Below, one piece after another: positions 1-64,000 of a DNA stretch of 64,000 nt. The translations under genes and the position numbers were made by a program. Source of the stretch: Pseudonocardia petroleophila (GTDB lineage Bacteria > Actinomycetota > Actinomycetes > Mycobacteriales > Pseudonocardiaceae); NCBI RefSeq assembly GCF_014235185.1, contig NZ_CP060131.1, positions 1,619,501-1,683,500 on the forward strand, written 5' to 3'. The first letter of the stretch is position 1. Each line of letters starts with the position of its first letter. Under the pieces are notes generated by a model. That model saw nothing but the letters and a program-made list of their open reading frames with translations, searched no databases and was not told the origin of the DNA.

Positions 1-1326
1 GAGCAGCAGGGCTTCGGCTGGAAGCAGGGCTTCAACGACGGCAAGGGCCGCAGCGTCATCACCTCCGGCCTGGAGGTCACCTGGACCTCCGAGCCCACCA
101 AGTGGACGAACAAGTACTTCGAGAACCTGTTCGCCTACGAGTGGGAGCTGGAGAAGAGCCCCGCGGGCGCGTGGCAGTTCCGGCCGAAGGACGGCGCCGG
201 CGCCAACACCATCCCCGACCCGGAGACCGGCGAGCTCAACCGCTACCCGACGATGCTGGTCAGCGACGTCGCCCTGCGCGTGGACCCGATCTACGAGCCC
301 ATCTCGCGGCGGTTCCTGGAGAACCCGGACCAGTTCGCCGACGCGTTCGCCCGCGCCTGGTACAAGCTGACCCACCGCGACATGGGCCCGATCCAGCGCT
401 ACCTCGGCCCGCTCGTGCCGCAGGAGGAGCTGCTCTGGCAGGACCCGATCCCCGCCCGGGGCGACTACACCCTGTCCGACTCCGACGTCGCCACCCTCAA
501 GGCGTCGATCCTGGACTCGGGCCTCACCGTCGCGCAGCTGGTGTCGGCCGCGTGGGCCTCGGCCTCGACGTTCCGGATCAGCGACAAGCGCGGTGGCGCC
601 AACGGCGGCCGCATCCGCCTGCAGCCGCAGGTGGGCTGGGAGGCCAACGACCCCGACGAGCTCGCCCAGGTCATCCGGACCCTGGAGGGCATCCAGTCCT
701 CCTTCGGCAAGGAGGTCTCCTTCGCCGACCTCGTCGTCCTCGGCGGCGTCGCGGCCGTGGAGAAGGCGGCGAAGGACGCCGGCCACGACGTGGCCGTCCC
801 CTTCACCCCGGGCCGGAAGGACGCCACGCAGGAGCAGACCGACGTCGACTCGTTCTCCTACCTGGAGCCGACGTCCGACGGGTTCCGCAACTACCGCGGC
901 AAGGGCCACCGCCTGCCGGCCGAGTACCTGCTCGTCGACCGGGCGAACCTGCTCAGCCTCAGCGCGCCGCAGATGACCGTCCTGGTGGGCGGCCTGCGCG
1001 TGCTGGGCGCGAACACCGGTGGGTCCACCGCGGGCGTCCTGACCGACCGGCCGGGCACCCTGACCAACGACTTCTTTACCAACCTGCTCGACATGGGCAC
1101 GCAGTGGTCGTCGGTCGGCGGTGACGAGGACTCGTTCGAGGGTCGCGACGCCAGTGGCGCCGTGAAGTGGACGGGTACCCGCGCCGACCTGGTCTTCGGC
1201 TCGAACTCCGAGCTGCGGGCCATCGCCGAGGTGTACGCGAGCGACGACGGCGGGGAGAAGTTCGTCCACGACTTCGTCGCGGCGTGGGACAAGGTCATGC
1301 AGCTCGACCGCTACGACCTCTCCTGA
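1..1326 (+). CDS. katG: Catalase-peroxidase KatG, C-terminal part (5' end outside window)
   Basis: Bifunctional haem catalase-peroxidase that removes hydrogen peroxide. Reading frame 1 is open from base 1 to the TGA at 1324-1326, giving about 441 residues of a protein that is usually near 740, so the N-terminal haem-binding half lies upstream. The ITSGLEVTW stretch carries the serine (codon at 64-66) equivalent to Ser315 of M. tuberculosis Kat[16 protein letters not shown] holds the Asp partner of the proximal His and the Arg equivalent to Arg418. The RDMGP and LGPLVP motifs and the C-terminal peroxidase-like domain are intact. Any furA regulator would lie outside the window. A strong hairpin follows the stop. 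The family call is secure. Confidence 0.96.
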
Positions 1327-1343
1327 TCGCGCAGGTCTGATCC

Positions 1344-1384
1344 GCCGACAGCCCCGACCGGTTCCGCCGGTCGGGGCTGTCGGC
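1344..1384. terminator. Strong hairpin terminator between convergent katG and ANTAR gene
   Basis: Perfect 18-bp inverted repeat (arms 1344-1361 and 1367-1384) around a TTCCG loop, 18 bases after the katG stop and 18 bases after the stop of the minus-strand ANTAR gene. There is no T-run, as is common for actinobacterial terminators. Its position between convergent genes suggests bidirectional termination. Confidence 0.8.
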
Positions 1385-1402
1385 GTTCCGTTCCCGGCGC
1401 TC

Positions 1403-2158
1403 TCAGCGGGTCCGGGGCGCCGGGCGGGCCGCCGGGAGCCCGGCCGGGTCGAGCTCCCGGTCCACGATCCGGCGCGACACCTCCGCCAGGCGCGTGTTGC
1501 TGCCCCGGGCGTACCCGCGCAGCAGCGTGAAGGCCTCGTCCATCGCCAGCCCCGTGCGCTGGGCGACGACCCCCTTGGCCTGCTCGATGACCACCCGGCT
1601 GTCCAGCGCCGACTGCAGCTGCTCGTTGAGGACCGCGCCGCGCCGGATCGCCCGCTCGGACAGGATCCCGATCGTCGCGACGTCGGCGAGGGCCTGCCCC
1701 AGGACCAGGTCCGGCTCCGGGAGCGGGCCGGGGATCCGGTGGAACAGGGCCAGCACGCCGACGGCCTCCCCGCGCAGGCGCAGCGGGAGCGCGTGCACCG
1801 ACCGGAACGCCCCGGACCGCTCGACGGCCGCGGTGTACGCGGGCCAGACCACCGTCCGGTCGGCCAGGTCGGGGACGCGGACCTGCCGGGCGGAGCGGTA
1901 GCACTCCAGGCACGGTCCCTCGTCGGCCTGCAGGGCCAGCAGCTCCATCGTGGTGGCGTCCTCGCTGGAGGCGGCCACCACGCGCAGCTCGTGGCGCGCG
2001 TCGGCGAGGAGCAGGCCGGCCGCGTCCGCCGCCAGCAGGTCCACGCAGTGGCCCACCAGCCGGCCGAGCAGGTCGACGACGTCGTAGTCGTCGACCAGGC
2101 TGTCGGCCAGCGCGACGAAGGCCCGGCCGACCTGCTCCTCCCGGTCGACCCGGCTCAC
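1403..2158 (-). CDS. GAF-ANTAR domain RNA-binding antiterminator regulator
   Basis: Predicted cytoplasmic sensor and antiterminator of 251 residues. The first ~150 residues form a GAF domain (from VDREEQVGRAF through ADEGPCLECY to GVLALFHRIPG). The last ~70 form an ANTAR domain (ALDSRVVIEQAKGVVAQRTG, then MDEAFTLLRGYARGSN), a three-helix RNA-binding unit that recognises paired hairpins in leader RNAs. The GTG at 2158 is preferred because AGGA sits 7 bases upstream; the frame stays open further upstream, but no better start is visible there. It converges on katG. A minus-strand hairpin at 2268-2292 lies ~110 bases upstream and could be its own target. The signal sensed is unknown. Confidence 0.85.
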   Translation of the reverse strand: MSRVDREEQVGRAFVALADSLVDDYDVVDLLGRLVGHCVDLLAADAAGLLLADARHELRVVAASSEDATTMELLALQADEGPCLECYRSARQVRVPDLADRTVVWPAYTAAVERSGAFRSVHALPLRLRGEAVGVLALFHRIPGPLPEPDLVLGQALADVATIGILSERAIRRGAVLNEQLQSALDSRVVIEQAKGVVAQRTGLAMDEAFTLLRGYARGSNTRLAEVSRRIVDRELDPAGLPAARPAPRTR

Positions 2159-2267
2159 CCGGTGTCCTGCACGTCGCCGGGCCGCGCCCGGGTCCAGCTG
2201 GTCATGCCGTCCGTCCGTCCGTTCGCGCACGGCGCGGAGCCGTGCGGATGGCCGCCGGGGGCTGGGG

Positions 2268-2292
2268 CGGTGGAGATCGTTGCTCTCCACCG
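2268..2292 (-). promoter_or_regulatory. Hairpin upstream of the ANTAR gene
   Basis: Perfect 9-bp inverted repeat (2268-2276 and 2284-2292) with a 7-base loop, about 110 bp upstream of the GAF-ANTAR start and downstream of the LLM gene on the same strand. It could end the ALDH-LLM transcript or act as an ANTAR-target hairpin. The canonical paired hexaloop with A1 and G4 is not clearly present, so the role is uncertain. Confidence 0.45.
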
Positions 2293-2341
2293 TGGCACGG
2301 ATCCGTCGCGGGCGGTAATCGGGGACCGTCGCCGGACCTCC

Positions 2342-3520
2342 TCAGTGACGCAGACCGGCCTGCTTCAGCAGCGGCATGACCTCCTCGCCGAAGTACTTGA
2401 GCTCCTCGTTGTAGTCGATGAGCCCGAAGATCATGCCCTCCATGCCCGCCTCGTTGAGCCGGCCCAGCTCCTCGGTGACCTGCTCCGGGGTGCCGACGAT
2501 CGGGTAGCCGCCCCAGCCGGCGATGAAGCGCTCCTGCATCTCCTTGACGGCGTGGTCGAACGACTGGCTCGCGCCGGACCCGGCGATCTTGATGACGTTG
2601 CCCGCCGCACCCCAGTCGCCCTCGTCGACGACCTGCTGGAACGCGCGCTTCGCCTCCTCCTCGGTGTCACGGCACACCACGAGGCCGTAGGTCATGGCGT
2701 GGATCTCGCGCTGGTACTCCTCGCGCGCCTTCGCCTTGAGCTTGGTCGTGTAGCCCTTGATGTTCTCCAGCGTGTCGAGCGAGGCGAAGTTGAAGTCGAC
2801 GTTGCGCGCGGAGAACTCGATGCCCGACGGCGAGTTGCCCGCGTTGATCAGCGCGGGGCGCGGGCCCTGGTGCGGCTTCGGGTAGGCCTCGAGCAGCTCG
2901 GCGTCGAAGTACTTCGAGTGGATCGCGAACGTGCCCTCCTCGGTCCACAGCTTGTTGACGAAGTCGAGCCACTCCTGGCCGTAGGCGTAGCGCTCGTCGT
3001 GCTCGCGCTGCTCGGAGCCGAACATCTCCATCTCCGGCGGCACCCAGCCCATGACCATGTTCAGCGCGAAGCGCCCCCCGGAGATCCGGTCGACCGTGGT
3101 GGCCTGCTTGGCGGCGACGATCGGGTGCATCGTGGGCAGGTGGCTGGTGGCCGCGACGGCGATCCGCTCGGTGGCCTCGGCGACGCCGGCGGCCCAGGTG
3201 TAGGTCTCGAAGCAGTTGCCGTTGAAGTTCGTCGATCCGCCGAAGCCCTTCCAGCGGGCGACGGGGACGAGCACGTCGAAGCCGAGCCGGTCGGCGCGCT
3301 GCGCGATCTCCTTCGTGTGCTCCCAGGTGATCTCGTAGCTGCTCGGTGCGTGGCTCATGATCAGCCCGTAGGAGCAGTTGCTGCCGAACAGGCCCAGCTT
3401 CATCTTCTGGTCGCCGAACAGCGGGTTGGTCTCGGTGCGGTCGGCCGCGGGCCGCGTCTCCGCGGGCGGGCGGGGGTCGGTGGGGGCGAGGCCGAGGCGC
3501 TCGTTGGCCGTGACGGTCAT
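2342..3520 (-). CDS. LLM-class flavin-dependent monooxygenase
   Basis: Luciferase-like flavin monooxygenase of 392 residues, probably using FMNH2 and O2 on a small organic substrate in the cytoplasm. Family features are the KLGLFGSNCSYG strand near residue 41, VARWKGFGGSTN, the ERIAVAATSHLPTMHP stretch, GGRFALNMVMGW and a C-terminal GTPEQV segment. The ~40-residue N-terminal extension before MKLGLFG is low in complexity. The ATG at 3520 has GAGGAG just upstream. It lies 20 bp after the aldehyde dehydrogenase on the same strand, so the two form an operon. Reduced flavin is probably supplied by the reductase at 8321-8854. It resembles dimethyl-sulfone/RutA-type monooxygenases, but the substrate is unknown. 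Confidence 0.87.
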   Translation of the reverse strand: MTVTANERLGLAPTDPRPPAETRPAADRTETNPLFGDQKMKLGLFGSNCSYGLIMSHAPSSYEITWEHTKEIAQRADRLGFDVLVPVARWKGFGGSTNFNGNCFETYTWAAGVAEATERIAVAATSHLPTMHPIVAAKQATTVDRISGGRFALNMVMGWVPPEMEMFGSEQREHDERYAYGQEWLDFVNKLWTEEGTFAIHSKYFDAELLEAYPKPHQGPRPALINAGNSPSGIEFSARNVDFNFASLDTLENIKGYTTKLKAKAREEYQREIHAMTYGLVVCRDTEEEAKRAFQQVVDEGDWGAAGNVIKIAGSGASQSFDHAVKEMQERFIAGWGGYPIVGTPEQVTEELGRLNEAGMEGMIFGLIDYNEELKYFGEEVMPLLKQAGLRH

Positions 3521-3540
3521 CGTCTTCTCCTCTGGTCGGT

Positions 3541-5025
3541 TCAGCCGAGCTGGAAGGGGTCGCGGGTGCCACCGGTGAGCTCCACGAAGATCGACTTGTT
3601 CTCCGTGTACTCCTGGATCGCGTCCACGCCGTTCTCGCGGCCGATGCCGCTGGCACCGAAGCCGCCGAAGGGCATGTTGGGGGCGATCACGCGGTAGGCG
3701 TTGATCCAGACGGTGCCGGCGCGCAGCTTCGCGGCGACCCGGTGGGCGCGGTGCACGTCCTTCGTCCAGACCGATCCGGCCAGGCCGTAGGGGGTGTCGT
3801 TGGCGAGCTTGAGGGCCTCGGCCTCGTCGGTGAAGGTGTAGGCGGCCAGCACCGGCCCGAACACCTCCTCGCGGACGATGGTGTTTTCCGGGCCGACGCC
3901 GGTGACGACCGTCGGCTTCACGAACAGCCCGCCGCGCTCGGCGTCGGGCTCGCCGCCGCAGGCGAACGTCGCACCCTCGGCCGCGGCGCCCTGCAGGTAG
4001 CCGAGCACCTTGTCGTACTGCGGGCGGTTCGCGACGGGGCCCATCTCGGTCTCGGCCTCGTTGGGGTCGCCGAGCTTGATCGAGTTCGCCCTGGCCACGA
4101 CCTTCTCGATCAGCGCGTCGTGCACGTCGGCGTGCACGATCAGCCGGGAGCCGGCCATGCAGGTCTGCCCGGTCGCGGCGAACACGCCCGCGATCAGCCC
4201 GTTGGCCGCGGCGTCGAGGTCGGCGTCGGGGAACACGATCTGCGGGCTCTTGCCGCCCAGCTCGAGGGTGACCCGGTTGAAGTTGGCCACCGCGGCCTGC
4301 GCGACCTTCGCCCCCGTCGCCGACGACCCGGTGAACGCGATCTTGTCGACGCCCTGGTGGGTCGCCAGCGCCTCGCCGGTGGAGCGGTCCCTCCCGGTGA
4401 CGACGTTGAGCACGCCCGCGGGCAGCCCGGCCGCGTGCAGGATCTCGGCGAACGCGACGGTCGAGGCGGGCGCGTGCTCCGACGGCTTGACGACCATCGT
4501 GCAGCCCGCGGCCAGCGCGGGGGCGAGCTTGAACGTGAGCAGCAGCAGCGGGGAGTTCCACGGGGTGATCGCCCCGACGACCCCGACCGGCTCGCGCGTG
4601 GTGAACCCGAAGTAGTTGGGGTTCACCGGCGGGACGGTGCGGCCCTCGATCTTGTCGGCCAGCCCGGAGAAGTAGTAGTACCAGTTCGGCAGCGCGGTGA
4701 GCTGCCCGATCATCTCGCGGTAGAGCTTGCCCGAGTCGTTGACCTCCAGGCGGGCCAGCCGCTCGGCGTTGGCCGCGATCGCGTCGCCGACCTTCCGGAT
4801 GACCGCGGCGCGCTGGAAGCCCGTCATGGCGCCCCACTCGCCGTCGAACGCGGCGCGGCTCGACGCGACGGCGTCGTCGACGTCCTCCGGCCCGCCGTCG
4901 GCCAGCCGGGCCCACGCCGTGCCGGTGTAGGGGTTCTGGGACTCGAACGTCCGGCCGGACCGTGCGTCGACGGACTTCCCGTGGATGAAGAGCTTGAGCT
5001 CCTCGAGCTGTGCGGGTGGCGTCAT
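3541..5025 (-). CDS. NAD(P)-dependent aldehyde dehydrogenase
   Basis: Oxidises an aldehyde to its carboxylate. At 494 residues it has the usual family length. Visible motifs are TPWNSP (oxyanion Asn), VVKPSEHAP (cofactor), FTGSS, the general base Glu255 in LELGGKSP and the nucleophile Cys289 in GQTCMAG, then EEVFGPV and the C-terminal MPFGGFGASGIGRE. The ATG at 5025 has a purine-rich GAGGGAGAGGG just upstream. It is the first gene of an operon with the LLM monooxygenase, which suggests it oxidises an aldehyde formed by that enzyme or by a partner. Its promoter carries one of the four proposed AraC site pairs. Confidence 0.93.
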   Translation of the reverse strand: MTPPAQLEELKLFIHGKSVDARSGRTFESQNPYTGTAWARLADGGPEDVDDAVASSRAAFDGEWGAMTGFQRAAVIRKVGDAIAANAERLARLEVNDSGKLYREMIGQLTALPNWYYYFSGLADKIEGRTVPPVNPNYFGFTTREPVGVVGAITPWNSPLLLLTFKLAPALAAGCTMVVKPSEHAPASTVAFAEILHAAGLPAGVLNVVTGRDRSTGEALATHQGVDKIAFTGSSATGAKVAQAAVANFNRVTLELGGKSPQIVFPDADLDAAANGLIAGVFAATGQTCMAGSRLIVHADVHDALIEKVVARANSIKLGDPNEAETEMGPVANRPQYDKVLGYLQGAAAEGATFACGGEPDAERGGLFVKPTVVTGVGPENTIVREEVFGPVLAAYTFTDEAEALKLANDTPYGLAGSVWTKDVHRAHRVAAKLRAGTVWINAYRVIAPNMPFGGFGASGIGRENGVDAIQEYTENKSIFVELTGGTRDPFQLG

Positions 5026-5058
5026 CGCCCTCTCCCTCGTCGGGTCTGCGTGACGGCG

Positions 5059-5113
5059 ACGCTAGGGACGTGACCGAGGACACCGATATCCCGCGACGGC
5101 GCGGCTCGATCCG
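5059..5113 (-). promoter_or_regulatory. Promoter of the ALDH-LLM operon with candidate AraC half-sites
   Basis: Minus-strand -10 TAGCGT at 5064-5059 gives a leader of about 27 bases. Upstream on the same strand are GGGATA (5092-5087) and CGGATC (5113-5108), exactly 21 bp apart. They match the CGGATA pairs of the CoA-transferase and ribBA promoters, with two mismatches in total over the 12 bases. The proximal half-site is 23 bp from the -10. Confidence 0.55.
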
Positions 5114-5143
5114 CTGAGCGCAGTCGTGTACCGCGCTCAGCGG
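5111..5143. repeat. Perfect 11-bp inverted repeat in divergent ALDH/araC-type intergenic region
   Basis: Arms CCGCTGAGCGC (5111-5121) and GCGCTCAGCGG (5133-5143) are separated by 11 bp, upstream of the AraC-type gene and of the ALDH promoter. One arm overlaps the distal AraC-like half-site. Dyad symmetry of this size suggests a protein operator; a stem-loop is the alternative. Confidence 0.5.
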
Positions 5144-5211
5144 CTGGTCGAGCGCCGCCGGGGTCCCTACTCTCGGGTGCAGGGACTGACACGAGGAGGT
5201 GTCGAGACGGG

Positions 5212-6210
5212 ATGGAGGCCACACCCGACCTGTCGCGGTTCCCGGTGCTGGGCACGACGAGCCTGGACGAGGCCCGCGACGCCGTCACCCGGGTCTACCT
5301 CGACCACGAGCTGACCGCGCCGAGCGAGACCATGCACATGACGCTCAACGCCGTGTCCGACCGCCACTTCACGCTCGGGTACCTGGCCTACGGGGCGTCG
5401 GCGAAGCTCGTCATGCCCCCGACCGAGGACTGCTACCACGTCAACCTGACGCTGAGCGGCCGCACCGACGCCGACCGCAGCGACGGCGGGCGGGCCACCA
5501 CGCACGCCCGGCGCAGCGGGCTCGTCCTGTCCCCGCACCAGCGCAACACCGTGCGCTGGTCGCCCGACGCGGAGCAGCTGATCCTGAAGATCCCCCGCAC
5601 CGGCCTGGAGGGGCACCTGGGCGACCTGCTGGGCCGCCGCGTGCACGACGTGGTCGACTTCGACTTCGGCCTCGACCTGGGCAGCCCGCAGGGCAGCACG
5701 CTGCTGGCGTCGGTGGAGTTCCTGGCCCGCGAGCTCGACCGGCCGGGCGGGCTGGCCGAGATGCCGCTGGCTCGCGAGCAGCTCGAGGCGTTCGTGATGA
5801 CGCAGCTGCTGCACGCCGGCCGCCACCAGTTCACCGACGACCTGCACGCCCCGGCCGAGCCGCTCCGGCACGGCCGGCTCGCCCCGGTGCTGGAGTACAT
5901 GGAGCAGCACGCCGACGAGCCGCTCACCCCGCAGGAGCTGGCCCGGGTGGGCTGCATGAGCGTGCGGACGCTGCACGCGACGTTCCAGCAGGCGCTGGGC
6001 GAGTCGCCGATGAGCTACCTGCGCCGGATCCGGCTCGACCACGTCCGCACCGAGCTGCAGCGCAGCGACCCGTCGCTGGTCCGCGTCACCGACGTCGCCG
6101 TCCGGTGGGGGTTCCTGCACCAGAGCCGCTTCGCCCAGCAGTACCGCGAACGCTTCGGCGAGCTGCCGCGGGAGACCCTGCGCGGATACTCCCCGGCCGC
6201 CACCGGATAG
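5212..6210 (+). CDS. AraC-family transcriptional activator
   Basis: Regulator of 332 residues with an N-terminal AraC-binding-like domain of the type that recognises cis-acting elements (about 20-190) and a C-terminal double helix-turn-helix (about 225-325: LTPQELARVGCMSVRTLHATFQ, then VTDVAVRWGFLHQSRFAQQYRERFGELP). The ATG at 5212 follows AGGAGG at 5193-5198, a slightly long spacing. It is divergent from the ALDH-LLM operon and reads towards the CoA-transferase, the usual position for a local pathway activator. The last codons of the gene contain the CGGATA pair that precedes the downstream promoter. The effector is unknown, probably the catabolic substrate. Confidence 0.9.
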   Translation: MEATPDLSRFPVLGTTSLDEARDAVTRVYLDHELTAPSETMHMTLNAVSDRHFTLGYLAYGASAKLVMPPTEDCYHVNLTLSGRTDADRSDGGRATTHARRSGLVLSPHQRNTVRWSPDAEQLILKIPRTGLEGHLGDLLGRRVHDVVDFDFGLDLGSPQGSTLLASVEFLARELDRPGGLAEMPLAREQLEAFVMTQLLHAGRHQFTDDLHAPAEPLRHGRLAPVLEYMEQHADEPLTPQELARVGCMSVRTLHATFQQALGESPMSYLRRIRLDHVRTELQRSDPSLVRVTDVAVRWGFLHQSRFAQQYRERFGELPRETLRGYSPAATG

Positions 6211-6236
6211 CGCGGCGCCGCCGCCGTTCCTAGGGT
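6183..6236 (+). promoter_or_regulatory. CoA-transferase promoter with CGGATA direct repeats
   Basis: CGGATAC at 6183 and CGGATAG at 6204 are 21 bp apart, and the -10 TAGGGT lies at 6231-6236, 22 bp after the second half-site. The GTG start follows the -10 by 6 bases, which predicts a leaderless transcript. The half-sites overlap the 3' end of the AraC-type gene. The geometry is identical to that of the ribBA promoter. Confidence 0.6.
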
Positions 6237-6242
6237 CGACCC

Positions 6243-7445
6243 GTGAACCCCGCACTCGACGGCGTCCGCGTACTGGAGCTCGGCACCCTGATCGCCGGGC
6301 CGTTCTGCGGGCGGCTGCTCGCCGACCAGGGCGCCGACGTGATCAAGATCGAGGCCCCCGACCGGCCCGACCCGCTGCGCGACTGGGGCCAGGCCGAGGT
6401 CGACGGCCACCACTTCTTCTGGACCGTGCACGCCCGCAACAAGCGCTGCATCACCCTGGACCTGCGCAGCGAGCGGGGCCGCGAGCTGTTCCTCGACCTC
6501 GTCGGCACCGCGGACGTGGTGCTGGAGAGCTTCCGCCCCGGCACGCTGGAGCGCTGGGGCATCGGCCCGGACGTCCTGTCCGCGCGCAACCCGCGGATCG
6601 TGCTGGCCCGGGTGTCGGGCTACGGGCAGACCGGCCCGCACAGCAGGCGCCCCGGCTACGCGTCGGTCGCGGAGGCGGTCGGCGGCATGCGCCACCTCAA
6701 CGGCTTCCCCGACGAGCCGCCGCCCCGCGCGGCGCTGTCGCTCGGCGACTCCCTCGCCGGCATGTTCGCGGCGCAGGGCGTGCTGACCGCGCTGTTCGCC
6801 CGGGAGCGCGACGGCGGGCCCGGGCAGGTCGTGGACGTCTCGCTGGCCGAGTCCTGCCTGGCGATGCTGGAGTCGACGATCCCGGACTACTCCGCGACCG
6901 GGCACGTCCGCGGCCCGGGCGGCACCCGGCTGGAGGGGCTCGCCCCGTCGAACCTCTACCGCTGCGCCGACGACCGCTGGCTGATCATCGCGGCCAACCA
7001 GGACACCGTCTTCGCCCGGCTGTGCACCGCGATGGAGCAGCCCGAGCTGGCCACCGACCCGCGGTTCGCCACCCACACCGCCCGGGGCCGCAACCAGGAC
7101 GAGATCGACGCGATCGTCGGCGACTGGGCCGCCGGCCACGACGCCGACGCGCTGACCGCGCTGCTGGAGGCGGCCGGGGTCGTCGTCGGCCCGGTCAACA
7201 CGGTCGCCGACGTCGTGCTGGACCCCCAGTTCCTGGCGCGCGACATGCTCGTCCCGCACCACGACGAGGCCATCGGCCGCGACGTGCTGGGGCCCGGTGT
7301 GGTCCCCCGGCTCGACCGCACCCCCGGGTCCGTGCGGTGGGCGGGCCCGCCCCGCCCGGGCACGCACAACACCGAGGTCTACACCGGCCTGCTCGGGCTC
7401 GGCGAGGACGAGCTGAAGCAGCTCGGGGCCGACCGGATCGTCTGA
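6243..7445 (+). CDS. CaiB/BaiF family (family III) CoA-transferase
   Basis: Transfers CoA between carboxylic acids; 400 residues, the usual length for family III. The N-terminal LDGVRVLELGTLIAGPFCGRLLADQGADVIKIE is the family signature. The catalytic aspartate is Asp169 in LSLGDSLAGM, the same number as in formyl-CoA transferase, followed by GQVVDVSLAES. The GTG at 6243 is 6 bases after a TAGGGT -10 and lacks a clear ribosome site, so it is probably translated leaderless. An HMG-CoA-lyase-like gene starts 9 bp downstream, suggesting that the acid is activated here and its CoA ester cleaved next. Substrate unknown. Confidence 0.92.
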   Translation: MNPALDGVRVLELGTLIAGPFCGRLLADQGADVIKIEAPDRPDPLRDWGQAEVDGHHFFWTVHARNKRCITLDLRSERGRELFLDLVGTADVVLESFRPGTLERWGIGPDVLSARNPRIVLARVSGYGQTGPHSRRPGYASVAEAVGGMRHLNGFPDEPPPRAALSLGDSLAGMFAAQGVLTALFARERDGGPGQVVDVSLAESCLAMLESTIPDYSATGHVRGPGGTRLEGLAPSNLYRCADDRWLIIAANQDTVFARLCTAMEQPELATDPRFATHTARGRNQDEIDAIVGDWAAGHDADALTALLEAAGVVVGPVNTVADVVLDPQFLARDMLVPHHDEAIGRDVLGPGVVPRLDRTPGSVRWAGPPRPGTHNTEVYTGLLGLGEDELKQLGADRIV

Positions 7446-7454
7446 AGGAGAGCC

Positions 7455-8366
7455 ATGACCACGCCCGTCGACCTCCGCGAGGTGGGCCTGCGCGACGGCC
7501 TGCAGCTGGAGGCCCCCGTCCCGCTCGCGACGAAGCTGGAGATCCTCGACGCCGTGTCCCGCACCGGGGTGCGCCGCGTCGAGGTCACCTCGTTCGTCTC
7601 CCCCACCGCGGTGCCCGCGCTCGCCGACGCCGAGCAGGTCGTCGCCGAGCTGGGCCGCTGGCCCGAGCTGCGGTTCTCCGCACTGGTCGCGGGCTACGGC
7701 GGGGCCCGGCGCGCCGTCGCCGCCGGGCTGCCGCACCTCGAGTACGTCATCTCCGCCTCCGACGGGCACAGCCTCGCGAACGCCCGCCGCACCTCCGACG
7801 AGGCCGTCGCGGCCACGGCCGACATCGCGCGGCTCGCCCACGACGCGGGCGGGGAGTGCGAGGCGATCATCGCCGTGGCCTGGGACTGCCCGTTCGACGG
7901 CCGCACGCCCGTCGCGCGCACGGTGGAGGTCGCCCGCCGGGCCGTGGAGCTCGGGGCCGACCGGATCTGCCTGGGCGACACCATCGGCACGACGGTGCCC
8001 GGTCGCGTCGTCGAGCTGGTGGAGGCCGTGCGGGCCGCCTGCCCGGGCGTCGAGGTCGGGGTGCACCTGCACGACACGCGCGGCTCCGGGATCGCGTGCG
8101 TGCTGGCCGCGGTGCAGATCGGCGTCACGCAGATCGACGCGGCGGTCGGCGGGCTGGGCGGCTGCCCGTTCGCGCCGGGCGCGAGCGGCAACATCGCCAC
8201 CGAGGAGGTCGTCTACCTGCTCGAGGAGTCGGGGTACAGCACCGGGCTCGACCTCGGCCGGGTCCTGGAGGCCGCCGCGGTGGTGGAGCGGGCCGTCGGC
8301 CACGCCCTGCCCAGCGGTCTCTACCGGGCCGGCGGCCCCTCCCGCCCGGTCCCGCGGCCGGTCTGA
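7455..8366 (+). CDS. Hydroxymethylglutaryl-CoA lyase-like enzyme
   Basis: DRE-TIM metallolyase of 303 residues that probably cleaves a 3-hydroxy-acyl-CoA such as HMG-CoA or a citramalyl-type CoA ester. The N-terminal REVGLRDGLQ holds the catalytic Arg-Asp pair. VEVTSFVSP, LGDTIGT, the metal ligands in VHLHDTRG and the active-site cysteine loop GGLGGCPFAPGASGN are present. AAGGAG precedes the ATG. It is co-transcribed with the CoA-transferase and its 3' end overlaps the convergent flavin reductase by 46 bp. The family is sure; the exact substrate is not. Confidence 0.9.
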   Translation: MTTPVDLREVGLRDGLQLEAPVPLATKLEILDAVSRTGVRRVEVTSFVSPTAVPALADAEQVVAELGRWPELRFSALVAGYGGARRAVAAGLPHLEYVISASDGHSLANARRTSDEAVAATADIARLAHDAGGECEAIIAVAWDCPFDGRTPVARTVEVARRAVELGADRICLGDTIGTTVPGRVVELVEAVRAACPGVEVGVHLHDTRGSGIACVLAAVQIGVTQIDAAVGGLGGCPFAPGASGNIATEEVVYLLEESGYSTGLDLGRVLEAAAVVERAVGHALPSGLYRAGGPSRPVPRPV

Positions 8367-8854
8367 CCGATCCCGTACGCCCCGCGGTGGAACAGCAGCG
8401 GGAGCCGGCTGCCGTCGGCGCCGAGGTGGTGCACCCGCCCGACGACGATCGTGTGGTCGCCGCCGTCGTGCTCGTCGGACAGGGAGCAGTCGATCCAGGC
8501 GCACGCGCCGTCGAGGACGGGTGACCCGGACGGCCCCGCGGCCCAGGCGACCCCGGCGAACTTGTCGGTGCCGGAGCGGGCGAACGCGTTCGACAGGTCC
8601 TCGTGGTGGTCGGCGAGCACGTTCACGCAGAACCGGCCGACCTCGCGGATCCGCGGCCACGTCGACGACGTCCGCGCGGGCGCGAAGCTGACCAGCGGCG
8701 GGTCCAGCGACAGCGACGAGAACGACTGGCAGGTGAACCCGACCGGCCCGTCGGGCCCGGCCGCCGTCACCACCACGACGCCGCTCGCGAAGTGCCCCAG
8801 CACGTCCCGCATCCGGGCCGGCCCGACGACCTGCTCCTGCACCACCTCGTCCAT
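8321..8854 (-). CDS. Flavin reductase (NADH:FMN oxidoreductase) of a two-component monooxygenase
   Basis: Flavin-reductase-like domain protein of 177 residues (MRDVLGHFASGVVVVTA, GFTCQSFSSLSLDPPLVSF, GRFCVNVLA, DKFAGVAW, GDHTIVVGRVHHLG). It would use NAD(P)H to make free reduced FMN or FAD for a partner oxygenase, here most likely the LLM enzyme at 2342-3520. The ATG at 8854 is 7 bases after the -10 TAGCGT (8867-8862), with no separate leader, so translation is probably leaderless. It is divergent from ribBA with shared regulatory sequence. A paralogue lies at 59399-59905, again next to a RibB-type gene. Confidence 0.9.
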   Translation of the reverse strand: MDEVVQEQVVGPARMRDVLGHFASGVVVVTAAGPDGPVGFTCQSFSSLSLDPPLVSFAPARTSSTWPRIREVGRFCVNVLADHHEDLSNAFARSGTDKFAGVAWAAGPSGSPVLDGACAWIDCSLSDEHDGGDHTIVVGRVHHLGADGSRLPLLFHRGAYGIGQTGRGTGREGPPAR

Positions 8855-8861
8855 GCCCCCG

Positions 8862-8983
8862 ACGCTAGGGAGCCCGGTCCGGCCCGCGCTATCCGCAGAT
8901 CGCAGGCCTGTGTCCACCCCGCCGCGCAACGGATACAACGGCGCGGCGCACGGATAGTCCGCACGCCCGGCGGCTCGTAGCGT
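8862..8983. promoter_or_regulatory. Divergent flavin-reductase/ribBA promoters with AraC-type repeats
   Basis: Plus strand: CGGATAC at 8930 and CGGATAG at 8951, 21 bp apart, with -10 TAGCGT at 8978-8983, 22 bp after the second half-site, serving ribBA. Minus strand: CGGATAG (8895-8889) and a weaker TGGACAC (8916-8910), also 21 bp apart, with -10 TAGCGT (8867-8862) serving the flavin reductase. The repeat pattern matches the promoter at 6183-6236, so joint control by the AraC-type protein is inferred. Confidence 0.6.
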
Positions 8984-9013
8984 CCGGGCTCACCCCACCC
9001 ACGAGGAGTCCCG

Positions 9014-10249
9014 ATGTCGGACGAACCGGTCGCCCTGCCCCCGACGCGCGCCGTCCAGCACGCCGTGGCGGCGCTCGCCGCGGGCGGCATGGTCGTCGTC
9101 GTCGACGACGCGGACCGGGAGGACGAGGGCGACCTCGTCGTGGCCGCCGCGACCGTCACGCCCGAGCAGGTCGCGTTCGTCGTCCGGCACACCACCGGCA
9201 TCCTCTGCGCCCCGATGACGGCCGAACGCGCGGAGCTGCTGCGGCTGCCGCAGATGGTCGCCGACAACGCCGACGCCCACGGCACCGCCTTCACCGTCAC
9301 CGTCGACCACGTCGACGCGGGCACCGGGGTCTCCGCCGCCGACCGGGCCCGGACGCTGCGCGCCCTCGCCGACCCCGCGACCGCGCACCACGACCTGCGC
9401 CGGCCCGGTCACGTCTTCCCGCTGCGCGCCCGCGACGGCGGCGTCCTCGTCCGGGCCGGGCACACCGAGGCCGCCGTGGACCTCCTGCGGCTGGCCGGGC
9501 AGGAGCCGGTCGCCGTCATCGGGGAGATCGTCGCGCCGGACGGGTCGATGTCCCGCGGCGCGCCGCTCCGCGCGTTCGCCGCCGAGCACGGCCTCCCGGT
9601 GCTCGCCATCGCCGACCTCGTCCGGTACCGGCGCGCGACCGAGCGGCTGGTCGAGCACGTCGCCACCTCCTCGATGCCGACGGTGTTCGGCGACTTCCGC
9701 GCCGTCGCCTACCGCTCCACCCTCGACGGCACCGAGCACCTCGCGCTGGTGCTCGGCGACCTCGCCGAGGCCGGGAACTCCGACCGCGGGGCGCTGGTCC
9801 GGGTGCACAGCGAGTGCCTCACCGGCGACATACTCGGGTCGCTGCGCTGCGACTGCGGCGCCCAGCTCGAGCAGGCCCTGCGGGCGATCGCCGACGAGGG
9901 CTGCGGTGCCGTGGTCTACCTGCGCGGCCACGAGGGCCGCGGCATCGGCCTGGCGCACAAGATCCGGGCGTACGCGCTGCAGGAGCAGGGGCTCGACACC
10001 GTCGACGCCAACACCGCCCAGGGCCTGCCCGTCGACTCCCGCAGCTACGGGACGGGCGCCCGGATCCTCGCCGACCTCGGCGTCCGCCGGCTGCGCCTGA
10101 TCACCAACAACCCGGCCAAGTACGGCGGCCTCGACGGCCACGGGCTCCAGGTCGTCGGCCGGGTGGCGCTGCCGTCGGCGGAGAACCCGCACAACGTGCG
10201 GTACCTGCGCACCAAGCAGGACCGGATGGGGCACCGGATCAGCGGCTGA
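9014..10249 (+). CDS. ribBA: Bifunctional DHBP synthase / GTP cyclohydrolase II
   Basis: Makes both precursors of riboflavin: 3,4-dihydroxy-2-butanone 4-phosphate from ribulose 5-phosphate and the pyrimidine from GTP. It has 411 residues. RibB domain (about 10-210): DDADREDEGD, FVVRHTTGI, GHTEAAVDLLRLAG. RibA domain (about 215-400): zinc cysteines in SECLTGDILGSLRCDCG, catalytic GHEGRGIGL, then RSYGTGARIL and NNPAKYGG. The leader from the TAGCGT -10 is about 25 bases, too short for an FMN riboswitch. Its position beside a flavin reductase and the proposed AraC sites suggests a catabolic, inducible copy rather than the housekeeping rib operon. Confidence 0.94.
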   Translation: MSDEPVALPPTRAVQHAVAALAAGGMVVVVDDADREDEGDLVVAAATVTPEQVAFVVRHTTGILCAPMTAERAELLRLPQMVADNADAHGTAFTVTVDHVDAGTGVSAADRARTLRALADPATAHHDLRRPGHVFPLRARDGGVLVRAGHTEAAVDLLRLAGQEPVAVIGEIVAPDGSMSRGAPLRAFAAEHGLPVLAIADLVRYRRATERLVEHVATSSMPTVFGDFRAVAYRSTLDGTEHLALVLGDLAEAGNSDRGALVRVHSECLTGDILGSLRCDCGAQLEQALRAIADEGCGAVVYLRGHEGRGIGLAHKIRAYALQEQGLDTVDANTAQGLPVDSRSYGTGARILADLGVRRLRLITNNPAKYGGLDGHGLQVVGRVALPSAENPHNVRYLRTKQDRMGHRISG

Positions 10250-10267
10250 CCCGGCGCCCCGGACGGG

Positions 10268-11701
10268 TCAGCCGGCCACCACCGCGGGCCGGTGCGCGGC
10301 CCACGGCAGCGCCCGCTCCAGGTCGCCGGCCAGCGCGAGCAGCGTCGACTCCGCCGCGTACGGCGCCATCAGCTGCACCCCGATCGGCCAGCCCTCCACG
10401 GACCGGCCGAGCGGCAGCGAGACCGCCGGGTTGCCGGTCACGTTGGCCAGCGCGGTGAACCCCGCGCTCGCGAAGATGCGGTCGTACCAGCCCCGCGCGC
10501 CGAGGGACGCGTCGTCGGCGTCGAGGTGGCCGAGCACGGTGTTCGGCGCGTTCGTGGTCGGGGTGAGCAGCAGGTCGTGGGTCCGGTGGAACGCCGCGAC
10601 GGTGCGGGTGGCGGCGTTGAACACGCGGTCGGCGGCGTAGAGGTCACCGGCCGTCAGCGTGCGGCCGTGCTCGACACAGGCCAGGGACGTCGCCTCCAGG
10701 TGCTCGGGGCCGGGCACGACGCCCAGCAGCGCCGCCAGCCCGTCGACGGCGTCGGCGAGGAAGCTGGTCCAGGCGACCAGGTTGGCGTCGTCGAACGTCG
10801 CGGGGTCGACGCCGGGCGAGGCCTCCTCCACGGTGTGGCCCATCCCCTCCAGCACCCGCGCGACGGCCTCGACCGCGGCGACGCACTGCGGGTCGGTGAC
10901 GCCGGTGCCGGACAGCGGGGTCGTGCACAGCGCGATCCGCAGCGGACGGCTGCCCGCCGCCACCTCGTCGACGAACGGCCGGGCGGGGTCGGGGAGCAGG
11001 TAGCGGTCACCCGGCTCCGCCCCGTGGACCGCGTCGAGCAGCCCGGCGCAGTCGCGCACGGTGCGGGTCAACGCGAACTCGACGCCCAGGCCCAGCAGCG
11101 GGTCGGCGTAGTCGGGACCGGGCGAGGTGCGGCCGCGGCTGGGCTTGAGCCCGACCAGCCCGCACGCCGCGGCGGGGATCCGGATCGAGCCGCCGCCGTC
11201 GTTGGCGTGCGCGACCGGCACGCCGCGCGCCGCGACCAGCGCGCCCGAGCCCCCGCTGGACCCGCCCGGGCTGCGGCTGACGTCCCACGGGTTGTGCACG
11301 GCGCCGGTCGCCACCGACTCGGTGCTCGCGTTGAACCCGAGCTCGGGCGTCGCGGTGACCGCGGCGGTGGCGAGCCCGGCCCGCCGGAACCGGGCCATCA
11401 GGTGCGTGTCGGACGGCATCGGCACGCCGTCGCCCAGCAGCCGCGTCCCGGCCCGCTGCACGACCCCCTCGGCGTGCAGGATCAGGTCCTTGATCGCGAA
11501 CGGGACGCCACCGAACGGCCCGTCGGCGTCGTGCGCGAGTGGCTCGGCGAACCGCGGCTGGACCAGCGCGTTCAACGCCGGCGCCACCGCGTCGATGGCG
11601 GCGGCCGCCGCGTCCTGCACCTCCGCGGCCGTGACCTCGCCGGAGCGGATCAGCGCGGCCAGCTCCGTCGCGTCCCGGTCTGCGTACTCGTCGACGCGCA
11701 T
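10268..11701 (-). CDS. Amidase-signature family amidase
   Basis: Amide hydrolase of 477 residues. The Ser-cisSer-Lys triad is visible: Lys in FAIKDLILH, the serine loop SPGGSSGGSGALVAARG and the nucleophile Ser in DGGGSIRIPAAACGLVGLKPSRGR. The ATG at 11701 has a GAGGAGG site and a -10 TAGCGT (11735-11730) giving a leader of about 22 bases. It converges with ribBA and is divergent from a LuxR-type regulator whose candidate 24-bp operator overlaps this promoter's -35 region. It may hydrolyse an amide entering the neighbouring pathway; no substrate can be read. Confidence 0.9.
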   Translation of the reverse strand: MRVDEYADRDATELAALIRSGEVTAAEVQDAAAAAIDAVAPALNALVQPRFAEPLAHDADGPFGGVPFAIKDLILHAEGVVQRAGTRLLGDGVPMPSDTHLMARFRRAGLATAAVTATPELGFNASTESVATGAVHNPWDVSRSPGGSSGGSGALVAARGVPVAHANDGGGSIRIPAAACGLVGLKPSRGRTSPGPDYADPLLGLGVEFALTRTVRDCAGLLDAVHGAEPGDRYLLPDPARPFVDEVAAGSRPLRIALCTTPLSGTGVTDPQCVAAVEAVARVLEGMGHTVEEASPGVDPATFDDANLVAWTSFLADAVDGLAALLGVVPGPEHLEATSLACVEHGRTLTAGDLYAADRVFNAATRTVAAFHRTHDLLLTPTTNAPNTVLGHLDADDASLGARGWYDRIFASAGFTALANVTGNPAVSLPLGRSVEGWPIGVQLMAPYAAESTLLALAGDLERALPWAAHRPAVVAG

Positions 11702-11753
11702 CGCGTCCTCCTCTGGGTGGGGTGCGCGGACGCTACGGCCGCGCACCGGTCCC

Positions 11754-11777
11754 GTCATCGGTCGACCGACCGATGAC
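11754..11777. promoter_or_regulatory. Perfect 24-bp palindrome between amidase and LuxR-type gene
   Basis: Arms GTCATCGGTC (11754-11763) and GACCGATGAC (11768-11777) surround a 4-bp spacer. The dyad starts 19 bp upstream of the amidase -10 and ends 27 bp before the LuxR-gene -10 at 11804-11809, so a bound protein could control both. The adjacent LuxR-type product is the obvious candidate. Confidence 0.65.
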
Positions 11778-11816
11778 CCTGGTCAGCGGCTCGTGCCGGT
11801 GCGTAGCGTGGCGCCG

Positions 11817-12782
11817 GTGAGCCCGCCGACCGCGGCCAGGGAGCTGCGGACCTTCCTGCGCCACGCCGGCGCCCGCACGCCGGGGGCCGCGGCGGCCGCC
11901 CTCGAGGCGCTGCACGCCGTCGTCCCCGCCGACTGCGCCGCACTGTCGCGGTGGGACCCGGTCGCGCGCCGGCACGTCACGCTCGCCGCCACCTACCCCG
12001 CCGCGGCGGTGGCCGTGATCGACGACCGGATGCACGCCGACCCGCTGTTCGCCGACGTCCGGCGCACCCGGGTACCGGTCCGGGTGCGGGACCTGCCCCG
12101 GCGGCAGCGGCGCGGCGAGCTGTTCGAGACGCTGATCGACCCCCTCGGCTTCCGCGACGGCCTCACCCTCTGCCTCTTCGCCGCCGACGGCCGCTACGTC
12201 GGCGTGCTCAACGCCAGCACGCTCGACCCCCGCCACCCCGACGACGACGTCGTCGCGATCCTCGACCTCCTCGCCGCGGACCTGGGCGCGGCCCTCGACC
12301 CGCTGCCGTCGGCGGTCGCCCGCACGAGCGCGCTCGCGTCCGGGGACGCGGAGGGGCTGCTGGTGCCCGCGTCGGGGCCGGTCACCGCGCTCTCGCCGGG
12401 CGCCCGGCCCGATCTCGTCGCGCCCGGGTCCCCGCTGCTCCGCCTCGTGGCCGCGGTGCTCGCCGGCGACCCGGCCCCCACGGGGACGCTGCACGTGCTG
12501 GTGGACGGGCGGGTGCAGGCGGTCGACCTGCAGGGCGGCCCGTCGGGGGTGGTCGTCCTGCACCGCGAGGTGGACGCGCCCCGCGGCCTGACGCCGCGCG
12601 AGCTCCAGGTCCTCGACGCCCTGTCCCGCGGCCGCACCAACGCCGAGATCGCGCGGGCGCTCGGCGTCGCGCCCCGCACCGTGGCGACGCACGTCGAGCA
12701 CGTGCTGGCCCGGACCGGCTGCCCCAACCGCGTCGCGGCGGCCCGGCTGGCGACCCGGTGGGGCCTGCTCACCCGGCCTTGA
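11817..12782 (+). CDS. LuxR-family transcriptional regulator
   Basis: DNA-binding regulator of 321 residues. The N-terminal ~180 residues are a sensor-like region (PADCAALSRWDPVARRHVTLAATYP, then FRDGLTLCLFAADGRYVGVLN) resembling a GAF or autoinducer-type fold. The C-terminal helix-turn-helix is LTPRELQVLDALSRGRTNAEIARALGVAPRTVATHVEHVLARTG. The GTG at 11817 lies 7 bases after the -10 TAGCGT (11804-11809), so the mRNA is probably leaderless. It is divergent from the amidase and its 3' end overlaps the convergent TetR gene by 14 bp. A similar regulator lies at 16988-17830. Effector unknown. Confidence 0.86.
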   Translation: MSPPTAARELRTFLRHAGARTPGAAAAALEALHAVVPADCAALSRWDPVARRHVTLAATYPAAAVAVIDDRMHADPLFADVRRTRVPVRVRDLPRRQRRGELFETLIDPLGFRDGLTLCLFAADGRYVGVLNASTLDPRHPDDDVVAILDLLAADLGAALDPLPSAVARTSALASGDAEGLLVPASGPVTALSPGARPDLVAPGSPLLRLVAAVLAGDPAPTGTLHVLVDGRVQAVDLQGGPSGVVVLHREVDAPRGLTPRELQVLDALSRGRTNAEIARALGVAPRTVATHVEHVLARTGCPNRVAAARLATRWGLLTRP

Positions 12783-13353
12783 CGATCCCCATCGCGAACT
12801 CGGTGTACTGCCACGCGACCTCGTTCTCGGTGGGGCCGGCGTCCTCGCGGAACCACACCGCGACGCCCATCCCCAGGTCGAGGATCGCGTAGGAGGCGAG
12901 CTGCGCCGACGCGACGCGGAAGACCCCGGCCGCGACGCCGTCCTCGACGAGCCGCCGGAAGCACTGCTCGTACTCGGCCCGGCGGGCGAGCACCGCGGCC
13001 CGGTGCGGCTCGACGAGCCCGCGCAGCTCCCGGTTGCCGACGAACGCCTCGCGCCGGTGACGGGCGTGGAAGCGCACGTGCGCGTCGGTGGCGCGGCGCA
13101 GCCGCTCCACCGGGTCGTCGGTGCCGGTCACGGCGACGCGGTGGGCCGCCAGCAGGTCGTCCATCGTCGCCGTCATCAGGCTCGCCAGCAGCTCCTGCTT
13201 GGACGCGACGTGCTTGTAGAGGCTCGGTCCCCGGATGCCGACGGCCGCGCCGATGTCGGCCATCGTGGTGGCCTCGTAGCCGAGGCGGGTGAACAGGTCG
13301 AGCGCGGCGGCCCGGATCTCGGCGGCGCGCACCGTCCTCGCTGTCTCGGTCAC
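12769..13353 (-). CDS. TetR/AcrR-family repressor
   Basis: Repressor of 194 residues with an N-terminal TetR helix-turn-helix (about 10-55: IRAAALDLFTRLGYEATTMADIGAAVGIRGPSLYKHVASKQELL) and a ligand-binding C-terminal domain. The start is GTG at 13353. It is divergent from the acyl-CoA dehydrogenase gene at 13464, and a perfect dyad lies just before that gene at 13433-13452. This arrangement fits a repressor of fatty-acyl or CoA-ester catabolism that responds to an acyl-CoA. Confidence 0.9.
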   Translation of the reverse strand: MTETARTVRAAEIRAAALDLFTRLGYEATTMADIGAAVGIRGPSLYKHVASKQELLASLMTATMDDLLAAHRVAVTGTDDPVERLRRATDAHVRFHARHRREAFVGNRELRGLVEPHRAAVLARRAEYEQCFRRLVEDGVAAGVFRVASAQLASYAILDLGMGVAVWFREDAGPTENEVAWQYTEFAMGIVKAG

Positions 13354-13432
13354 CGTGCGAATCTACGCTAGCTCCGGGTGTGACGGAGACGGCACAACCT
13401 TGCTCCTACCGCCGATCAGTGGTCCGATCGAA

Positions 13433-13452
13433 CGGCTAACACTCATTAGCCG
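13433..13452. promoter_or_regulatory. Candidate TetR operator
   Basis: Inverted repeat CGGCTAA-N6-TTAGCCG ends 11 bp before the acyl-CoA dehydrogenase ATG. Its size and position match TetR-family operators, and the TetR gene is divergent and adjacent. Confidence 0.65.
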
Positions 13453-13463
13453 AAGGGATCCCC

Positions 13464-14669
13464 ATGCCGATCGATCTCGCTCCCGACCCCGCGGTGGCCG
13501 ATCTCGCCGCCCGCACGGCCGCGTTCGTCCGGGAGGCCGTGGTCCCCGTCGAGGTCGCCCACGACGGCGTCGTGCCGTCCGAGGCCGTGCGCGCCGAGCT
13601 GCAGGCGGGTGCCCGGGAAGCGGGGGTCTTCGCCCCGCACGTCTCCGCCGAGTTCGGCGGCCACGGCCTCGACATGGTCGGCCGCGCCGCGGTCTTCGAG
13701 GAGGCCGGCTACTCGCTGCTCGGCCCGCTCGCCCTCAACATCGCCGCCCCGGACGAGGGCAACATGCACCTGCTGGAGGCGGTCGCCACCGCCGACCAGA
13801 AGCAGCGCTACCTCGCCCCGCTCGCCGCGGGCGACGTCCGGTCCTGCTTCGCGATGACCGAACCCGCCCCGGGGGCCGGCTCCGACCCGGACGCGCTGAC
13901 CACCCGGGCGGTGCGGGTCGCCGGCGGGTGGCGGATCGACGGGCGCAAGTGGTTCATCACCGGCGCCGACGGGGCCGGGTTCGCGATCTGCATGGCGCGC
14001 ACCGCGGGCGAGCCGGGTGAGCGCGGCGGCGCCACGATGTTCCTCGTCGACGCCGACAACCCCGGCATGCACGTCGGCCGGCACATCCCGACGCTCGACG
14101 AGAGCCTCTACGGCGGCCACCTCGAGATGGAGTTCGCGGACTGCGTCGTGCCCGACGAGGCCGTGCTGGGCGAGGTCGACCTCGGCTACCGCTACGCCCA
14201 GGTGCGGCTGGGCCCGGCCCGGATGACGCACTGCATGCGCTGGCTGGGCATCGCCCGCCGCGCGCAGGACATCGCCGTCGCCCGCGCGGCCGGGCGCCGG
14301 GTGTTCGGGTCGCGGCTGGCCGACCTCGGCATGGCGCAGCAGATGATCGCCGACAACGAGATCGACATCGCCGCCGCGCGCGGGCTGATCCTGCAGGCCT
14401 GCTGGGAGCTGGACCAGGGGCGGTCGGGGTCGCAGTCGGTGTCGATCGCCAAGACGTTCACGGCGGAGGCGGTGTGGCGGGTCGTCGACAGGTCCCTGCA
14501 GCTGTGCGGGTCGCTCGGTGTCTCCGGCGACATCCTGCTCGGCCGGTTCCTGCGCGAGGTCCGCCCGTTCCGGATCTACGACGGGCCGTCGGAGACCCAT
14601 CGCTGGTCGATCGCCCGGCGGGTGGTGGGCCGCCACACCGCCCCCGCCCCCGCCCCGGTGCCGGCGTGA
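13464..14669 (+). CDS. Acyl-CoA dehydrogenase
   Basis: FAD-dependent acyl-CoA dehydrogenase of 401 residues. Family motifs: FAMTEPAPGAGSDP (FAD and substrate loop), IDGRKWFITGADGAGFAICMARTAG, FLVDADNPGMHV, and the C-terminal QLCGSLGVSGDILLGRFLREVRPFRIYDGPSETHRWSIARR. The catalytic-base position is in the IYDGPSETHR segment, as in the ACAD10/11-like group. GAAGGGA precedes the ATG. Its stop overlaps the GTG of the following phosphotransferase gene, so the two are co-translated. This pairing is characteristic of ACAD11-type systems that handle 4-hydroxy fatty acyl-CoAs. Confidence 0.93.
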   Translation: MPIDLAPDPAVADLAARTAAFVREAVVPVEVAHDGVVPSEAVRAELQAGAREAGVFAPHVSAEFGGHGLDMVGRAAVFEEAGYSLLGPLALNIAAPDEGNMHLLEAVATADQKQRYLAPLAAGDVRSCFAMTEPAPGAGSDPDALTTRAVRVAGGWRIDGRKWFITGADGAGFAICMARTAGEPGERGGATMFLVDADNPGMHVGRHIPTLDESLYGGHLEMEFADCVVPDEAVLGEVDLGYRYAQVRLGPARMTHCMRWLGIARRAQDIAVARAAGRRVFGSRLADLGMAQQMIADNEIDIAAARGLILQACWELDQGRSGSQSVSIAKTFTAEAVWRVVDRSLQLCGSLGVSGDILLGRFLREVRPFRIYDGPSETHRWSIARRVVGRHTAPAPAPVPA

Positions 14670-15709
14670 GCGCGGCGACCGTCGAGGGCCTCGACCTGCC
14701 CGCCCTCGACCGCTTCCTGGCCGAGCACGTCCCCGGCTACGCGGGTGGCCTGCGCGCCGAGCTGATGACCGGGGGCCGGTCCAACCTGACCTACCGGCTC
14801 ACCGACGGCGTCAGCACCTGGGTCCTGCGGCGGCCCCCGCTCGGCACCCTCACCCCGTCGGCGCACGACATGGCGCGCGAGTACCGCGTCGTCGCCGCGC
14901 TCGGCGCCAGCGACGTCCCGGTCGCCCCCGCGGTCGCCCTCGCCGACGAGTCCGTGATCGGGGTGCCGTTCGCCGTCGTCGGGTTCGTCGCGGGGTCGGT
15001 GATCGCCGACGAGTCCGAGCTCGCCGCGCTGGCCGACGCCGACGTGCACCGCTGCGCCCTCGGGCTCGTCGACACGCTCGCCGCCCTGCACGCGGTCGAT
15101 CCCGCGTCCGTCGGGCTCGCCGACTTCGGGCGGGCCGAGGGCTTCCTGCGCCGCCAGGTCCGGCGCTGGTACGGGCAGTGGGAACGCGTCCGCACCCGGG
15201 AGGTGCCCGACGTGGAGACCCTGCACGCCCGCCTCGACGCCGCCTGCCCGGACGAGAGCGGCACCGCGATCGTCCACGGCGACTTCCGCATCGACAACAC
15301 CATCCTCGACCCCGACGACCCCGCCCGGATCCGGGCGGTCGTCGACTGGGAGATGTCGACCCTGGGGGACCCGCTCGCCGACCTCGGGGTCCACCTGGCC
15401 TACCGCGACCCGGCCTTCGCCCCGATCCTCGGCGGCGCGGCCGCGTCCACCAGCGACCGGATGCCCCCGGTCGCCGACCTCGCCGAGCGCTACGCGCGAG
15501 CCTCCGGGCGCGACCTCACCGACCTCGGCTTCCACCTGGCCCTGGCCTACTTCAAGATCGCGGTCATCGCCGAGGGGATCCACCAGCGCCACGAGCGCGG
15601 GGACACCCGCGGCGACGGCTTCGCCACCGTCGGAGAGGCGACGGCCCCGCTCGCCGCCGCCGGCCTGCGCGCCCTGGGAGACCCCCACCCCTCGAAAGGA
15701 CAGCCGTGA
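14666..15709 (+). CDS. APH-fold phosphotransferase (ACAD10/11-associated type)
   Basis: Kinase-like protein of 347 residues with an aminoglycoside-phosphotransferase fold: nucleotide loop GGRSNLTYRL, VLRRPPLGTLTPSAHDMAREYRV, catalytic H204-G205-D206 in IVHGDFRIDN and the metal-binding VVDWEMSTLGDPLADLG. Relatives are fused or adjacent to acyl-CoA dehydrogenases and phosphorylate the hydroxyl of 4-hydroxyacyl-CoA before elimination. Translational coupling (GTGA overlap) to such a dehydrogenase supports that role over antibiotic resistance. The SDR gene overlaps its 3' end by 4 bp. Confidence 0.88.
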   Translation: MSAATVEGLDLPALDRFLAEHVPGYAGGLRAELMTGGRSNLTYRLTDGVSTWVLRRPPLGTLTPSAHDMAREYRVVAALGASDVPVAPAVALADESVIGVPFAVVGFVAGSVIADESELAALADADVHRCALGLVDTLAALHAVDPASVGLADFGRAEGFLRRQVRRWYGQWERVRTREVPDVETLHARLDAACPDESGTAIVHGDFRIDNTILDPDDPARIRAVVDWEMSTLGDPLADLGVHLAYRDPAFAPILGGAAASTSDRMPPVADLAERYARASGRDLTDLGFHLALAYFKIAVIAEGIHQRHERGDTRGDGFATVGEATAPLAAAGLRALGDPHPSKGQP

Positions 15710-16392
15710 CCAACCCCGTCCTCGACCGGTTCCGCCTCGACGGCCGCGTCGCCGTCGTCACCGGGGCCAGCTCCGGCCTCGGGGCCGGCTTCGCGGTCGC
15801 GCTGGCCCACGCCGGCGCCGACCTCGTGCTCGCCGCGCGCCGCGCCGACCAGCTCGCCGCCACCGCGGCGGCGGTCGAGGCGGTCGGCCGGGTCGACGTC
15901 CTGGTCAACAACGCGGGTCTCGGCACGGCGGTCCCGGCGCTCAAGGAGACGCCCGAGCAGTTCCGGCGCGTCGTCGCCGTCAACCTCGAGGGCGCGTACT
16001 GGATGGCGCAGGCCTGCGCCCGCGTGATGGAGCCCGGGTCCAGCATCGTCAACATCTCCAGCACGCTCGGGCTCGTCGCCTCCTACGCCCCGCAGGCCGC
16101 CTACGCCGCGACCAAGGCCGGGCTGATCGGGCTCACCCGCGACCTGTCCCAGCAGTGGGCCGGGCGCCGCGGGATCCGGGTCAACGCGATCGCCCCCGGC
16201 TACTTCGCCAGCGAGATGACCGCGGAGATCCCGGCCGAGCAGCTCTCGGCGTTCGTCGCGAGCCGCAGCCCCCTGGGCCGTCTCGGCGAGCAGCAGGAGC
16301 TCGACTCGGCGGTGGTCTTCCTGGCCGCGCCGGCCTCGAGCTACGTCACCGGGAGCACCCTCGCCGTCGACGCCGGGATGTCGGGGCACTGA
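15706..16392 (+). CDS. Short-chain dehydrogenase/reductase with an internal in-frame deletion
   Basis: SDR-fold oxidoreductase of 228 residues, while classical members have about 250-260. Visible: VAVVTGASSGLGAGFAVAL (cofactor Gly motif), VDVLVNNAGLG, IVNISSTLG with the catalytic Ser, and YAATK with Tyr and Lys, then APGYFASEM. Between QLAATAAAVEA and VGRVDVLVNNAG about 25-30 residues are missing, including the acidic residue that normally contacts the adenine ring. The protein may therefore be impaired. The GTG at 15706 follows GAAAGGA. It is the third gene of the operon with acyl-CoA dehydrogenase and phosphotransferase. Confidence 0.85.
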   Translation: MTNPVLDRFRLDGRVAVVTGASSGLGAGFAVALAHAGADLVLAARRADQLAATAAAVEAVGRVDVLVNNAGLGTAVPALKETPEQFRRVVAVNLEGAYWMAQACARVMEPGSSIVNISSTLGLVASYAPQAAYAATKAGLIGLTRDLSQQWAGRRGIRVNAIAPGYFASEMTAEIPAEQLSAFVASRSPLGRLGEQQELDSAVVFLAAPASSYVTGSTLAVDAGMSGH

Positions 16393-16471
16393 GCAGAACA
16401 CCCCCTTTGGTGCACTGACCCGGGCCGTTCGGGCCGACCTACCGTGAGGTCTCCCGGACGAAGGAGTTCAG

Positions 16472-16948
16472 ATGACCGGCACGCTCCCGGACCTCACCAC
16501 CGAACCGTCGCACTTCGCGGCGGACTCCCGGCACTGGCACCCGTTCACCCCGTACAGCGACGAGGTGCACCTGAAGGTCTTCACCGCCGACGTGGCGCGG
16601 AACGAGACCGCGGTGATGCTGCGGGCCGAGGCGGGAGCGCAGCTCGGCGTGCACGACCACTTCGGCCGCGTGCTGGCCTACACCCTGCGGGGGCGGTGGA
16701 GCTACGCCGAGCACGACTGGGTGTCGGGCCCCGGGGACTTCGTGTACGAGGTCGCCAACAGCCAGCACACCCTCGTCGCCGACCCGGCCGAGGACATCGA
16801 GATGTTCATCTACGTCGAGGGCCCCATCCACTTCCTCGGGGCGGACGGGGAGATCGTCGGCATCGAGACCGCCCGGACCTTCGCCGATCGCTACCTCCGG
16901 TTCTGCCTCGACAACGGGTACCCTGCACCCGAGCTGAACCCCTACTGA
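16472..16948 (+). CDS. Cupin protein, 2,4'-dihydroxyacetophenone dioxygenase-like
   Basis: Small cupin of 158 residues. The metal-binding cupin motif is visible as GAQLGVHDHFGRVLAYTLRGRWSYAEHDW followed by GDFVYEVANSQHTLVA, giving two to three His ligands and a Glu. Its overall shape resembles ChrR/DAD-type cupins, some of which are Fe(II) dioxygenases that cleave aryl ketones; that function is only a possibility here. The upstream -10 is TACCGT at 16441-16446 and an AAGGAG site precedes the ATG. The following LuxR-type gene on the same strand may control it. Confidence 0.75.
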   Translation: MTGTLPDLTTEPSHFAADSRHWHPFTPYSDEVHLKVFTADVARNETAVMLRAEAGAQLGVHDHFGRVLAYTLRGRWSYAEHDWVSGPGDFVYEVANSQHTLVADPAEDIEMFIYVEGPIHFLGADGEIVGIETARTFADRYLRFCLDNGYPAPELNPY

Positions 16949-16987
16949 GCAGCAGGTTCGCGGAGCGCAGCACGTGCTGGAGGTGCG

Positions 16988-17830
16988 ATGCCCCGACACA
17001 CGACACCGGCCGCGACGCTGACCGTCGCCGACTACGCGCGGGCGTTCCGGCTCGTGGACCGGTGCGTCGACGCCGCGTCCGTCGAGTCCCTCCGGGAGGA
17101 GCTCCTGGAGGGACTCGGCTCCGTCTACGGCATCGTCGACTCCGCGTTCTTCTGCGCCACCACCTTCACCAGCACCGCCGCCGACCCCGACCCGGTGCTC
17201 AACGGGCGCACCGCCGCGATCATCGACGAGTACCGCGAGCGCTGGTGGCGCTCCGACGTCATGTTCGTGGCCGACTCGCTGGCCGGCATCCGCCGGTGCG
17301 GGGTGAGCGCGCTGTCCCGGCTCGACCCGCAGCACCTGTCGGGTCCCGCACGGAGCTACGTCACCGACTTCCTCCTGCGGGAGGGCGTGCGGTTCGTCTG
17401 CGCCCTCGACCTCGACCTGGCCGACGGCAGGCGCGGCGTCGTCGGCCTGTTCTCCGAGCGGCCCGAGCACCTCGACGACGGCGACCTCGCCGGACTGGAG
17501 CTGGTCGTCCGGCAGATCTCGGCGGTCTCCCGCCGACTCCCGCTCCGCGACCGGCCGACGACCGCCCTCGACGGCCTGACCCCGCGGCTGCGCGAGATCG
17601 CCCTGCTCGTCGGCGAGGGGTGCACCAACGCGGCGATCGCCCGCCGCACGTTCCTGAGCGTCGACACCGTGAAGAAGTACGTGACCCAGGCCCTCGCCCG
17701 CACCGGCTGCCGCAACCGCACCGAGCTCGCCCTGCTCTGCCGCACCTCGACGGCCCGGACGCCGGTCGACCCTCCCGGGTGCCCGGGGACCGACCTGCCC
17801 GCCGCCCGTCACGCACCCTCGGCCCGGTGA
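16988..17830 (+). CDS. LuxR-family transcriptional regulator
   Basis: Regulator of 280 residues. Residues ~25-185 form a sensor-like region with no recognised ligand motif (WWRSDVMFVADSLAGIRRCG, then GVRFVCALDLDLADGRRGVVGLFSERPEHL). The C-terminal GerE-type helix-turn-helix is LTPRLREIALLVGEGCTNAAIARRTFLSVDTVKKYVTQALARTG. GGAGG precedes the ATG. A perfect 12-bp palindrome (CAGCACGTGCTG, 16968-16979) sits immediately upstream and could be an autoregulatory operator or an RNA hairpin over the ribosome site. It resembles the regulator at 11817 in layout. Confidence 0.85.
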   Translation: MPRHTTPAATLTVADYARAFRLVDRCVDAASVESLREELLEGLGSVYGIVDSAFFCATTFTSTAADPDPVLNGRTAAIIDEYRERWWRSDVMFVADSLAGIRRCGVSALSRLDPQHLSGPARSYVTDFLLREGVRFVCALDLDLADGRRGVVGLFSERPEHLDDGDLAGLELVVRQISAVSRRLPLRDRPTTALDGLTPRLREIALLVGEGCTNAAIARRTFLSVDTVKKYVTQALARTGCRNRTELALLCRTSTARTPVDPPGCPGTDLPAARHAPSAR

Positions 17831-17862
17831 CCGGCCGGTCCGTGCGCGGCCCGGGGCACTAG

Positions 17863-18929
17863 TTGTAGTGCCCATGTGCGTTGTTGACGGCGTGGCGGCT
17901 TGAACAGGGCGAGACCTCCGGGCGAGGTGGGAGTTGCTGACGCTCACACCCGCACGGAGGTCTCATGGCCCACCGTAATGCCCGCCTGACCGTTCACGGC
18001 CGCAAGCTCCTCGTCGACCGGGTTCTGTCCGGTCGGCCCGTCGCCCACGTCGTCGCCGAGATGGGAGTGTCCCGCCCGACCGGCTACAAATGGGTCGCCC
18101 GCTATCGCGCCGAAGGCGACGCCGGGCTCTGCGACCGACCCAGCCGCGCCCACCGGATCCCGCACCGCACCGGTACCGAAGTCGAAACCCAGATCATCGA
18201 GCTGCGGCGCGCCCGCAAGCTTGGGCCCGCCCGGATCGGGCCGCTGCTGGACATGCCCGCCTCGACCGTGCACGCCGTGCTGACCCGGCACGGGCTGTCC
18301 CGGCTGGCCTGGATGGACCGCCCCACCGACACAGTGATCCGCCGCTACGAACGCGACCGCCCCGGCGAGCTGGTCCACGTCGATGTCAAGAAACTCGGCC
18401 GCCTCCGCGACGGAGGCGGATGGAAAGTCCACGGCCGCGACAGCTTGGTGCACCGCCGAGCCCGCTCAGGGCCACGGGTCGGGTTCGACTACGTCCACGC
18501 CGCGATCGATGACCACACCCGCATCGCCTACGCCGAGATCCACCCCGACGAGAAAGCCGGCACCTGTGCCGGGTTCCTGCGCCGCGCCGCCGCAGCACTA
18601 GCCGAGCACGGGATCGACCGGATCGAGCGGGTCATGACCGACAACGCCATGGCCTACCGCCGCTCCGCGGCCTGGCACGACGCCCTGGCCGAACTCGGCG
18701 CGAGCGCCCGGTTCACCCGCCGTTACCGACCCCAGACCAACGGCAAAGCCGAACGGTTCAACCGGACCATGCTCGAGGAATGGGCCTACCAACGCCCGTT
18801 CACCAGCAACACCGACCGGGCCCAGGCCTTGCCCGGATGGTTACACACCTACAACCATCACCGCGGACACACCGCGCTCGGAGGTCTCCCACCTATCAGC
18901 CGGGTCAACAACCCGCCTGGGCATTACAA
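17863..18929 (+). mobile_element. IS481-family insertion sequence, intact, with CTAG target duplication
   Basis: A 1067-bp element. Imperfect terminal inverted repeats of ~30 bp start TTGTAGTGCCC on the left and, read inward, TTGTAATGCCC on the right, and both continue to GTTGTTGAC. It is flanked by a 4-bp direct repeat CTAG at 17859-17862 and 18930-18933. The right CTAG copy supplies the TAG stop of the transposase and, on the other strand, the TAG stop of the WYL regulator. Confidence 0.9.
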
Positions 18930-18933
18930 CTAG
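17965..18933 (+). CDS. IS481-family DDE transposase
   Basis: Cut-and-paste transposase of 322 residues. N-terminal helix-turn-helix region (AHVVAEMGVSRPTGYKWVARYRAEG), then an rve-type catalytic core with Asp in ELVHVDVKKLG, Asp in MTDNAMAY and Glu in QTNGKAERFNRTMLEEWAY. The C-terminal HTALGGLPPISRVNN is usual for the family. The stop codon lies in the flanking target duplication, so the reading frame ends exactly at the element boundary. There is no frameshift, so the element could be active. Confidence 0.95.
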   Translation: MAHRNARLTVHGRKLLVDRVLSGRPVAHVVAEMGVSRPTGYKWVARYRAEGDAGLCDRPSRAHRIPHRTGTEVETQIIELRRARKLGPARIGPLLDMPASTVHAVLTRHGLSRLAWMDRPTDTVIRRYERDRPGELVHVDVKKLGRLRDGGGWKVHGRDSLVHRRARSGPRVGFDYVHAAIDDHTRIAYAEIHPDEKAGTCAGFLRRAAAALAEHGIDRIERVMTDNAMAYRRSAAWHDALAELGASARFTRRYRPQTNGKAERFNRTMLEEWAYQRPFTSNTDRAQALPGWLHTYNHHRGHTALGGLPPISRVNNPPGHYN

Positions 18934-19898
18934 TCGTCGTAGCGGGCGGCGATCGCGAGGGCGCGGTCGCGCAGGGCGGCCCGCAACGACGGCGGGGTGA
19001 GGGCCTCCGCGTCCGCACCGAGCCGCCACACCGCCCACTCGGCGTGCCGCGCGTCCTGGAAGGTCACCTCCAGGTGCAGCCGGCCCTCGTCGTCGGGGTG
19101 CTCGGCGAGCACCGCGAGCGCGGTGCCCACCAGCTCCTCGCGGCGGGCCGCCGTCAGCCGGACCTGCACGGTGACCTGGTCGCCGCCGGTCCGGAACCGC
19201 GTGCTGCGCTCGCGCCAGAGCCGGTCGAGGTCGATCCCGTCCGGCCGCTGCGCGGGTTCGTCGAGCTCCTCGGCGGCCAGGATCCGGGAGAGCCGGTAGG
19301 TGCGGTCCGCGCCCGACGTCGTGGCCAGCAGGTAGCCCCGGTCCCGGACGGTGACCAGGCCGATCGGGTCGACGGTGCGCCAGCCCGGCTCCCGGTCCAC
19401 CGGCGCGTAGTGCAGGCGCAGCCGGTGGCCGGCGAACACGGCGCGCCGGACCTCGGCCATCGCCTCGGCAGCGACCTCCTCGGTGACCGTCCGGCGGGCG
19501 AGCAGGTCGGTCTCCGGCTCGACGAGGAACCGTCCGGCCGCCTCGCCCACCGCGGCCGGGTGGCCCGCGGGCAGGGCGTCGACCACCTTGCGCACGGCCG
19601 AGGCGAGCGCCGAGCCGAGCCCGAACACCTGCTCGCCCCGGGCCGTCCCGGCGGCGAGCAGGGCCAGCGCCTCGTCGTGGTTCAGCCCGGTCAGCTCGGT
19701 CCGGAAGCCGGGGGCCAGCACGAAACCGCCGTAGCGGCCGCGCTCCGCGTAGACCGGGACCCCGGCCGCCGAGAGCGCCTCGATGTCGCGCAGCACCGTG
19801 CGGCGGGTGACCTCCAGCTCGCGCGCCAGCGTCTCGGCCGTCAGGCGGCCGCGCCGGCGCAGCAGCAGCACCAGCGACACCAGCCGGTCGGCACGCAC
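18930..19898 (-). CDS. WYL-domain (YafY-type) transcriptional regulator
   Basis: Regulator of 322 residues from the GTG at 19898: N-terminal HTH_11-like domain (VRADRLVSLVLLLRRRGRLTAETLARELEVTRRTVLRDIEALSAAGVPVY), central WYL domain (about 140-210, RRAVFAGHRLRLHYAPVD and DPIGLVTVRDRGYLLAT) and a C-terminal WCX extension. The GTG lies 6 bases from the TACGGT -10 (19910-19905), so it is probably leaderless. It is divergent from the RidA gene with a perfect dyad between them. Its stop codon coincides with the CTAG duplicated by IS481, so the insertion abuts but does not truncate the gene. Confidence 0.9.
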   Translation of the reverse strand: MRADRLVSLVLLLRRRGRLTAETLARELEVTRRTVLRDIEALSAAGVPVYAERGRYGGFVLAPGFRTELTGLNHDEALALLAAGTARGEQVFGLGSALASAVRKVVDALPAGHPAAVGEAAGRFLVEPETDLLARRTVTEEVAAEAMAEVRRAVFAGHRLRLHYAPVDREPGWRTVDPIGLVTVRDRGYLLATTSGADRTYRLSRILAAEELDEPAQRPDGIDLDRLWRERSTRFRTGGDQVTVQVRLTAARREELVGTALAVLAEHPDDEGRLHLEVTFQDARHAEWAVWRLGADAEALTPPSLRAALRDRALAIAARYDD

Positions 19899-19915
19899 CC
19901 GGGAACCGTAGCGGA

Positions 19916-19940
19916 ATAGGTGACCGGAGATGTCACCTAT
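19916..19940. promoter_or_regulatory. Candidate operator between WYL regulator and RidA gene
   Basis: Perfect 9-bp inverted repeat ATAGGTGAC (19916-19924) and GTCACCTAT (19932-19940) with a 7-bp spacer. It lies just upstream of the WYL-gene -10 and 45 bp before the RidA ATG. Autoregulation and control of the divergent gene by the WYL protein is the simplest reading. Confidence 0.65.
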
Positions 19941-19984
19941 CAGCGGCAGGCTCCGCCCCACGGATCGAACGAGGGAGCGTGACG

Positions 19985-20380
19985 ATGGAACGGACGGCCG
20001 TGAACCCGGTGCCGTGGTCGGTGGAGCTGGGGTTCAACCAGGGCGAGGTCGTGTCCGGGGCGACCCGGACGCTGTACTGCTCCGGGCAGACCGCGACGGA
20101 CGGGGACGGGAGGCCCCGGCACGACGGGGACATGGCGGCGCAGGTGGGGCTGAGCCTCGACAACGTGGAGGCCGTGCTCGGCGCGGCCGGGATGGCGCTC
20201 GCGGACGTCGTCCGGCTCACCGTCTACACCACCGACGTCGAGCTGCTCCTGCAGCACTACGGCGTGCTGGCGGCGCGGTTGGGCGCCGCCGGGGTGGCCC
20301 CGACCACCACGATGCTCGGGGTGACCCGGTTGGCGGTCCCCGGCCAGCTGGTCGAGCTGGAGGCGACCGCCGTCGCCTGA
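19985..20380 (+). CDS. RidA/YjgF-family enamine deaminase-like protein
   Basis: Rid-family protein of 131 residues, probably a trimer that hydrolyses reactive enamine/imine intermediates. Visible are TLYCSGQTATDGDG, a central helix AAQVGLSLDNVEAVLGAAGMALADVVRLTVYTTDV and the C-terminal VPGQLVELEATAVA. The usual Arg that binds the carboxylate near the C-terminus is not obvious, so it may belong to a non-RidA Rid subgroup. The ATG at 19985 is preferred over the GTG at 19979 because GAGGGA is 8 bases upstream of the ATG. It is divergent from the WYL regulator. Confidence 0.8.
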   Translation: MERTAVNPVPWSVELGFNQGEVVSGATRTLYCSGQTATDGDGRPRHDGDMAAQVGLSLDNVEAVLGAAGMALADVVRLTVYTTDVELLLQHYGVLAARLGAAGVAPTTTMLGVTRLAVPGQLVELEATAVA

Positions 20381-20389
20381 CCGGACGGG

Positions 20390-20824
20390 CTACCGGGCGC
20401 CGACCGGAGCGACCCCGGCGGAGGTCTCGTACGGGTTGGCGTAGGGCAGCGGCTCGTCCCCGCCCGGCGTGGTGGTCTCGAAGACCCCGTCCAGGTCGGT
20501 GTCGTCGAAGATCACGTCCGCCAGGCCGTCGGCGTCGAAGCCCAGCGCGACGACGTCGGCGACGAACGTGCCGTCACCGGGGGTGTTGTCGAACGCCGCC
20601 ACGTCGTCGTAGAAGTCGCCGTCGACGTCGACGAGCACGGTGTCCAGGGTGCCGTCACCGTTGGTGTCGAGCTGGGTGGTCTCGGTGTAGCCGTCCCCGT
20701 CGAGGTCGACGTAGCCGAAGCCGCTGCTCTCGTCGAACTCCGGGACCTCGGGGGTGGTGGTGTCGATCGGGGTGGTGTCGATCGGGGCGGTGTCGATCGG
20801 GGCGGGGTCGTAGCACTCGGACAT
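20390..20824 (-). CDS. Acidic hypothetical protein with D-x-D-G repeats
   Basis: Very acidic protein of 144 residues without a signal peptide. After a Thr/Pro/Asp stretch with three PIDT repeats it carries successive calcium-loop-like units: DLDGDGYTET, DTNGDGTLDT, DVDGDFYDD, FDNTPGDGTF, FDADGLADV and DTDLDGVFET, then PLPYANPYETSAG. These resemble EF-hand/dockerin-like loops, but no known function is recognised. A paralogue of the same plan lies at 32526-32939 and a deleted copy at 22845-22945. A ggtgtaacccggg motif upstream is shared by all three. Confidence 0.7.
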   Translation of the reverse strand: MSECYDPAPIDTAPIDTTPIDTTTPEVPEFDESSGFGYVDLDGDGYTETTQLDTNGDGTLDTVLVDVDGDFYDDVAAFDNTPGDGTFVADVVALGFDADGLADVIFDDTDLDGVFETTTPGGDEPLPYANPYETSAGVAPVGAR

Positions 20825-20924
20825 CGGATCCTCCAGGGGTGTTCGCGGCGGCCTCGGTGGCCTCTCGTGAACACCGACGCCGGCCGAACCGCCCGGGTTA
20901 CACCGGATCCGGAGCGATCAGGGG

Positions 20925-21902
20925 TCAGCCGCGCGGCCTCAGGCGCGCGTTCGGCAGCTCCGGGGCCGGGAGCACGTCCGCCCAGGCCGGTGGGAACGTG
21001 CCGAAGCGCCTGCTCCCGACGACCCCACCGGACCGTTCGGCCTCCCACTGCGCGCGGTAGCCGGCCACCTCGTCGTGGGTGCGGCCGACGAAGTTCCACC
21101 ACATGACGATCTGCTCCCCGAAGGGCGTCCCGCCCAGCAGCACGACGCGGGCGGGCCCGTCACCCGTCGCCTCCAGGACGAGCTCCCCGGAACCCGGCGG
21201 CCGGTACAACAGCCGTCCCCGGCCGACCTCGTGCCCGTCCACCGCCACCGGACCGGCGTCGACCAGCACCCCGTGCTCGAAGCCCGGCTCGACGGCGAGG
21301 CGCAGCGTCGCACCCGGGTCGAGACCGATCTCCGCACCCACCAGTGGGCTGAACGTGGTGACCGGCGACGACTCCCCCGCCAGCGTGCCCACGAACACCA
21401 GGACGCGGCTGCCGTCGCCCACGACCGGGCGCGGCACGTGGCTCTCGAACCCCGGCGGGGCGTCGCGGTGCGGTTCGGGCAGCGCCACCCACAGCTGCAC
21501 CCCGTGCAGGATCCGCGAGTCCGCGGTGGACACCTCGGAGTGGGCGATGCCGTGGCCCGCCGTCATGAGGTTCACCTCGCCGGGGCGCACCACGGCGTGC
21601 GCGCCCGTGGTGTCGCGGTGCTCGATCCGGCCCTCGAACAGCCACGACACCGTCTGCAGGCCGGTGTGCGGGTGGCCGGGGATGGAGGACCCCCCGGTCA
21701 CGGCCGTCTCGTCGGGGCCGTAGTGGTCGAGGAAGCACCAGGCGCCGATCAGCGTGCGCTCCCGCTGCGGCAGCGTGCGGCGCACCGGCACCGCCCGCGC
21801 CCCGCCGAGGGGGACCAGGCGCGGTTCCAGCACCTCCGGTGCGGGCCGGGTCGGCCCGCCCTCGCAGACCGTCTCGACCGGGCGGGCCTCCACGTTGCTC
21901 AC
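20925..21902 (-). CDS. Pirin family protein
   Basis: Bicupin of 325 residues. The iron-binding pirin motif is present: FLDHYGP, IPGHPHTGLQTVSWLFEGRIEHRDT with two His, and LMTAGHGIAHSEVS with the third His and the Glu. The C-terminal cupin (LLGGTPFGEQIVMWWNFVGRTHDEV) is typical. Such proteins act as quercetinase-like dioxygenases or redox sensors. The GTG at 21902 has GAGGAG upstream. No operon partner is evident. Confidence 0.92.
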   Translation of the reverse strand: MSNVEARPVETVCEGGPTRPAPEVLEPRLVPLGGARAVPVRRTLPQRERTLIGAWCFLDHYGPDETAVTGGSSIPGHPHTGLQTVSWLFEGRIEHRDTTGAHAVVRPGEVNLMTAGHGIAHSEVSTADSRILHGVQLWVALPEPHRDAPPGFESHVPRPVVGDGSRVLVFVGTLAGESSPVTTFSPLVGAEIGLDPGATLRLAVEPGFEHGVLVDAGPVAVDGHEVGRGRLLYRPPGSGELVLEATGDGPARVVLLGGTPFGEQIVMWWNFVGRTHDEVAGYRAQWEAERSGGVVGSRRFGTFPPAWADVLPAPELPNARLRPRG

Positions 21903-21956
21903 GTCAGCTCCTCGGGTGTGCGCCGGGACCGGCTCGTTGATACCACCTCGCGCCGG

Positions 21957-22811
21957 CTACAGCCGGACCTCGGTGAGGGAGCCGAGGGGGACCCACCGGT
22001 CGCGGGGACCGACGCCGACCGGCGCGGGGGCGGCGAAGCGGTCGGCGGCCACGAGCGGGCCCAGGTCCAGTCCGGTGAGGACGGCGATGTCCTCGACGGG
22101 CACCTGGAACGTGCGGAACGGGCCCAGCGGCGGGGGGTCGGCGGCCGGGGGCTCGCCGACGTCGGAGAAGTCGATGTCGTCGAGCTGCGGGGTCTGGTCC
22201 AGCACGTAGCCCGTCGCCGCCACCCCCGGCTCCCCGTCCGGCCCGGGCGCGGACCAGGCGGCCACCTTCCAGAACAGCCGCGGGATCCCCACGCCCCGGT
22301 ACCGCGGGTCGTCGTCGGCCAGCACGGGGGCGGTGAACACGCTCAGCTTCGTGTCGTAGGTGTCGGCGTGGGTCAGCACGTAGTCCTCGAGGCCCAGCCA
22401 CAGCTCCATGGACTGGTTGAACTGCGCCGCCTGCGGGGCCGCGTTCGCGTAGGAGAACGTGTCGCGGTCGGCCTGCTCCGCGACCGCAGGCGCACCCCAG
22501 ACCGGATCGCTGCGGCGCACCAGGTGCCCGCGGTCGAGGTCGTTGTCCCGGTACAGGTCCGGGCCGGCCTGCTCGTCCGCCCCGACCCGGGGGTCCAGGC
22601 GCCAGTCGTCGCTGCGCGCGACGTCACGCAGAGCGGACCCGTCGATGTTGACCCCGGTCGCCACCGCCAGTCGCCGTGCGGGGTCGAGCAGCACCGTGAA
22701 GTGGACGTAGGTCAGCTCCCGCAGCACGCGCCCGTCCGCCGGGATCGGCACGGCGGTCGGGGCACCGAGGAAGTCGTCGTCGTACCCCGGTGCTGGCTCT
22801 GCGGCGCTCAT
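21957..22811 (-). CDS. DNA/RNA non-specific endonuclease (beta-beta-alpha metal type)
   Basis: Nuclease of 284 residues. The NucA/endonuclease G signature is visible as D93-R94-G95-H96 in DLDRGHLVRRSDP, with the metal-ligand Asn in the later NAAPQAAQFNQ stretch. No signal peptide or membrane segment is seen (the N-terminus MSAAEPAPGYDD is polar), which is unusual because most bacterial relatives are secreted. It may act inside the cell or leave by a non-classical route. No inhibitor gene of the NuiA type is adjacent. Confidence 0.86.
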   Translation of the reverse strand: MSAAEPAPGYDDDFLGAPTAVPIPADGRVLRELTYVHFTVLLDPARRLAVATGVNIDGSALRDVARSDDWRLDPRVGADEQAGPDLYRDNDLDRGHLVRRSDPVWGAPAVAEQADRDTFSYANAAPQAAQFNQSMELWLGLEDYVLTHADTYDTKLSVFTAPVLADDDPRYRGVGIPRLFWKVAAWSAPGPDGEPGVAATGYVLDQTPQLDDIDFSDVGEPPAADPPPLGPFRTFQVPVEDIAVLTGLDLGPLVAADRFAAPAPVGVGPRDRWVPLGSLTEVRL

Positions 22812-22844
22812 GCCGCAGACCCAACCACGGGCGTCCGGTCAGGG

Positions 22845-22945
22845 CTGCGGCGCGCCGAGCGGGGCGCCCCCGGCGGAGGTCTCGTACGGGTTGGCGTAGG
22901 GCAGCGGCTCGTCCCGAACCGCCCGGGTTGCACCCGGAGCGGCGG
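22845..22945 (-). pseudogene. Deleted copy of the acidic D-rich gene (3' end fused to its own upstream region)
   Basis: Bases 22859-22916 repeat the 3' end of the gene at 20390-20824 (encoding PLPYANPYETSAG) almost exactly. They then jump, without the body of the gene, into a copy of the sequence that lies upstream of that gene (cgaaccgcccgggtt, 22916-22930, compare 20884-20898). About 420 bp, covering the start codon and most of the protein, are missing. It has no start codon and cannot be expressed as a full protein. Confidence 0.75.
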
Positions 22946-22968
22946 GCCGCACCCCCCGCGCCCAGGTT

Positions 22969-23304
22969 CTAGGCGCCCGTGAACACGACCCGGTTCCCGT
23001 CGGGGTCCTGGAGGGCGAGGATCCGCGACGAGGTGACCGGCTGGGGACCGTCGTGGGCCACACCCGCGTCGGTCAGCCGGGCGGCCAGCGCGTCCAGGTC
23101 GTCCTCGCCCAGCACGATCGACGACCGACCGGCGCGGTCGGGCTCGGCGAAGACCTGCACTCCGAAGGTGCTGCCCAGGTGCCACTCCAGCAGACCGCCC
23201 ATCGGCCGGGCGTCGGGCGCCCGGCCGAACACCGCCGAGTACCACCGCTCCGCGGCAGCGAGGTCGCTGACGGTGGCCTGAGCCAGGACGCTGTGCATCG
23301 CCAT
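22969..23304 (-). CDS. VOC-family (glyoxalase/bleomycin-resistance-like) protein
   Basis: Single-domain VOC protein of 111 residues: VSDLAAAERWYSAVFGRAP, WHLGSTFGVQVF, ITSSR-like region and ALQDPDGNRVVFTG, the usual beta-alpha-beta-beta-beta module. The metal-ligand positions (His near the start, Glu late) are not both clear, so the activity could be binding rather than catalysis. The ATG at 23304 has GGGAGG upstream. It stands alone. Confidence 0.8.
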   Translation of the reverse strand: MAMHSVLAQATVSDLAAAERWYSAVFGRAPDARPMGGLLEWHLGSTFGVQVFAEPDRAGRSSIVLGEDDLDALAARLTDAGVAHDGPQPVTSSRILALQDPDGNRVVFTGA

Positions 23305-23471
23305 GAGAAGAGTCCTCCCTGCCGGCGAACCGCCGGCCCCTCGTGGTCACCTGCGCCGCCGTCGGGCAGTGGCACAGGTGCTCACCCGGGCAGACCACCG
23401 CCACGCCCGGAACTCATCGGGGCGCCCCGGGCGGCCGTGCGCGCCACCGTCAGGAACTGCGTCCGGGCTGG

Positions 23472-23709
23472 GCCGCCGCTAGGGTCTGCCGCCATCGGAA
23501 GGGATCACCGTCGATCGGGAGGCGTGATGGCCGGCACGTTCGAGGTCTACCAGGACCGCGCAGGCAAGTTCCGGTTCCGGCTCAAGGCCAGCAACGGCCA
23601 GGTCGTGGCCACCGGCGAGGCCTACGAGACCAAGGCCGCGGCGAAGAAGGGCTGCGAGTCCGTCCTCCGCGCCGCGGACGGCGCGCCGATCGAGGAGGTC
23701 GACGCCTAG
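23472..23709 (+). repeat. Duplicated 238-bp block, copy 1 (DUF1508 gene plus promoter)
   Basis: Direct repeat of 34413-34650 at a distance of 10,941 bp, over 90% identical by eye, covering the promoter region, ribosome site and whole coding sequence. Differences cluster in the -10 element and in the last few codons. Confidence 0.8.
23527..23709 (+). CDS. YegP-like DUF1508 small protein (copy 1)
   Basis: A 60-residue single DUF1508 repeat: TFEVYQDRAGKFRFRLKASNGQVVATGEAY, then TKAAAKKGCESVLRAADGAPIEE. The family folds as a small beta-beta-beta-alpha unit; its biochemical role is unknown. GGGAGG precedes the ATG at 23527. A -10 TAGGGT at 23480-23485 gives a short leader. A nearly identical copy with its upstream region lies at 34413-34650, where the -10 is degraded. 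Confidence 0.85.
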   Translation: MAGTFEVYQDRAGKFRFRLKASNGQVVATGEAYETKAAAKKGCESVLRAADGAPIEEVDA

Positions 23710-23810
23710 CTCCCCGACCCGGGGCGGTGTCCTACTGTTCCTGCGCGACCCCATGATCACGACGATCACCGGGTCGCAGCCGGCCGTGCGGGCACGGTCG
23801 GGGCCGAGCG

Positions 23811-25613
23811 GTGTCGGGGGTCGGAGTGCGGGAGCTGCGGGCGGGTGAGCCGCACACGATCGGCCCCTACCGCCTCGTCGGGGTGATCGGCGCGGGCGGG
23901 ATGGGGCAGGTGTTCCTCGGCGTCGCCCCCGACGGCCGCCTCGCCGCGGTCAAGCAGGTCCTGGCCGGGTTCGCCGACGACCCCGGGTTCCGGGCCCGGT
24001 TCGCCCGCGAGGTCGACGCCTCCCGTCGCGTCTCCGGCGCCTACACCGCGCCCGTCCTCGACGCCGACCCGCACGCCCACACCCCCTGGCTGGCCTCGGT
24101 CTACGTGCCCGGCCCCAGCCTCCAGCAGGCCGTCACCACGCACGGCCCGCTCCCGGAGACCACGCTGCGTCGCCTGGGCGTCGGCCTGGTCACCGCGCTG
24201 GCGGAGATCCACCGGGCCGGGCTGATCCACCGCGACCTCAAGCCCGGCAACGTCCTGCTCACCGACGACGGCCCACGCGTCATCGACTTCGGCATCGCCC
24301 ACGCCCTGCACGACTCGGCCCCGCTGACCCGGACCGGTGCCGTCATCGGCTCCCCGGGGTACCTGTCCCCCGAACAGCTCGACGACCTCCCCCTCACCCC
24401 CGCCTCCGACGTGTTCGCCCTCGGCGCCGTCCTCGCCTACGCCGCAGGCGGGCAGGCACCGTTCGGGACCGGCACCCCCCAGGCGATGCTCTACCGGGTC
24501 GTGGCCGCCGACCCCGACCTCACCCCCGTCCCGCCCGCCCTGCGCCCGCTGCTGGCCGCCTGCCTGGCCAAGCACCCGGCGCAGCGCCCGACGATCGCGC
24601 AGCTGCGGGAGGCGATGGGCCGGCTCGAACCCACCCACACCTGGCTCCCACCCGCCCTGCACGCGATGGTCGCCGACCAGGCGACGGCCGCGCGGCGCCT
24701 CGCCGGGCTCGCCCCCGCGCCCCCCGCGACACCGCCGCCGCCGGCCGCGGGTCCCGGTGCGCACGGCCCCCATGGGGTCGCACCGCCGCCCCACCCGACG
24801 TCACCCCCGGCCGCGGGACGGCGCCGCGGACGGGTCATCGCGGCGGCCGGTCTCGCCGCGGTCGCCGTCGTCGCCGCGGTCGTCGGCCTGGTGGCGTTCC
24901 TCCCCCGCCCCGGCACCACCCCGGCCGCGGGCGACGGCGCCGAGCAGGGGTTGTCGGCGCCGGACGCCGCCGCACTGGTCACCGACCTGCTCCCCGACCC
25001 GGAGACGCCCCCGCCGGGGTTCCGGCTCGTCGACGACCCCGGCACCCCCGAGATCGACGGCGTGACCGCCGACCCGCTCGCGATCGACCGCAGCCGCACC
25101 TACTTCGCCTGCGAGGTCCAGGCCGACCCACCCACCCCGGCCGAGGCCGGGGTCACCGCGGTCAGCGGAGTCCGGTTCGTCGAGGACACCGACATGGCCG
25201 CCGGCCGGTTCCGCGACTACCGGTTCGTCACCGTCGCCCACCTCGCCCCCGGCAGCCGCGACCAGATCATGCGCGAGATCCGCGGCCGCATCGGGGACTG
25301 CCGCACCGACATCCCACCCGGGTTCACCGACTGGCGGTTCACCGACAACACCGTCACCGGCGCCGACGAGACCGTCGGCTACATCGCCAACCAGGAGCCG
25401 GATGCGACCTTCCCCGAGTTCCCCACCCGCGTCGGCGCCTGCGACTTCGCCCGCGTCGGGGCCGTCGTCATCCGCGCCTGCACCCTGATCAGCAACACCC
25501 CGAACGCCCTCGGAGCCACGTCGACACTGGCCCAGGACGACACCCTCCGCGCCCGCAACCGCGAGATCCTCGAACCCCTCGTCGCCCGCGCCCGCGAGCT
25601 CCGCACCGGCTGA
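23811..25613 (+). CDS. Transmembrane serine/threonine protein kinase with PknH-like sensor region
   Basis: Eukaryotic-type kinase of 600 residues. Kinase domain about 18-270: IGAGGMGQVFLG, AAVKQV (ATP Lys), HRDLKPGN with Asp142, DFG with Asp159 and SPGYLSPEQ. A Pro/Ala-rich juxtamembrane linker runs to ~335, a membrane helix spans about 342-364 (VIAAAGLAAVAVVAAVVGLVAF) and an extracytoplasmic domain of ~235 residues follows. That domain has four cysteines (YFACEVQ, GDCRTD, GACDF, RACTLI), a pattern like the two-disulfide sensor domain of mycobacterial PknH. There are no PASTA repeats. The start is GTG at 23811. Confidence 0.9.
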   Translation: MSGVGVRELRAGEPHTIGPYRLVGVIGAGGMGQVFLGVAPDGRLAAVKQVLAGFADDPGFRARFAREVDASRRVSGAYTAPVLDADPHAHTPWLASVYVPGPSLQQAVTTHGPLPETTLRRLGVGLVTALAEIHRAGLIHRDLKPGNVLLTDDGPRVIDFGIAHALHDSAPLTRTGAVIGSPGYLSPEQLDDLPLTPASDVFALGAVLAYAAGGQAPFGTGTPQAMLYRVVAADPDLTPVPPALRPLLAACLAKHPAQRPTIAQLREAMGRLEPTHTWLPPALHAMVADQATAARRLAGLAPAPPATPPPPAAGPGAHGPHGVAPPPHPTSPPAAGRRRGRVIAAAGLAAVAVVAAVVGLVAFLPRPGTTPAAGDGAEQGLSAPDAAALVTDLLPDPETPPPGFRLVDDPGTPEIDGVTADPLAIDRSRTYFACEVQADPPTPAEAGVTAVSGVRFVEDTDMAAGRFRDYRFVTVAHLAPGSRDQIMREIRGRIGDCRTDIPPGFTDWRFTDNTVTGADETVGYIANQEPDATFPEFPTRVGACDFARVGAVVIRACTLISNTPNALGATSTLAQDDTLRARNREILEPLVARARELRTG

Positions 25614-25668
25614 GCGACGGGACGCTCCGCGACGACCGCCGTCGCCACGACCCTCCGGCGCCCGGACG

Positions 25669-26562
25669 CTAGACCGCGGACCCGGCCCGACGGTCGGCGA
25701 CGGGCTCGGTCGGTGCCCGGTCGTCGGCCCGGCGCCGTTCGAGGAAGACCGTGTCGCGCCAGACGCCGTGATGCCGGCCGATGCGTTCGCGGAGGCCGAG
25801 GGTGCGGAAACCGGCGGACCGGTGCAGGGCCAGGCCGGCCCGGTTCTCGGGGAAGACGCTGGTCTGCAGCGTCCAGAGCCCGGCACCGTCGGCCGCGTCG
25901 ACCTGACGGTGCAGGAGCGCCCTGCCGACGCCGCGGCCGCGGACGCCCTCACCCACGTAGACCGAGGTCTCGGCGACGCCGGCGTACACGGGGCGGGGGG
26001 AGACGGCCCGTGCCGCGGCGAATCCGACGACCCGGCCGTCGATCTCGGCGACCCACCGGTGGGCGGGCAGCCAGGCGTCGTCGAGCGCGTCGCGTGCGGG
26101 GACCGCGGTCTCGAATGTCGCGTGGCCGGTGGCGATCCCCTCGGCGTAGATCCGACGGACGTCGGCCCAGTCACCGGGTCCGAGGGCGCGCACGACGACG
26201 TCGGCCGGGAGGTCCCCGGGGCAGCAGGGACGGGGGGCGAGCATCCCCATGACGGCGTCGGCGGCGTGCGGCAGGCCGGTGCAGCAGGCCGGGTTCACCG
26301 AGACCAGGGTCGCGGTGCGGTCCTTGCGCAGGTGCACGAAGCCGACGTCGGCGAGCCTGCGCACGTGGTGCGAGCACGTGGACTGGCTGATGCCGAGCTG
26401 CTCGGTCAGCTCCCCCACCGTGACCGCCCGCCCGGCGACGGCCACGGCGTGCAGCAGCCGGACCCGCATGGGCTCGGCCAGGCACGCGAACCACTCCGCG
26501 TAGGTGCTCGCGTCGGCCGGTGCCAGCTGCTCGACCGGTGGGGCTGCCGGGGACGTCGTCAT
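25669..26562 (-). CDS. ArsR-type regulator fused to a GNAT acetyltransferase (ArsN-like)
   Basis: A 297-residue fusion. Residues ~15-100 form an ArsR/SmtB winged helix (CLAEPMRVRLLHAVAVAGRAVTVGELTEQLGISQSTCSHHVRRLADVGFV). A cysteine-rich linker follows (PACCTGLPHAAD and PRPCCPGDL), a likely metalloid site. From ~130 a GNAT domain begins (VVRALGPGDWADVRRIYAEGIATGHATFET, VYVGEGVRGRGVGRALLHRQV, NRAGLALHRSAGF), of the phosphinothricin/arsinothricin acetyltransferase type known as ArsN in ars operons. It is divergent from the flavoprotein gene. Binding of As(III) or an organoarsenical to the regulator half is inferred. The ATG at 26562 is close to a GATACT -10, so it may be leaderless. Confidence 0.88.
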   Translation of the reverse strand: MTTSPAAPPVEQLAPADASTYAEWFACLAEPMRVRLLHAVAVAGRAVTVGELTEQLGISQSTCSHHVRRLADVGFVHLRKDRTATLVSVNPACCTGLPHAADAVMGMLAPRPCCPGDLPADVVVRALGPGDWADVRRIYAEGIATGHATFETAVPARDALDDAWLPAHRWVAEIDGRVVGFAAARAVSPRPVYAGVAETSVYVGEGVRGRGVGRALLHRQVDAADGAGLWTLQTSVFPENRAGLALHRSAGFRTLGLRERIGRHHGVWRDTVFLERRRADDRAPTEPVADRRAGSAV

Positions 26563-26570
26563 CCCCCGAG

Positions 26571-26614
26571 TATCGACGGCGATCGATGGTTGCGTCAATC
26601 GATGCACGTCGATA
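26571..26614. promoter_or_regulatory. Symmetric ars operator with mirrored promoters
   Basis: Nested dyads: outer arms TATCGACG (26571-26578) and CGTCGATA (26607-26614), inner ATCGAT (26582-26587) and ATCGAT (26598-26603). The outer arms run into GATACT -10 elements on both strands, one for the ArsR fusion and one for the flavoprotein gene. A protein bound to the centre would cover both -35 regions. Confidence 0.65.
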
Positions 26615-26659
26615 CTGTCCCTGCCTGGATCGACCGTCATCGATGAAGGAGTGGTGGAC

Positions 26660-27988
26660 GTGGACGAGCTTCCGGTGGTCGTGGTGGGCGCGGGTCCGGC
26701 CGGTCTCGCCGCCGCGGCGCAGGCGGTGGCCCGGGGCCTGCCGGTGGTCGTGCTCGAGGCGGGGCCCTCGGCCGGGACCGGGGTCCGGGAGTGGCACCAC
26801 GTGCGGCTGTTCTCCCGGTGGGGCGAGGTGGTGGCGCCGGCGGCGGAGGAGCTGCTGGCCCCCACCGGGTGGCGGATCCCCGACGCCGGGTCGTGTCCGA
26901 CCGGCGCGGAGTGGGCGGAGTCGTACCTGCAGCCGCTGGCCGACGTGCTCGGTGACCGGGTCCGCTACGGCGCCCGGGTGGTCGGGGTCTCGCGCCACGG
27001 CTGGGACCGGTCGGTCGACCGGGCCCGCGACACCGAGCCCCTCAGCGTCCGCGTCGTCACCGCCGACGGCGAGGAGCGCATCCTCGCGCGGGCCGTGATC
27101 GACGCGTCCGGGACGTGGTCGGCGCCGAACCCGCTCGGCGGCGACGGCCTGCCGGCCCTGGGCGAGACGGCGGCGGCGGACCGCATCACCCACCGGGTGC
27201 CGGACCTGACCGATCCCGCGGTGCGCCGGCGGTACGCGGGCCGGCGGATCGCGCTCGCGGGCAGCGGCCACTCGGCGCTGACCGCGCTCGTCGCGTTCGC
27301 CGAGCTGGCCGAGCAGCACCCGGACACGCACGTCCAGTGGCTGCTGCGCCGCGGCGCGGTCGGCACCACCTTCGGCGGCGGTGACGCCGACCAGCTGCCC
27401 GCGCGCGGCGCGCTCGGGATGCGCGCGGCGCAGGCCGTCCGGGCCGGGCGGATCACGACGGTCACCGGGTTCCGCACCGCGCGCGTCGACCGCACCGACG
27501 ACGGCCGGGTCGTGCTGTCGTCGTTCGGGGACCGCCGCCTCGGTCCCGTCGACGAGGTCGTCGCCCTGACCGGGTTCCGCCCGGACCTGAGCTGGCTCTC
27601 CGAGGTGCGGCTGGACCTGGACCCGACCCTGCAGGCCCCGCGCGAGCTCGCCCCGCTGATCGATCCGAACGTGCACTCCTGCGGCACGGTCCACCCCCAC
27701 GGTGCCCGCGAGCTCGCCCAGCCCGAGCCGGGGCTGTTCCTGGTCGGCATGAAGAGCTACGGCCGCGCCCCGACCTTCCTCGCCCTCACCGGCTACGAGC
27801 AGACCCGCTCGGTGGTGGCCGCGATCGCCGGCGACCGGGACGCGGCCGACCGGGTCGAGCTCGTCCTGCCCGAGACCGGGGTCTGCGGAGGGGCCGGGCT
27901 CGTCGACGCACCCGGCGACGACGCCGGCGGGTGCTGCGGACCGGCCGAGCCGCTCGTCGTCGGTACCCGGCCGAGCGCGGCGGGATGA
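26660..27988 (+). CDS. FAD/NAD(P)-binding flavoprotein of the ars locus (ArsO-like)
   Basis: Flavin-dependent oxidoreductase of 442 residues from the GTG at 26660, chosen because AAGGAG lies 8 bases upstream; GTG codons at 26651 and 26654 are too close to it. The N-terminal FAD dinucleotide fold is VVVVGAGPAGLAAAAQAVARGLPVVVLEAG, with a second Rossmann motif IALAGSGHSALTAL and VVALTGFRPDLSWL. The C-terminus has paired cysteines (GVCGGAG, GGCCGPAE) that could bind arsenic. Similar flavoproteins called ArsO occur in ars operons, with a reaction that is not established. It is followed 16 bp later by an MFS gene. Confidence 0.82.
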   Translation: MDELPVVVVGAGPAGLAAAAQAVARGLPVVVLEAGPSAGTGVREWHHVRLFSRWGEVVAPAAEELLAPTGWRIPDAGSCPTGAEWAESYLQPLADVLGDRVRYGARVVGVSRHGWDRSVDRARDTEPLSVRVVTADGEERILARAVIDASGTWSAPNPLGGDGLPALGETAAADRITHRVPDLTDPAVRRRYAGRRIALAGSGHSALTALVAFAELAEQHPDTHVQWLLRRGAVGTTFGGGDADQLPARGALGMRAAQAVRAGRITTVTGFRTARVDRTDDGRVVLSSFGDRRLGPVDEVVALTGFRPDLSWLSEVRLDLDPTLQAPRELAPLIDPNVHSCGTVHPHGARELAQPEPGLFLVGMKSYGRAPTFLALTGYEQTRSVVAAIAGDRDAADRVELVLPETGVCGGAGLVDAPGDDAGGCCGPAEPLVVGTRPSAAG

Positions 27989-28004
27989 TGCAGGATCGTC
28001 GTCG

Positions 28005-29216
28005 ATGAACACGAACGCGGCGGGCCAGGGCGTGCTGTCCGACGCCGGGCTCCGTCGCGTGCTGGGGGTCCTGTGCGTCACCGAGATCGTCAGCTGGGGG
28101 GTGCTGTACTACGCGTTCCCGGTGCTGGCGCCCGGCATCGCCGCCGACACCGGATGGTCGATCAGCACCGTCACCGGGGCGTTCTCCGTCGGGCTGGTCG
28201 TCTCCGCGGTCGTCGGCATCCCCGCGGGGCGGTGGCTGGACCGGTGGGGCCCACGACCGGTCATGACCGCCGGGTCGGTCCTGGCGGTGCCCGCCGTGGT
28301 CGGCATCGCGACCGCTGAGGACGTCCGGTGGTTCTTCGCGTCCTGGGTGGTGGCCGGGGTCGCGATGGCCGGGGTGCTCTACCAACCGGCGTTCGCGGCG
28401 CTGACGCGCTGGTGGGGACCGCGGCGGGTGCGGGCGCTGACCGCCCTGACCCTGGTCGCCGGCCTGTCCAGCACGATCTTCGCCCCGATCACCGCGCTGC
28501 TGGTCGAGGGCTCGGACTGGCGCCGGACCTACCTGGTCCTGGCCGTCGTCCTCGGCGCCGTCACGATCCCCGCCCACCTGTTCGGGCTGCGCGGTCGCTG
28601 GCCCGAGCCCCCGGCTGCGGAGGAGCACCACGGCGATCCCGGCGCGATCGCCCGCAGCCGCCCGTTCGTGCTCCTGGTCGTCGCGATCGGCCTCGGCTCG
28701 TTCACCTGCTTCGCCGTCGTGGTCAACCAGGTCCCGCTGCTCCTCGAACGCGGGCTGTCCACCACCACCGCAGCCTGGGCGCTGGGCCTGGGTGGCGCGG
28801 GCCAGGTCCTCGGCCGCCTCGGCTACGGGCTGCTCGACCGGGCGACCGGCGTGCGCACCCGGGGCGTCGCCGTCCTCGCCGCGACCGCCGCGACCACGGC
28901 CCTGCTCGGCGTCCTGCCCGGGCCGGCCGTCGCGCTGATCGCGGTGGCGATGCTCGCCGGCGCCGCCCGCGGTGTCTTCACCCTGCTCCAGGCCACCGCG
29001 ATCAGCGACCGCTGGGGATCGACCCACTACGGCCGCCTCGGCGGGATCCTCACCGCGCCCGCCATGGTCGCGACCGCGATCTCCCCCTGGGCCGGGGCCG
29101 TCCTGGCCACCGCACTGGGCGGCTACCCGGCGGTGTTCGCCCTGCTCGCCGCCATCGCCGCGGTGGCCGCGGTCCTCGCGGCGAGCAGCGTCCCGCGGCC
29201 GCCGAACGCCACCTGA
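28005..29216 (+). CDS. MFS transporter of the arsenic locus
   Basis: Twelve-helix major facilitator protein of 403 residues: the loop 2-3 motif GRWLDRWGPRPVM is clear, and hydrophobic helices span the length with a central loop at ~195-215 (RGRWPEPPAAEEHHGDPG). It follows the flavoprotein closely and is under the same ars operator. It probably exports an arsenic species or an arsenical product modified by the neighbours. It is not accompanied by a GAPDH gene, so the ArsJ/GAPDH arsenate pathway is not supported. Substrate unknown. Confidence 0.86.
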   Translation: MNTNAAGQGVLSDAGLRRVLGVLCVTEIVSWGVLYYAFPVLAPGIAADTGWSISTVTGAFSVGLVVSAVVGIPAGRWLDRWGPRPVMTAGSVLAVPAVVGIATAEDVRWFFASWVVAGVAMAGVLYQPAFAALTRWWGPRRVRALTALTLVAGLSSTIFAPITALLVEGSDWRRTYLVLAVVLGAVTIPAHLFGLRGRWPEPPAAEEHHGDPGAIARSRPFVLLVVAIGLGSFTCFAVVVNQVPLLLERGLSTTTAAWALGLGGAGQVLGRLGYGLLDRATGVRTRGVAVLAATAATTALLGVLPGPAVALIAVAMLAGAARGVFTLLQATAISDRWGSTHYGRLGGILTAPAMVATAISPWAGAVLATALGGYPAVFALLAAIAAVAAVLAASSVPRPPNAT

Positions 29217-29220
29217 CCCG

Positions 29221-29637
29221 CTACGCGCCGGGGTCCGGGACGAGTTCGCGCAGCAGTCGCCGCACACGGGCGTCGATGTCGTCGCGGACCAGGCGCATCC
29301 GCTCGACGCCGTCGATGCCCCGCTCGGAGGGCTCGTCGGTGTCCCAGTTGCGCAGGTCGGTGCCGGGCGGGACGTCGAGCTGCGCCTCGCGGCCCAGCGT
29401 CACCACGACGTCGACGCCGGCGAGCAGCGCCGGGTCGACGGGCTTCGGGACCTCGCCGGACATGTCGGCGCCGACCTCGGCGAGCACCTGCGCCGAGAGC
29501 GCGTTGATCGACGACCCGGGCCGCGTCCCGGCGGAGTGCGCGACGACCCGCCCGCCCGCGGCGCGGCGCATCAGCCCGGCCGCCATCTGGGACTTGCCGC
29601 CGTTGCGGACGCAGACGAACAGCACCGACGGGATCAT
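29221..29637 (-). CDS. Arsenate-mycothiol transferase-like protein (LMW phosphatase fold)
   Basis: Low-molecular-weight phosphatase-fold protein of 138 residues. The P-loop is [15 protein letters not shown], in which Lys replaces the Arg of the classical CX5R loop. The same CxNGGKSQ loop is found in the mycothiol-dependent ArsC1/ArsC2 of Corynebacterium, so arsenate-mycothiol conjugation is the best guess. No other cysteines are present for a thioredoxin-type relay. It overlaps the upstream arsC start by 4 bp and ends the operon. Confidence 0.82.
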
Positions 29638-30035
29638 CGGGCCGTCAGCTCGGCCAGGAGCGCGCGCACCCGGGCGTCGATGTCGTCGCGGATCGGGCGG
29701 ATCTCCGCTGCCGCCCTGCCCGCGGGGTCGGCGAGCTCCCAGTCGAGGTAGCGCTTACCGGGGAACACCGGGCAGGCGTCACCGCAGCCCATGGTGATCA
29801 CGACGTCTGCGGCCTCGACGGCCTCGGTCGAGAGCTTCTTCGGGATCTCCCGGGACAGGTCCAGGCCGATCTCGGCCATGACCTCGCGGACCGCGGGGTT
29901 GACGCTGTCGGCGGGCGCGGAACCCGCGGAGGTGACCCGCACCGAGCCGCCGGCGTGGTGGGCCAGCAGCGCGGCGGCCATCTGCGAGCGGCCGGCGTTG
30001 TGGACGCAGACGAACAGGACCTCGGGGACGGTCAT
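29634..30035 (-). CDS. arsC: Arsenate reductase ArsC, thioredoxin-coupled type
   Basis: Reduces arsenate to arsenite. It has 133 residues with a classical P-loop [15 protein letters not shown] and a later cysteine in [12 protein letters not shown] that would form the disulfide relay; the Asp of the general-acid loop is in [10 protein letters not shown]. The ATG at 30035 is chosen for its GAGGAA site; an upstream in-frame ATG at 30062 overlaps the preceding stop. It is the fourth gene of the arsR-acr3-arsC-arsC-arsC operon. Confidence 0.9.
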
Positions 30036-30058
30036 CGGTTCCTCCGTCGGTGTCGTCG

Positions 30059-30712
30059 TCATCGCGGGGCGGGGACGAGCTCGGCGAGCAGCGCCCGGAC
30101 CCGGCGCTCGATCTCGTCGCGGATGGGACGGACGTCGTCGACGGTCAGACCCGCGGGGTCGTCGAGGTCCCACTCCTCGTAGCGGCGGCCGGGGAACACC
30201 GGGCAGGCGTCACCGCACCCCATGGTGATCACCGCATCCGCGGCTCGGACGATCTCGTCGGTCCACGGCTTGGGGTACTCGCCGGAGATGTCGATACCGC
30301 GCTCGGCCATCGCCGCGACCGCGGCCGGGTTGACCGCCGTCCCGGGTTCCGACCCGCCGGACCAGGCGATCGCGTCGTCGCCCGCGAGGTGGGTGAAGAA
30401 CCCCAGTGCCATCTGGGAGCGGCCGGCGTTGTGGGTGCACAGGAACAGCACCACCGGCCGGCCGTCGTCGCTGCGGCCCTCGACCCTGGCCAGCGCGCGC
30501 AGGCGCTGGCGCGCGAACTTCTCCGCCAGCAGCGGCAGGAAGTTCAGTACGACCGCGCGCCCGGCGAACTCCTCGTAGGAGGAGTGCAGGAACCGCTCGA
30601 TGGTCTCCGTGCCGAAGGTGCCGTCGAACTGGCGGGCGAGGTTGCCCGCGGCGGTCCTGAGGGCGAGCTGCTGGTCGATGGACAGGGTGTCGCGGTGCCA
30701 CGTGCTGGTCAC
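30059..30712 (-). CDS. arsC: Arsenate reductase with N-terminal three-helix bundle domain
   Basis: Two-domain protein of 217 residues. Residues ~1-80 are helical (TAAGNLARQFDGTFGTETIERFLHSSYEEFAGRAVVLNFLPLLAEKFARQRLRAL), the three-helix bundle found fused to ArsC in actinobacteria. Residues ~85-215 are ArsC with P-loop [27 protein letters not shown] and PIRDEIERRV. It reduces arsenate, probably coupled to thioredoxin or mycothiol. It lies between acr3 and the second arsC on the same strand and is closely related to the protein at 29634-30035. Confidence 0.9.
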   Translation of the reverse strand: MTSTWHRDTLSIDQQLALRTAAGNLARQFDGTFGTETIERFLHSSYEEFAGRAVVLNFLPLLAEKFARQRLRALARVEGRSDDGRPVVLFLCTHNAGRSQMALGFFTHLAGDDAIAWSGGSEPGTAVNPAAVAAMAERGIDISGEYPKPWTDEIVRAADAVITMGCGDACPVFPGRRYEEWDLDDPAGLTVDDVRPIRDEIERRVRALLAELVPAPR

Positions 30713-30757
30713 GACGGCCTTCTTCCTCGGGTCGATCGGTGGACGGGCGGCAAGGGC

Positions 30758-31819
30758 TCAGGTGGTGGTGCGCCAGCGGCGGCGCAGCGCCAGCGACACG
30801 TAGACCAGGCCGACGAGCACGGGCACCTCGATCAGCGGCCCGACGACCCCGGCCAGCGCCTGACCCGAGGTGACGCCGAACGTGGCGATGGCGACGGCGA
30901 TGGCCAGCTCGAAGTTGTTGCCCGCCGCGGTGAACGCCAGCGTCGTGGTCCTCTCGTAGGACAGGCCGATCGCCTTCCCCACCGCGTAGGACCCCGCCCA
31001 CATCACGGCGAAGTACACCAGCAGCGGTAGCGCGATCCGGGCGACGTCGAACGGGCGGGAGAGGATCGCGTCGCCCTGCAGCGCGAACAGCACGACGATG
31101 GTGAACAGCAGGCCGTAGAGGGCGAAGGGGCCGATCACCGGCAGGAACCTGGTCTCGTACCACTCCCGGCCCCTGGCCCGCTCCCCCAGCCGGCGCGACA
31201 GGTAGCCCGCCACGAGCGGGACGCCCAGGAAGATCAGCACCGACACCGCGATCTGCCACGGGGACACGTCCAGGTCGGCCTGCGGCAGACCCAGCCAGCC
31301 GGGCAGGACCGTCAGGTAGAACCAGCCCAGCACGGCGAACGCGAACACCTGGAACACCGAGTTCAGGGCGACCAGCACGGCCGCGGCCTCACGGTCCCCG
31401 CACGCGAGGTCGTTCCAGATGATGACCATCGCGATGCACCGGGCTAGACCGACGATGATCAGCCCGGTGCGGTACTCGGGGAGGTCGGGCAGCATCAGCC
31501 AGGCGAGCGCGAACATCAGCGCCGGGCCGAGCACCCAGTTCAGGACGAGCGACGCACCGAGCAGCCTGCGGTCGCCGGTGACGGTGTCGAGGCGGTCGTA
31601 GCGGACCTTCGCCAGCACCGGGTACATCATCACGAGCAGCCCGATCGCGATCGGCAGGGAGACGCCGTCGATCGCGACCGCCCCGAGCGCGGCCCCGAGG
31701 CCCGGGACCAGCCGCCCCGCCACGAGTCCGACGACCATCGCGGCGACGATCCAGACCGGGAGGAAGCGGTCGAGGGTGGAGAGCCGGGCGACGACGGGCG
31801 CCTGCGGGGCCGCGGTCAT
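30758..31819 (-). CDS. acr3: Arsenite efflux permease Acr3
   Basis: Ten-helix arsenite exporter of the cytoplasmic membrane, 353 residues. Family motifs: ARCIAMVIIWNDLACGD with the conserved Cys, LNSVFQVFAF and TAAGNNFELAIAVAIATFG. The ATG at 31819 overlaps the arsR stop by 4 bp (ATGA). It exports the arsenite formed by the three downstream ArsC-type proteins. The family call is firm. Confidence 0.96.
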   Translation of the reverse strand: MTAAPQAPVVARLSTLDRFLPVWIVAAMVVGLVAGRLVPGLGAALGAVAIDGVSLPIAIGLLVMMYPVLAKVRYDRLDTVTGDRRLLGASLVLNWVLGPALMFALAWLMLPDLPEYRTGLIIVGLARCIAMVIIWNDLACGDREAAAVLVALNSVFQVFAFAVLGWFYLTVLPGWLGLPQADLDVSPWQIAVSVLIFLGVPLVAGYLSRRLGERARGREWYETRFLPVIGPFALYGLLFTIVVLFALQGDAILSRPFDVARIALPLLVYFAVMWAGSYAVGKAIGLSYERTTTLAFTAAGNNFELAIAVAIATFGVTSGQALAGVVGPLIEVPVLVGLVYVSLALRRRWRTTT

Positions 31820-32166
31820 GCGGTCACCTCGACACCGGACGGGACGAGGACGTCGGACAGGAGCCGGATGCGGTCCGGCACGACCCGGTAGTAGATCCAG
31901 GTCCCGCGCCGCTCGCCCACGATCAACCCCGCCTCGCGCAGCACCTTGAGGTGGTGGCTGATGGTCGGGCCGGTCAGGTCGAAGGAGCCGGTCAGGTCGC
32001 ACACGCACGCCTCGCCACCCTCGTGCGCGGCGATCAGCGACAGCAGCCGCAGCCGCACCGGATCGCCCAGCGCCTTGAACGCCGACGCCAGCTCGACCGC
32101 CTCGTCCCCGGTCAGCGGGGCCCGGGTGCGCACCGACGAACAGAGCCCGCGTTCTTGATTCAACAC
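31816..32166 (-). CDS. arsR: ArsR arsenite-responsive repressor
   Basis: Winged-helix repressor of 116 residues. The arsenite-binding Cys54-x-Cys56 is in GEACVCDLTG at the start of the recognition region (LTGPTISHHLKVLREAGLIVGERRG), and Cys9 near the N-terminus may be a third ligand. The GTG at 32166 is taken as start. It is the first gene of the arsR-acr3-arsC operon. A small dyad TCGTC-N6-GACGA (32167-32182) directly upstream is a plausible operator. Confidence 0.92.
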   Translation of the reverse strand: MLNQERGLCSSVRTRAPLTGDEAVELASAFKALGDPVRLRLLSLIAAHEGGEACVCDLTGSFDLTGPTISHHLKVLREAGLIVGERRGTWIYYRVVPDRIRLLSDVLVPSGVEVTA

Positions 32167-32525
32167 TCGTCTATCTTGACGATCGTCGAGCCAACCGGGC
32201 AAGTGAACAGACCATGAACATCGACGCGCGTCGAAACAGGCCGACTCCCCGGGCACCGCCACTGACCGTGGCTCTCGCGTGACGAACGTGCGGTGTCGGG
32301 CCGCCACGCGACGCAACGGGGCGCCGACTCGGAACGCCCCGGAGCCGCGTTCGTGCGGTCACGCCGAGACGGACCAGCGGAGCGTTGCGGACGCGGTCGA
32401 CCACGTGCCCGACGTGGCGCATACTCCATGGTCGCCAGGTGGCGTGCGTCACAGGTGTAACCCGGGGGCCGGCCGCGACCTCCACCAGACGACACACCCG
32501 ACACCCCGCACCCGAGGAGCCCCCG
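32167..32525. other. Intergenic region between arsR and the D-rich gene
   Basis: About 360 bp without a convincing gene. It holds the presumed arsR promoter/operator (dyad at 32167-32182) at the left and, at 32454-32466, a ggtgtaacccggg motif about 60 bp before the start of the D-rich gene. The same motif occurs upstream of the paralogue at 20390-20824 and in its deleted copy. Confidence 0.55.
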
Positions 32526-32939
32526 ATGTCCGACATCTACTACACCAGCGACGGCAGCATCGTCGAGCTCACCGACGCCGACGGCGACGGCTACCAGGAG
32601 ACCACCCTCGTCGACCAGAACGCCGACGGCGTGGTCGACGTGGAACTCGTCGACCGGGACGGCGACGGCTACGACGACTACGCCGGCTTCGACAACACCC
32701 CGGAGGACCACCGCTTCCAGGCCGACGTCATCGCCTACGACACCGCCGAGGAGGGCGGCCGTGACCACCGCACCGACGTCGTCTACGACGACCGGGACTT
32801 CGACGGGACCTTCACCGGCCCGGACGACACCGCCTCGCACAACTACACCGGGCCCGTGGCCAACGCCAACCCCTACGCGAGCCCCTACGGCGACGACGAC
32901 GTGCAGGCGACCGTCAACGAGGTCTACGACCAGCGATGA
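32526..32939 (+). CDS. Acidic hypothetical protein with D-x-D-G repeats (paralogue)
   Basis: Acidic protein of 137 residues without signal peptide or membrane segment. Loop-like units in series: DADGDGYQET, DQNADGVVDV, DRDGDGYDDY, FDNTPEDHRF and DDRDFDGTF, then NANPYASPYG. It has the same order of elements as the protein at 20390-20824. Such loops suggest calcium or other divalent-metal binding; no function is known. GAGGAG precedes the ATG. Confidence 0.72.
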   Translation: MSDIYYTSDGSIVELTDADGDGYQETTLVDQNADGVVDVELVDRDGDGYDDYAGFDNTPEDHRFQADVIAYDTAEEGGRDHRTDVVYDDRDFDGTFTGPDDTASHNYTGPVANANPYASPYGDDDVQATVNEVYDQR

Positions 32940-32975
32940 GGCTGACCACCTGACGAACCGGGGTTCGCCTGGGCG

Positions 32976-33007
32976 CTGGTGGAGACGAGGGAATCGTCCT
33001 ATGTGGA
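32976..33007 (+). repeat. Left copy of tRNA-Ala-derived attachment-like repeat
   Basis: Bases 32976-32996 match 44076-44097 (ctggtggagacgagg then gaatcg) with a single-base gap, and 32995-33007 (cgtcctatgtgga) match 44239-44251 exactly. The left copy therefore looks like the right-hand segment with about 140 bp deleted. Together the two copies bracket the metal island. Confidence 0.7.
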
Positions 33008-33142
33008 CGATTACGTCGTGCACCCCGGAGACGAGCATCCACGCCGCTAGGTAACGAACGCGATCGTCGGGGAGGCAGAGGTGTAGAGGAGCCCGGCGAC
33101 AACGCTGGCCGCGACGTCATGGATCGCTTTATAGTTCAGCTC

Positions 33143-33505
33143 GTGCTGACCAGTGAGACCCGTGAAGCCGCCCTCGCCCGCGTCGGCAAGGCTCTCGCCG
33201 ACCCCACCCGCTGCCGCATCCTGGTCGCACTCCTCGACGGCGCCGAGTTCCCCGGGCAACTCGCCGCACAACTCGCGCTGACCCGTCCGAACGTGTCCAA
33301 CCACCTGGCCTGCCTGCGCGGCTGCGGACTGGTCACCGCCTCTTACTACGGCCGACAGGTCCGCTACGCGATCGCCGACCCCCACCTCGCCCGCGCGATC
33401 ACCGAACTGATGGCCGTCGTCCTGGCCGTCGACACGGACCCCGCCTGTCTCGACGAGGACGACTTCAGCCCGACCGCATCACGCACCCCCGGGAACACGG
33501 CATGA
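33143..33505 (+). CDS. cmtR: CmtR-type Cd(II)/Pb(II)-sensing ArsR/SmtB repressor
   Basis: Metal-responsive repressor of 120 residues. The CmtR motif VSNHLACLRGCGL is present. When the GTG at 33143 is used as start, the ligands fall at Cys57, Cys61 and Cys102 (DTDPACLDE), the same numbers as in M. tuberculosis CmtR. That start lies 7 bases after the -10 TATAGT (33130-33135), so the transcript is probably leaderless; an upstream in-frame ATG at 33119 precedes the promoter. A dyad TCAGC-N4-GCTGA at 33136-33149 overlaps the start and could be the operator. It overlaps the transporter gene by 4 bp. Confidence 0.9.
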   Translation: MLTSETREAALARVGKALADPTRCRILVALLDGAEFPGQLAAQLALTRPNVSNHLACLRGCGLVTASYYGRQVRYAIADPHLARAITELMAVVLAVDTDPACLDEDDFSPTASRTPGNTA

Positions 33506-34218
33506 GCGACGACGCCCGTCCTGGCCTCGACCGCACTACCGCGACCTGCGCCGACTCGTGTTGCGCCACGTCCGAGACCGCACCGGCATCGGCCGCGCTC
33601 CGACCGCCTACGGATCGGCTGACCCCGCGACGACGTGCGGCCCTTCACCGGCGAGTCCGCCTACTCGTCGCCGCAACGATCACCTACAACGTCATCGAGG
33701 CAGTCGTCGCGATCAGCGCGGGCCACCTCGCTTCGTCCACCGCCCTGATCGGCTTCGGCCTCGACTCCATCATCGAGGTCGCCTCCGCTACTGCTGTCGC
33801 CTGGCAGTTCGCCGGAACCGACCCGCAGGAGCGCGAGCGCACGGCGTTGCGCGTCATCGCGGTGTCGTTCGTCGCTCTCGCCGTCTACGTCGGTGTGGAG
33901 TCCGTCCGGAACCTGCTCGGCGGCGCCGATCCCGACCATTCCACCGTCGGCATCGTCCTCGCCGCAGTGTCGCTGCTGATCATGCCCTTCCTCTCCGCCG
34001 CACAACGCCGGGCGGGCCGCGAGCTCGGATCCACCAGTGCGGTCGCCGACTCCAAGCAGACGCTGCTCTGCACCTACCTCTCAGCCGTCCTCCTCGTCGG
34101 ACTCCTGCTCAACAGCCTGTTCGGCTGGGCCTGGGCCGACCCCGTCGCCGCACTCGTCATCGCCGCCGTCGCCCTCCGCGAAGGACGGGAGGCATGGAGG
34201 GGACAGCACTGCTGCTGA
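33502..34218 (+). CDS. Cation transporter (CDF-like), partner of CmtR
   Basis: Membrane protein of 238 residues with about six hydrophobic helices (LLVAATITYNVIEAVVAISAGHLASSTALIGFGLDSIIEVASA, AVYVGVESVRNLL, GIVLAAVSLLIMPFLSA, LLCTYLSAVLLVGLLLNSLFGWAWADPVAALVIAAVAL). The GFGLDS and VADSKQT motifs are variants of the paired metal sites of cation diffusion facilitators. Extra cysteines occur at the N-terminus (CADSCCATS) and C-terminus (HCC). Its start overlaps cmtR (ATGA), so export of cadmium, lead or zinc is likely. Confidence 0.86.
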   Translation: MSDDARPGLDRTTATCADSCCATSETAPASAALRPPTDRLTPRRRAALHRRVRLLVAATITYNVIEAVVAISAGHLASSTALIGFGLDSIIEVASATAVAWQFAGTDPQERERTALRVIAVSFVALAVYVGVESVRNLLGGADPDHSTVGIVLAAVSLLIMPFLSAAQRRAGRELGSTSAVADSKQTLLCTYLSAVLLVGLLLNSLFGWAWADPVAALVIAAVALREGREAWRGQHCC

Positions 34219-34317
34219 GCTGCAGTTCCCATTCCTCCGCAGCAGGTTGTTGCCCGGGTTGAAGGCGGCCGGGGGCCCGCGCGGAGCACCCTCCGTCGAG
34301 AGAAAGGCGTGTGAAGG

Positions 34318-34380
34318 CAAGCGCCGGCAAACCTCACCGGAGGCGTCCAGCAGAGGTTTCCCGGCCTGCGCGGCCGTGAG
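34318..34380. repeat. Structured element, copy A
   Basis: About 63 bp resembling 50291-50358: both carry GCCGGCA, then AGGCGTCCA in the loop position, then CGGCC-GCGCGGCC and TGAGC. In this copy an inner stem AAACCTC pairs with GAGGTTT; in the other copy the equivalent positions pair as CCGCC with GGCGG. It lies in the ~250-bp gap between the cation transporter and the second DUF1508 gene. Confidence 0.4.
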
Positions 34381-34412
34381 CACTCACCCATCAGGCGCTG
34401 CGTTCGAGCTCG

Positions 34413-34650
34413 ACCGCCGCAATGGTCTGCCGCCATCGGAAGTGATCACCGTCGATCGGGAGGCGTGATGGCCGGGACGTTCGAGGTCTACCAGGACCGC
34501 GCAGGCAAGTTCCGGTTCCGGCTCAAGGCCAGCAACGGCCAGGTCGTGGCCACCGGCGAGGCCTACGAGACCAAGGCCGCGGCGAAGAAGGGCTGCGAGT
34601 CCGTCCTCCGGGCCGCCGAGGGCGCACCGATCGAAGAGGTCGATGCCTGA
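34413..34650 (+). repeat. Duplicated 238-bp block, copy 2
   Basis: Direct repeat of 23472-23709. Over the promoter the -10 TAGGGT of copy 1 has become AATGGT, losing the TANNNT pattern, while the ribosome site and coding sequence are preserved. Confidence 0.8.
34468..34650 (+). CDS. YegP-like DUF1508 small protein (copy 2)
   Basis: A 60-residue DUF1508 protein differing from copy 1 (23527-23709) only at residue 50, where Glu replaces Asp (RAAEGAPIEE here, RAADGAPIEE there). GGGAGG precedes the ATG. The coding sequence is intact but the upstream -10 is altered, so expression may depend on another promoter. Its position inside the metal island suggests it was copied from the chromosome. Confidence 0.8.
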   Translation: MAGTFEVYQDRAGKFRFRLKASNGQVVATGEAYETKAAAKKGCESVLRAAEGAPIEEVDA

Positions 34651-34987
34651 CTCTCTGCCCGGCCATCGGCCGGATCCGATGGCCCATGGCCTACTGCCGC
34701 GGCGCCTGGTGCGTTCTCTTCCACGACGCCGTCCGGCGACTCGACGACCGGTCGGTCGAACTGGCTGCGTGACCCACGCCGAGCTCTCGCGCCCGCGGGT
34801 CGAGGTCCACGAAACCCCCGTCGCGTTCGATCCGGCGAACCGCTGCGCGGGGCCTGTCGCCAGGTGGACCTCCCCGACATCGACGTGCCCGCGGTGGCAC
34901 TGCTGGACCCCGACGGCGCCATCGTCCGCCACGCCGCCGCGGACGGTGTGGCCCGGACCGACGCCTCGGCCGGGCCACACCGACCCG
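34651..34987. other. Intergenic stretch with a possible gene remnant
   Basis: About 340 bp without an intact gene. On the plus strand one frame (about 34853-34985) reads VDLPDIDVPAVALLDPDG, then AIVRHAAADGVARTD, with protein-like composition but no start, and the preceding part fits only a different frame. It may be the decayed 3' end of a gene; nothing can be named. Confidence 0.3.
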
Positions 34988-35623
34988 TCACACCTGCTGG
35001 AGCAGCGTGTCCATTTCGGTGATCTCGGCCTGCTGGGTGTCGATGATCTTCTGCGCCAGCGCGAGCGCGTCCGTGTCGGCACCGTCCTGCAGCTCGGTCT
35101 GCGCCATCTCGACCGCGCCCCGGTGGTGCTCGGTCATCATCTCCAGGAACATCTGGTCGAACGCCGGCCCGGACGCACCCTGCAGCTGCTGCATCTGCTC
35201 GGGGGCCATCATCCCGCCCATGGCGCTCATGTCCCCGCCGTGATCCATACCGCCCATGCCACTCATGCCGCTGCCCTCGGCGGGCACCTCGGCGCCCCAC
35301 TCCTCGAGCCAGCCGACCATCGTGTCGATTTCGGGCTGCTGCCCGCCACCGATCCGCGCAGCCAGGTCGATCACGTGCGCGTTCTGGCTACGACCTGCCG
35401 CCGACTCGGCCATCTCGACCGCCTGACGGTGGTGCGGGATCATGCCCTGCACGAACGCCACGTCCGCGTCGTTGTGCTCGCCCTGCGTCGCCGACGACGG
35501 CGAGCCGCCCGGGGCGGCGGACCCGGAGGAGGAGGTGTCGGGGCCGGCGGCACAGCCGGTCAGGATCAAGCCCGCGGCCGCGATACCGGCCAGCAGGCGC
35601 GCTGAAGAAACCCGTGCGTTCAT
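34988..35623 (-). CDS. DUF305 lipoprotein, Met/His-rich, probable copper binder
   Basis: Exported lipoprotein of 211 residues. The signal peptide ends in a lipobox LTGC with Cys24. DUF305 follows: VAFVQGMIPHHRQAVEMAESAAG and, repeated, MMTEHHRGAVEMAQTEL, four-helix modules with HHR and Met residues. Between them is a Met/Gly/His segment (SGMSGMGGMDHGGDMSAMGGMM) that would suit Cu(I). Relatives occur in copper-resistance loci. It is likely anchored outside the membrane. A small membrane-protein gene lies upstream on the same strand. Confidence 0.88.
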   Translation of the reverse strand: MNARVSSARLLAGIAAAGLILTGCAAGPDTSSSGSAAPGGSPSSATQGEHNDADVAFVQGMIPHHRQAVEMAESAAGRSQNAHVIDLAARIGGGQQPEIDTMVGWLEEWGAEVPAEGSGMSGMGGMDHGGDMSAMGGMMAPEQMQQLQGASGPAFDQMFLEMMTEHHRGAVEMAQTELQDGADTDALALAQKIIDTQQAEITEMDTLLQQV

Positions 35624-35682
35624 CGGTGAGAACCTCTCGTACGTCTGGGGAAGTGCGGATCAACCGAGTCGCTCGGTCGACC

Positions 35683-36066
35683 TCACGTCCGCAGGACGCA
35701 GAGGAGTGCCAGTCGTGCCGGAGAGGTGGCCGGTGGGGCACGCGGCGCAGGACGCACGCCGGATCTGCCCGCGCGGGGCGCGACCGGGGCGAAGTCCGAC
35801 CTCCGCCACAGCACCGCCGAGACCAGCACGACGGCCACGGCCGTGAGCACGGCCAGGCACAGGTGCAACAACGCGGACTCATGGTCCTCGCCGGAGTGCG
35901 CCGGGCCCGGGTCCATGTCGGATTCCACCATCGCGACGGCGGAGACTCCCGTGCTGTCCGGTGTCACCGACAGGTGGTGCATCCCCACCAGGCCGACGAA
36001 CAGACCGGCGACCAGGACGCCGAGCAGGACTGCCCGTCTCCCCCGCTGCGCCACCGACCTGATCAT
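35683..36066 (-). CDS. Small membrane protein, DUF6153-like
   Basis: A 127-residue protein with two hydrophobic segments (AVLLGVLVAGLFVGLVGMHHLSV and LHLCLAVLTAVAVVLVSAVLW) separated by an acidic, His-containing loop (MDPGPAHSGEDHESALLHLC). The MHH and HLCLAVL features resemble actinobacterial DUF6153 proteins, often found beside copper and DUF305 genes. Role unknown, possibly periplasmic metal handling. The ATG at 36066 is 8 bases after a TACTCT -10, suggesting a leaderless mRNA. Confidence 0.65.
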   Translation of the reverse strand: MIRSVAQRGRRAVLLGVLVAGLFVGLVGMHHLSVTPDSTGVSAVAMVESDMDPGPAHSGEDHESALLHLCLAVLTAVAVVLVSAVLWRRSDFAPVAPRAGRSGVRPAPRAPPATSPARLALLCVLRT

Positions 36067-36200
36067 CAACTCGAAGAGTACCCCGGCCCGGATTCGCCAC
36101 CCGCGAGCACATCCGGGGTTCCGTCGATCGGGATCGTCGGGCACGCTCGGAGCGTGAACAGGGACGCGGCCGGAGTCGACCGCGCTCCTCGTCACCGCTC

Positions 36201-37292
36201 GTGAACGGTGTGCAGCACGCCGCCGTGGCGATGCGTCGGCTCGGATTGCGCCTGACGGTCGTCGCCGTCGTGGTGGGCCTGCTCGCCGCTCTGGTCGGAG
36301 TCGTGTTCGTCGCGATGTCCGCGGTGCTGGGTTCCGGGGTCCGGCAGTCGGGGGTGTGCGGCCCGAGTGGTTCCGGGGTGCCGATCGAGGCCTCCGGTGA
36401 CGCGCAGACCACCGACGAGCAACTCGTCAACGCGGCCGCCATCGTCGCCACCGGCCGCGACATGGGCGTCCCCGAACGCGGGCTGTGGGTGGCACTGGGA
36501 ACCGCGTTGCAGGAGTCCGGCCTGCGCAACCTCGACTACGGCGACCGCGACTCCCTGGGTCTGTTCCAGCAACGTCCGTCCCAGGGATGGGGCAGCCCCG
36601 CCCAGGTCCGCGACCCCCGCTACGCGGCCACCCGCTTCTACGAGCGGCTCGTCGAGGTCCCGGGCTGGACGGAGATGCCGCTGTGGCAGGCGGCGCAGAC
36701 CGTGCAGCGCTCGGCCTTCCCCGTGGCCTACGCCAAGTGGGAGCAGACCGCGGCCGACATCCTCGCCGAGGTCGACGGCAACCCCGCCCTGCGTGTCGCC
36801 GCCGCGGTGCAGGACTGCGTCCCCGGCTCGGTCACTCCGTTCGACGGCGGCGGCACCGGATGCGTCGAGGACGACCCGACGACGAACGGCTGCATCACCT
36901 CCACGACGCTCTACGCGGTGACACAGGCAGCCGCGGCGTTCGGCGGGCTGCGCAAGGGCCCGGTCATCCGGTCCGCGGGCTGCCACGCACCACGCCCGGC
37001 CAACCCGACCAGCGACCACCCCCTGGGCAAGGGTTGCGACTTCTTCCCCGGCGAGGGCGGCCGCTTCGCCCGGGGGGTCGAGGTGGACGACGGGTGGCGG
37101 GCAGCCGAGTGGTTCCGGGTCAACGCGCAGGCCCTGCAGGTCGACTACATCATCTGGCAGGGCCGCATCTGGACCCCCACCTCGCCCGACCAGGACGGCT
37201 GGGGCCGCCCCTACAGCGGCGGCGGCGTGTACGACCCCTCCGACGCCGTCGGTGGCCACTACGACCACATCCACGTCTCCTTCGCCTCGTAA
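36201..37292 (+). CDS. Membrane-anchored lytic transglycosylase-like wall hydrolase
   Basis: Protein of 363 residues with an N-terminal membrane anchor (about 14-45, LRLTVVAVVVGLLAALVGVVFVAMSAVLG). A lysozyme-like domain follows: AAAIVATGRDMGVPERGLWVALGTALQESGLRNL, with the catalytic-type Glu in LQESG, then DSLGLFQQRPSQGWG. A C-terminal domain (from ~235, GCHAPRPANPTSDHPLGKGCDFFPG to GHYDHIHVSFAS) resembles the ARB_07466-type module. Such enzymes are typical of actinobacterial conjugative elements, where they open the cell wall. No other conjugation gene is left nearby. The start is GTG at 36201. Confidence 0.82.
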   Translation: MNGVQHAAVAMRRLGLRLTVVAVVVGLLAALVGVVFVAMSAVLGSGVRQSGVCGPSGSGVPIEASGDAQTTDEQLVNAAAIVATGRDMGVPERGLWVALGTALQESGLRNLDYGDRDSLGLFQQRPSQGWGSPAQVRDPRYAATRFYERLVEVPGWTEMPLWQAAQTVQRSAFPVAYAKWEQTAADILAEVDGNPALRVAAAVQDCVPGSVTPFDGGGTGCVEDDPTTNGCITSTTLYAVTQAAAAFGGLRKGPVIRSAGCHAPRPANPTSDHPLGKGCDFFPGEGGRFARGVEVDDGWRAAEWFRVNAQALQVDYIIWQGRIWTPTSPDQDGWGRPYSGGGVYDPSDAVGGHYDHIHVSFAS

Positions 37293-37441
37293 CGGGCGGC
37301 TCCCCACCGGAGGTCGGCAGCCCGCGTGGGACCGGCCGACAGCCGGTGCGTTACGGCGTCCCCTGCACACCGAGGCGGTCCGGGCGGACCGGCACGGACG
37401 ACGGTGGGGTCGGGTACCCGCGGGTGAATCCGTCCTTGCTG

Positions 37442-37466
37442 CGTATGCCCCATAGGGGTATACCGT
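37442..37466. promoter_or_regulatory. CsoR operator overlapping the copB-type promoter
   Basis: Pseudo-palindrome GTATGCCCC-A-TAGGGGTATAC (37442-37462) fits the G/C-tract CsoR box. It overlaps a -10 TACCGT at 37461-37466, about 28 bp before the ATPase ATG. Repression by apo-CsoR with release by Cu(I) is expected. Confidence 0.8.
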
Positions 37467-37493
37467 ATCTACCGAGGACGCCTGGAGGCACCG

Positions 37494-39554
37494 ATGAACG
37501 ACACGCAACGGCCCGACGGCCCTGTGACGACCGGGCCGCGCCCCGCGCCGGACGACACCACCACCGACCGCGGCGGTCACCGTGGGCACGGCGACCACGC
37601 TGCGGCGTTCCGCGACCGGTTCTGGGTGAGCCTGGCGCTCGCGGTGCCCGTGGTGTTCTCCAGCCACATGGTCGCCGACCTGCTGGGCTACCACGTCCCC
37701 TCCTGGGCCGCCTGGATGGCGCCCGTGCTCGGCACGGCCCTGTTCCTCTACGGCGGGCAACCGTTCCTCACCGGCGCGGTCGGCGAGCTGCGGGGGCGCC
37801 GCCCGGGGATGATGACACTGGTCGCGCTGGCGATCACCGTGGCCGCGGTCGCGAGCGCGCTGACCACACTGGGCGTCGGCGGGCTGATGCTCGACTTCTG
37901 GTGGGAGCTCGCGCTCCTCATCGTGATCATGCTGCTCGGCCACTGGCTGGAGATGCGGGCGCTGGGCCAGGCCTCCGGCGCGCTCGCCGCGCTGGCCGAG
38001 CTGCTGCCCGACACCGCCGAACGGGTCGGGGCCGACGGTGCGGTCACCTCCGTTCCGCTCGCCGAGCTGCGGGTCGACGACGTGGTGCTGGTCCGCTCCG
38101 GCGCCCGCGTGCCCGCCGACGGACAGGTCAGCGACGGGGCCGCCGAGATGGACGAGTCCATGGTCACCGGCGAGTCCCGCCCCGTGCCGCGCGCCGTCGG
38201 CGACCGGGTGGTCGCCGGCACCGTCGCCACCGACTCCGCCCTCCGCGTCCGGGTGCAGGCCGTCGGCGAGGACACCGCTCTGGCCGGGATCGGGCGCCTG
38301 GTCGCCCAGGCGCAGGCCTCGACGTCGCGCGCCCAGGCGCTCACCGACCGCGCCGCCGCGGTGCTGTTCTACTTCGCCGCCGTCGCCGGCGCGGTCACCT
38401 TCACCGTGTGGGCGGCGCTGGGCGACCTCACCGCGGCGGTCGAGCGCACCGTCACCGTGCTGGTGATCGCGTGCCCGCACGCGCTCGGGCTGGCCATCCC
38501 GCTCGTCATCGCGATCTCGACGTCGATGTCCGCGCGGGCCGGGATCCTGGTGAAGGACCGGCTGGCGCTGGAGCGGATGCGTTCGGTGGACACCGTGCTG
38601 TTCGACAAGACCGGCACCCTCACGCGGGGCGAGCCGGCCGTCGTCGCGGTCCTGCCCGCCGACGGGGTGACCGACGCCGAGCTGCTGGGCGCCGCCGGCG
38701 CGGCCGAGTCCGACTCGGAGCACCCGCTCGCCCGTGCCGTCGTCGCCGCCGCCCGCGCGGCGACCGCGATCCCCACGGCCACCGGGTTCCGGTCCCTGAC
38801 CGGACGCGGTGTCCGGGCCGTCGTCGACGGCCACGACATCGCCGTCGGCGGGCCGACGATGCTGCGCGAGCTCGGGGTCACCGCGCCGGGCGAGCTCACC
38901 GGGCCGACCGCGACCTGGGCGGACCGGGGCGCGACGGTGCTGCACGTCGTGCGCGACGGACGGGCGATCGGGGCGCTGGCCCTCGCCGACGACATCCGAC
39001 CGGAGTCCCGCGAGGCGGTGCGCGATCTGCACGCCGCCGGGGTGCGCGTAGTCATGATCACCGGTGACGCGCGGGACGTGGCCGAGGCCGTGGGCGCCGA
39101 GCTGGGCGTCGACGAGGTACTCGCGGAGGTGCTGCCCGCCGACAAGGACGCCGCGGTCGCCCGCCTGCAGGCTCGTGGGCTGACGGTGGCCATGGTCGGC
39201 GACGGGGTCAACGACGCCCCCGCGCTCGCCCGCGCGGACGTGGGCATCGCGATCGGCGCCGGCACCGACGTGGCCGTCGAGTCGGCCGGGGTGGTGCTCG
39301 CCTCCGACGACCCGCGCGCCGTGCTCGCCGTACGACGGCTGTCCGAGGCCGGGTACCGCAAGATGTGGCAGAACCTCATGTGGGCCACCGGCTACAACGT
39401 GCTGTCGGTGCCACTCGCCGCCGGGGTGCTCGCCGGAGCCGGGTTCGTGCTGCCGGTCGCCGTCGGGGCCGTGGCGATGAGCGTGTCGACCATCGTCGTC
39501 GCCCTCAACGCCCAGCTGCTGCGCCGGGTCGACCTCGGCGTCACCGCCGGCTGA
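37494..39554 (+). CDS. copB: Copper-translocating P-type ATPase, CopB type (CPH motif)
   Basis: P1B-type ATPase of 686 residues that exports copper across the cytoplasmic membrane. The N-terminus is His-rich (RGGHRGHGDHAAAF) instead of an HMA domain. The transmembrane metal motif is CPH (about 326-328, VIACPHALGLAIP), which defines the P1B-3/CopB group. Also visible are MVTGES, DKTGTLT with the phosphorylated Asp371, HP in SEHPLA, MITGDAR and [12 protein letters not shown]. It is the first gene after a CsoR box and is followed by csoR, copZ and a second ATPase. Confidence 0.93.
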   Translation: MNDTQRPDGPVTTGPRPAPDDTTTDRGGHRGHGDHAAAFRDRFWVSLALAVPVVFSSHMVADLLGYHVPSWAAWMAPVLGTALFLYGGQPFLTGAVGELRGRRPGMMTLVALAITVAAVASALTTLGVGGLMLDFWWELALLIVIMLLGHWLEMRALGQASGALAALAELLPDTAERVGADGAVTSVPLAELRVDDVVLVRSGARVPADGQVSDGAAEMDESMVTGESRPVPRAVGDRVVAGTVATDSALRVRVQAVGEDTALAGIGRLVAQAQASTSRAQALTDRAAAVLFYFAAVAGAVTFTVWAALGDLTAAVERTVTVLVIACPHALGLAIPLVIAISTSMSARAGILVKDRLALERMRSVDTVLFDKTGTLTRGEPAVVAVLPADGVTDAELLGAAGAAESDSEHPLARAVVAAARAATAIPTATGFRSLTGRGVRAVVDGHDIAVGGPTMLRELGVTAPGELTGPTATWADRGATVLHVVRDGRAIGALALADDIRPESREAVRDLHAAGVRVVMITGDARDVAEAVGAELGVDEVLAEVLPADKDAAVARLQARGLTVAMVGDGVNDAPALARADVGIAIGAGTDVAVESAGVVLASDDPRAVLAVRRLSEAGYRKMWQNLMWATGYNVLSVPLAAGVLAGAGFVLPVAVGAVAMSVSTIVVALNAQLLRRVDLGVTAG

Positions 39555-39575
39555 GCCGGCCGCGCTCGAATGCCT

Positions 39576-39590
39576 TACCCCCCTAGGGTA
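39576..39590. promoter_or_regulatory. CsoR operator upstream of csoR
   Basis: TACCCCCCTAGGGTA overlaps a TAGGGT -10 (39584-39589) 28 bp before the csoR ATG. The G/C-tract palindrome resembles the box at 37442 and predicts autoregulation. Confidence 0.75.
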
Positions 39591-39616
39591 TCGTCGCCTG
39601 TGACGAAGGAGGACGC

Positions 39617-39898
39617 ATGAACGGGTACGCGCAGGACAAGGATGCCTACCTCAAGCGGATGCGCCGCATCGAGGGCCAGGTGCGTGGCATCGCGAAGATG
39701 ATCGAGGACGACAAGTACTGCATCGACGTCCTCACCCAGGTCTCGGCCGTCACCAAGGCTCTGGAGGCCGTGGCGTTGGGGCTGCTCGACGAGCACCTCA
39801 AGCACTGCGTCACCCAGGCCGTGGCCGAGGGCGGTGCCATCGCCGACGAGAAGGTCGCCGAGGCCAGCGCCGCGATCGCCCGGCTCGTCAAGTCCTGA
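39617..39898 (+). CDS. csoR: Copper-sensing repressor CsoR
   Basis: All-helical Cu(I)-responsive repressor of 93 residues. The metal ligands Cys35, His60 and Cys64 (DKYCIDV; DEHLKHCVTQ) match the Cys-His-Cys set of M. tuberculosis CsoR. The N-terminal RMRRIEGQVRGIAKMI helix is the family signature. GAAGGAGG precedes the ATG. Two CsoR boxes (37442 and 39576) identify its probable targets, the CopB ATPase and its own operon with copZ, the secreted protein and copA. Confidence 0.95.
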   Translation: MNGYAQDKDAYLKRMRRIEGQVRGIAKMIEDDKYCIDVLTQVSAVTKALEAVALGLLDEHLKHCVTQAVAEGGAIADEKVAEASAAIARLVKS

Positions 39899-39927
39899 AC
39901 ACCACGAGGAAGGAAACGCAGTACGCC

Positions 39928-40137
39928 ATGAGCGAGACCACTTACACCGTCACCGGGATGACCTGCGACCACTGCGTCGCCTCGGTCACCGAGGAGATCA
40001 CCGAGATCGACGGCGTCACCGCGGTCGCGGTCGACCTGCCCACCGGCGCGGTCACCGTCACCAGCGACGCGTCGGTCGACGAGGCGCGTGTCCGCGCCGC
40101 GGTCGAGGAGGCCGGCTACCGCCTCACCGCGGCGTAA
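39928..40137 (+). CDS. copZ: Copper chaperone CopZ (HMA domain)
   Basis: Single heavy-metal-associated domain of 69 residues with the Cu(I) site MTCDHC at residues 11-16 and the typical ferredoxin-like fold (YTVTGM, VAVDLPTGAVTV, AAVEEAGYRL). It carries copper in the cytoplasm to the ATPases and to CsoR. It starts 29 bp after csoR on the same strand with AGGAAGG upstream. Confidence 0.94.
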   Translation: MSETTYTVTGMTCDHCVASVTEEITEIDGVTAVAVDLPTGAVTVTSDASVDEARVRAAVEEAGYRLTAA

Positions 40138-40182
40138 CCACCACCCCGGCAGCACCGCTGCCGCCCGACCAGGAAACGGATC

Positions 40183-41130
40183 ATGAACACTGCAGCGAAG
40201 CTCTCCGCCTACGGTGCGGCGCTCGCCCTGCTCACGGCAGGAGCGTTTGCGACCGGATCCGCTGTCGGTCCCCTCACCACCGTCGCCGCCTCCGGCGGAC
40301 ACGGTGCGATGTCCGGCGATGAGGTCGCCGGGCATGGGGACACCCACAGCGGCACCGTCCCGGGGACCGCCGACCAGCCCGCGGGGCTGGCGTCGAGCAG
40401 GGGCGGCTACACCCTCACGCCCACCGACCCGACGCTCACCCCGGCCACCCCCGACACCTTCTCCTTCGTCATCACCGGACCCGACGGCGCCCCGGTCATC
40501 GCGTACGACGTCGAGCACGACAAGCGGATGCACCTGATCGTCGTACGGCGCGACACCACCGACTTCGCCCACGTGCACCCGGAGATGGCTCCGGACGGCA
40601 CCTGGTCGGTCCCGCTCACGACGGCGTCGGCGGGTTCCTACCGGGCGTTCGCCGACTTCACCCCGACCGGTGGCGAGGCCACCACGCTCGGTGTCGACCT
40701 CGTCGCGCCCGGGGTGTTCGAACCGGTCGCCCACACGCCGAGCCGCACCGCGCAGGTCGACGGCTACACCGTGGAGCTGACCGGGGACCTCATCGCCGGT
40801 CAGGCGTCGCCGGTCACGTTGGCCGTGAGCCGCGACGGCGTACCGGTGACCGATCTGCAGCCCTACCTGGGGGCGAACGGCCACCTGGTCGCGCTGCGCC
40901 AAGGCGATCTCGCCTACCTGCACGTGCACCCCGAGGAGACGGCGAGCGCGGGGCCGGAGATCCCGTTCGTCGCCGAGGTCCCCACCGCCGGCGGTTACCG
41001 GCTGTTCCTGGACTTCCAGCACGACGGCGTCGTGCGCACCGCGGAGTTCACCGTGCCGACCAGTTCTGAGCCCACTGGGCTCCCATCCAGCCCGGCCCCG
41101 GCGCACGACGCCGACGGTCACGGCCACTGA
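40183..41130 (+). CDS. Secreted His-rich protein of the copper operon
   Basis: Exported protein of 315 residues: signal peptide ~1-36 ([21 protein letters not shown]), a His/Met-containing linker ([18 protein letters not shown]), then two Ig-like beta domains. Each ends with an HVHPE motif (DFAHVHPEM near 130 and YLHVHPEE near 249), and the C-terminus is HDADGHGH. The paired HVHP motifs suggest extracytoplasmic copper binding. The same gene order (copZ, this gene, copA) is seen in other actinobacteria to my knowledge. Its exact role is unknown. Confidence 0.78.
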
Positions 41131-41150
41131 TCCGGGCGAAGGAGGAGACG

Positions 41151-43409
41151 ATGAGTACGACCAGCACGCCCACCGGGGCCCCCGTCACCGACATCGAGCT
41201 CGCGATCGGCGGCATGACCTGCGCGTCGTGCGCGAACCGGATCGAGCGCAAGCTCAACAAGCTCGACGGCGTCACCGCCACCGTCAACTACGCCACCGAG
41301 AAGGCCAAGGTCACCTACGCCGAGGGCGTCGACCGCGACGACCTGCTCACCGCCGTCGAACAGGCCGGCTACACCGCGCGGCTGCCCGAACCGCCCCGCG
41401 ACACCGACGACGACGTCGAGGACGACGTCGAGGACGGCCCGGTGCGCGCGCTGCGCACCCGGCTCGTCGTCAGCGCCGTGCTCTCCGTGCCGGTCGTCGC
41501 GATGGCGATGGCCCCGGTGCTGCAGTTCACGTACTGGCAGTGGCTCTCCCTCACCCTGGCCGCGCCGGTCGTGGTGTGGGGCGCGCTGCCCTTCCACCGC
41601 GCGGCGTGGACCAACCTGCGCCACGGCGCGGCCACCATGGACACGCTGATCTCCCTGGGCACCCTCGCCGCGCTGGCCTGGTCGCTCTACGCGCTGTTCC
41701 TGGGCACCGCGGGCGTGCCGGGTATGACCCACCCCTTCGAGCTGACCATCGCGCCGTCCGACGGCGCCGCGAACATCTACCTCGAGGTCGCCGCCGGCGT
41801 CACGACGTTCATCCTGGCCGGGCGCTACTTCGAGGCCCGCTCCAAGCGCCGCGCCGGGGCCGCACTACGGGCGCTGCTCGAACTCGGTGCGAAGGACGTC
41901 GCGGTCCTGCGCGACGGCGAAGAGGTGCGGATCCCGACCGCGCAGCTCGCCGTCGGGGACCGGTTCGTCGTCCGCCCGGGCGAGAAGCTCGCCACCGACG
42001 GGGTCGTCGAGGAAGGCAGCTCCGCGGTCGACGCCTCGATGCTCACCGGCGAGTCCGTGCCCGTCGAGGTCCGTCCCGGCGACGCCGTCGTCGGCGCCAC
42101 GGTCAACGCCGGTGGCCGGCTGGTCGTGCGCGCCACCCGGATCGGTTCGGAAACCCAGCTCGCCCAGATGGCACGGCTGGTGGAGGACGCCCAGAACGGC
42201 AAGGCGCAGGTCCAGCGTCTCGCCGACCGGATCTCCGGGGTGTTCGTGCCGATCGTCATCGCGCTGGCCGCCACCACCCTCGGGTTCTGGCTGGGCACCG
42301 GTGCGGGCGCGGCCGCGGCGTTCACCGCCGCCGTCGCCGTGCTCATCATCGCCTGCCCCTGCGCACTCGGGCTCGCCACGCCGACCGCGCTACTGGTCGG
42401 CACCGGCCGTGGAGCCCAGCTCGGCATCCTGATCAAGGGCCCGGAGGTGTTGGAGTCCACCCGCCGCGTCGACACCGTGGTGCTGGACAAGACCGGCACC
42501 GTCACCACCGGCCGGATGAGCCTGGTCTCGGTGCACACGTCCGAGGACGAGGACGTGGTGCTGCGGCTGGCCGGGGCGCTGGAGAGCGCGTCGGAGCACC
42601 CGATCGCCGCCGCGGTGGCGGCCGGGGCCCGGCAGCGGGTCGGCGCGCTGCCCGACGTCGAGGACTTCACCAACGTCGAGGGCCTCGGAGTGCAGGGCGT
42701 CGTCGACGGGCACGCCGTGCTGGTCGGGCGGCCGGCGCTGCTGGAGCAGTGGAGCCAGCCGCTGACCCCGGAGCTCGCCGCGGCCAAGGCCGCCGCGGAC
42801 GAGCGCGGGCACACCGCGATCGCCGTGGCGTGGGACGGCGAGGCGCGGGCGGTGCTCGCCGTCGCCGACACCGTCAAACCCACCTCGAAGGAGGCGATCA
42901 GCCGGCTCCGGGCACTCGGGCTCACCCCGGTGCTGCTCACCGGCGACAACGCCACCGTGGCCCGCACCGTGGCCGACGAGGTCGGCATCACCGAGGTCAT
43001 CGCCGAGGTCCTGCCCGCCGACAAGCTCGACGTCGTCAAGCGGCTCCAAGACACGGGCAGGGTCGTGGCCATGGTCGGCGACGGCGTCAACGACGCCGCC
43101 GCGCTCGCCCGAGCCGACCTCGGTCTCGCCATGGGCACCGGCACCGACGTCGCCATCGAGGCGAGCGACATCACGTTGGTCCGGGGCGATCTGCGCGCCG
43201 TCCCGGACGCTATCCGGCTTTCCCGGCGCACGCTGGGCACGATCAAGGGCAACCTGTTCTGGGCGTTCGCCTACAACGTCGCGGCCCTGCCACTGGCCGC
43301 GATGGGACTGCTCAACCCGATGATCGCCGGAGCGGCGATGGCGTTCAGCTCGGTGTTCGTCGTCGGGAACAGCCTGCGCCTGCGCAGCTTCCGCTCCGAC
43401 GCCATCTGA
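41151..43409 (+). CDS. copA: Copper-exporting P-type ATPase CopA (CPC motif)
   Basis: P1B-1 ATPase of 752 residues that pumps Cu(I) out. N-terminal HMA domain with MTCASC (about residues 23-28), eight predicted helices, CPC at 402-404 ([13 protein letters not shown]), DKTGTVT with the phosphorylated Asp446, [17 protein letters not shown] and [10 protein letters not shown], then the C-terminal YN and MxxSS motifs ([30 protein letters not shown]). It is the last gene of the csoR operon, complementing the CPH-type ATPase at 37494. GAAGGAGG precedes the ATG and a strong hairpin follows. Confidence 0.96.
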
Positions 43410-43424
43410 GCCCGGGGCAACGCC

Positions 43425-43458
43425 GGTGGCCGACCCCCGGCTGTGGGGGTCGGCCACC
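43425..43458 (+). terminator. Hairpin terminator after copA
   Basis: Perfect 14-bp inverted repeat (43425-43438 and 43445-43458) with a 6-base loop, 15 bp after the copA stop. No T-run is present. It probably ends the copper operon transcript. Confidence 0.8.
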
Positions 43459-43530
43459 AGCCGTTCACGATCGTGGGCCAGCGGCACCGCCAGAGTGGTG
43501 GATGGTCCCTCGTCGAGCAGCCCGGGACGG

Positions 43531-43863
43531 TCAGCGAGGCGACGCCGGTCCGGAACCGGCCGACAGGCGTTCGAGGATCACGCGCGCGACGTCGACCCCA
43601 CCCGGCATGCCGTGGTGATGGTGGGCGAGGCCGCGGGCCGGTGCCGCGTCCACGACTGTGGCCCCGGCGTCGTCCGACGGCCCACCGGCCGGTACGACGA
43701 CCTCGACCGCGACCAGTCGGCCGCCGACGGCAGCGGCGCGGGTTGTCATCTCGACGACGTCAGTGCCCAGGAGATGTCGAGCCGGGCGGTGGGGCACCTC
43801 GGTCGTCCCGTCGGGGGTGACACGCTGCACGACGTCGATCGGTTCGCCGTCGAGGTGCAGCAC
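43531..43863 (-). other. Open frame of unknown origin next to integrase remnant
   Basis: A 110-residue open frame (RVTPDGTTEVPHRPARHLL, VGGRLVAVEVVVPAGG, HHHHGMPGGVDVARVILERL) with protein-like composition. It overlaps the integrase remnant in another frame and has no clear start or family. It may be a fragment of a gene fused to the integrase by deletion. Confidence 0.25.
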
Positions 43864-44000
43864 ACGTCGGTCGTGGACTCCCGCAGACGCAGCGGCTCAC
43901 CCGTCAGCGGGTCCTGACCGGCGTAGACGATCACCTGGAAGGACTTCCCGCGGCGGCGGATCATGTCGCGCGGGCGCCCCTGAGCAGGCTCTTCGGCCAC
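43746..44000 (-). pseudogene. int: Tyrosine-recombinase (phage-type integrase) N-terminal remnant
   Basis: From GTG at 44000 the first ~40 residues (GRPRDMIRRRGKSFQVIVYAG, then QDPLTGEPLRLRESTTD) match the arm-binding N-terminus of actinomycete integrases, which normally continue for 350-450 residues. After RESTTD the frame degenerates and stops at 84 residues, with no core-binding or catalytic Arg/His/Tyr region. It lies 76 bp from the tRNA-Ala fragment and points away from it, the usual position of an island integrase. Inactive. Confidence 0.75.
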
Positions 44001-44076
44001 ACGAGGACCGTACTCGATGCCATCGTCGATTGATCGGATCTGGCGAGCGGATCGAGGCTGTTCTAACTGGTCAGGC

Positions 44077-44121
44077 TGGTGGAGACGAGGGGAATCGAAC
44101 CCCTAACCCCTGCCTTGCAAA
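44077..44121 (-). other. 3' half of tRNA-Ala(TGC): attachment-site remnant
   Basis: Read on the minus strand this is the anticodon loop TTTGCAA (44121-44115), GGCAG, a T-arm with TTCGATT, the acceptor strand CGTCTCC, A and CCA (44079-44077). The 5' half that should pair with it is absent: upstream of the loop the sequence is GCACG instead of CTGCC. The break in the anticodon loop is where tyrosine integrases usually cross over. It is not a functional tRNA. Confidence 0.8.
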
Positions 44122-44195
44122 CGTGCGGTGTGGCGCCTGCTCGGCCGGATCCAGCTGGTGAGCGTGATGCTGCCACTGCCCACGCTGCCTGCGTT

Positions 44196-44235
44196 GGATG
44201 CCAGCGGCTGCCGTTGGATGCCATCGTGGATGCCA
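44196..44235 (+). repeat. Three direct GGATGCCA repeats near the tRNA fragment
   Basis: GGATGCCA occurs at 44196-44203, 44216-44223 and 44228-44235, within 160 bp of the tRNA-Ala fragment. Short clustered direct repeats beside an att site resemble integrase arm-binding sites. The wider stretch 44122-44518 contains no gene I can support. Confidence 0.5.
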
Positions 44236-44518
44236 ATTCGTCCTATGTGGATAAACCCGAGCGACCGACCTTTCATTCAGACAGTGGGCCTGCTGCGTCG
44301 CACTGGCAGCGGGTGAAGCCTCTATCTGGGAGGGTTGCCATCGACGGCGACCGGTTTCGTCGCTGGACGGTGGTCCTGCGGAGCTAAGCCATGATGTTGG
44401 CACGTCTGCTCGGCCGCGTATCGAGCAGATCCACGCCCGCTCCGAGTCCCTTGAGACTGAGAACCCAGCCGGGCGATTGCGTGCGGAGGCACGCCTGTAC
44501 CGCGGGCTCGAACTCGAC

Positions 44519-45547
44519 TCAGTCTGGGCACACCCGGAGGAGCCGGCCGCTGAGGAACCGTCCCTGACTGTCGAGGGTCTCAGGCCTCGTGCTCCGCCTA
44601 CGGGAGTCCACGAGGAACAGCTGCCCGTCGAGTTCGGCCATGTCGGTGACGTTCACGTAGTTGTCGGGCACCTCCACTGGGATCTCGCTGCGGGCCTGCT
44701 CGACGCCGGTGGCGGTGAGCACGATCCGCAGTAGGTGGCTGCGCTCCGGCGCGCCGGGGAGGCTGGAACTGAGAAGCGCAGCGGACGCGATGACGAGGTC
44801 ATCGTCTAGGAACACCATGGCGGCGGGTTGGCGGTAGTCGCGGTCGCTGGCGGCGAGGTCGGACCCCTCGAAGGTGCCGGTGCCGAGTTCGGCAACCGTT
44901 CTGATCAAGCCGGGGCCCCCGCCCGTGCGTGGTATAGAGACGACGACGCCGGTGTAGACCGATCCGAGGAACCGCCATCCGCCGACGAACACACGGTCTC
45001 CGCGCACGGCAAGGGTCGTGGGGAAGAAGCCCGGGACGTCCCCGGTGTTCCACAACTGCCGCAGCTGCCCGTCGGCGGTGATGATGAACGGCAGGACGTT
45101 GCCGCCGGCGAGAATTGCGGCGAAGGCCCCGTCGCCGGCAGCGGCCAGCGCGAGGACTGGACGTCCGACGTTGTGGATGACTGTGGTGCCGGGTGGGCTG
45201 AGGTTGAGTCGCACAATACGTTCGCCGCGTGTGGCGAAGATGTCGCCGGACCCCGGTTCGTCGCTGGTGAGGTGGCCGACGCCGGTCTCAGTACCGAGGT
45301 CGACCATCGGCGGGTCCTCGTCCAGTGCGATCAACCGCACCCGCGACGGCGACCCTTGAGGGCTAAGCAGAACGGGTTCGCCGGCGTCGGAGTACACGAA
45401 GCTACGGCTGGTCACCGGGAGTACGGAGGTCGGGAAGATCTGTCGGCCCGCCGCGTCGATGTCGGTGATGATCGACGTGCCCACGCACTGACCGAGGATC
45501 CGGCGAATGCGCCGTCGCATGAGCAGGACGAGCCGTCGGTTCTTCAT
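44519..45547 (-). CDS. Hypothetical protein, beta-propeller-like
   Basis: A 342-residue protein without a recognised family. It contains repeated beta-rich segments of ~45 residues (GRQIFPTSVLPVTS, RVRLIALDEDPPMVDLG, GDIFATRGERIVRLNL, VLALAAAGDGAFAAILAGG, PTTLAVRGDRVFVGGWRFLG, DLVIASAALLSSS, MAELDGQLFLVDSRRRS), a pattern that suggests a propeller. No signal peptide is clear; the N-terminus is very basic (KNRRLVLLMRRRIRR). The ATG at 45547 has GAGGGAGG at proper spacing. Base use is less GC-biased than in the catabolic regions, fitting acquired DNA. Confidence 0.6.
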   Translation of the reverse strand: MKNRRLVLLMRRRIRRILGQCVGTSIITDIDAAGRQIFPTSVLPVTSRSFVYSDAGEPVLLSPQGSPSRVRLIALDEDPPMVDLGTETGVGHLTSDEPGSGDIFATRGERIVRLNLSPPGTTVIHNVGRPVLALAAAGDGAFAAILAGGNVLPFIITADGQLRQLWNTGDVPGFFPTTLAVRGDRVFVGGWRFLGSVYTGVVVSIPRTGGGPGLIRTVAELGTGTFEGSDLAASDRDYRQPAAMVFLDDDLVIASAALLSSSLPGAPERSHLLRIVLTATGVEQARSEIPVEVPDNYVNVTDMAELDGQLFLVDSRRRSTRPETLDSQGRFLSGRLLRVCPD

Positions 45548-45562
45548 GCGTGCCTCCCTCAC

Positions 45563-46006
45563 TCCCTTCTCGACTCGCCAGGCGCGAAAGCGACGTTACG
45601 AACTGACACATGTGCAGCGCATGAGATGCATGCTGAATGCCGGCATCCCAGGATGCCCGGCCAGCAGGGGTCAGTTCAACCTTCGGCCATCCTCGTCTCG
45701 CCATCCGATACGGCGGCCCAGGACAACCCGGCCCTGACGCCGACGAGATCCTCATCCACCCCGGGAACGGCCGGAACTCCTACCGGGCAACGGACGCGCA
45801 CGTCGATGTCCGGGACGGGATCCTCATGGTCGACGGCGAAACCCGATAGAGCCGCGCCGGAAGCGAGCACATGCCCGGTCTCACCAGGACCAGCAAGTAT
45901 CTTTGCGAGCCCGACGGTGGCCCCGTCGGTCGTAGTAAGAGTCGTAGCGGACAAGGACTCGATCGCTACTCGGGCAAGTGCCCGTAGCGACAGGTGAGAA
46001 ACTTGA
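45563..46006. other. Gap without a supported gene
   Basis: About 440 bp between the hypothetical gene and the nuclease remnant. A 70-codon plus-strand frame ends at 45849 (ILIHPGNGRNSYRATDAHV) but has no clear ribosome site or relatives I recognise. No repeats or hairpins stand out. Confidence 0.3.
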
Positions 46007-46780
46007 TCAACACCACCGTTTGCGTGCACAGAATCCTCCGGTGAGCGCTCCGTCCGGCAGGTTGCCACTGGGGGCGTCGACGTAGACCTCTTCATCCCAG
46101 TCGGCCACGCCGTTGCCGTCGTCGTCGCCGTACACCTTCGGATTCCCGCACGGCGGGGCATAGATGCCCTCAGCCCGGTACTCGGCGATGCCGGCCGCGG
46201 AGGCGATGCGCTCGTCGTAGGTGGCGTTGGCCTGGTCTTCGGCAGGCTTGCCCCGGCCGTTGAGCACGATCTCGTTTCCCAGGTCATGCGCGTACATGGG
46301 CAAGCCATCACGATCCGTTGACTAGGAGTACTGGACGTAGCGCAGCAGCCGTCCGATCTCGTCCGACTCGACTCCGGGCTCGGCGTGCAGCTTGATCGGA
46401 TGCCCCCCGACGATCCCGCGGGTGAACTCGGTCGCCCCAGGGCATGCGCAGGCGTCCACATCGGGAACCTGGACGCCGAGCAGTCGTACCGTGCGCCCGT
46501 CAGCGAGCTCCAGGGTGTTGCCATCAAGGACTCGCGCTACCGACACGAGCTCCCCGCCGGGGTGGCACGTGTCCTCGTCGTCGTACACGGTGTCGTCGGA
46601 GAAGCACTCCGACTCAACCGCGCGATCGACCGTCGATGCTGCGACGACCTGCGGTGCGGCGGCGCTGTTCGATGCTTCGGAAGCCACGCTCGGAGCGTCG
46701 ACCTCGTTCCGTGCGTTGTTGCAGGAGCCGACGATGACGACGAACGCGACGGCTCCGAACAGCAGCCTGCCTTTACCCAC
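46007..46780 (-). pseudogene. Staphylococcal-nuclease-like secreted protein interrupted by a stop codon
   Basis: Two frames in the same phase are separated by a single TAG at 46324-46322. The first (46780-46322) has a signal sequence with lipobox-like VGSC, then an SNase/thermonuclease-like start (VSVARVLDGNTLELADGRTVRLLGVQVPD, ACPGATEFTRGIVGG, GRLLRYVQYS). The second (ending 46007) continues the SNase fold (MYAHDLGNEIVLNGRGKP, ANATYDERIASAAGIAEYRAEGIY) and ends in an excalibur-like GDDDGNGVADWDEE and CARKRWC. The phase match shows that a nonsense mutation split one gene. A truncated product could still be exported. Confidence 0.72.
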
Positions 46781-46864
46781 CCGTGCACACTCCTGTAGCC
46801 AGATCGCTCATAGAGCGTCCAGACCGGGAGGCTAGGTGATCGCTCAATCGCAGGAGCCTGGTCG

Positions 46865-47158
46865 TTACGACGCATTCGAGCGGAACGAGTCGGCCGCACG
46901 CAGGGCGTCGGCGAGGTCGATCAGGTCGACGTCGCCGCGCGCGGTCAGTCCGGGTCGGACGATGAACCGGGTGTCGGCCACGCAGATCCGGTACTGCTGG
47001 CGGCCGCGATCCATCGCCGCTACGACGAGAGCGTCGGATGCCGCTTCGACCGCCTCCGCCCGTGTACCCGCAGTGCCGTCGGCCAGGTGCTGCACGTTCT
47101 CCACCCCGGCGGTGAGCACGCCGACGGTCCAAAGTTGTGGTGTCCACCCCCGCAGCAT
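46865..47158 (-). CDS. Small hypothetical protein
   Basis: A 97-residue frame from ATG 47158 (TAGTRAEAVEAASDALVVAAMDRG, QYRICVADTRFIVRP, DVDLIDLADALRAADSF) with alternating helix and strand composition. No family is recognised and the start is uncertain. It lies in the accessory zone downstream of a frameshifted gene on the same strand and may share its transcript. Confidence 0.45.
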   Translation of the reverse strand: MLRGWTPQLWTVGVLTAGVENVQHLADGTAGTRAEAVEAASDALVVAAMDRGRQQYRICVADTRFIVRPGLTARGDVDLIDLADALRAADSFRSNAS

Positions 47159-47215
47159 CGTGGAATCGGTGCGGCCGCGTCGGCGACCGCACCGAGTTAT
47201 CCACAGTTGCTGCCT

Positions 47216-47741
47216 CTACTCGTCCTCGGTGGGGTTGTCCCCCAGCAACCGGGCCGCCTGGCGCCAGGCGCGCAGCATCGAGGTGTAGGCGGTGGCGTCG
47301 CAGATCTCCCAGGTGACCGGCCCGGCCTGGATTCGCAGCACCGCCGGGACCGCCCCACCGGCGCGGGCGGGCTCGAACGCCGAGATCACCCGCGGGGATC
47401 CTGCGTAGCGGACCATCGCCGCGACCGTCGTCGGCCCGATCACCAACGGCCGGTGCCCCGCCACCGCCGGTCGGAGCGACCGGGCCGCGACGGCGGCGTC
47501 GGTCCAGCCGTCGGCGATCGCGCGGGCGGTGATCCCGGCCCGCAGGTACACCAGCACGCAACCGAGGGTGAGGCCGAGCTGCTGCTCCGCGGTCCCGACA
47601 TGGGCCAGATCGAGCCGAACTGGGACGAGCCCCGCGGCGTGGACCACCACGCCGGTGACCACGGAGGACTTGGGTGATCAGCCGCGCCTGCGCGGTCGGG
47701 CTGGTGTCCTCGCCGGTGCAGTGGCTGGTACGTGCGGTCAT
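47216..47741 (-). pseudogene. Hypothetical gene with a single-base frameshift
   Basis: A well-formed start (GGGAGG, ATG at 47741) opens MTARTSHCTGEDTSPT then AQARLITQ. After about 24 codons a one-base shift near the sequence caagtcctcc is needed to enter the long downstream frame (SSVVTGVVVHAAGLVPVRLD through DGWTDAAVAARSLRPAVAG to LLGDNPTEDE, stop at 47216). Read together this would be one protein of ~174 residues. The downstream part alone could start at GTG 47662 but lacks a ribosome site. The family is unknown, resembling proteins carried on actinomycete mobile elements. A sequencing error is the alternative. Confidence 0.5.
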
Positions 47742-48177
47742 GGTGGCCTCCCGAGATCGTGGGTGGGCCTGTCGGCCCGTCCCCCTGGGGTGGCGGGGCG
47801 TTGTTCCCCCGCCGCCTTGGGGCGACCCGGCACGGCCGTGGAGGCTCTCGGTCAAGGGCAGCCCGCCAGGGCTGTCGCGCAGCGACGCGTAGCGCAGCGG
47901 AGCGCCCTTTACCGGGAGTGAGGCCGTGCGAAGCCCACTGGGCCACTATCAGGAGGTGTCGGCGGCCGATGCCGTCGATGCACCCGAGGTGCCACCGGGT
48001 CACCGCCTTGGTAAGCCGACGGCTTGACGTCCGCCCTTAGAACGCGGGGCTCGGTGGTCACCTGGGTCGCGCGGACCGTCAACAAGGGCTGAGCGCCGCG
48101 AGCGCCGAACAGTGAGCGTGCGGGAGCCGCGACCCGGAATCCATGGGTGCCGACACGCCGAGCACCCCGGAGCATCC
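47742..48177. other. Non-coding left flank of the IS110-type transposase gene
   Basis: About 435 bp with no supported gene. It contains several short dyads, for example AAGCCG-A-CGGCTT near 48013-48027. In IS110-type elements the left non-coding end encodes the bridge RNA that guides target choice, so 47930-48177 is a candidate. The exact left boundary cannot be fixed from one copy. Confidence 0.4.
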
Positions 48178-49452
48178 ATGCCCGACCACGCCCCCATCGA
48201 CGCTGCGCCCGTCCTGCTGCCGGACCTACCGCCCGGCGGGGTCACCGCCGGCGTGGATTGGGCCACCGCCGACCATGTCGTCGCCGTCGTCGACGCCCGC
48301 GGCACCGTGATCGACCGGTTCGCCGTCGACGCCACCGCGGCCGGTCTACGCGAGCTCGTCCGCCGGCTGCGCCGCAACCACATCACCGAGGTCGCGATCG
48401 AACGCAGCGACGGCCTCGTAGTCGACGCCCTGCTCGGCGCCGGTCTAACGGTGGTGGTGATCGCCCCGAACCAGGTGAACAACCTCCGCGGCCGCTACGG
48501 CTCCGCACGGAACAAGGACGACCGGTTCGACGCGTTCGTCCTGGCCGACACGCTGCGCACCGACCGGGCCCGGCTGCGCCCGCTGATCCCCGACACCCCG
48601 GCCACGGTGCTGTTGCGCTCAACGGTGCGGGCGCGGAAGGACCTGCTCACCCACCGGGTCGGGCTGGCCAACCAGCTCCGCGCCCACCTGCAAACCTTCC
48701 ACCCCGGTCCGGTCGGGCTGTTCGCCGACCTCGACGGCATCACCAGCTTGCGGTTCCTCGCCGCGTTCCCCGGCCAGGACGACACCGACTGGCTCACCCC
48801 CTCCCGGCTGACGACGTGGCTGCGCCGGGCGAACTACACCGGCCGCAAGGACCCCGCCATCCTGCACGCCCACCTCGCCGCCGCCGCCCGCGGCGCGACC
48901 GGACCGGCCGGCGCCGCGGCCGCCGAGGTCACCCGGGCGTTCGTGGCCGCGCTGACCGCGATCGTCGTCCAGATCAAGGCCCTGGACAAGCGGATCACCG
49001 CCCAGCTCGCCGAGCACGCCGACGCACACATCTTCCGCAGCCTGCCGCGCGCCCAGGCCCTGCGCGCCGCCCGGCTGATCGCCGAGATCGGCGACTGCCG
49101 CGGCCGGTTCCCCACCCCCGAAGCGCTGGCCTCCCTGGCCGGGGTCACCCCCTCGACCCGGCAGTCCGGGAAGGTGCGCACCACGTCGTTCCGTTGGTCG
49201 GCGGACAAGCAGCTACGCGACGCGGTCTGCGACTTCGCCGCCGACTCCCGCCACGCCAACCCGTGGGCCGCGCACGTCTATCGTCAAGCTGTCGGGCGCG
49301 GACACCGCCACCCGCACGCCGTCCGGATCCTCGCCCGCGCCTGGCTACTGGTCATCTGGCGCTGCTGGCAGGACCACCAGCCCTACCAGCCCGACCAGCA
49401 CCGCGCCCTGCAGACCGTCCTGCGTGAGCGGTCGCCCGCCACTGCTGCCTGA
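48178..49452 (+). CDS. IS110-family transposase
   Basis: DEDD-type recombinase of 424 residues. The N-terminal RuvC-like domain carries Asp in VTAGVDWATADHVVAVVD, Glu in EVAIERSDGLVVDALL and Asp pairs in ARNKDDRFDAFVLADTLR. The C-terminal Tnp_20 domain has FRSLPRAQALRAARLIAEIGD, RFPTPEALASLAGVTPSTRQSGK with the serine nucleophile region, and RDAVCDFAADSRHANPWA. The ATG at 48178 has GGAG upstream; an earlier in-frame GTG at 48112 lacks one. The frame is complete. Element ends are not obvious, as usual for this family, which lacks terminal inverted repeats. Confidence 0.92.
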   Translation: MPDHAPIDAAPVLLPDLPPGGVTAGVDWATADHVVAVVDARGTVIDRFAVDATAAGLRELVRRLRRNHITEVAIERSDGLVVDALLGAGLTVVVIAPNQVNNLRGRYGSARNKDDRFDAFVLADTLRTDRARLRPLIPDTPATVLLRSTVRARKDLLTHRVGLANQLRAHLQTFHPGPVGLFADLDGITSLRFLAAFPGQDDTDWLTPSRLTTWLRRANYTGRKDPAILHAHLAAAARGATGPAGAAAAEVTRAFVAALTAIVVQIKALDKRITAQLAEHADAHIFRSLPRAQALRAARLIAEIGDCRGRFPTPEALASLAGVTPSTRQSGKVRTTSFRWSADKQLRDAVCDFAADSRHANPWAAHVYRQAVGRGHRHPHAVRILARAWLLVIWRCWQDHQPYQPDQHRALQTVLRERSPATAA

Positions 49453-49507
49453 ACACGGTCGCCGCCGGCCGCGGTCCCCCGCCTGACAAGGCAGACGGCC
49501 GGTCTCG

Positions 49508-49639
49508 GGTGGTGATCTCCTCGCGGCGCGGGTTCATCCCGGCCGGGCCGGTGGCCCCGGGGGCAAGCCAGCTGTTCAGGCTTGCGGCCCGGGCGACCGG
49601 TCTGGCAGCCCTTGGGCGCGCCGTGAGGAGATCACCACC
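49508..49639. repeat. 132-nt giant inverted repeat downstream of the IS110 gene
   Basis: Outer arms of 23 bp (49508-49530 and 49617-49639) pair with one mismatch. Inside, a second pair of arms (CCGGT, then a GC-rich tract, then GCAAGCC; and GGCTTGC, then a GC-rich tract, then ACCGG) closes on an AGCTGTTCA loop. It starts 56 bp after the transposase stop. It could be a structured RNA of the element's right end, or a small non-autonomous element. The rest of 49453-49792 has no gene but another dyad (ATGACGATCGT at 49730 and ACGATCATCAT at 49754). Confidence 0.65.
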
Positions 49640-49792
49640 TCCCGCAGGTTCAGGGGATCTCTGAACGGTGCCGGGTCCGGGCGGAGCCCGGCCGCCGGAG
49701 GCTCCGCGCAGCGCATCCGAGCCGCACGGATGACGATCGTGTCGATATGACTAACGATCATCATATGGTTCCAACCGGAAGCTCACCGCGAC

Positions 49793-50191
49793 TTACTGCC
49801 CTTGACCCGGGCGTGGCGCGAACACCCTGAACGCGTTGCCATCGGGATCAGCCATCTCGATCCACTGCACGCCGTTAACCTCGTGCTCGCCGACGCGCCG
49901 AGCGCCCGCCCTCTCCGCCCGGTCGGCCAGATCCCGCCATCCCTCACCGTCCGGCCCGGAAATGTCCAGCCCTATCCGGGACGAACCGCCTGCCATCGCA
50001 TCGTCCCGCTCGAACATCCACGTCACCGGGCCGACCTCGTGATCGAAGTCGAGCATCATCAGCTCGTCGGTCGAGTGCTGCGAGATCGGCAGCTGCATCA
50101 CCTCCGCCCAGAACGTGCCCAGACGGCCCGGATCGCCAGAGCGGAACGCGTACATGCCGACAACCGGTCGCGAGTTCGTCACGTCACCCAT
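49793..50191 (-). CDS. VOC-family protein
   Basis: Glyoxalase/bleomycin-resistance-like protein of 132 residues: VVGMYAFRSGDPGRLGTFWAEVM, ELMMLDFDHEVGPVTWMFERDD, RIGLDISGPDGEGWRDLADRAERAGARRVGEHEV, and WIEMADPDGNAFRVFAP. The ATG at 50191 has GAGGA 8 bases upstream. It looks like the 'glyoxalase-like' branch often seen as stand-alone genes in actinobacteria. No partner gene is evident. Confidence 0.82.
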   Translation of the reverse strand: MGDVTNSRPVVGMYAFRSGDPGRLGTFWAEVMQLPISQHSTDELMMLDFDHEVGPVTWMFERDDAMAGGSSRIGLDISGPDGEGWRDLADRAERAGARRVGEHEVNGVQWIEMADPDGNAFRVFAPRPGQGQ

Positions 50192-50290
50192 CGAAGATCC
50201 TCTCATCGTCGAGCCTTGAAGGCGTTTACCCAGCACCGACGACTGCCGAGCCCCGAACTCATCGGCCCGGAGGAGGTTGACACAGGGCTC

Positions 50291-50358
50291 TAAGGGCCGG
50301 CAGGCCCCGCCGAAGGCGTCCACAAAGGGCGGTTCTCGGCCGCGCGGCCCTTGAGCGC
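50291..50358. repeat. Structured element, copy B
   Basis: A segment of ~68 bp resembling 34318-34380. Outer arms AAGGGCCG (50293-50300) and CGGCCCTT pair, and inner arms CCGCC and GGCGG pair around the shared loop AGGCGTCCA. It lies in the 194-bp gap between the VOC and MarR genes. Confidence 0.4.
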
Positions 50359-50385
50359 CTGATCTGCCGCACGGCCTCCGCCAGG

Positions 50386-50811
50386 TCAACCGCTCAGGTG
50401 TTCTCGAACTCCTCGCAAGGAGATCGCGAGCTGGCGCTGGGAGTAGGCGGTGAGGTCGTCGAGTCGGGTGGCGAGTTCTTCGCTGACCACTCGCTCCGCG
50501 CGTTCGTGCACCTGCCGGCCCGTTCGGGTGACGATGAGCAGCGAGGAGCGCCGGTCGCCGGGATGTGGCCGGCGCACGCACAGCTGTGCTGCTTCCAGCC
50601 GGTCCACGAGCTTGCTCGCCGCGCCGACGGAGATGCCCACCGCCGACACGACGTCGGCGATCCGGCACGGGTCGGTGGTCGCCACGACCCTCAGCACCTC
50701 GACGCGACCGAGCGGCAGGTCCAGTTCGTCGCGCAGTCGCCGGTCCACGGCCTCCCACAGCAGGATCTCGACGCGGACGAGGTCGTCGAACAGCCGGCGC
50801 AGGTCGGGCAC
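50386..50811 (-). CDS. MarR-family transcriptional regulator
   Basis: Winged-helix regulator of 141 residues (LRRLFDDLVRVEILLWEAVDRRL, IADVVSAVGISVGAASKLVDRLEAAQLCVRRPHPGDRRSSLLIVTRTG), with the beta-wing DRRSS. The GTG at 50811 follows a TAATCT -10 by 6 bases, suggesting a leaderless mRNA. It is divergent from the quinone-oxidoreductase-like gene, and a perfect dyad lies between them. It probably represses both genes and responds to a phenolic or quinone-like compound. Confidence 0.9.
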   Translation of the reverse strand: MPDLRRLFDDLVRVEILLWEAVDRRLRDELDLPLGRVEVLRVVATTDPCRIADVVSAVGISVGAASKLVDRLEAAQLCVRRPHPGDRRSSLLIVTRTGRQVHERAERVVSEELATRLDDLTAYSQRQLAISLRGVREHLSG

Positions 50812-50823
50812 GTGAGTAGATTA

Positions 50824-50842
50824 CGCGGAATCATCTTCCGCG
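50824..50842. promoter_or_regulatory. Candidate MarR operator
   Basis: Inverted repeat CGCGGAA-N5-TTCCGCG, 41 bp before the oxidoreductase ATG and overlapping the -10 region of the marR-type gene. Its position between the divergent genes supports autoregulation. Confidence 0.65.
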
Positions 50843-50882
50843 GAATGGTGTTGCTCCGGGTGCCGACCCGGAGGAGCGACCG

Positions 50883-51875
50883 ATGACCGACCCAATCCCG
50901 ACGACGATGCGCGCGGTCGTGCTCGACGCCCCCGGCCCGCCCGAGGCCCTCCAGATCCGGGAGCTGCCCGTCCCCCGGCCCGCACCCGGCTGGGTACTCA
51001 TCCGCGTCACCGCGTCCGGCCTCAACCGCTCCGAGCTCCACACCCGCCTCGGACTAGCCGGGGGCGTCACCTTCCCCCGCGTCCTGGGCATCGAGGCCAC
51101 CGGGGTCGTCGCCGCCTGCCCGGGCGGCGAGTTCGAGGCCGGGCAGCAGGTCGTGGCCATGATGGGTGGCATGGGCCGCACCATCGACGGCGGCTACGCC
51201 GAGTACACCTGCGTCCCCGCCGCCCAGGTCGTCCCCTTCCGCAGCGACCTCGACGCCGCCACAGTCGGCGCCGTCCCCGAGATGCTCCAGACGGCCTACG
51301 GCGCACTCACCGTCGGCCTGGACGCGCAGCCCGGCCAGACGCTGCTGATCCGCGGCGGCACCTCCTCGGTCGGGCTCACCACAGCCGTCCTCGCCAAGCG
51401 CCGGGGGATGACGGTCCTGGCGACGACCCGGGACCCCGACCGCGCCGCGTTGCTGCGCCGCGTGGGCGTCGACCATGTCGTGCTCGACGACGGGGCCGTC
51501 GCCGCGGGGGTCCGTGACATCGTGCCCGACGGCGTCGACGCCGCGCTCGAGCTCGTCGGTACCCCGACCCTGCCCGACACCCTCGCCGCCACGCGGGTGC
51601 ACGGCGTCGTCTGCTTCGCCGGGATGCTGTCCAACCACTGGACGGTCCCCGACTTCTACCCCATCGACTACCTGCCCCGCGGCGTCCGCCTCTCCGCCTA
51701 CGGCGGCGACGCCTCCGACCTCCCGCCCGCCGTGCTGCAGGAGTTCCTCGACGACGTCGCCGCCGGCCGCGCCGTGGTGCCCCTGGACCGCGCCTTCGCC
51801 CTCGACGGCATCGCCGAGGCCCACACCCTCATGGAGCACGGCGGCGCCGCGGGCAAGCTCGTCGTCGTCCCCTGA
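50883..51875 (+). CDS. NADPH:quinone oxidoreductase-like MDR-superfamily enzyme
   Basis: Zinc-independent medium-chain dehydrogenase/reductase of 330 residues: MRAVVLDAPGPPEALQIRELPVP, GLNRSELHTRLG, LGIEATGVV, the nucleotide fold LLIRGGTSSVGLTTAVLAKRRGMTVLATTRDPDRAALLRRVGVDHVV and the C-terminal GKLVVV. It lacks the structural zinc cysteines. It probably reduces a quinone or an enone with NADPH. It is controlled by the divergent MarR protein. Confidence 0.88.
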   Translation: MTDPIPTTMRAVVLDAPGPPEALQIRELPVPRPAPGWVLIRVTASGLNRSELHTRLGLAGGVTFPRVLGIEATGVVAACPGGEFEAGQQVVAMMGGMGRTIDGGYAEYTCVPAAQVVPFRSDLDAATVGAVPEMLQTAYGALTVGLDAQPGQTLLIRGGTSSVGLTTAVLAKRRGMTVLATTRDPDRAALLRRVGVDHVVLDDGAVAAGVRDIVPDGVDAALELVGTPTLPDTLAATRVHGVVCFAGMLSNHWTVPDFYPIDYLPRGVRLSAYGGDASDLPPAVLQEFLDDVAAGRAVVPLDRAFALDGIAEAHTLMEHGGAAGKLVVVP

Positions 51876-51891
51876 TCCCCGTTCCCGGGCG

Positions 51892-52938
51892 TCAGCGCGT
51901 CGGGTCGACCAGCACCTTCATCTTCTGCCCGGCGCGCAGCGCTTCGAAGCCCTCGGCGAGCACGTCCCCCATCGCGATCTGCTCGACCCAGCCGGTGGTG
52001 TCGTAGTGCCCGCGCGCCATCAGGTCGATCACGGCACGGTAGTCGTCACCGGTGTAGCAGAGGGTGCCCTGGATGCGAGCCTCGCGGAGCACCAGCTGCA
52101 GAAGCGAGGTCTCCAGCGCCCGGTCGTAGATCGCGACGCTGACCAGCGCCTTCGTCGGGCCCAGGCACAGCAGGGCCGACTCGACCGACGCCCGCACGCC
52201 GGCGGCGTCGAAGGCGGCGTCGACCCCGCGCCCGTGGGTGTGGTCGGCGACGAGCGCGGGGACGTCGACCGCGGTCGGGTCCACCGTGCGCGCGCCGAGT
52301 CGCTCGATCGCCGCCCGGCGCACCGACGAGGGCTCGACGACCAGGACGTCCTCGATCCCTCTCCCCCGCAGCGCGAACCACAGGCCGATGCCGATCGGAC
52401 CGGCGCCGAAGATCACGCTGGTGCCGTCGGCGGTGGCATCGCTGAGCATGGTGGCGTGGTAGGCGACCGACATCGGCTCGACCAGTGCGCCGAGCTCGGT
52501 GGAGACGCCGTCGGGCAGCTTGTGGGCCATGATCTGGTCGATCACGGTGTACTCGGCCATGCCACCGTCGGTGGACAGCCCGTGGAAGCCGACGCTGGTG
52601 CAGATGTTGTAGCGGCCGGCCAGACAGGGGGCGCACTTCCCGCACCGGTACACCGGCTCGCACGCGATGCGGTCGCCCTCGGCCAGGTCGGTCACGCCCG
52701 CCCCGACCTCGACGACGGTCCCGGCGAACTCGTGACCGAGGACGACGGGCATCTGGTCGAGGGTGAGCGGGTGCGGCTCCGTCGGCACGAAGATCGGGCC
52801 GTCGAAGTACTCGTGCAGGTCGGTGCCGCAGATCCCGTTGAAGTCGACCCGGACCCGGACCTGACCGACACCGACCTTCGGCTCCGGCACCTCGGTGACG
52901 GCGACGTCGTTGCGTCCCCGGTAGACGACTGCTCGCAT
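51892..52938 (-). CDS. Zinc-dependent alcohol dehydrogenase, 2,3-butanediol dehydrogenase-like
   Basis: Medium-chain zinc dehydrogenase of 348 residues. Catalytic zinc ligands: Cys in NGICGTDLHEY and His-Glu in LGHEFAGTVVEVG; structural zinc cysteines in YRCGKCAPCLAGRYNIC; NAD fold SVIFGAGPIGIGLWFALRG. It is nearest in style to (R,R)-butanediol/sorbitol-type dehydrogenases. It is the last gene of the minus-strand group that also holds the VOC, ABM and LLM genes, and probably oxidises a secondary alcohol intermediate. The ATG is at 52938. Confidence 0.9.
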   Translation of the reverse strand: MRAVVYRGRNDVAVTEVPEPKVGVGQVRVRVDFNGICGTDLHEYFDGPIFVPTEPHPLTLDQMPVVLGHEFAGTVVEVGAGVTDLAEGDRIACEPVYRCGKCAPCLAGRYNICTSVGFHGLSTDGGMAEYTVIDQIMAHKLPDGVSTELGALVEPMSVAYHATMLSDATADGTSVIFGAGPIGIGLWFALRGRGIEDVLVVEPSSVRRAAIERLGARTVDPTAVDVPALVADHTHGRGVDAAFDAAGVRASVESALLCLGPTKALVSVAIYDRALETSLLQLVLREARIQGTLCYTGDDYRAVIDLMARGHYDTTGWVEQIAMGDVLAEGFEALRAGQKMKVLVDPTR

Positions 52939-52988
52939 GGTGGGACTCCTCGTCCTCTCGGCTCTGAGTGGTGGTGGACGGACGGCGC

Positions 52989-53414
52989 TCATCCGTCCCG
53001 GTGGAACAGCTCCAGCTGGATCCCGTCGGGGTCCCGGAAGACGATCGCCGAGTAGCTCCGCGCGACCTTGTCGATCACTCCGGAGTGCGCTACCCCGAGG
53101 TCGTCGAGCCAGCCGGCCCACGCGTCGAGATCGGCGCGGTCACGCACGCCCCAGGCGATGTGGTCGAGCCCCGCCCGTCGCTCGTCGAACGGCCCGCCGT
53201 GGTGCCCGTGGTGGTGGTGCAGCCCGATGAGCAACCCGGTGCGCCGGTCGATCAGCAGGACCGCGTACCCGCCGTCCTCGTCCCCGTGGTGGCGGGCCTC
53301 GCCGGGTAACCGGTCGAGGTCGAACACCCGCGCGTACCAGCCGGCAGACGCCTCCACGTCGGAGACCGTGGGCGAGAAGTGGTGCACCCCGGTGGTGGGC
53401 GGGGCTCCTGTCAC
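52989..53414 (-). CDS. VOC-family protein of the catabolic cluster
   Basis: VOC protein of 141 residues: GVHHFSPTVSDVEASAGWYARVFDLDRL with the N-terminal His, a His-rich loop GLHHHHGHHGG, LDHIAWGVRDRADLDAWAGWLDDLGVAHS and VFRDPDGIQLELFH with the C-terminal Glu. The two metal-ligand positions (His and Glu) are intact, so a metalloenzyme (lyase or dioxygenase type) is possible. The GTG start overlaps the upstream ABM gene by 4 bp, showing an operon. Confidence 0.85.
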   Translation of the reverse strand: MTGAPPTTGVHHFSPTVSDVEASAGWYARVFDLDRLPGEARHHGDEDGGYAVLLIDRRTGLLIGLHHHHGHHGGPFDERRAGLDHIAWGVRDRADLDAWAGWLDDLGVAHSGVIDKVARSYSAIVFRDPDGIQLELFHRDG

Positions 53415-53779
53415 CGGGCGTCGGACTGCGTGTAGCCGAGGAACGGCGTCATGTAGGTCGAGCCGAACCCGTCGAGGATCTTCTTCGCCGCCTCGTCGGG
53501 CCAGCCGTAGACGACGAATCCGTCGATGGTGACGAGCTGGCCGAACTCCTCGGCGAACCGGGAGAACGTGCCCTCGACGTGGGCGACCACCGCCGCGGAA
53601 TCGCGGTAGCTCTCGTAGATGTGGACCACGGTGCGGTCACTGCTGACGCTGTAGTCGTAGGCGTTCGAACCCGGCTCCTCGCGGGTGGCGGCCACGAGCG
53701 GGGTGATCGCCTCGACGAAGGCGTCGTAGTCCCCGGGCTTGAGGGCCGCGGTGACGACCCAGTAGATCTCGTCGCGCAT
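53411..53779 (-). CDS. Antibiotic-biosynthesis-monooxygenase (ABM) domain protein
   Basis: Small ferredoxin-like protein of 122 residues: EIYWVVTAALKPGDYDAFVEAITPLVAATREEPGSNAYDYSVSSDRTVVHIYESYRDSAAVVAHVEGTF, the usual ABM/YgiN pattern. Such proteins oxidise small phenolic or quinol substrates without a cofactor, or act as accessory proteins. It lies between the LLM gene and the VOC gene on the same strand, overlapping the latter. Confidence 0.83.
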   Translation of the reverse strand: MRDEIYWVVTAALKPGDYDAFVEAITPLVAATREEPGSNAYDYSVSSDRTVVHIYESYRDSAAVVAHVEGTFSRFAEEFGQLVTIDGFVVYGWPDEAAKKILDGFGSTYMTPFLGYTQSDAR

Positions 53780-53810
53780 GGTGTGGGTGCCTTTCGGTGG
53801 GAACGAGGGG

Positions 53811-54839
53811 TCAGACGGTGGCGGTGGTGGGCTCGAGCCTCTGCTGCACCGCGGGGATCACGTGGTCGGCGATGTACTGCACGCGTGCAGAGCCCGACTC
53901 GACCGTCTCGCCGGGGAACTGCGCCCAGAAGTGGAAGTCGCGGATCTGCGGGTTCTGCTCGGCGAGTGCGGTCATCTCGGCGATGCCCGCGTCCGCGTCC
54001 CAGAGCTTGTACACGCCGAAGTCCAGGAGCTGCTGGGGTGTGTCGAAGTGGTCCGGCACGCCCGATCCCTCGAACGAGCCCCACTCGATGTACTTGTTGA
54101 CCTGGTACAGCACGTGCTCGCCGATCCGGGCCCACTCCCGTTCTGGATCCTCTGCCAGCACCACCCACTGGCTGGCGTAGATGGCGCCGTCGTCGAGGCT
54201 CTTGCCGTTCGCGACCAGCGCGTCGAGGTAGACCTGGAAGTGGTCGTTGGACAGCGTGATGACCCCGTCGCCCAGGCGCGCGGCGCGCTCAAGACCCTTC
54301 GGGGCCACGGCTCCGATGGGCATCCGGGGCGTCTTCTCGGCGACCGGTGTGACCCGCACGGCCGGCATCGACAACCGCTTGCCCTCGTACCCCTCGTCGC
54401 TCCCGCTCCATGCGGCGCGGATGATCGCGATCGCGTCCTCGAACAGGCTCGGCCGCTGCTTGCGGACCCGGCCGAACGCCGTGAACTCCCGCTCGTTGTA
54501 GCCGAGCCCGACGCCGAGGTCGAACCGGCCGTCGGTGATCAGCGACAGGGCGTTGGCGTCCTCCGCCAGACGCACCGGGTTGTGCAGGGCGGCGACGATG
54601 ATGTTCGTCGCGAGCCGCATCTCCGACGTGCGCGCACCGACGGCCGCGGCGGCGATCAGCGGCGAGCAGGCGTAGTCATCGGGCGCGAAGTGGTGCTCGC
54701 TGAACCACGCGGACCGGAAGCCGATCTGCTCGGCCCAGACGGCCTGGTCGATCGTCTCCCGGTACAGCCGGCCGATCGGCTGGCTCCACTGCGCGGGATT
54801 GCGGAAGTCGTACCAGAGACCGAAGGTCGGTGCGGGCAT
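53811..54839 (-). CDS. LLM-class flavin-dependent oxidoreductase
   Basis: Luciferase-like monooxygenase or F420/FMN oxidoreductase of 342 residues: PTFGLWYDFRNP, AWFSEHHFAPDDYACSPL, TSEMRLATNIIVAALHNPVRLAEDANALSLITDGRFDLGVGLGYNEREFTAFG, then MPIGAVAPKGLERAARLGDG. It has the EHH motif typical of bacterial luciferase-alpha-like enzymes. It is the first gene of the minus-strand operon LLM-ABM-VOC-ADH. A candidate AcoR-type site at 54926-54942 lies 86 bp upstream. Substrate unknown. Confidence 0.9.
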   Translation of the reverse strand: MPAPTFGLWYDFRNPAQWSQPIGRLYRETIDQAVWAEQIGFRSAWFSEHHFAPDDYACSPLIAAAAVGARTSEMRLATNIIVAALHNPVRLAEDANALSLITDGRFDLGVGLGYNEREFTAFGRVRKQRPSLFEDAIAIIRAAWSGSDEGYEGKRLSMPAVRVTPVAEKTPRMPIGAVAPKGLERAARLGDGVITLSNDHFQVYLDALVANGKSLDDGAIYASQWVVLAEDPEREWARIGEHVLYQVNKYIEWGSFEGSGVPDHFDTPQQLLDFGVYKLWDADAGIAEMTALAEQNPQIRDFHFWAQFPGETVESGSARVQYIADHVIPAVQQRLEPTTATV

Positions 54840-54925
54840 CGTCGTCCTCACTCGGATCGGAACGGACCGGCACGTCGTCGGCCGGTGGCGGGAGACCACG
54901 CTCACACGACCGGGATACGCGGTGC

Positions 54926-54942
54926 TGTTCGCTTCTGGGACA
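54926..54942 (-). promoter_or_regulatory. Candidate operator A of the AcoR-like regulator
   Basis: Minus-strand TGTCCCAGAAGCGAACA in the divergent region between the LLM operon and the small gene at 55026. It differs from the site at 59259-59275 in one base and shares both outer half-sites with 55345-55361. Confidence 0.6.
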
Positions 54943-55025
54943 CATCCGGCGATCGCACGCACCGGCGCCGAAGCTGTGCCAGGAATGAACACGGCCGACC
55001 AGGAAACCCGGGCGACACTGACCTC

Positions 55026-55334
55026 ATGCACTTCTTCATCAGCGCTGATTCGGTCGAGCTCGTCGACCCGCAGGACGTGACGGCGTTCTCAATCCGCTGC
55101 CCGGCAGAGCTCGACGACGGGGATCTCGCCGCGAGTGCCGAGCGCGCCGGACTGGGTGAGGTCCTCGAGTCGGGCCACGTCATGGTGCCCGTCGCGACGA
55201 TCCGCCGGATGGCGGGCGACCGGGTCGGTCCGAGCTGGGAGGACGACCTCGCGGGGATGCTCGCCTACGCCACGCGCAAGGGCTGGACCAGCGAGGACGG
55301 CACCCGGGTGCGCGCGCACGTCGAACGGACCTGA
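55026..55334 (+). CDS. Small hypothetical protein
   Basis: A 102-residue protein (MHFFISADSVELVDPQDVTAFSIRC, LAASAERAGLGEVLESGHVMVPVATIRRMAG, SWEDDLAGMLAYATRKGWTSEDGTRVRAHVE). Its composition and length are gene-like, and similar short proteins accompany LLM genes in actinobacteria to my recollection, but no function is known. It is divergent from the LLM operon and lies upstream of the SDR gene on the same strand. The ATG is at 55026; no strong ribosome site. Confidence 0.65.
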   Translation: MHFFISADSVELVDPQDVTAFSIRCPAELDDGDLAASAERAGLGEVLESGHVMVPVATIRRMAGDRVGPSWEDDLAGMLAYATRKGWTSEDGTRVRAHVERT

Positions 55335-55344
55335 GCGCCCGATC

Positions 55345-55361
55345 TGTCCCAAGACCGAACA
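55345..55361 (+). promoter_or_regulatory. Candidate operator B of the AcoR-like regulator
   Basis: TGTCCCAAGACCGAACA, 59 bp before the SDR start. It shares the TGTCCC and GAACA outer parts with the sites at 54926 and 59259. Confidence 0.55.
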
Positions 55362-55420
55362 CCCGCCGGTCGGATGCCCGCAGAGACTGGTCGTCTCGAC
55401 GTCGAGCGGAGGGATACGTC

Positions 55421-56203
55421 ATGGGAGACATCTCGGGGGCGGTCGCACTGGTGACCGGAGCGGCGCAGGGCATCGGGCGGGCCATCGCCCTGCGGTTGGC
55501 GCGGGACGGGGCAGACGTGGCCGTCGTCGACCTCAACGGCGACAAGGCCGCCGCAGTGGCCGAGGAGATCCGCGCGCTCGGTCGCAAGGCCGCCTCGATC
55601 CGGGCCGACGTCAGCGACCGGGACCAGGTATTCGCGGCCGTGGCGCAGGCCCGTGCCGAGCTCGGAACGCTCGACATCATGGTCAACAACGCCGGAATCG
55701 TGCAGGTCGAGCCGCTGCTCGACGTCACCCCCGACAAGCTCGACGCCATCCTGGGGGTCAACCTCAAGGGCGTGGTCTGGGGCATCCAGGCCGCCGCGGA
55801 GACGTTCCGGGAGCACGGCACGAAGGGCGCCCTCATCAACGCCTCCTCCATTGCGGGACACGACGGCTTCGCCATGCTCAGCGCCTACTGCGCCTCGAAG
55901 TTCGCCGTCCGGGCGCTCACGCAGGCCGCCGCCAAGGAGTTGGCCGCGGACGGCATCACCGTCAACGCCTACTGCCCCGGGGTCGTCGACACCGACATGT
56001 GGGTCACGGTCGACGAGGAGTTCGCCCGCCACACCGGGGCCGAGAAGGGCGCCACCTTCGAGCAGTTCGTGGGGACGATCGCGCTCGGCCGGGCCGAGAC
56101 GCCGGACGACGTCGCCGGCTTCGTCTCCTACCTCGCCGGCCCCGATGGCCGGTACATGACCGGCCAGTCCGTGCTGATCGACGGAGGCATGGTCTACTGC
56201 TGA
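55421..56203 (+). CDS. Short-chain dehydrogenase, acetoin/meso-butanediol dehydrogenase-like
   Basis: Classical SDR of 260 residues: VALVTGAAQGIGRAIALRLA (Gly motif), VVDLNGDKA (acidic residue for NAD), ADVSDRDQV, VNNAGIVQVEPL, INASSIAGHDG (Ser), YCASK (Tyr and Lys), NAYCPGVVDTDMW and GQSVLIDGGM. It is closest in pattern to acetoin reductases. GGAGG precedes the ATG. With the zinc dehydrogenase at 51892 it would oxidise vicinal diols or hydroxyketones. It converges on the regulator gene at 56212. Confidence 0.9.
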   Translation: MGDISGAVALVTGAAQGIGRAIALRLARDGADVAVVDLNGDKAAAVAEEIRALGRKAASIRADVSDRDQVFAAVAQARAELGTLDIMVNNAGIVQVEPLLDVTPDKLDAILGVNLKGVVWGIQAAAETFREHGTKGALINASSIAGHDGFAMLSAYCASKFAVRALTQAAAKELAADGITVNAYCPGVVDTDMWVTVDEEFARHTGAEKGATFEQFVGTIALGRAETPDDVAGFVSYLAGPDGRYMTGQSVLIDGGMVYC

Positions 56204-56211
56204 CGCGCCGG

Positions 56212-57915
56212 TCAGGTCAGGTGGAACTCCCGCATCTTGCGATAGAGCGAGGAGCGGGAGATCCCCAGTTCGGCAGCCGTCGCGGCCTTGTTGCCGTCGT
56301 GGGCCGACAGCGACGCGCTGATGGCGTCGGCCTCTGCCGCCTGGATGGCGGTGAGCCCGGCCCGGGCCGCGTCGCGCGACCAGCGTGCGGGCAGGTCGAC
56401 GACGTCGAGCACCGGTCGGCGCTGGTTGCCGATCCAGCGCCGGAACTCCTCGAGCTGGCGGTGGTTACCGGGCCACGGATGCCGCTCGACGAGATCGACC
56501 GCCGCCGGGGACAGCACCGGCATCGTCGGCCCCTGGTCCACCAGCCGCCCGAGGATGTCCCGCGGCCGTCGGCGCAACGGCGGGACCTCGAACGGCTCCG
56601 AGGCGAAGCGGTCGAGGAGTGACTGCAGCACCGGCCCGGCCTCCACACCGGTCGGTGTCCAGGTCGCGACGACGCGCAAGGCGTCGCCGGATCGCGGCAG
56701 CGCGTCGAGGATGCGGCCCAACGACCGGGAGGCGCCGATGGTCAGCGACTCCAGGTGCGACAGCAGCAGTGCCGGTGCCGCGGGGTCCTCCACGGTTCGG
56801 GTGAGGACCTCCCGGGCCATCGCGAGCCATTGCCGCGACCCGACCTCCTCGGCCTCCGCCCCGTCCAGCTCGGGCAGGAGCCCCGACGACCCGAACGTCT
56901 CCTGCACGAGCGTCCGCTTCCCGACGCCGGACTCTCCCGTGACGAGGAACCGGTCCGACCCGCGCGACACCGCCCGCAGGCGGGTGGGCAGGTCGGACCA
57001 GTGCGGAGTGCGTGAGGAGACGGTCAGGCGACCCGGCGCGGTGGCGGCCGGGGCCTCGTCCGTCGGGGTGTCGGAGACGATCACCAGCCCGACCACGGAG
57101 CCCGCGTGCTCGATCGCCCGCCAGCTGATCTCGTCGGATCGGTCGAGCACGACGTCGGTCGTCCGCACGCGACCGGCGGTCACCTGGTTCCACAGGGAGC
57201 GATGGTCGATGCCGAGCTTGGCCCCGGCCTTGTTGGCGATGACGGTGTCCCCGTTCACCACCACGACCGCACTGTCCGCGCGCCGCCGCTCGGCCAGGAA
57301 GTGGTGGAGCAGCTCACGCTCGCGCAGCGTGCTGGCGCCGTAGAGCTGCTCCTCCACCTCCCTGACGAGCTTGAGCAGCGTGGCCGCCATGAGCGGGCTC
57401 GCGTCCTTGTTCAGGCTGGTGACGCTGAGCGTGCCCGCGACCCGGCGCGTGATGGGGTGGCGGATCGCGGCGCCCGCGCAGGTGAAGGGGTGCAGAGCCT
57501 CGGCGAAGTGCTCCGATCCGTGGATGGTGATCGCTTGCGCGGTCTCCAACGAGGTACCGAGTCCGTTGGTCCCGACGACGTCCTCGCTCCACCGGGTGCC
57601 GACGACCGCGGAGTTGCGGTCGAGCAGGGCACTCAGCCGGCTGTCCTCGTCCCAGCGCCAGAGCATCGTGCCGTCCGGGGCGCTGAGCAGCAGACTGGTG
57701 TTGGCGCCGATCAGGACCTCGGCCATGGAGCCGAGGACCGGCACCGCGACCCGCGCGATCTTGGAGTCGAGCGGGGCGTCGCCGGGCAGGATCGCCACCG
57801 TGTCCGGGCTGACGCCGCTGAGCCGGCTGCGGCGCCACGAGTTCGCGATCTCCGGACGCAGCACGGAGCCGGGCCGGCTGCCGTTCTCCAGCCATTCGCG
57901 ATCGTCGTCGATCAT
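56212..57915 (-). CDS. AcoR/DhaR-like regulator with GAF, degenerate AAA+ and Fis-type HTH
   Basis: Regulator of 567 residues: N-terminal region and GAF domain (about 15-190, RPEIANSWRRSRLSGVSP, NSAVVGTRWSEDVVGTNGLGTSLET, HPFTCAGAAIRHPITRRVAGTLSVT), an AAA+ region with Walker A TGESGVGKRTL near 337, and a C-terminal Fis helix-turn-helix (KAATAAELGISRSSLYRKM). The GAFTGA loop that contacts sigma-54 is absent, so it must act with ordinary sigma factors. Actinobacteria lack sigma-54, and similar regulators such as MimR control alcohol and ketone catabolism there. It probably binds the sites at 54926, 55345 and 59259. Confidence 0.88.
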   Translation of the reverse strand: MIDDDREWLENGSRPGSVLRPEIANSWRRSRLSGVSPDTVAILPGDAPLDSKIARVAVPVLGSMAEVLIGANTSLLLSAPDGTMLWRWDEDSRLSALLDRNSAVVGTRWSEDVVGTNGLGTSLETAQAITIHGSEHFAEALHPFTCAGAAIRHPITRRVAGTLSVTSLNKDASPLMAATLLKLVREVEEQLYGASTLRERELLHHFLAERRRADSAVVVVNGDTVIANKAGAKLGIDHRSLWNQVTAGRVRTTDVVLDRSDEISWRAIEHAGSVVGLVIVSDTPTDEAPAATAPGRLTVSSRTPHWSDLPTRLRAVSRGSDRFLVTGESGVGKRTLVQETFGSSGLLPELDGAEAEEVGSRQWLAMAREVLTRTVEDPAAPALLLSHLESLTIGASRSLGRILDALPRSGDALRVVATWTPTGVEAGPVLQSLLDRFASEPFEVPPLRRRPRDILGRLVDQGPTMPVLSPAAVDLVERHPWPGNHRQLEEFRRWIGNQRRPVLDVVDLPARWSRDAARAGLTAIQAAEADAISASLSAHDGNKAATAAELGISRSSLYRKMREFHLT

Positions 57916-58001
57916 GAACCCATCCCTCCGGGCGCCCTGTCCAGGGTCCCCGATGCTCCGCGCGGCGTCGACCCCCGCAGCCGACGCCGCGGCGGTGTCC
58001 G

Positions 58002-59165
58002 TCAGGCCTTGCCCGCGTCGGCGCGCTCCTTGGCGTGCCGGTCGGTCGCCGCCTGGATCGCGGCGCCCTGACGGTCGTTGAGCTCGGTCCAGCGCGACGT
58101 CGCGTAGTCCGAGGCCTGCTGCAGGCGCGACGCGCTGCCCTGGAACTTGGGCCTCACGTACTCGGCGAACAGCTCGTAGCTCCGGAGCGTGGCGGCGTGC
58201 CGGGCCCACTCGTGGTGGATGAGCAGGTAGGACCCGAATCCCTTGGACTGCTTCTCCAGCCGCTCGATCTGGGCCACGGCGTCGTCCGGGGTACCGATGA
58301 CGCCGAGACCGGACTCGTTGACGAAGGCCACCCGCTCCTCGAACGTCTCACCGGCGGCGCGGAAGTGCGGAGCGGCGAGGATGTGCTGGGTGTAGTGGCA
58401 CCAGTCGTCGAGGCCGTGGCGGACGTCCTCGATGGCCTGCTCCTTGGTCTCCGCCAGGTGCATCGGGCCCGCGAGGCGCCACCCGGCGCGGTCCGGGGTG
58501 TGCCCGAACTGCGGGGCCCGCTCCTCCATGACGTCCCAGTGCAGGGCGAGCGCGTCGAATCCACCAGCGGCCGTCGCGCCGACCGACAGGAGGTTGATGC
58601 CGTTCTTCGCCGCCACACGCGGGCCGGTCGGGCTGGCGATGGCCGCGCAGACGATGTCGAAGTCGCTGTAGGGCGCGAACTGGGTGCGCGCCTCGTGCAG
58701 GCGGTAGCGCGGCGTCTCGTGAGTGACGGACTCGCCCCGCAGGATCGCCATCAGCACGTCGACGTCCTCCTCGAAGGCACCGCGCTGCTCCTCCAGGGAC
58801 AGGCCGATCATCGTGGCGTCGGTGGGCAGTGCGCCCGGGCCGAGACCGAGCATGAACCGACCGCGCAGGAGGCGGTCGGTGAACAGCGCGCGGTCCGCGA
58901 TCCACAACGGGTTGTGGTAGGGCAGCGACACCACTCCGGTGCCGAGCTTGATGTGCTTGGTCTCCTGCGCCGCGTAGGCGATGAAGATGAACGGGTCCGG
59001 GATCAGCTCGGCGCCGCAGGAGTGGTGCTCCCCGATCCATGCCTCTTCGAACCCGAGCATGTCCATGTGCCGGATGACGGCCAGGTCGCGCTCGATCGCG
59101 TAGGTGGGGTCCTGACCCACGGGGGTGTGGAACGGGGCCATGAACGTCCCGAACTTCAGTGCCAT
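58002..59165 (-). CDS. LLM-class flavin-dependent monooxygenase
   Basis: Luciferase-like monooxygenase of 387 residues: LKFGTFMAPFHTPVGQDPTYAIERDL, GFEEAWIGEHHSCGAELIPDPFIF, IKLGTGVVSLPYHNPLWIADRALFTDRLLRGRFMLGLGPGALPTDATMIGL, then ERVAFVNESGLGVIGTPDDAVAQIERL. The order resembles limonene/carvone-type monooxygenases of actinobacteria. It is divergent from the flavin reductase gene, which likely provides FMNH2, with a candidate operator between them. The ATG is at 59165 with GGGAG upstream. Confidence 0.9.
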   Translation of the reverse strand: MALKFGTFMAPFHTPVGQDPTYAIERDLAVIRHMDMLGFEEAWIGEHHSCGAELIPDPFIFIAYAAQETKHIKLGTGVVSLPYHNPLWIADRALFTDRLLRGRFMLGLGPGALPTDATMIGLSLEEQRGAFEEDVDVLMAILRGESVTHETPRYRLHEARTQFAPYSDFDIVCAAIASPTGPRVAAKNGINLLSVGATAAGGFDALALHWDVMEERAPQFGHTPDRAGWRLAGPMHLAETKEQAIEDVRHGLDDWCHYTQHILAAPHFRAAGETFEERVAFVNESGLGVIGTPDDAVAQIERLEKQSKGFGSYLLIHHEWARHAATLRSYELFAEYVRPKFQGSASRLQQASDYATSRWTELNDRQGAAIQAATDRHAKERADAGKA

Positions 59166-59258
59166 GTCAGCTCCCTTGCTGGGCCGTGCGAGTTAGCGTC
59201 GGCGCTGCCGGTGCAGCGCGTCGGACCGGCAGGTTCACACGGTGGCAAGAGGGCGGAG

Positions 59259-59275
59259 TGTTCTCTTCTGGGACA
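59259..59275 (-). promoter_or_regulatory. Candidate operator C of the AcoR-like regulator
   Basis: Minus-strand TGTCCCAGAAGAGAACA midway between the divergent LLM and flavin reductase genes. With flanking bases it matches the site at 54926-54942 over 18 bp with one difference. The flavin reductase gene has its own -10 TAGCGT at 59346-59351. Confidence 0.6.
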
Positions 59276-59398
59276 CTCGTCACGCACGACCGCCGATGCC
59301 CGGGAGTGGCCGATTCTGCAACACTCCGCGGCCCTCGCCCGGAGCTAGCGTCCCCGACGTGGGCGTCGGAGCGGACGCCCCGGGAGGGAGCGGCCCCG

Positions 59399-59905
59399 AT
59401 GGACGGGCGGAACCGGAGCATCGAAGCGGTGACGGCGGTGGACCAGCTGCGCCGGGCCTTCGGCTGCTTCCCCTCAGGCGTCACCGCGGTCTGCGCGGAC
59501 GTCGACGGCGTCCCCGTCGGCTTGGCGGCGAGCTCGTTCACCTCCGTCTCGGTGGAGCCACCGCTGGTGTCGGTGTGCATGCAGCACAGCTCCACGACCT
59601 GGCCGGTCCTGCGGCGAGCGCCCCGGCTCGGGCTCAGCGTTCTCGCCGAGGGCCAGGACGAGGTCTGCGCCCGGCTGGCGAGCAAGACCGGCGACCGGTT
59701 CGCCGGCACCGACTGGACCGCTTCCGACGACGGCGCTGTCCACGTGCACGGCGCCACGCTGTGGCTCGACTGCACCATCCACGCCGAGGTCCCGTCCGGC
59801 GACCACGACATCGTGCTGCTGCGCATCCACGGCGTCAGCGCCGATCCGGACGCTGCACCCCTCGTCTTCCACGGCAGCCGCTTCCGGCGCCTCGCCGCCC
59901 TCTGA
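59399..59905 (+). CDS. Flavin reductase of a two-component monooxygenase
   Basis: Flavin-reductase-like protein of 168 residues: LRRAFGCFPSGVTAVCADVDGVPVGLAASSFTSVSVEPPLVSVCMQHSSTTWPVLRR, LGLSVLAEGQ, DRFAGTDW, HAEVPSGDHDIVLLRIHGV. It is a paralogue of the protein at 8321-8854 and would supply reduced flavin to the LLM enzyme divergent from it. GGGAG precedes the ATG at 59399; the -10 TAGCGT at 59346 predicts a ~40-base leader. The RibB-type gene follows after 15 bp. Confidence 0.9.
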   Translation: MDGRNRSIEAVTAVDQLRRAFGCFPSGVTAVCADVDGVPVGLAASSFTSVSVEPPLVSVCMQHSSTTWPVLRRAPRLGLSVLAEGQDEVCARLASKTGDRFAGTDWTASDDGAVHVHGATLWLDCTIHAEVPSGDHDIVLLRIHGVSADPDAAPLVFHGSRFRRLAAL

Positions 59906-59920
59906 CCGGCAAGGACACCC

Positions 59921-61024
59921 GTGGACATCCCCTCGTACGAGCTCGCCGACGATCGCGTCGGCGCCGCGCTGGTCGCCCTGGCCGCAGGTCGACCGGTCGT
60001 GGTCGTCGACGATGCCGACCGGGAGAACGAGGGCGACATCGTCTTCGCGGCGAGCCTCGCGACGCCGCAGCTCGTCGCCTTCACCGTGCGCCACACGTCC
60101 GGCTTCGTCTGCGTCGCCCTGCCGGAGCAGGAGTGCGCTCGCCTCGACCTGCCGCCGATGCACCACGACAACGCCGACCGGTTCCGCACCGCCTACCGCG
60201 TCACCGTCGACCTGGCCGGCACGGGCACCGGGATCTCCGCCGCTTCGCGGGCGGCCACGATCGCCGCTCTCGGTTCGTCCACGACGACCCCGCGGGACCT
60301 CGTCCGGCCGGGGCACGTCGTCCCGCTGATGGCCAGGGCCGGCGGGGTGCTGGTGCGCCCGGGCCACACCGAAGCTGCGGTCGACCTCACCCGCCTCGCC
60401 GGGCTCGCGCCGGCGGGTGCGCTGTGCGAGATCGTCTCCCGGGACGTGCCGGGAGAGATGGCCCGCGGTCCGGAGCTCGAGCGCTTCGCCGCGGAGCACC
60501 GCCTCGTGCTGCTGTCCGTGGCCGACATCGTCGCCTACCGGCTCCGGACCGAGCAGCAGGTGCAGCGCGTGGTCAGCACCGTCCTGCCGACGGAGTTCGG
60601 GCCCTTCCACGCCGTCGGCTACCTCGGCTGCACCGACGGTGCCGAGCACATGGCACTCGTGGCCGGCCGACTCGACGCCGTCGACGCGGACGTGCCGGTC
60701 CACATCCACACCCAGTGCCTCAGTGGCGACGTCCTCCGCTCGACCCTGTGCGGCTGCCGTCGCTCGCTCGACGACGCCCTGCGGCGATTCTCCGAGGACG
60801 GCTGCGGCATCGTCGTGTATCTGCGTCCCACCGGGGCCAGTGCCGCGTGTGCACTGCTCGACGGTGCACTCGAGCCGTCCCCCGTTCTCGCCGCCGCAGC
60901 GGACGGGATCCTCGCCGACCTCCGCACGAGGACCCCGGCCGCCGGCCCGACGAACCCCCGACTGGACACCCTGGCCGCCGCACGCGCCCGCCGCACCGCC
61001 GGCGAGCAGCGCATCGCCGGCTGA
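59921..61024 (+). CDS. ribB: DHBP synthase RibB fused to a degenerate GTP cyclohydrolase II domain
   Basis: A 367-residue relative of RibBA. The RibB half (about 5-205) is intact: DDADRENEGDI, TVRHTSGFVCV, GHTEAAVDLTRLAG. The RibA half keeps the zinc-type cysteines (QCLSGDVLRSTLCGC) but lacks the catalytic GHEGRGIGL segment and most of the following domain, ending ~45 residues short of the RibBA at 9014. GTP cyclohydrolase activity is therefore very unlikely, while DHBP synthesis is likely. The GTG start follows AAGGA, and the gene sits between flavin reductase and acyl-CoA dehydrogenase in one operon. Confidence 0.87.
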   Translation: MDIPSYELADDRVGAALVALAAGRPVVVVDDADRENEGDIVFAASLATPQLVAFTVRHTSGFVCVALPEQECARLDLPPMHHDNADRFRTAYRVTVDLAGTGTGISAASRAATIAALGSSTTTPRDLVRPGHVVPLMARAGGVLVRPGHTEAAVDLTRLAGLAPAGALCEIVSRDVPGEMARGPELERFAAEHRLVLLSVADIVAYRLRTEQQVQRVVSTVLPTEFGPFHAVGYLGCTDGAEHMALVAGRLDAVDADVPVHIHTQCLSGDVLRSTLCGCRRSLDDALRRFSEDGCGIVVYLRPTGASAACALLDGALEPSPVLAAAADGILADLRTRTPAAGPTNPRLDTLAAARARRTAGEQRIAG

Positions 61025-61050
61025 CGACCCACGAGAGGAAGCCCCCGATC

Positions 61051-62216
<1,166 letters not shown>

Positions 62217-62220
<4 letters not shown>

Positions 62221-63395
62221 GCCCGACCCACGTGGACGCCGCACTCCCCCTGGCCGGCATCACCGTCGTCGCCCTCGAACAGGCCGTCGCCGGACCGCTC
62301 GCCACCCGGCACCTGGCCGACCTCGGCGCTCGCGTCGTCAAGATCGAACGACCGGGCGAGGGTGACTTCGCCCGCCACTACGACCACGCCGTCCACGGGC
62401 TCGCCTCGCACTTCGTGTGGCTCAACCGCGGCAAGGAGTCGATCGTCCTCGACCTCAAGACCGACCGCGGTCTCCTCGTCGCCCGCGAGCTGATCGCGCG
62501 CGCCGACGTGTTCCTGCACAACACCGCGCCCGGCGTCGTCGAGCGGCTCGGTCTCGACGGACCGACCCTGCGGGACGCGGACCCGCGGTTGGTCGTGGTC
62601 AACATCTCCGGGTACGGCACGAGCGGCCCGCGCAAGGACCGCAAGGCCTACGACATGCTGATCCAGGCCGAGTCCGGGATGGTCGCCGTGACCGGCACCC
62701 CTGACACCCCCACGAAGACGGGCGTGCCCAGCGCCGACATCGCCGCTGGTCTGTACTCGACGACGTCCGTATTGGCGGCGCTGTTCCGGCGGGAACGGAC
62801 CGGTGAGGGCGCGATCGTGGACGTCTCGATGTTCGACTCCGCCGTGGAGTGGATGGGGCATCCCCTCTACATGCAGCTCTACGGCGGCAGGCAGATCCCG
62901 CGCATGGGGCTCAGCCACGCCGCGATCGCCCCCTACGACGCGTACCCGACGAAGGACGGACAGGTGCTCATCGGCGTGCAGAACGACCGCGGCTGGCGGG
63001 CGCTGGTGACCGAGGTGTTCGGCGCCCCCGAGCACGCGGACGACTCCCGCTTCGCCACCAACGTCGAACGCGTGCAGCACCGCGCCGAGTGCGACGCCCT
63101 GGTCGCGTCCTTCACCAGCACGTGGACCACCGAGGATCTCGACGACCGCCTCGCCCAGGTGGGCATCCCCGCGGCACAGATCAACTCGACCGCCGCACTC
63201 GTCGAGCACCCGCAGCTCGCGGAGCGCGACCGGTGGCGACCCGTGGCGACCGAGGCCGGCGAGATCCGGGGGGTGCTGCCGCCGATGACTTTCCGCGACG
63301 TCGAGCTCCCGATGGGGGCGGTACCCGCCCTCGGCGAGCACACCGCCGCCATCCTCGGCGAGCTGGGCCTGGACTCGTCCGACTACCAGTCGTAG
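62217..63395 (+). CDS. CaiB/BaiF family CoA-transferase
   Basis: Family III CoA-transferase of 392 residues: LAGITVVALEQAVAGPLATRHLADLGARVVKIERPGEGDFAR, WLNRGKESIVLDLK, NISGYGTSGPRKDRKAYDMLIQAESG, and the catalytic Asp in VPSADIAAGLYS. It is a distant paralogue of the enzyme at 6243. The GTG at 62217 overlaps the acyl-CoA dehydrogenase stop. It probably activates a carboxylic acid produced by the oxygenase branch. It ends 13 bp inside the convergent 3-hydroxyacyl-CoA dehydrogenase gene. Confidence 0.93.
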
Positions 63396-64000
63396 AAGCC
63401 CCTGCCGGACTTGCGACCCAGCTCCCCCGCCGCCACCTTGTCGACCAGGAGCTGCGGCGGGGCGAATCGCTCTCCGAACGCCTCGGTGAGGTTGCGGGCG
63501 ATGTCGAGCCGCACGTCGAGACCGACGAGGTCGGTGAGCCGCAGCGGCCCCATCGGGTGCCGATAGCCCAGCTCCATGGCCTTGTCGATGTCGGCCGCCT
63601 CCGCCACTCCGTCCTCCAGCATCCGGATCGCCTCCAGCCCGAGCGTCACACCGAGGCGGCTGGTGGCGAAACCGGGTGCGTCCCGGACCAGGATCGTCTC
63701 CTTGCCCACCAGCGCCGCGGCCGTGCGGGCGCGGTCGATCTGCTCGTCCGCGGTCGCATCGGTGTGGACGATCTCGATCAACGGCATGGACCACACGGGG
63801 TTGAAGAAGTGCAGGCCCAGGAACCGGTCCGGATGCTGCAGCACCTCACCCAGCGCGGTGATCGGCAGCCCGCTGGTGTTGGACGCCAGCAGGACGGGGT
63901 CGCGGCGCTCCGCAGCGGCGAGCACCGAGCGCTTGAGGTCGAGCCGCTCCGGCACCGACTCCACGATCAGGTCGAGCCCGCCGTCGAGGTCCTCCACCCC
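63383..64000 (-). CDS. 3-hydroxyacyl-CoA dehydrogenase, partial (N-terminus outside window)
   Basis: Part of an NAD-dependent 3-hydroxyacyl-CoA dehydrogenase. About 205 residues are in the window and the first ~85, with the Gly-rich NAD motif, lie beyond base 64000. Visible are LIVESVPERLDLKRSVLAAAE, ASNTSGLPITAL, the catalytic His in FLGLHFFNPVWSMPLIEIV, FVTSR-like GFATSRLGVTLGLEAIRMLEDGVA and the C-terminal helix domain MELGYRHPMGPLRLTDLVGLD, ending GRGFYDW. It performs the third step of beta-oxidation and completes the acyl-CoA steps of this block. Convergent with the CoA-transferase. Confidence 0.93.
   Translation of the reverse strand, partial: GVEDLDGGLDLIVESVPERLDLKRSVLAAAERRDPVLLASNTSGLPITALGEVLQHPDRFLGLHFFNPVWSMPLIEIVHTDATADEQIDRARTAAALVGKETILVRDAPGFATSRLGVTLGLEAIRMLEDGVAEAADIDKAMELGYRHPMGPLRLTDLVGLDVRLDIARNLTEAFGERFAPPQLLVDKVAAGELGRKSGRGFYDW

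Follow-up and report, generated by a model that had tools for sequence, protein, structure and literature searches.

Genes and features at the tRNA-Ala(TGC) locus

Two units were found at one tRNA-Ala gene of Pseudonocardia petroleophila (NZ_CP060131.1), namely, an 11-kb metal island (element 1, 32975-44121) in tandem with a 43-kb element (element 2, 44075-87221) that extends beyond the end of the window. Positions are those of the window, i.e., the whole stretch of 64,000 nt analyzed, unless given as genome positions. The features are listed with strand, where assigned, and basis.

32975..32996, minus: left relic of the tRNA-Ala(TGC) 3' end, without the anticodon-loop part (22/23 bases)
32992..33012: palindrome AATCGTCC-TATGT-GGACGATT, fused to the tRNA relic (9/9 fixed positions of GTCCNNNNTGGAC, by eye)
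33119..33505, plus: CmtR, Cd(II)/Pb(II)-sensing ArsR-family regulator (NF047906 equivalog, 173 bits, cut-off 150)
33502..34218, plus: CDF-type cation efflux protein (PF01545, Cation_efflux, above cut-off; TIGR01297, NCBIfam CDF, below its cut-off)
34468..34650, plus: DUF1508 protein (family match)
34988..35623, minus: DUF305 protein (family match)
36201..37292, plus: putative wall hydrolase with plasmid-borne relatives (relatives' annotation)
37494..39554, plus: heavy-metal P-type ATPase, copper type by subfamily score (TIGR01511 above cut-off)
39617..39898, plus: CsoR-type metal-sensitive repressor (PF02583)
39928..40137, plus: HMA-domain (CopZ-like) metallochaperone (PF00403)
40183..41130, plus: 315-aa protein without family match (Pfam/NCBIfam search)
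41151..43409, plus: heavy-metal P-type ATPase with HMA domain, copper type by subfamily score (profile matches)
43865..44121: element-1 right end (262 bases at 88.6% to the tRNA-proximal end in the relative G001)
43872..44003, minus: element-1 integrase remnant, 44 residues (64% identity to the element-2 integrase; remainder absent)
44075..44121, minus: middle attachment site, 47 bases equal to the intact tRNA-Ala site (sequence identity)
44122..64000: element-2 part inside the window (IS110 transposase at 48178-49452, luciferase-like monooxygenases, dehydrogenases)
44219..44235: arm pair TGCCA-N7-TGCCA, +97 from the core, element-2 left arm (pattern match)
44240..44252: palindrome-like site GTCCTATGTGGAT, +118, element-2 left arm (1/9 mismatches)

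The cmtR/CDF pair, DUF305, two copper ATPases, CsoR, and CopZ named in the original prediction were supported by Pfam and NCBIfam matches, and tolerance of copper, cadmium, and lead is the predicted effect of the element-1 cargo. Both copper-type P-type ATPases also passed the cadmium-family cut-off, at lower scores. The wall hydrolase that had been named (36201-37292) had no Pfam or NCBIfam match of its own, and the assignment was carried by its relatives, with 11 of the 15 plasmid records listed, out of 398 with such a relative, annotating M23, NlpC/P60, or C40. Neither database matched the 315-aa protein at 40183-41130. Two cargo blocks have copies at 86-88% elsewhere in the same genome; the cargo is thus mosaic, and part of it need not have arrived with the original element.

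The integrase, described earlier as dead, is reduced to 44 residues (44003-43872, minus strand) corresponding to residues 12-55 of the element-2 integrase, and none of the 20 genome matches to Phage_integrase (PF00589) falls within 32975-44121. The same interval gave no match to PF12846 or PF01580, and there was no relaxase or coupling protein among the ten element-1 proteins scanned. As in a CIME, no integration or transfer genes are left; attL and attR are not both kept, the right core being complete (47 bases) and the left one comprising 22 bases.

Beyond the window, to 87174, element 2 carries HpaB, a MobF/TrwC-family relaxase, a VirD4-like coupling protein (which passes the Pfam cut-offs and falls short of the NCBIfam one), GntR, and a complete gene for a 459-aa integrase, followed by the tRNA at 87177-87252. 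The intact integrase gene, relaxase, and coupling protein of a T4SS-type ICE are therefore present; no VirB4-type mating-pore ATPase was found with PF12846, the one family tried, whose sole genome match (genome positions 1866726-1867712) lies outside the element. The FtsK/SpoIIIE-type Tra of AICEs (PF01580) had ten genome matches, none of them in the two-element array (genome positions 1652475-1706721). Compared with the definition of an IME (own recombinase and relaxase, mating pore of a helper), element 2 has both genes and lacks a VirB4-family match.

Copies of the tRNA 3' end

A genome search for the intact tRNA-Ala(TGC) gene (alaT) located it at 87177-87252 on the minus strand, 76 bases long and 23 kb past the window. 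The fragment at 44077-44121, predicted to be a tRNA 3' half broken in the anticodon loop, breaks off at the 5' edge of that loop and equals 45 of the 76 bases, so that a tRNA-Ala of this genome matches it base for base. The identical stretch measures 47 bases (44075-44121 = 87175-87221) and spans the anticodon loop to the tRNA 3' end plus 2 bases. This middle site is flanked by the element-1 right arm on its left and by the element-2 left arm on its right.

The second tRNA copy expected at the left was also recovered; the relic at 32975-32996 reads GCTGGTGGAGACGAGGG-AATCG, with 22 of 23 bases and one G absent. The genome searched comprises 6,490,139 bases (6.49 Mb). Its exact matches to GCTGGTGGAGACGAGG, the first 16 bases of the relic, are three, the left, middle, and intact sites, with 1 further match in the 6,490,139 bases at one mismatch; the pattern reversed, used as a control, gave 3 genome matches at up to one mismatch. 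On these counts, the tRNA-end copies are very unlikely to have arisen by chance. With only three such sites in the genome, the locus comprises two units, and three copies in one orientation with the intact gene outermost match tandem accretion at a tRNA 3' end.

The 13-base CGTCCTATGTGGA occurs twice in the genome (32995-33007 and 44239-44251). The same short sequence had been said to follow both tRNA copies, which holds directly for the left relic, but at the middle site it sits 117 bases past the core. Its use as a sign of copies of one unit was dropped, as relatives show it to be a conserved arm site.

Attachment arms across the genus

In the genus survey, no region was taken from one of the 62 genomes (G055), and 6 of 60 alaT regions lacking an intact tRNA-Ala(TGC) were left out of the integrase-at-alaT, extra-copy, and right-arm comparisons; L119 was also left aside. 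At least one fragment of this tRNA was present in 22 of the 62 genomes, and extra copies had the same orientation as the tRNA and lay 3' of it in 18/18 rows, some of them weak. More than one extra copy per locus occurred, besides this genome, in G013, G015, and G016, the last two being hardly independent because their ends are the same. Related integrases lie at tRNA-Ala(TGC) in 10 of 23 named loci, several of which are genomes already in the survey.

The "cgtcctatgtgga" common to both left ends is part of a conserved left attachment arm. Of 21 distinct fragment ends, 10 had an arm pair TGmCA-N7-TGmCA at a distance of exactly 97 bases from the core, i.e., the middle site of this genome and nine ends from relatives (shuffle control: mean 0.04, maximum 2); by the strict pattern, the pair was absent from 11/21. 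L048, on a contig that stops short, and L045, a duplicate of L044, were not counted. In 9 of the 10 ends with the pair, a GTCCNNNNTGGAC-like palindrome comes after it, at +118 with at most 2/9 mismatches in eight and at +121 in the ninth. The pair with an adjacent TCC-N3-7-GGA was found in six of the 21 ends and in 0 shuffle sets. The palindrome pattern by itself, found in 8/21 ends versus a shuffle mean of 1.9 (maximum 7), and at other offsets with two mismatches in 6 of the 11 ends that lack the pair, is not strong evidence as a sequence motif, and its weight comes from its fixed place. The search for the end sequences at other islands, proposed with the original prediction, thus located the palindrome in the left arms of relatives' alaT-targeting elements. 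On the right side, an arm pair precedes the core by 64-66 bases in element 2 and in 7/10 relatives with a match to this integrase at alaT; the element-1 right arm holds one half of the pair only. It is a speculative and rather unlikely generalization that the alaT elements of Pseudonocardia share a fixed layout (pairs at +97 and about -65), that GTCCNNNNTGGAC at +118 would be a dedicated dimer-binding (directionality) site, and that loss between tRNA and palindrome would fix useful cargo, e.g., metal resistance, in the chromosome.

At the left end of element 1 the palindrome directly abuts the tRNA relic, and a stretch of about 143 bases, holding the crossover region and the arm pair, has likely been lost there. 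This length, derived from the fixed arm spacing in relatives, agrees with the ~140-bp deletion suggested earlier. The junction preceding element 1 was not seen among the matches of 32500-33130, which occurred in 10/62 genomes, this one included; for the flank part 32500-32975, no listed match lay on the same contig as the alaT match of its genome and less than 20 kb from it. The left-flank gene had no Pfam or NCBIfam match.

Island-free relatives might have carried the same fragments, and G024 does not in the alaT region taken. That region contains no tRNA fragment and no integrase of this family, the flank-gene products of G024 are 66-96% identical to those of this genome, and in the synteny comparison the left-flank gene shared by both lies 4.9 kb from alaT in G024 versus ~91 kb here. 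G024 likewise has no counterpart at alaT of the sequence between about -4.3 kb and 32.9 kb, pieces of which lie elsewhere in its genome; the left boundary of element 1 is therefore set by the relic alone.

DNA identity beside alaT was 85.6% in G001 versus 78.5% in G024. The element-1 right end matches G001 over 262 bases at 88.6%, 215 of them outside the tRNA, and an integrase fragment was all that matched at its alaT (86 residues at 77%). Past the 215 bases, G001 resembles the element-2 integrase and then shares a block with element 2 (61065-62339, 85%). As G001 joins the element-1 right end to an element-2 block, ends and cargo have been exchanged.

Proposed history of the locus

Very probably, element 1 is the remains of an element at tRNA-Ala(TGC) from which most of the integrase and ~143 bases of the left site disappeared, and which element 2 pushed off the tRNA. 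Element 1 would have entered the tRNA 3' end and then decayed; element 2, with an intact integrase gene, would have integrated later at the same end, likely displacing element 1. The order of the two insertions is inferred, as is the view that the left site is short because of a deletion. By its sequence, element 2 should excise via 44075-44121 and the tRNA, restoring element 1 beside the intact gene. Element 1 itself should not excise and would be stranded, because its left site is without the anticodon-loop region and arm pair. The suggested tandem array stands with its reduced left site, the second unit being a different 43-kb element and not another copy.

One large element running from 32975 to the tRNA, interrupted or rearranged, with the middle site as an internal duplicate, would suit the exchange of parts seen in G001, which holds both the element-1 right end and the element-2 block. 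It is improbable and was rejected, since the middle site has full junction anatomy (integrase remnant and right arm against a left arm complete in its +97 pair and +118 palindrome) and the remnant shares only 64% identity with the element-2 integrase. A tandem duplication of one element, with cargo later replaced in one copy, which the palindrome at both left ends and the integrase start at both right ends could reflect, is more improbable still. It was rejected because blastn of 32975-44074 against 44122-87174 (E up to 1e-3) matched the integrase start only (109 bases at 74%), and related but different elements are spread across the genus. The tblastx comparison of the units gave many short pieces, with the integrase start alone credible. 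A chance match at the left, with the true border elsewhere, is as poor a candidate and was likewise rejected; the relic is short and no empty-site junction was found, but the 16-base match is mismatch-free at three genome sites only and abuts a 13-base site confined to the two left ends.

The decayed island, probably pushed off by element 2, shows a route by which metal tolerance can become fixed in a chromosome, with a mobile element decaying at the outer end as the tRNA passes to a newer relative. The array also singles out the tRNA-Ala(TGC) gene as a hotspot of integration in Pseudonocardia and provides a testable attachment-site layout for these integrases.

Comparison with known systems

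Judged by titles and the beginnings of abstracts, no papers on islands at tRNA-Ala(TGC) in Pseudonocardia were found. Tandem accretion at a tRNA is already known; the site, the fixed arm layout, and the presumably stranded metal island are new. The closest case in the genus, Pseudonocardia dioxanivorans CB1190 (NC_015312.1), has a related integrase (65-66% identical) at the same tRNA-Ala(TGC), a fragment 62.7 kb away, a left arm pair at +97, and a right one at -64. Unlike the array here, only one fragment was found there by pattern search, and its +118 site does not fit the palindrome (5/9 mismatches).

Tandem AICEs are known in Frankia and Streptomyces, and Fean5518/Fean5534 at a Frankia tRNA-Lys and Sav3708/Sav3728 at tRNA-Arg of Streptomyces avermitilis are, like the present pair, actinobacterial elements in tandem at one tRNA; in the text available of that study, the Frankia elements excised singly and together (PMC3218068). 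AICEs as characterized there carry an FtsK/SpoIIIE-type Tra (PMC3218068), whereas element 2, with no PF01580 match, encodes a MobF relaxase together with a VirD4-like coupling protein.

The build-up of decayed elements alongside new ones at a single tRNA has been described (PMC5704250). In the sections available of that source, streptococcal CIMEs differ in host and cargo and keep attL and attR (PMC5704250), whereas the left site of element 1 is reduced and without the crossover region. The arrangement resembles CIME-ICE or CIME-IME composites, in which a decayed element without recombinase lies beside a newer one at the 3' end of the same target gene, and, as in CIME accretion, the middle site joins the right arm of one element to the left arm of the other (PMC5704250).

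The tRNA-Ala(TGC) gene and its three copies

The metal-gene island (element 1) and a longer element to its right (element 2) lie side by side at a single tRNA-Ala(TGC) gene, alaT, with all three tRNA copies in the same orientation, which supports the original prediction that the island is one unit of a tandem array. No tRNA gene was detected by ARAGORN within the 64-kb window. The intact alaT that was sought was found 23 kb to the right of the window, which spans G000:C1:1619501-1683500 in a genome consisting of a single contig of 6,490,139 bases. The features, in window coordinates that run past the right end, are as follows.

32975-32996, left tRNA relic
32975-44121, element 1
44075-44121, middle tRNA site
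44075-87221, element 2, 43.1 kb
87177-87252, minus strand, tRNA-Ala(TGC)
Beside tRNA-Ala(TGC), right of the window, minus strand, tRNA-Ile(GAT)

Beyond the two tRNA genes are a gene for a 350-aa product and two long minus-strand genes, which we take to be gyrA and gyrB from their sequence and order.

Positions 87175-87221 and 44075-44121 are identical base for base over 47 bases (the core), spanning the tRNA from the anticodon loop to the 3' end plus two outside bases. In the left relic, 17 bases match exactly, one G is missing, and the copy stops after AATCG. The 16-mer GCTGGTGGAGACGAGG has three mismatch-free matches in the genome, namely, the left, middle, and intact sites, and one further place with one mismatch; the control, the pattern read backwards with up to one mismatch, gave three matches. 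The genome has two copies of the 13-mer CGTCCTATGTGGA, so the same short sequence does follow both tRNA pieces as proposed, but it abuts only the left relic and lies 117 bases past the middle core.

Gene content and probable decay of element 1

Element 1 carries genes for CmtR, a CDF protein, DUF1508 and DUF305 proteins, a CsoR-type repressor, an HMA/CopZ-like protein, a putative wall hydrolase, and two heavy-metal ATPases of the copper type by subfamily score. Its integrase is broken, as had been supposed: 44 recognizable residues are left, which match residues 12-55 in the element 2 integrase at 64% identity, and none of the Phage_integrase matches across the genome places a catalytic domain in element 1. 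At the left end, the palindrome AATCGTCC-TATGT-GGACGATT sits directly on the tRNA relic. By the spacing in element 2 (44096 to 44239), about 143 bases have probably been lost between them, a stretch that would cover an arm pair (TGmCA-N7-TGmCA) and the anticodon-loop portion of the core, in agreement with the predicted deletion of about 140 bp. At the right end, 262 bases align at 88.6% identity with the alaT-proximal end of another Pseudonocardia genome, G001. The integrase match at alaT in G001 is to a fragment only, and farther from the tRNA the sequence there resembles element 2.

Similar sequences were observed elsewhere. Six further genomes of the genus match the approximately 86 bases between the palindrome and cmtR (33032-33117) at 80-86%, with the rest of the left end absent. 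The source genome has another copper block (86% identity to 39576-43397) and, about 41 kb from it, another DUF305/hydrolase block (88% identity to 34945-37297), both within G000:C1:5870141-5922374 (loci L116-L118); two Phage_integrase matches, at 5870141 and at 5872082, are close to the copper block. At locus L082 (genome G053), a CDF gene 70% identical to that of element 1 is located 256-840 bases from an intact alaT, at the opposite end from its position in element 1.

Gene content of element 2

Element 2 encodes a 459-aa integrase with a Phage_integrase domain, a MobF relaxase, a VirD4-like coupling protein, a GntR regulator, an IS110 transposase, and oxidoreductase cargo including HpaB, a flavin reductase, a glyoxalase/dioxygenase-superfamily protein, and two luciferase-like monooxygenases. 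An APH phosphotransferase family protein (PF01636) is encoded at 82824-83702, with a HAD-type hydrolase on one side and the integrase on the other. Searches of element 2 for VirB4 (PF12846) and FtsK (PF01580) gave no match; judged on these two families, its gene set looks like that of a mobilizable element and not of a self-transmissible one. In blastn, the two elements share the integrase start alone (109 bases at 74%).

Probable attachment-arm layout

The arms were counted in 21 distinct fragment ends, one of which is the middle site of the source genome. The arm pair was present in 10 and started exactly 97 bases past the core in every one, whereas 300 sets of dinucleotide shuffles averaged 0.04 (maximum, 2). 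A site within two mismatches of GTCCNNNNTGGAC was located at +118 in eight of these ten ends and at +121 in a ninth. The palindrome pattern alone (8/21 ends; shuffle mean 1.9, maximum 7) is poor support, and it counts as evidence because of its fixed position beside the arm pair, a combination present in 6/21 ends and in no shuffle set. On the integrase side, element 2 has an arm pair 64-66 bases before the core, as do 7 of the 10 relatives that show an integrase match at alaT and 3 of the 44 that do not. The arm pairs are probably integrase arm sites.

The other 11 ends lack the arm pair as defined by this pattern, and direct repeats of other kinds in some of them are taken as arms of other integrases. 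At the alaT loci of G021, G026, G034, and G061, the post-core ends start with TGTGGA or TATGGA, with GTGGCAC direct repeats in three, pointing to a different integrase family that shares this target.

alaT as an integration hotspot in the genus

With up to three mismatches allowed, the tRNA 3' half was present in all 62 genus genomes and in more than one copy in 21. In regions from 61 of them, 23 matches in 22 genomes were fragments rather than genes. Where an intact gene had a further copy, the copy was in the same orientation and on the tRNA 3' side in 18/18 rows, some of them weak. G013, G015, and G016 each have two extra copies within 14 kb, and the ends in G015 and G016 are the same. The alaT-to-fragment distance is just 1.2-2.2 kb in G003, G015, G016, G021, and G038, therefore indicating very small units at alaT; a match to the element 2 integrase beside alaT was found in none of the five.

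Of 54 oriented regions, 10 have a match to the element 2 integrase no more than 300 bases from alaT. Among 23 loci of this integrase family in named genomes, several of which belong to the genus survey, 10 are at tRNA-Ala(TGC), 11 have tRNA-Lys, -Arg, -Met, -Leu, -Phe, or -Thr as the nearest upstream tRNA, one has an alaT fragment only, and one has neither.

Left flank and empty site

In G024, where the products of the flank genes share 66-96% identity with those of the source genome, the alaT region covered has neither a tRNA fragment nor an integrase of the element 2 family. The gene ending near window coordinate -4264 is 4.9 kb from alaT in G024 compared to about 91 kb in the source genome, and the G024 matches to the ars genes on the left of element 1 are about 1 Mb away from its alaT, so more than just elements 1 and 2 lies between the flank and the tRNA in the source genome. 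The exact junction left of 32975 was seen in none of the genus genomes compared. Two small DGDGY-rich family proteins with no Pfam match are encoded at 32526-32939 and 20390-20824, with several more related places in the genome.

Proposed order of events and comparison with known systems

In the simplest order that we infer, element 1 would have integrated first, its integrase and left site would then have decayed, and element 2 would have integrated last at the tRNA. The tandem array is real, well formed but ordinary, with one unit likely stranded. Searches of the available literature listed no paper on tRNA-Ala(TGC) in Pseudonocardia. PMC5704250 describes how an element integrates and decays to a CIME and how a newer element is then accreted in the attR site; compared to the CIME definition given there, element 1 lacks one feature, a complete attL. 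Tandem AICEs at tRNA-Lys and tRNA-Arg are described in PMC3218068, where those of Frankia were excised both singly and together.
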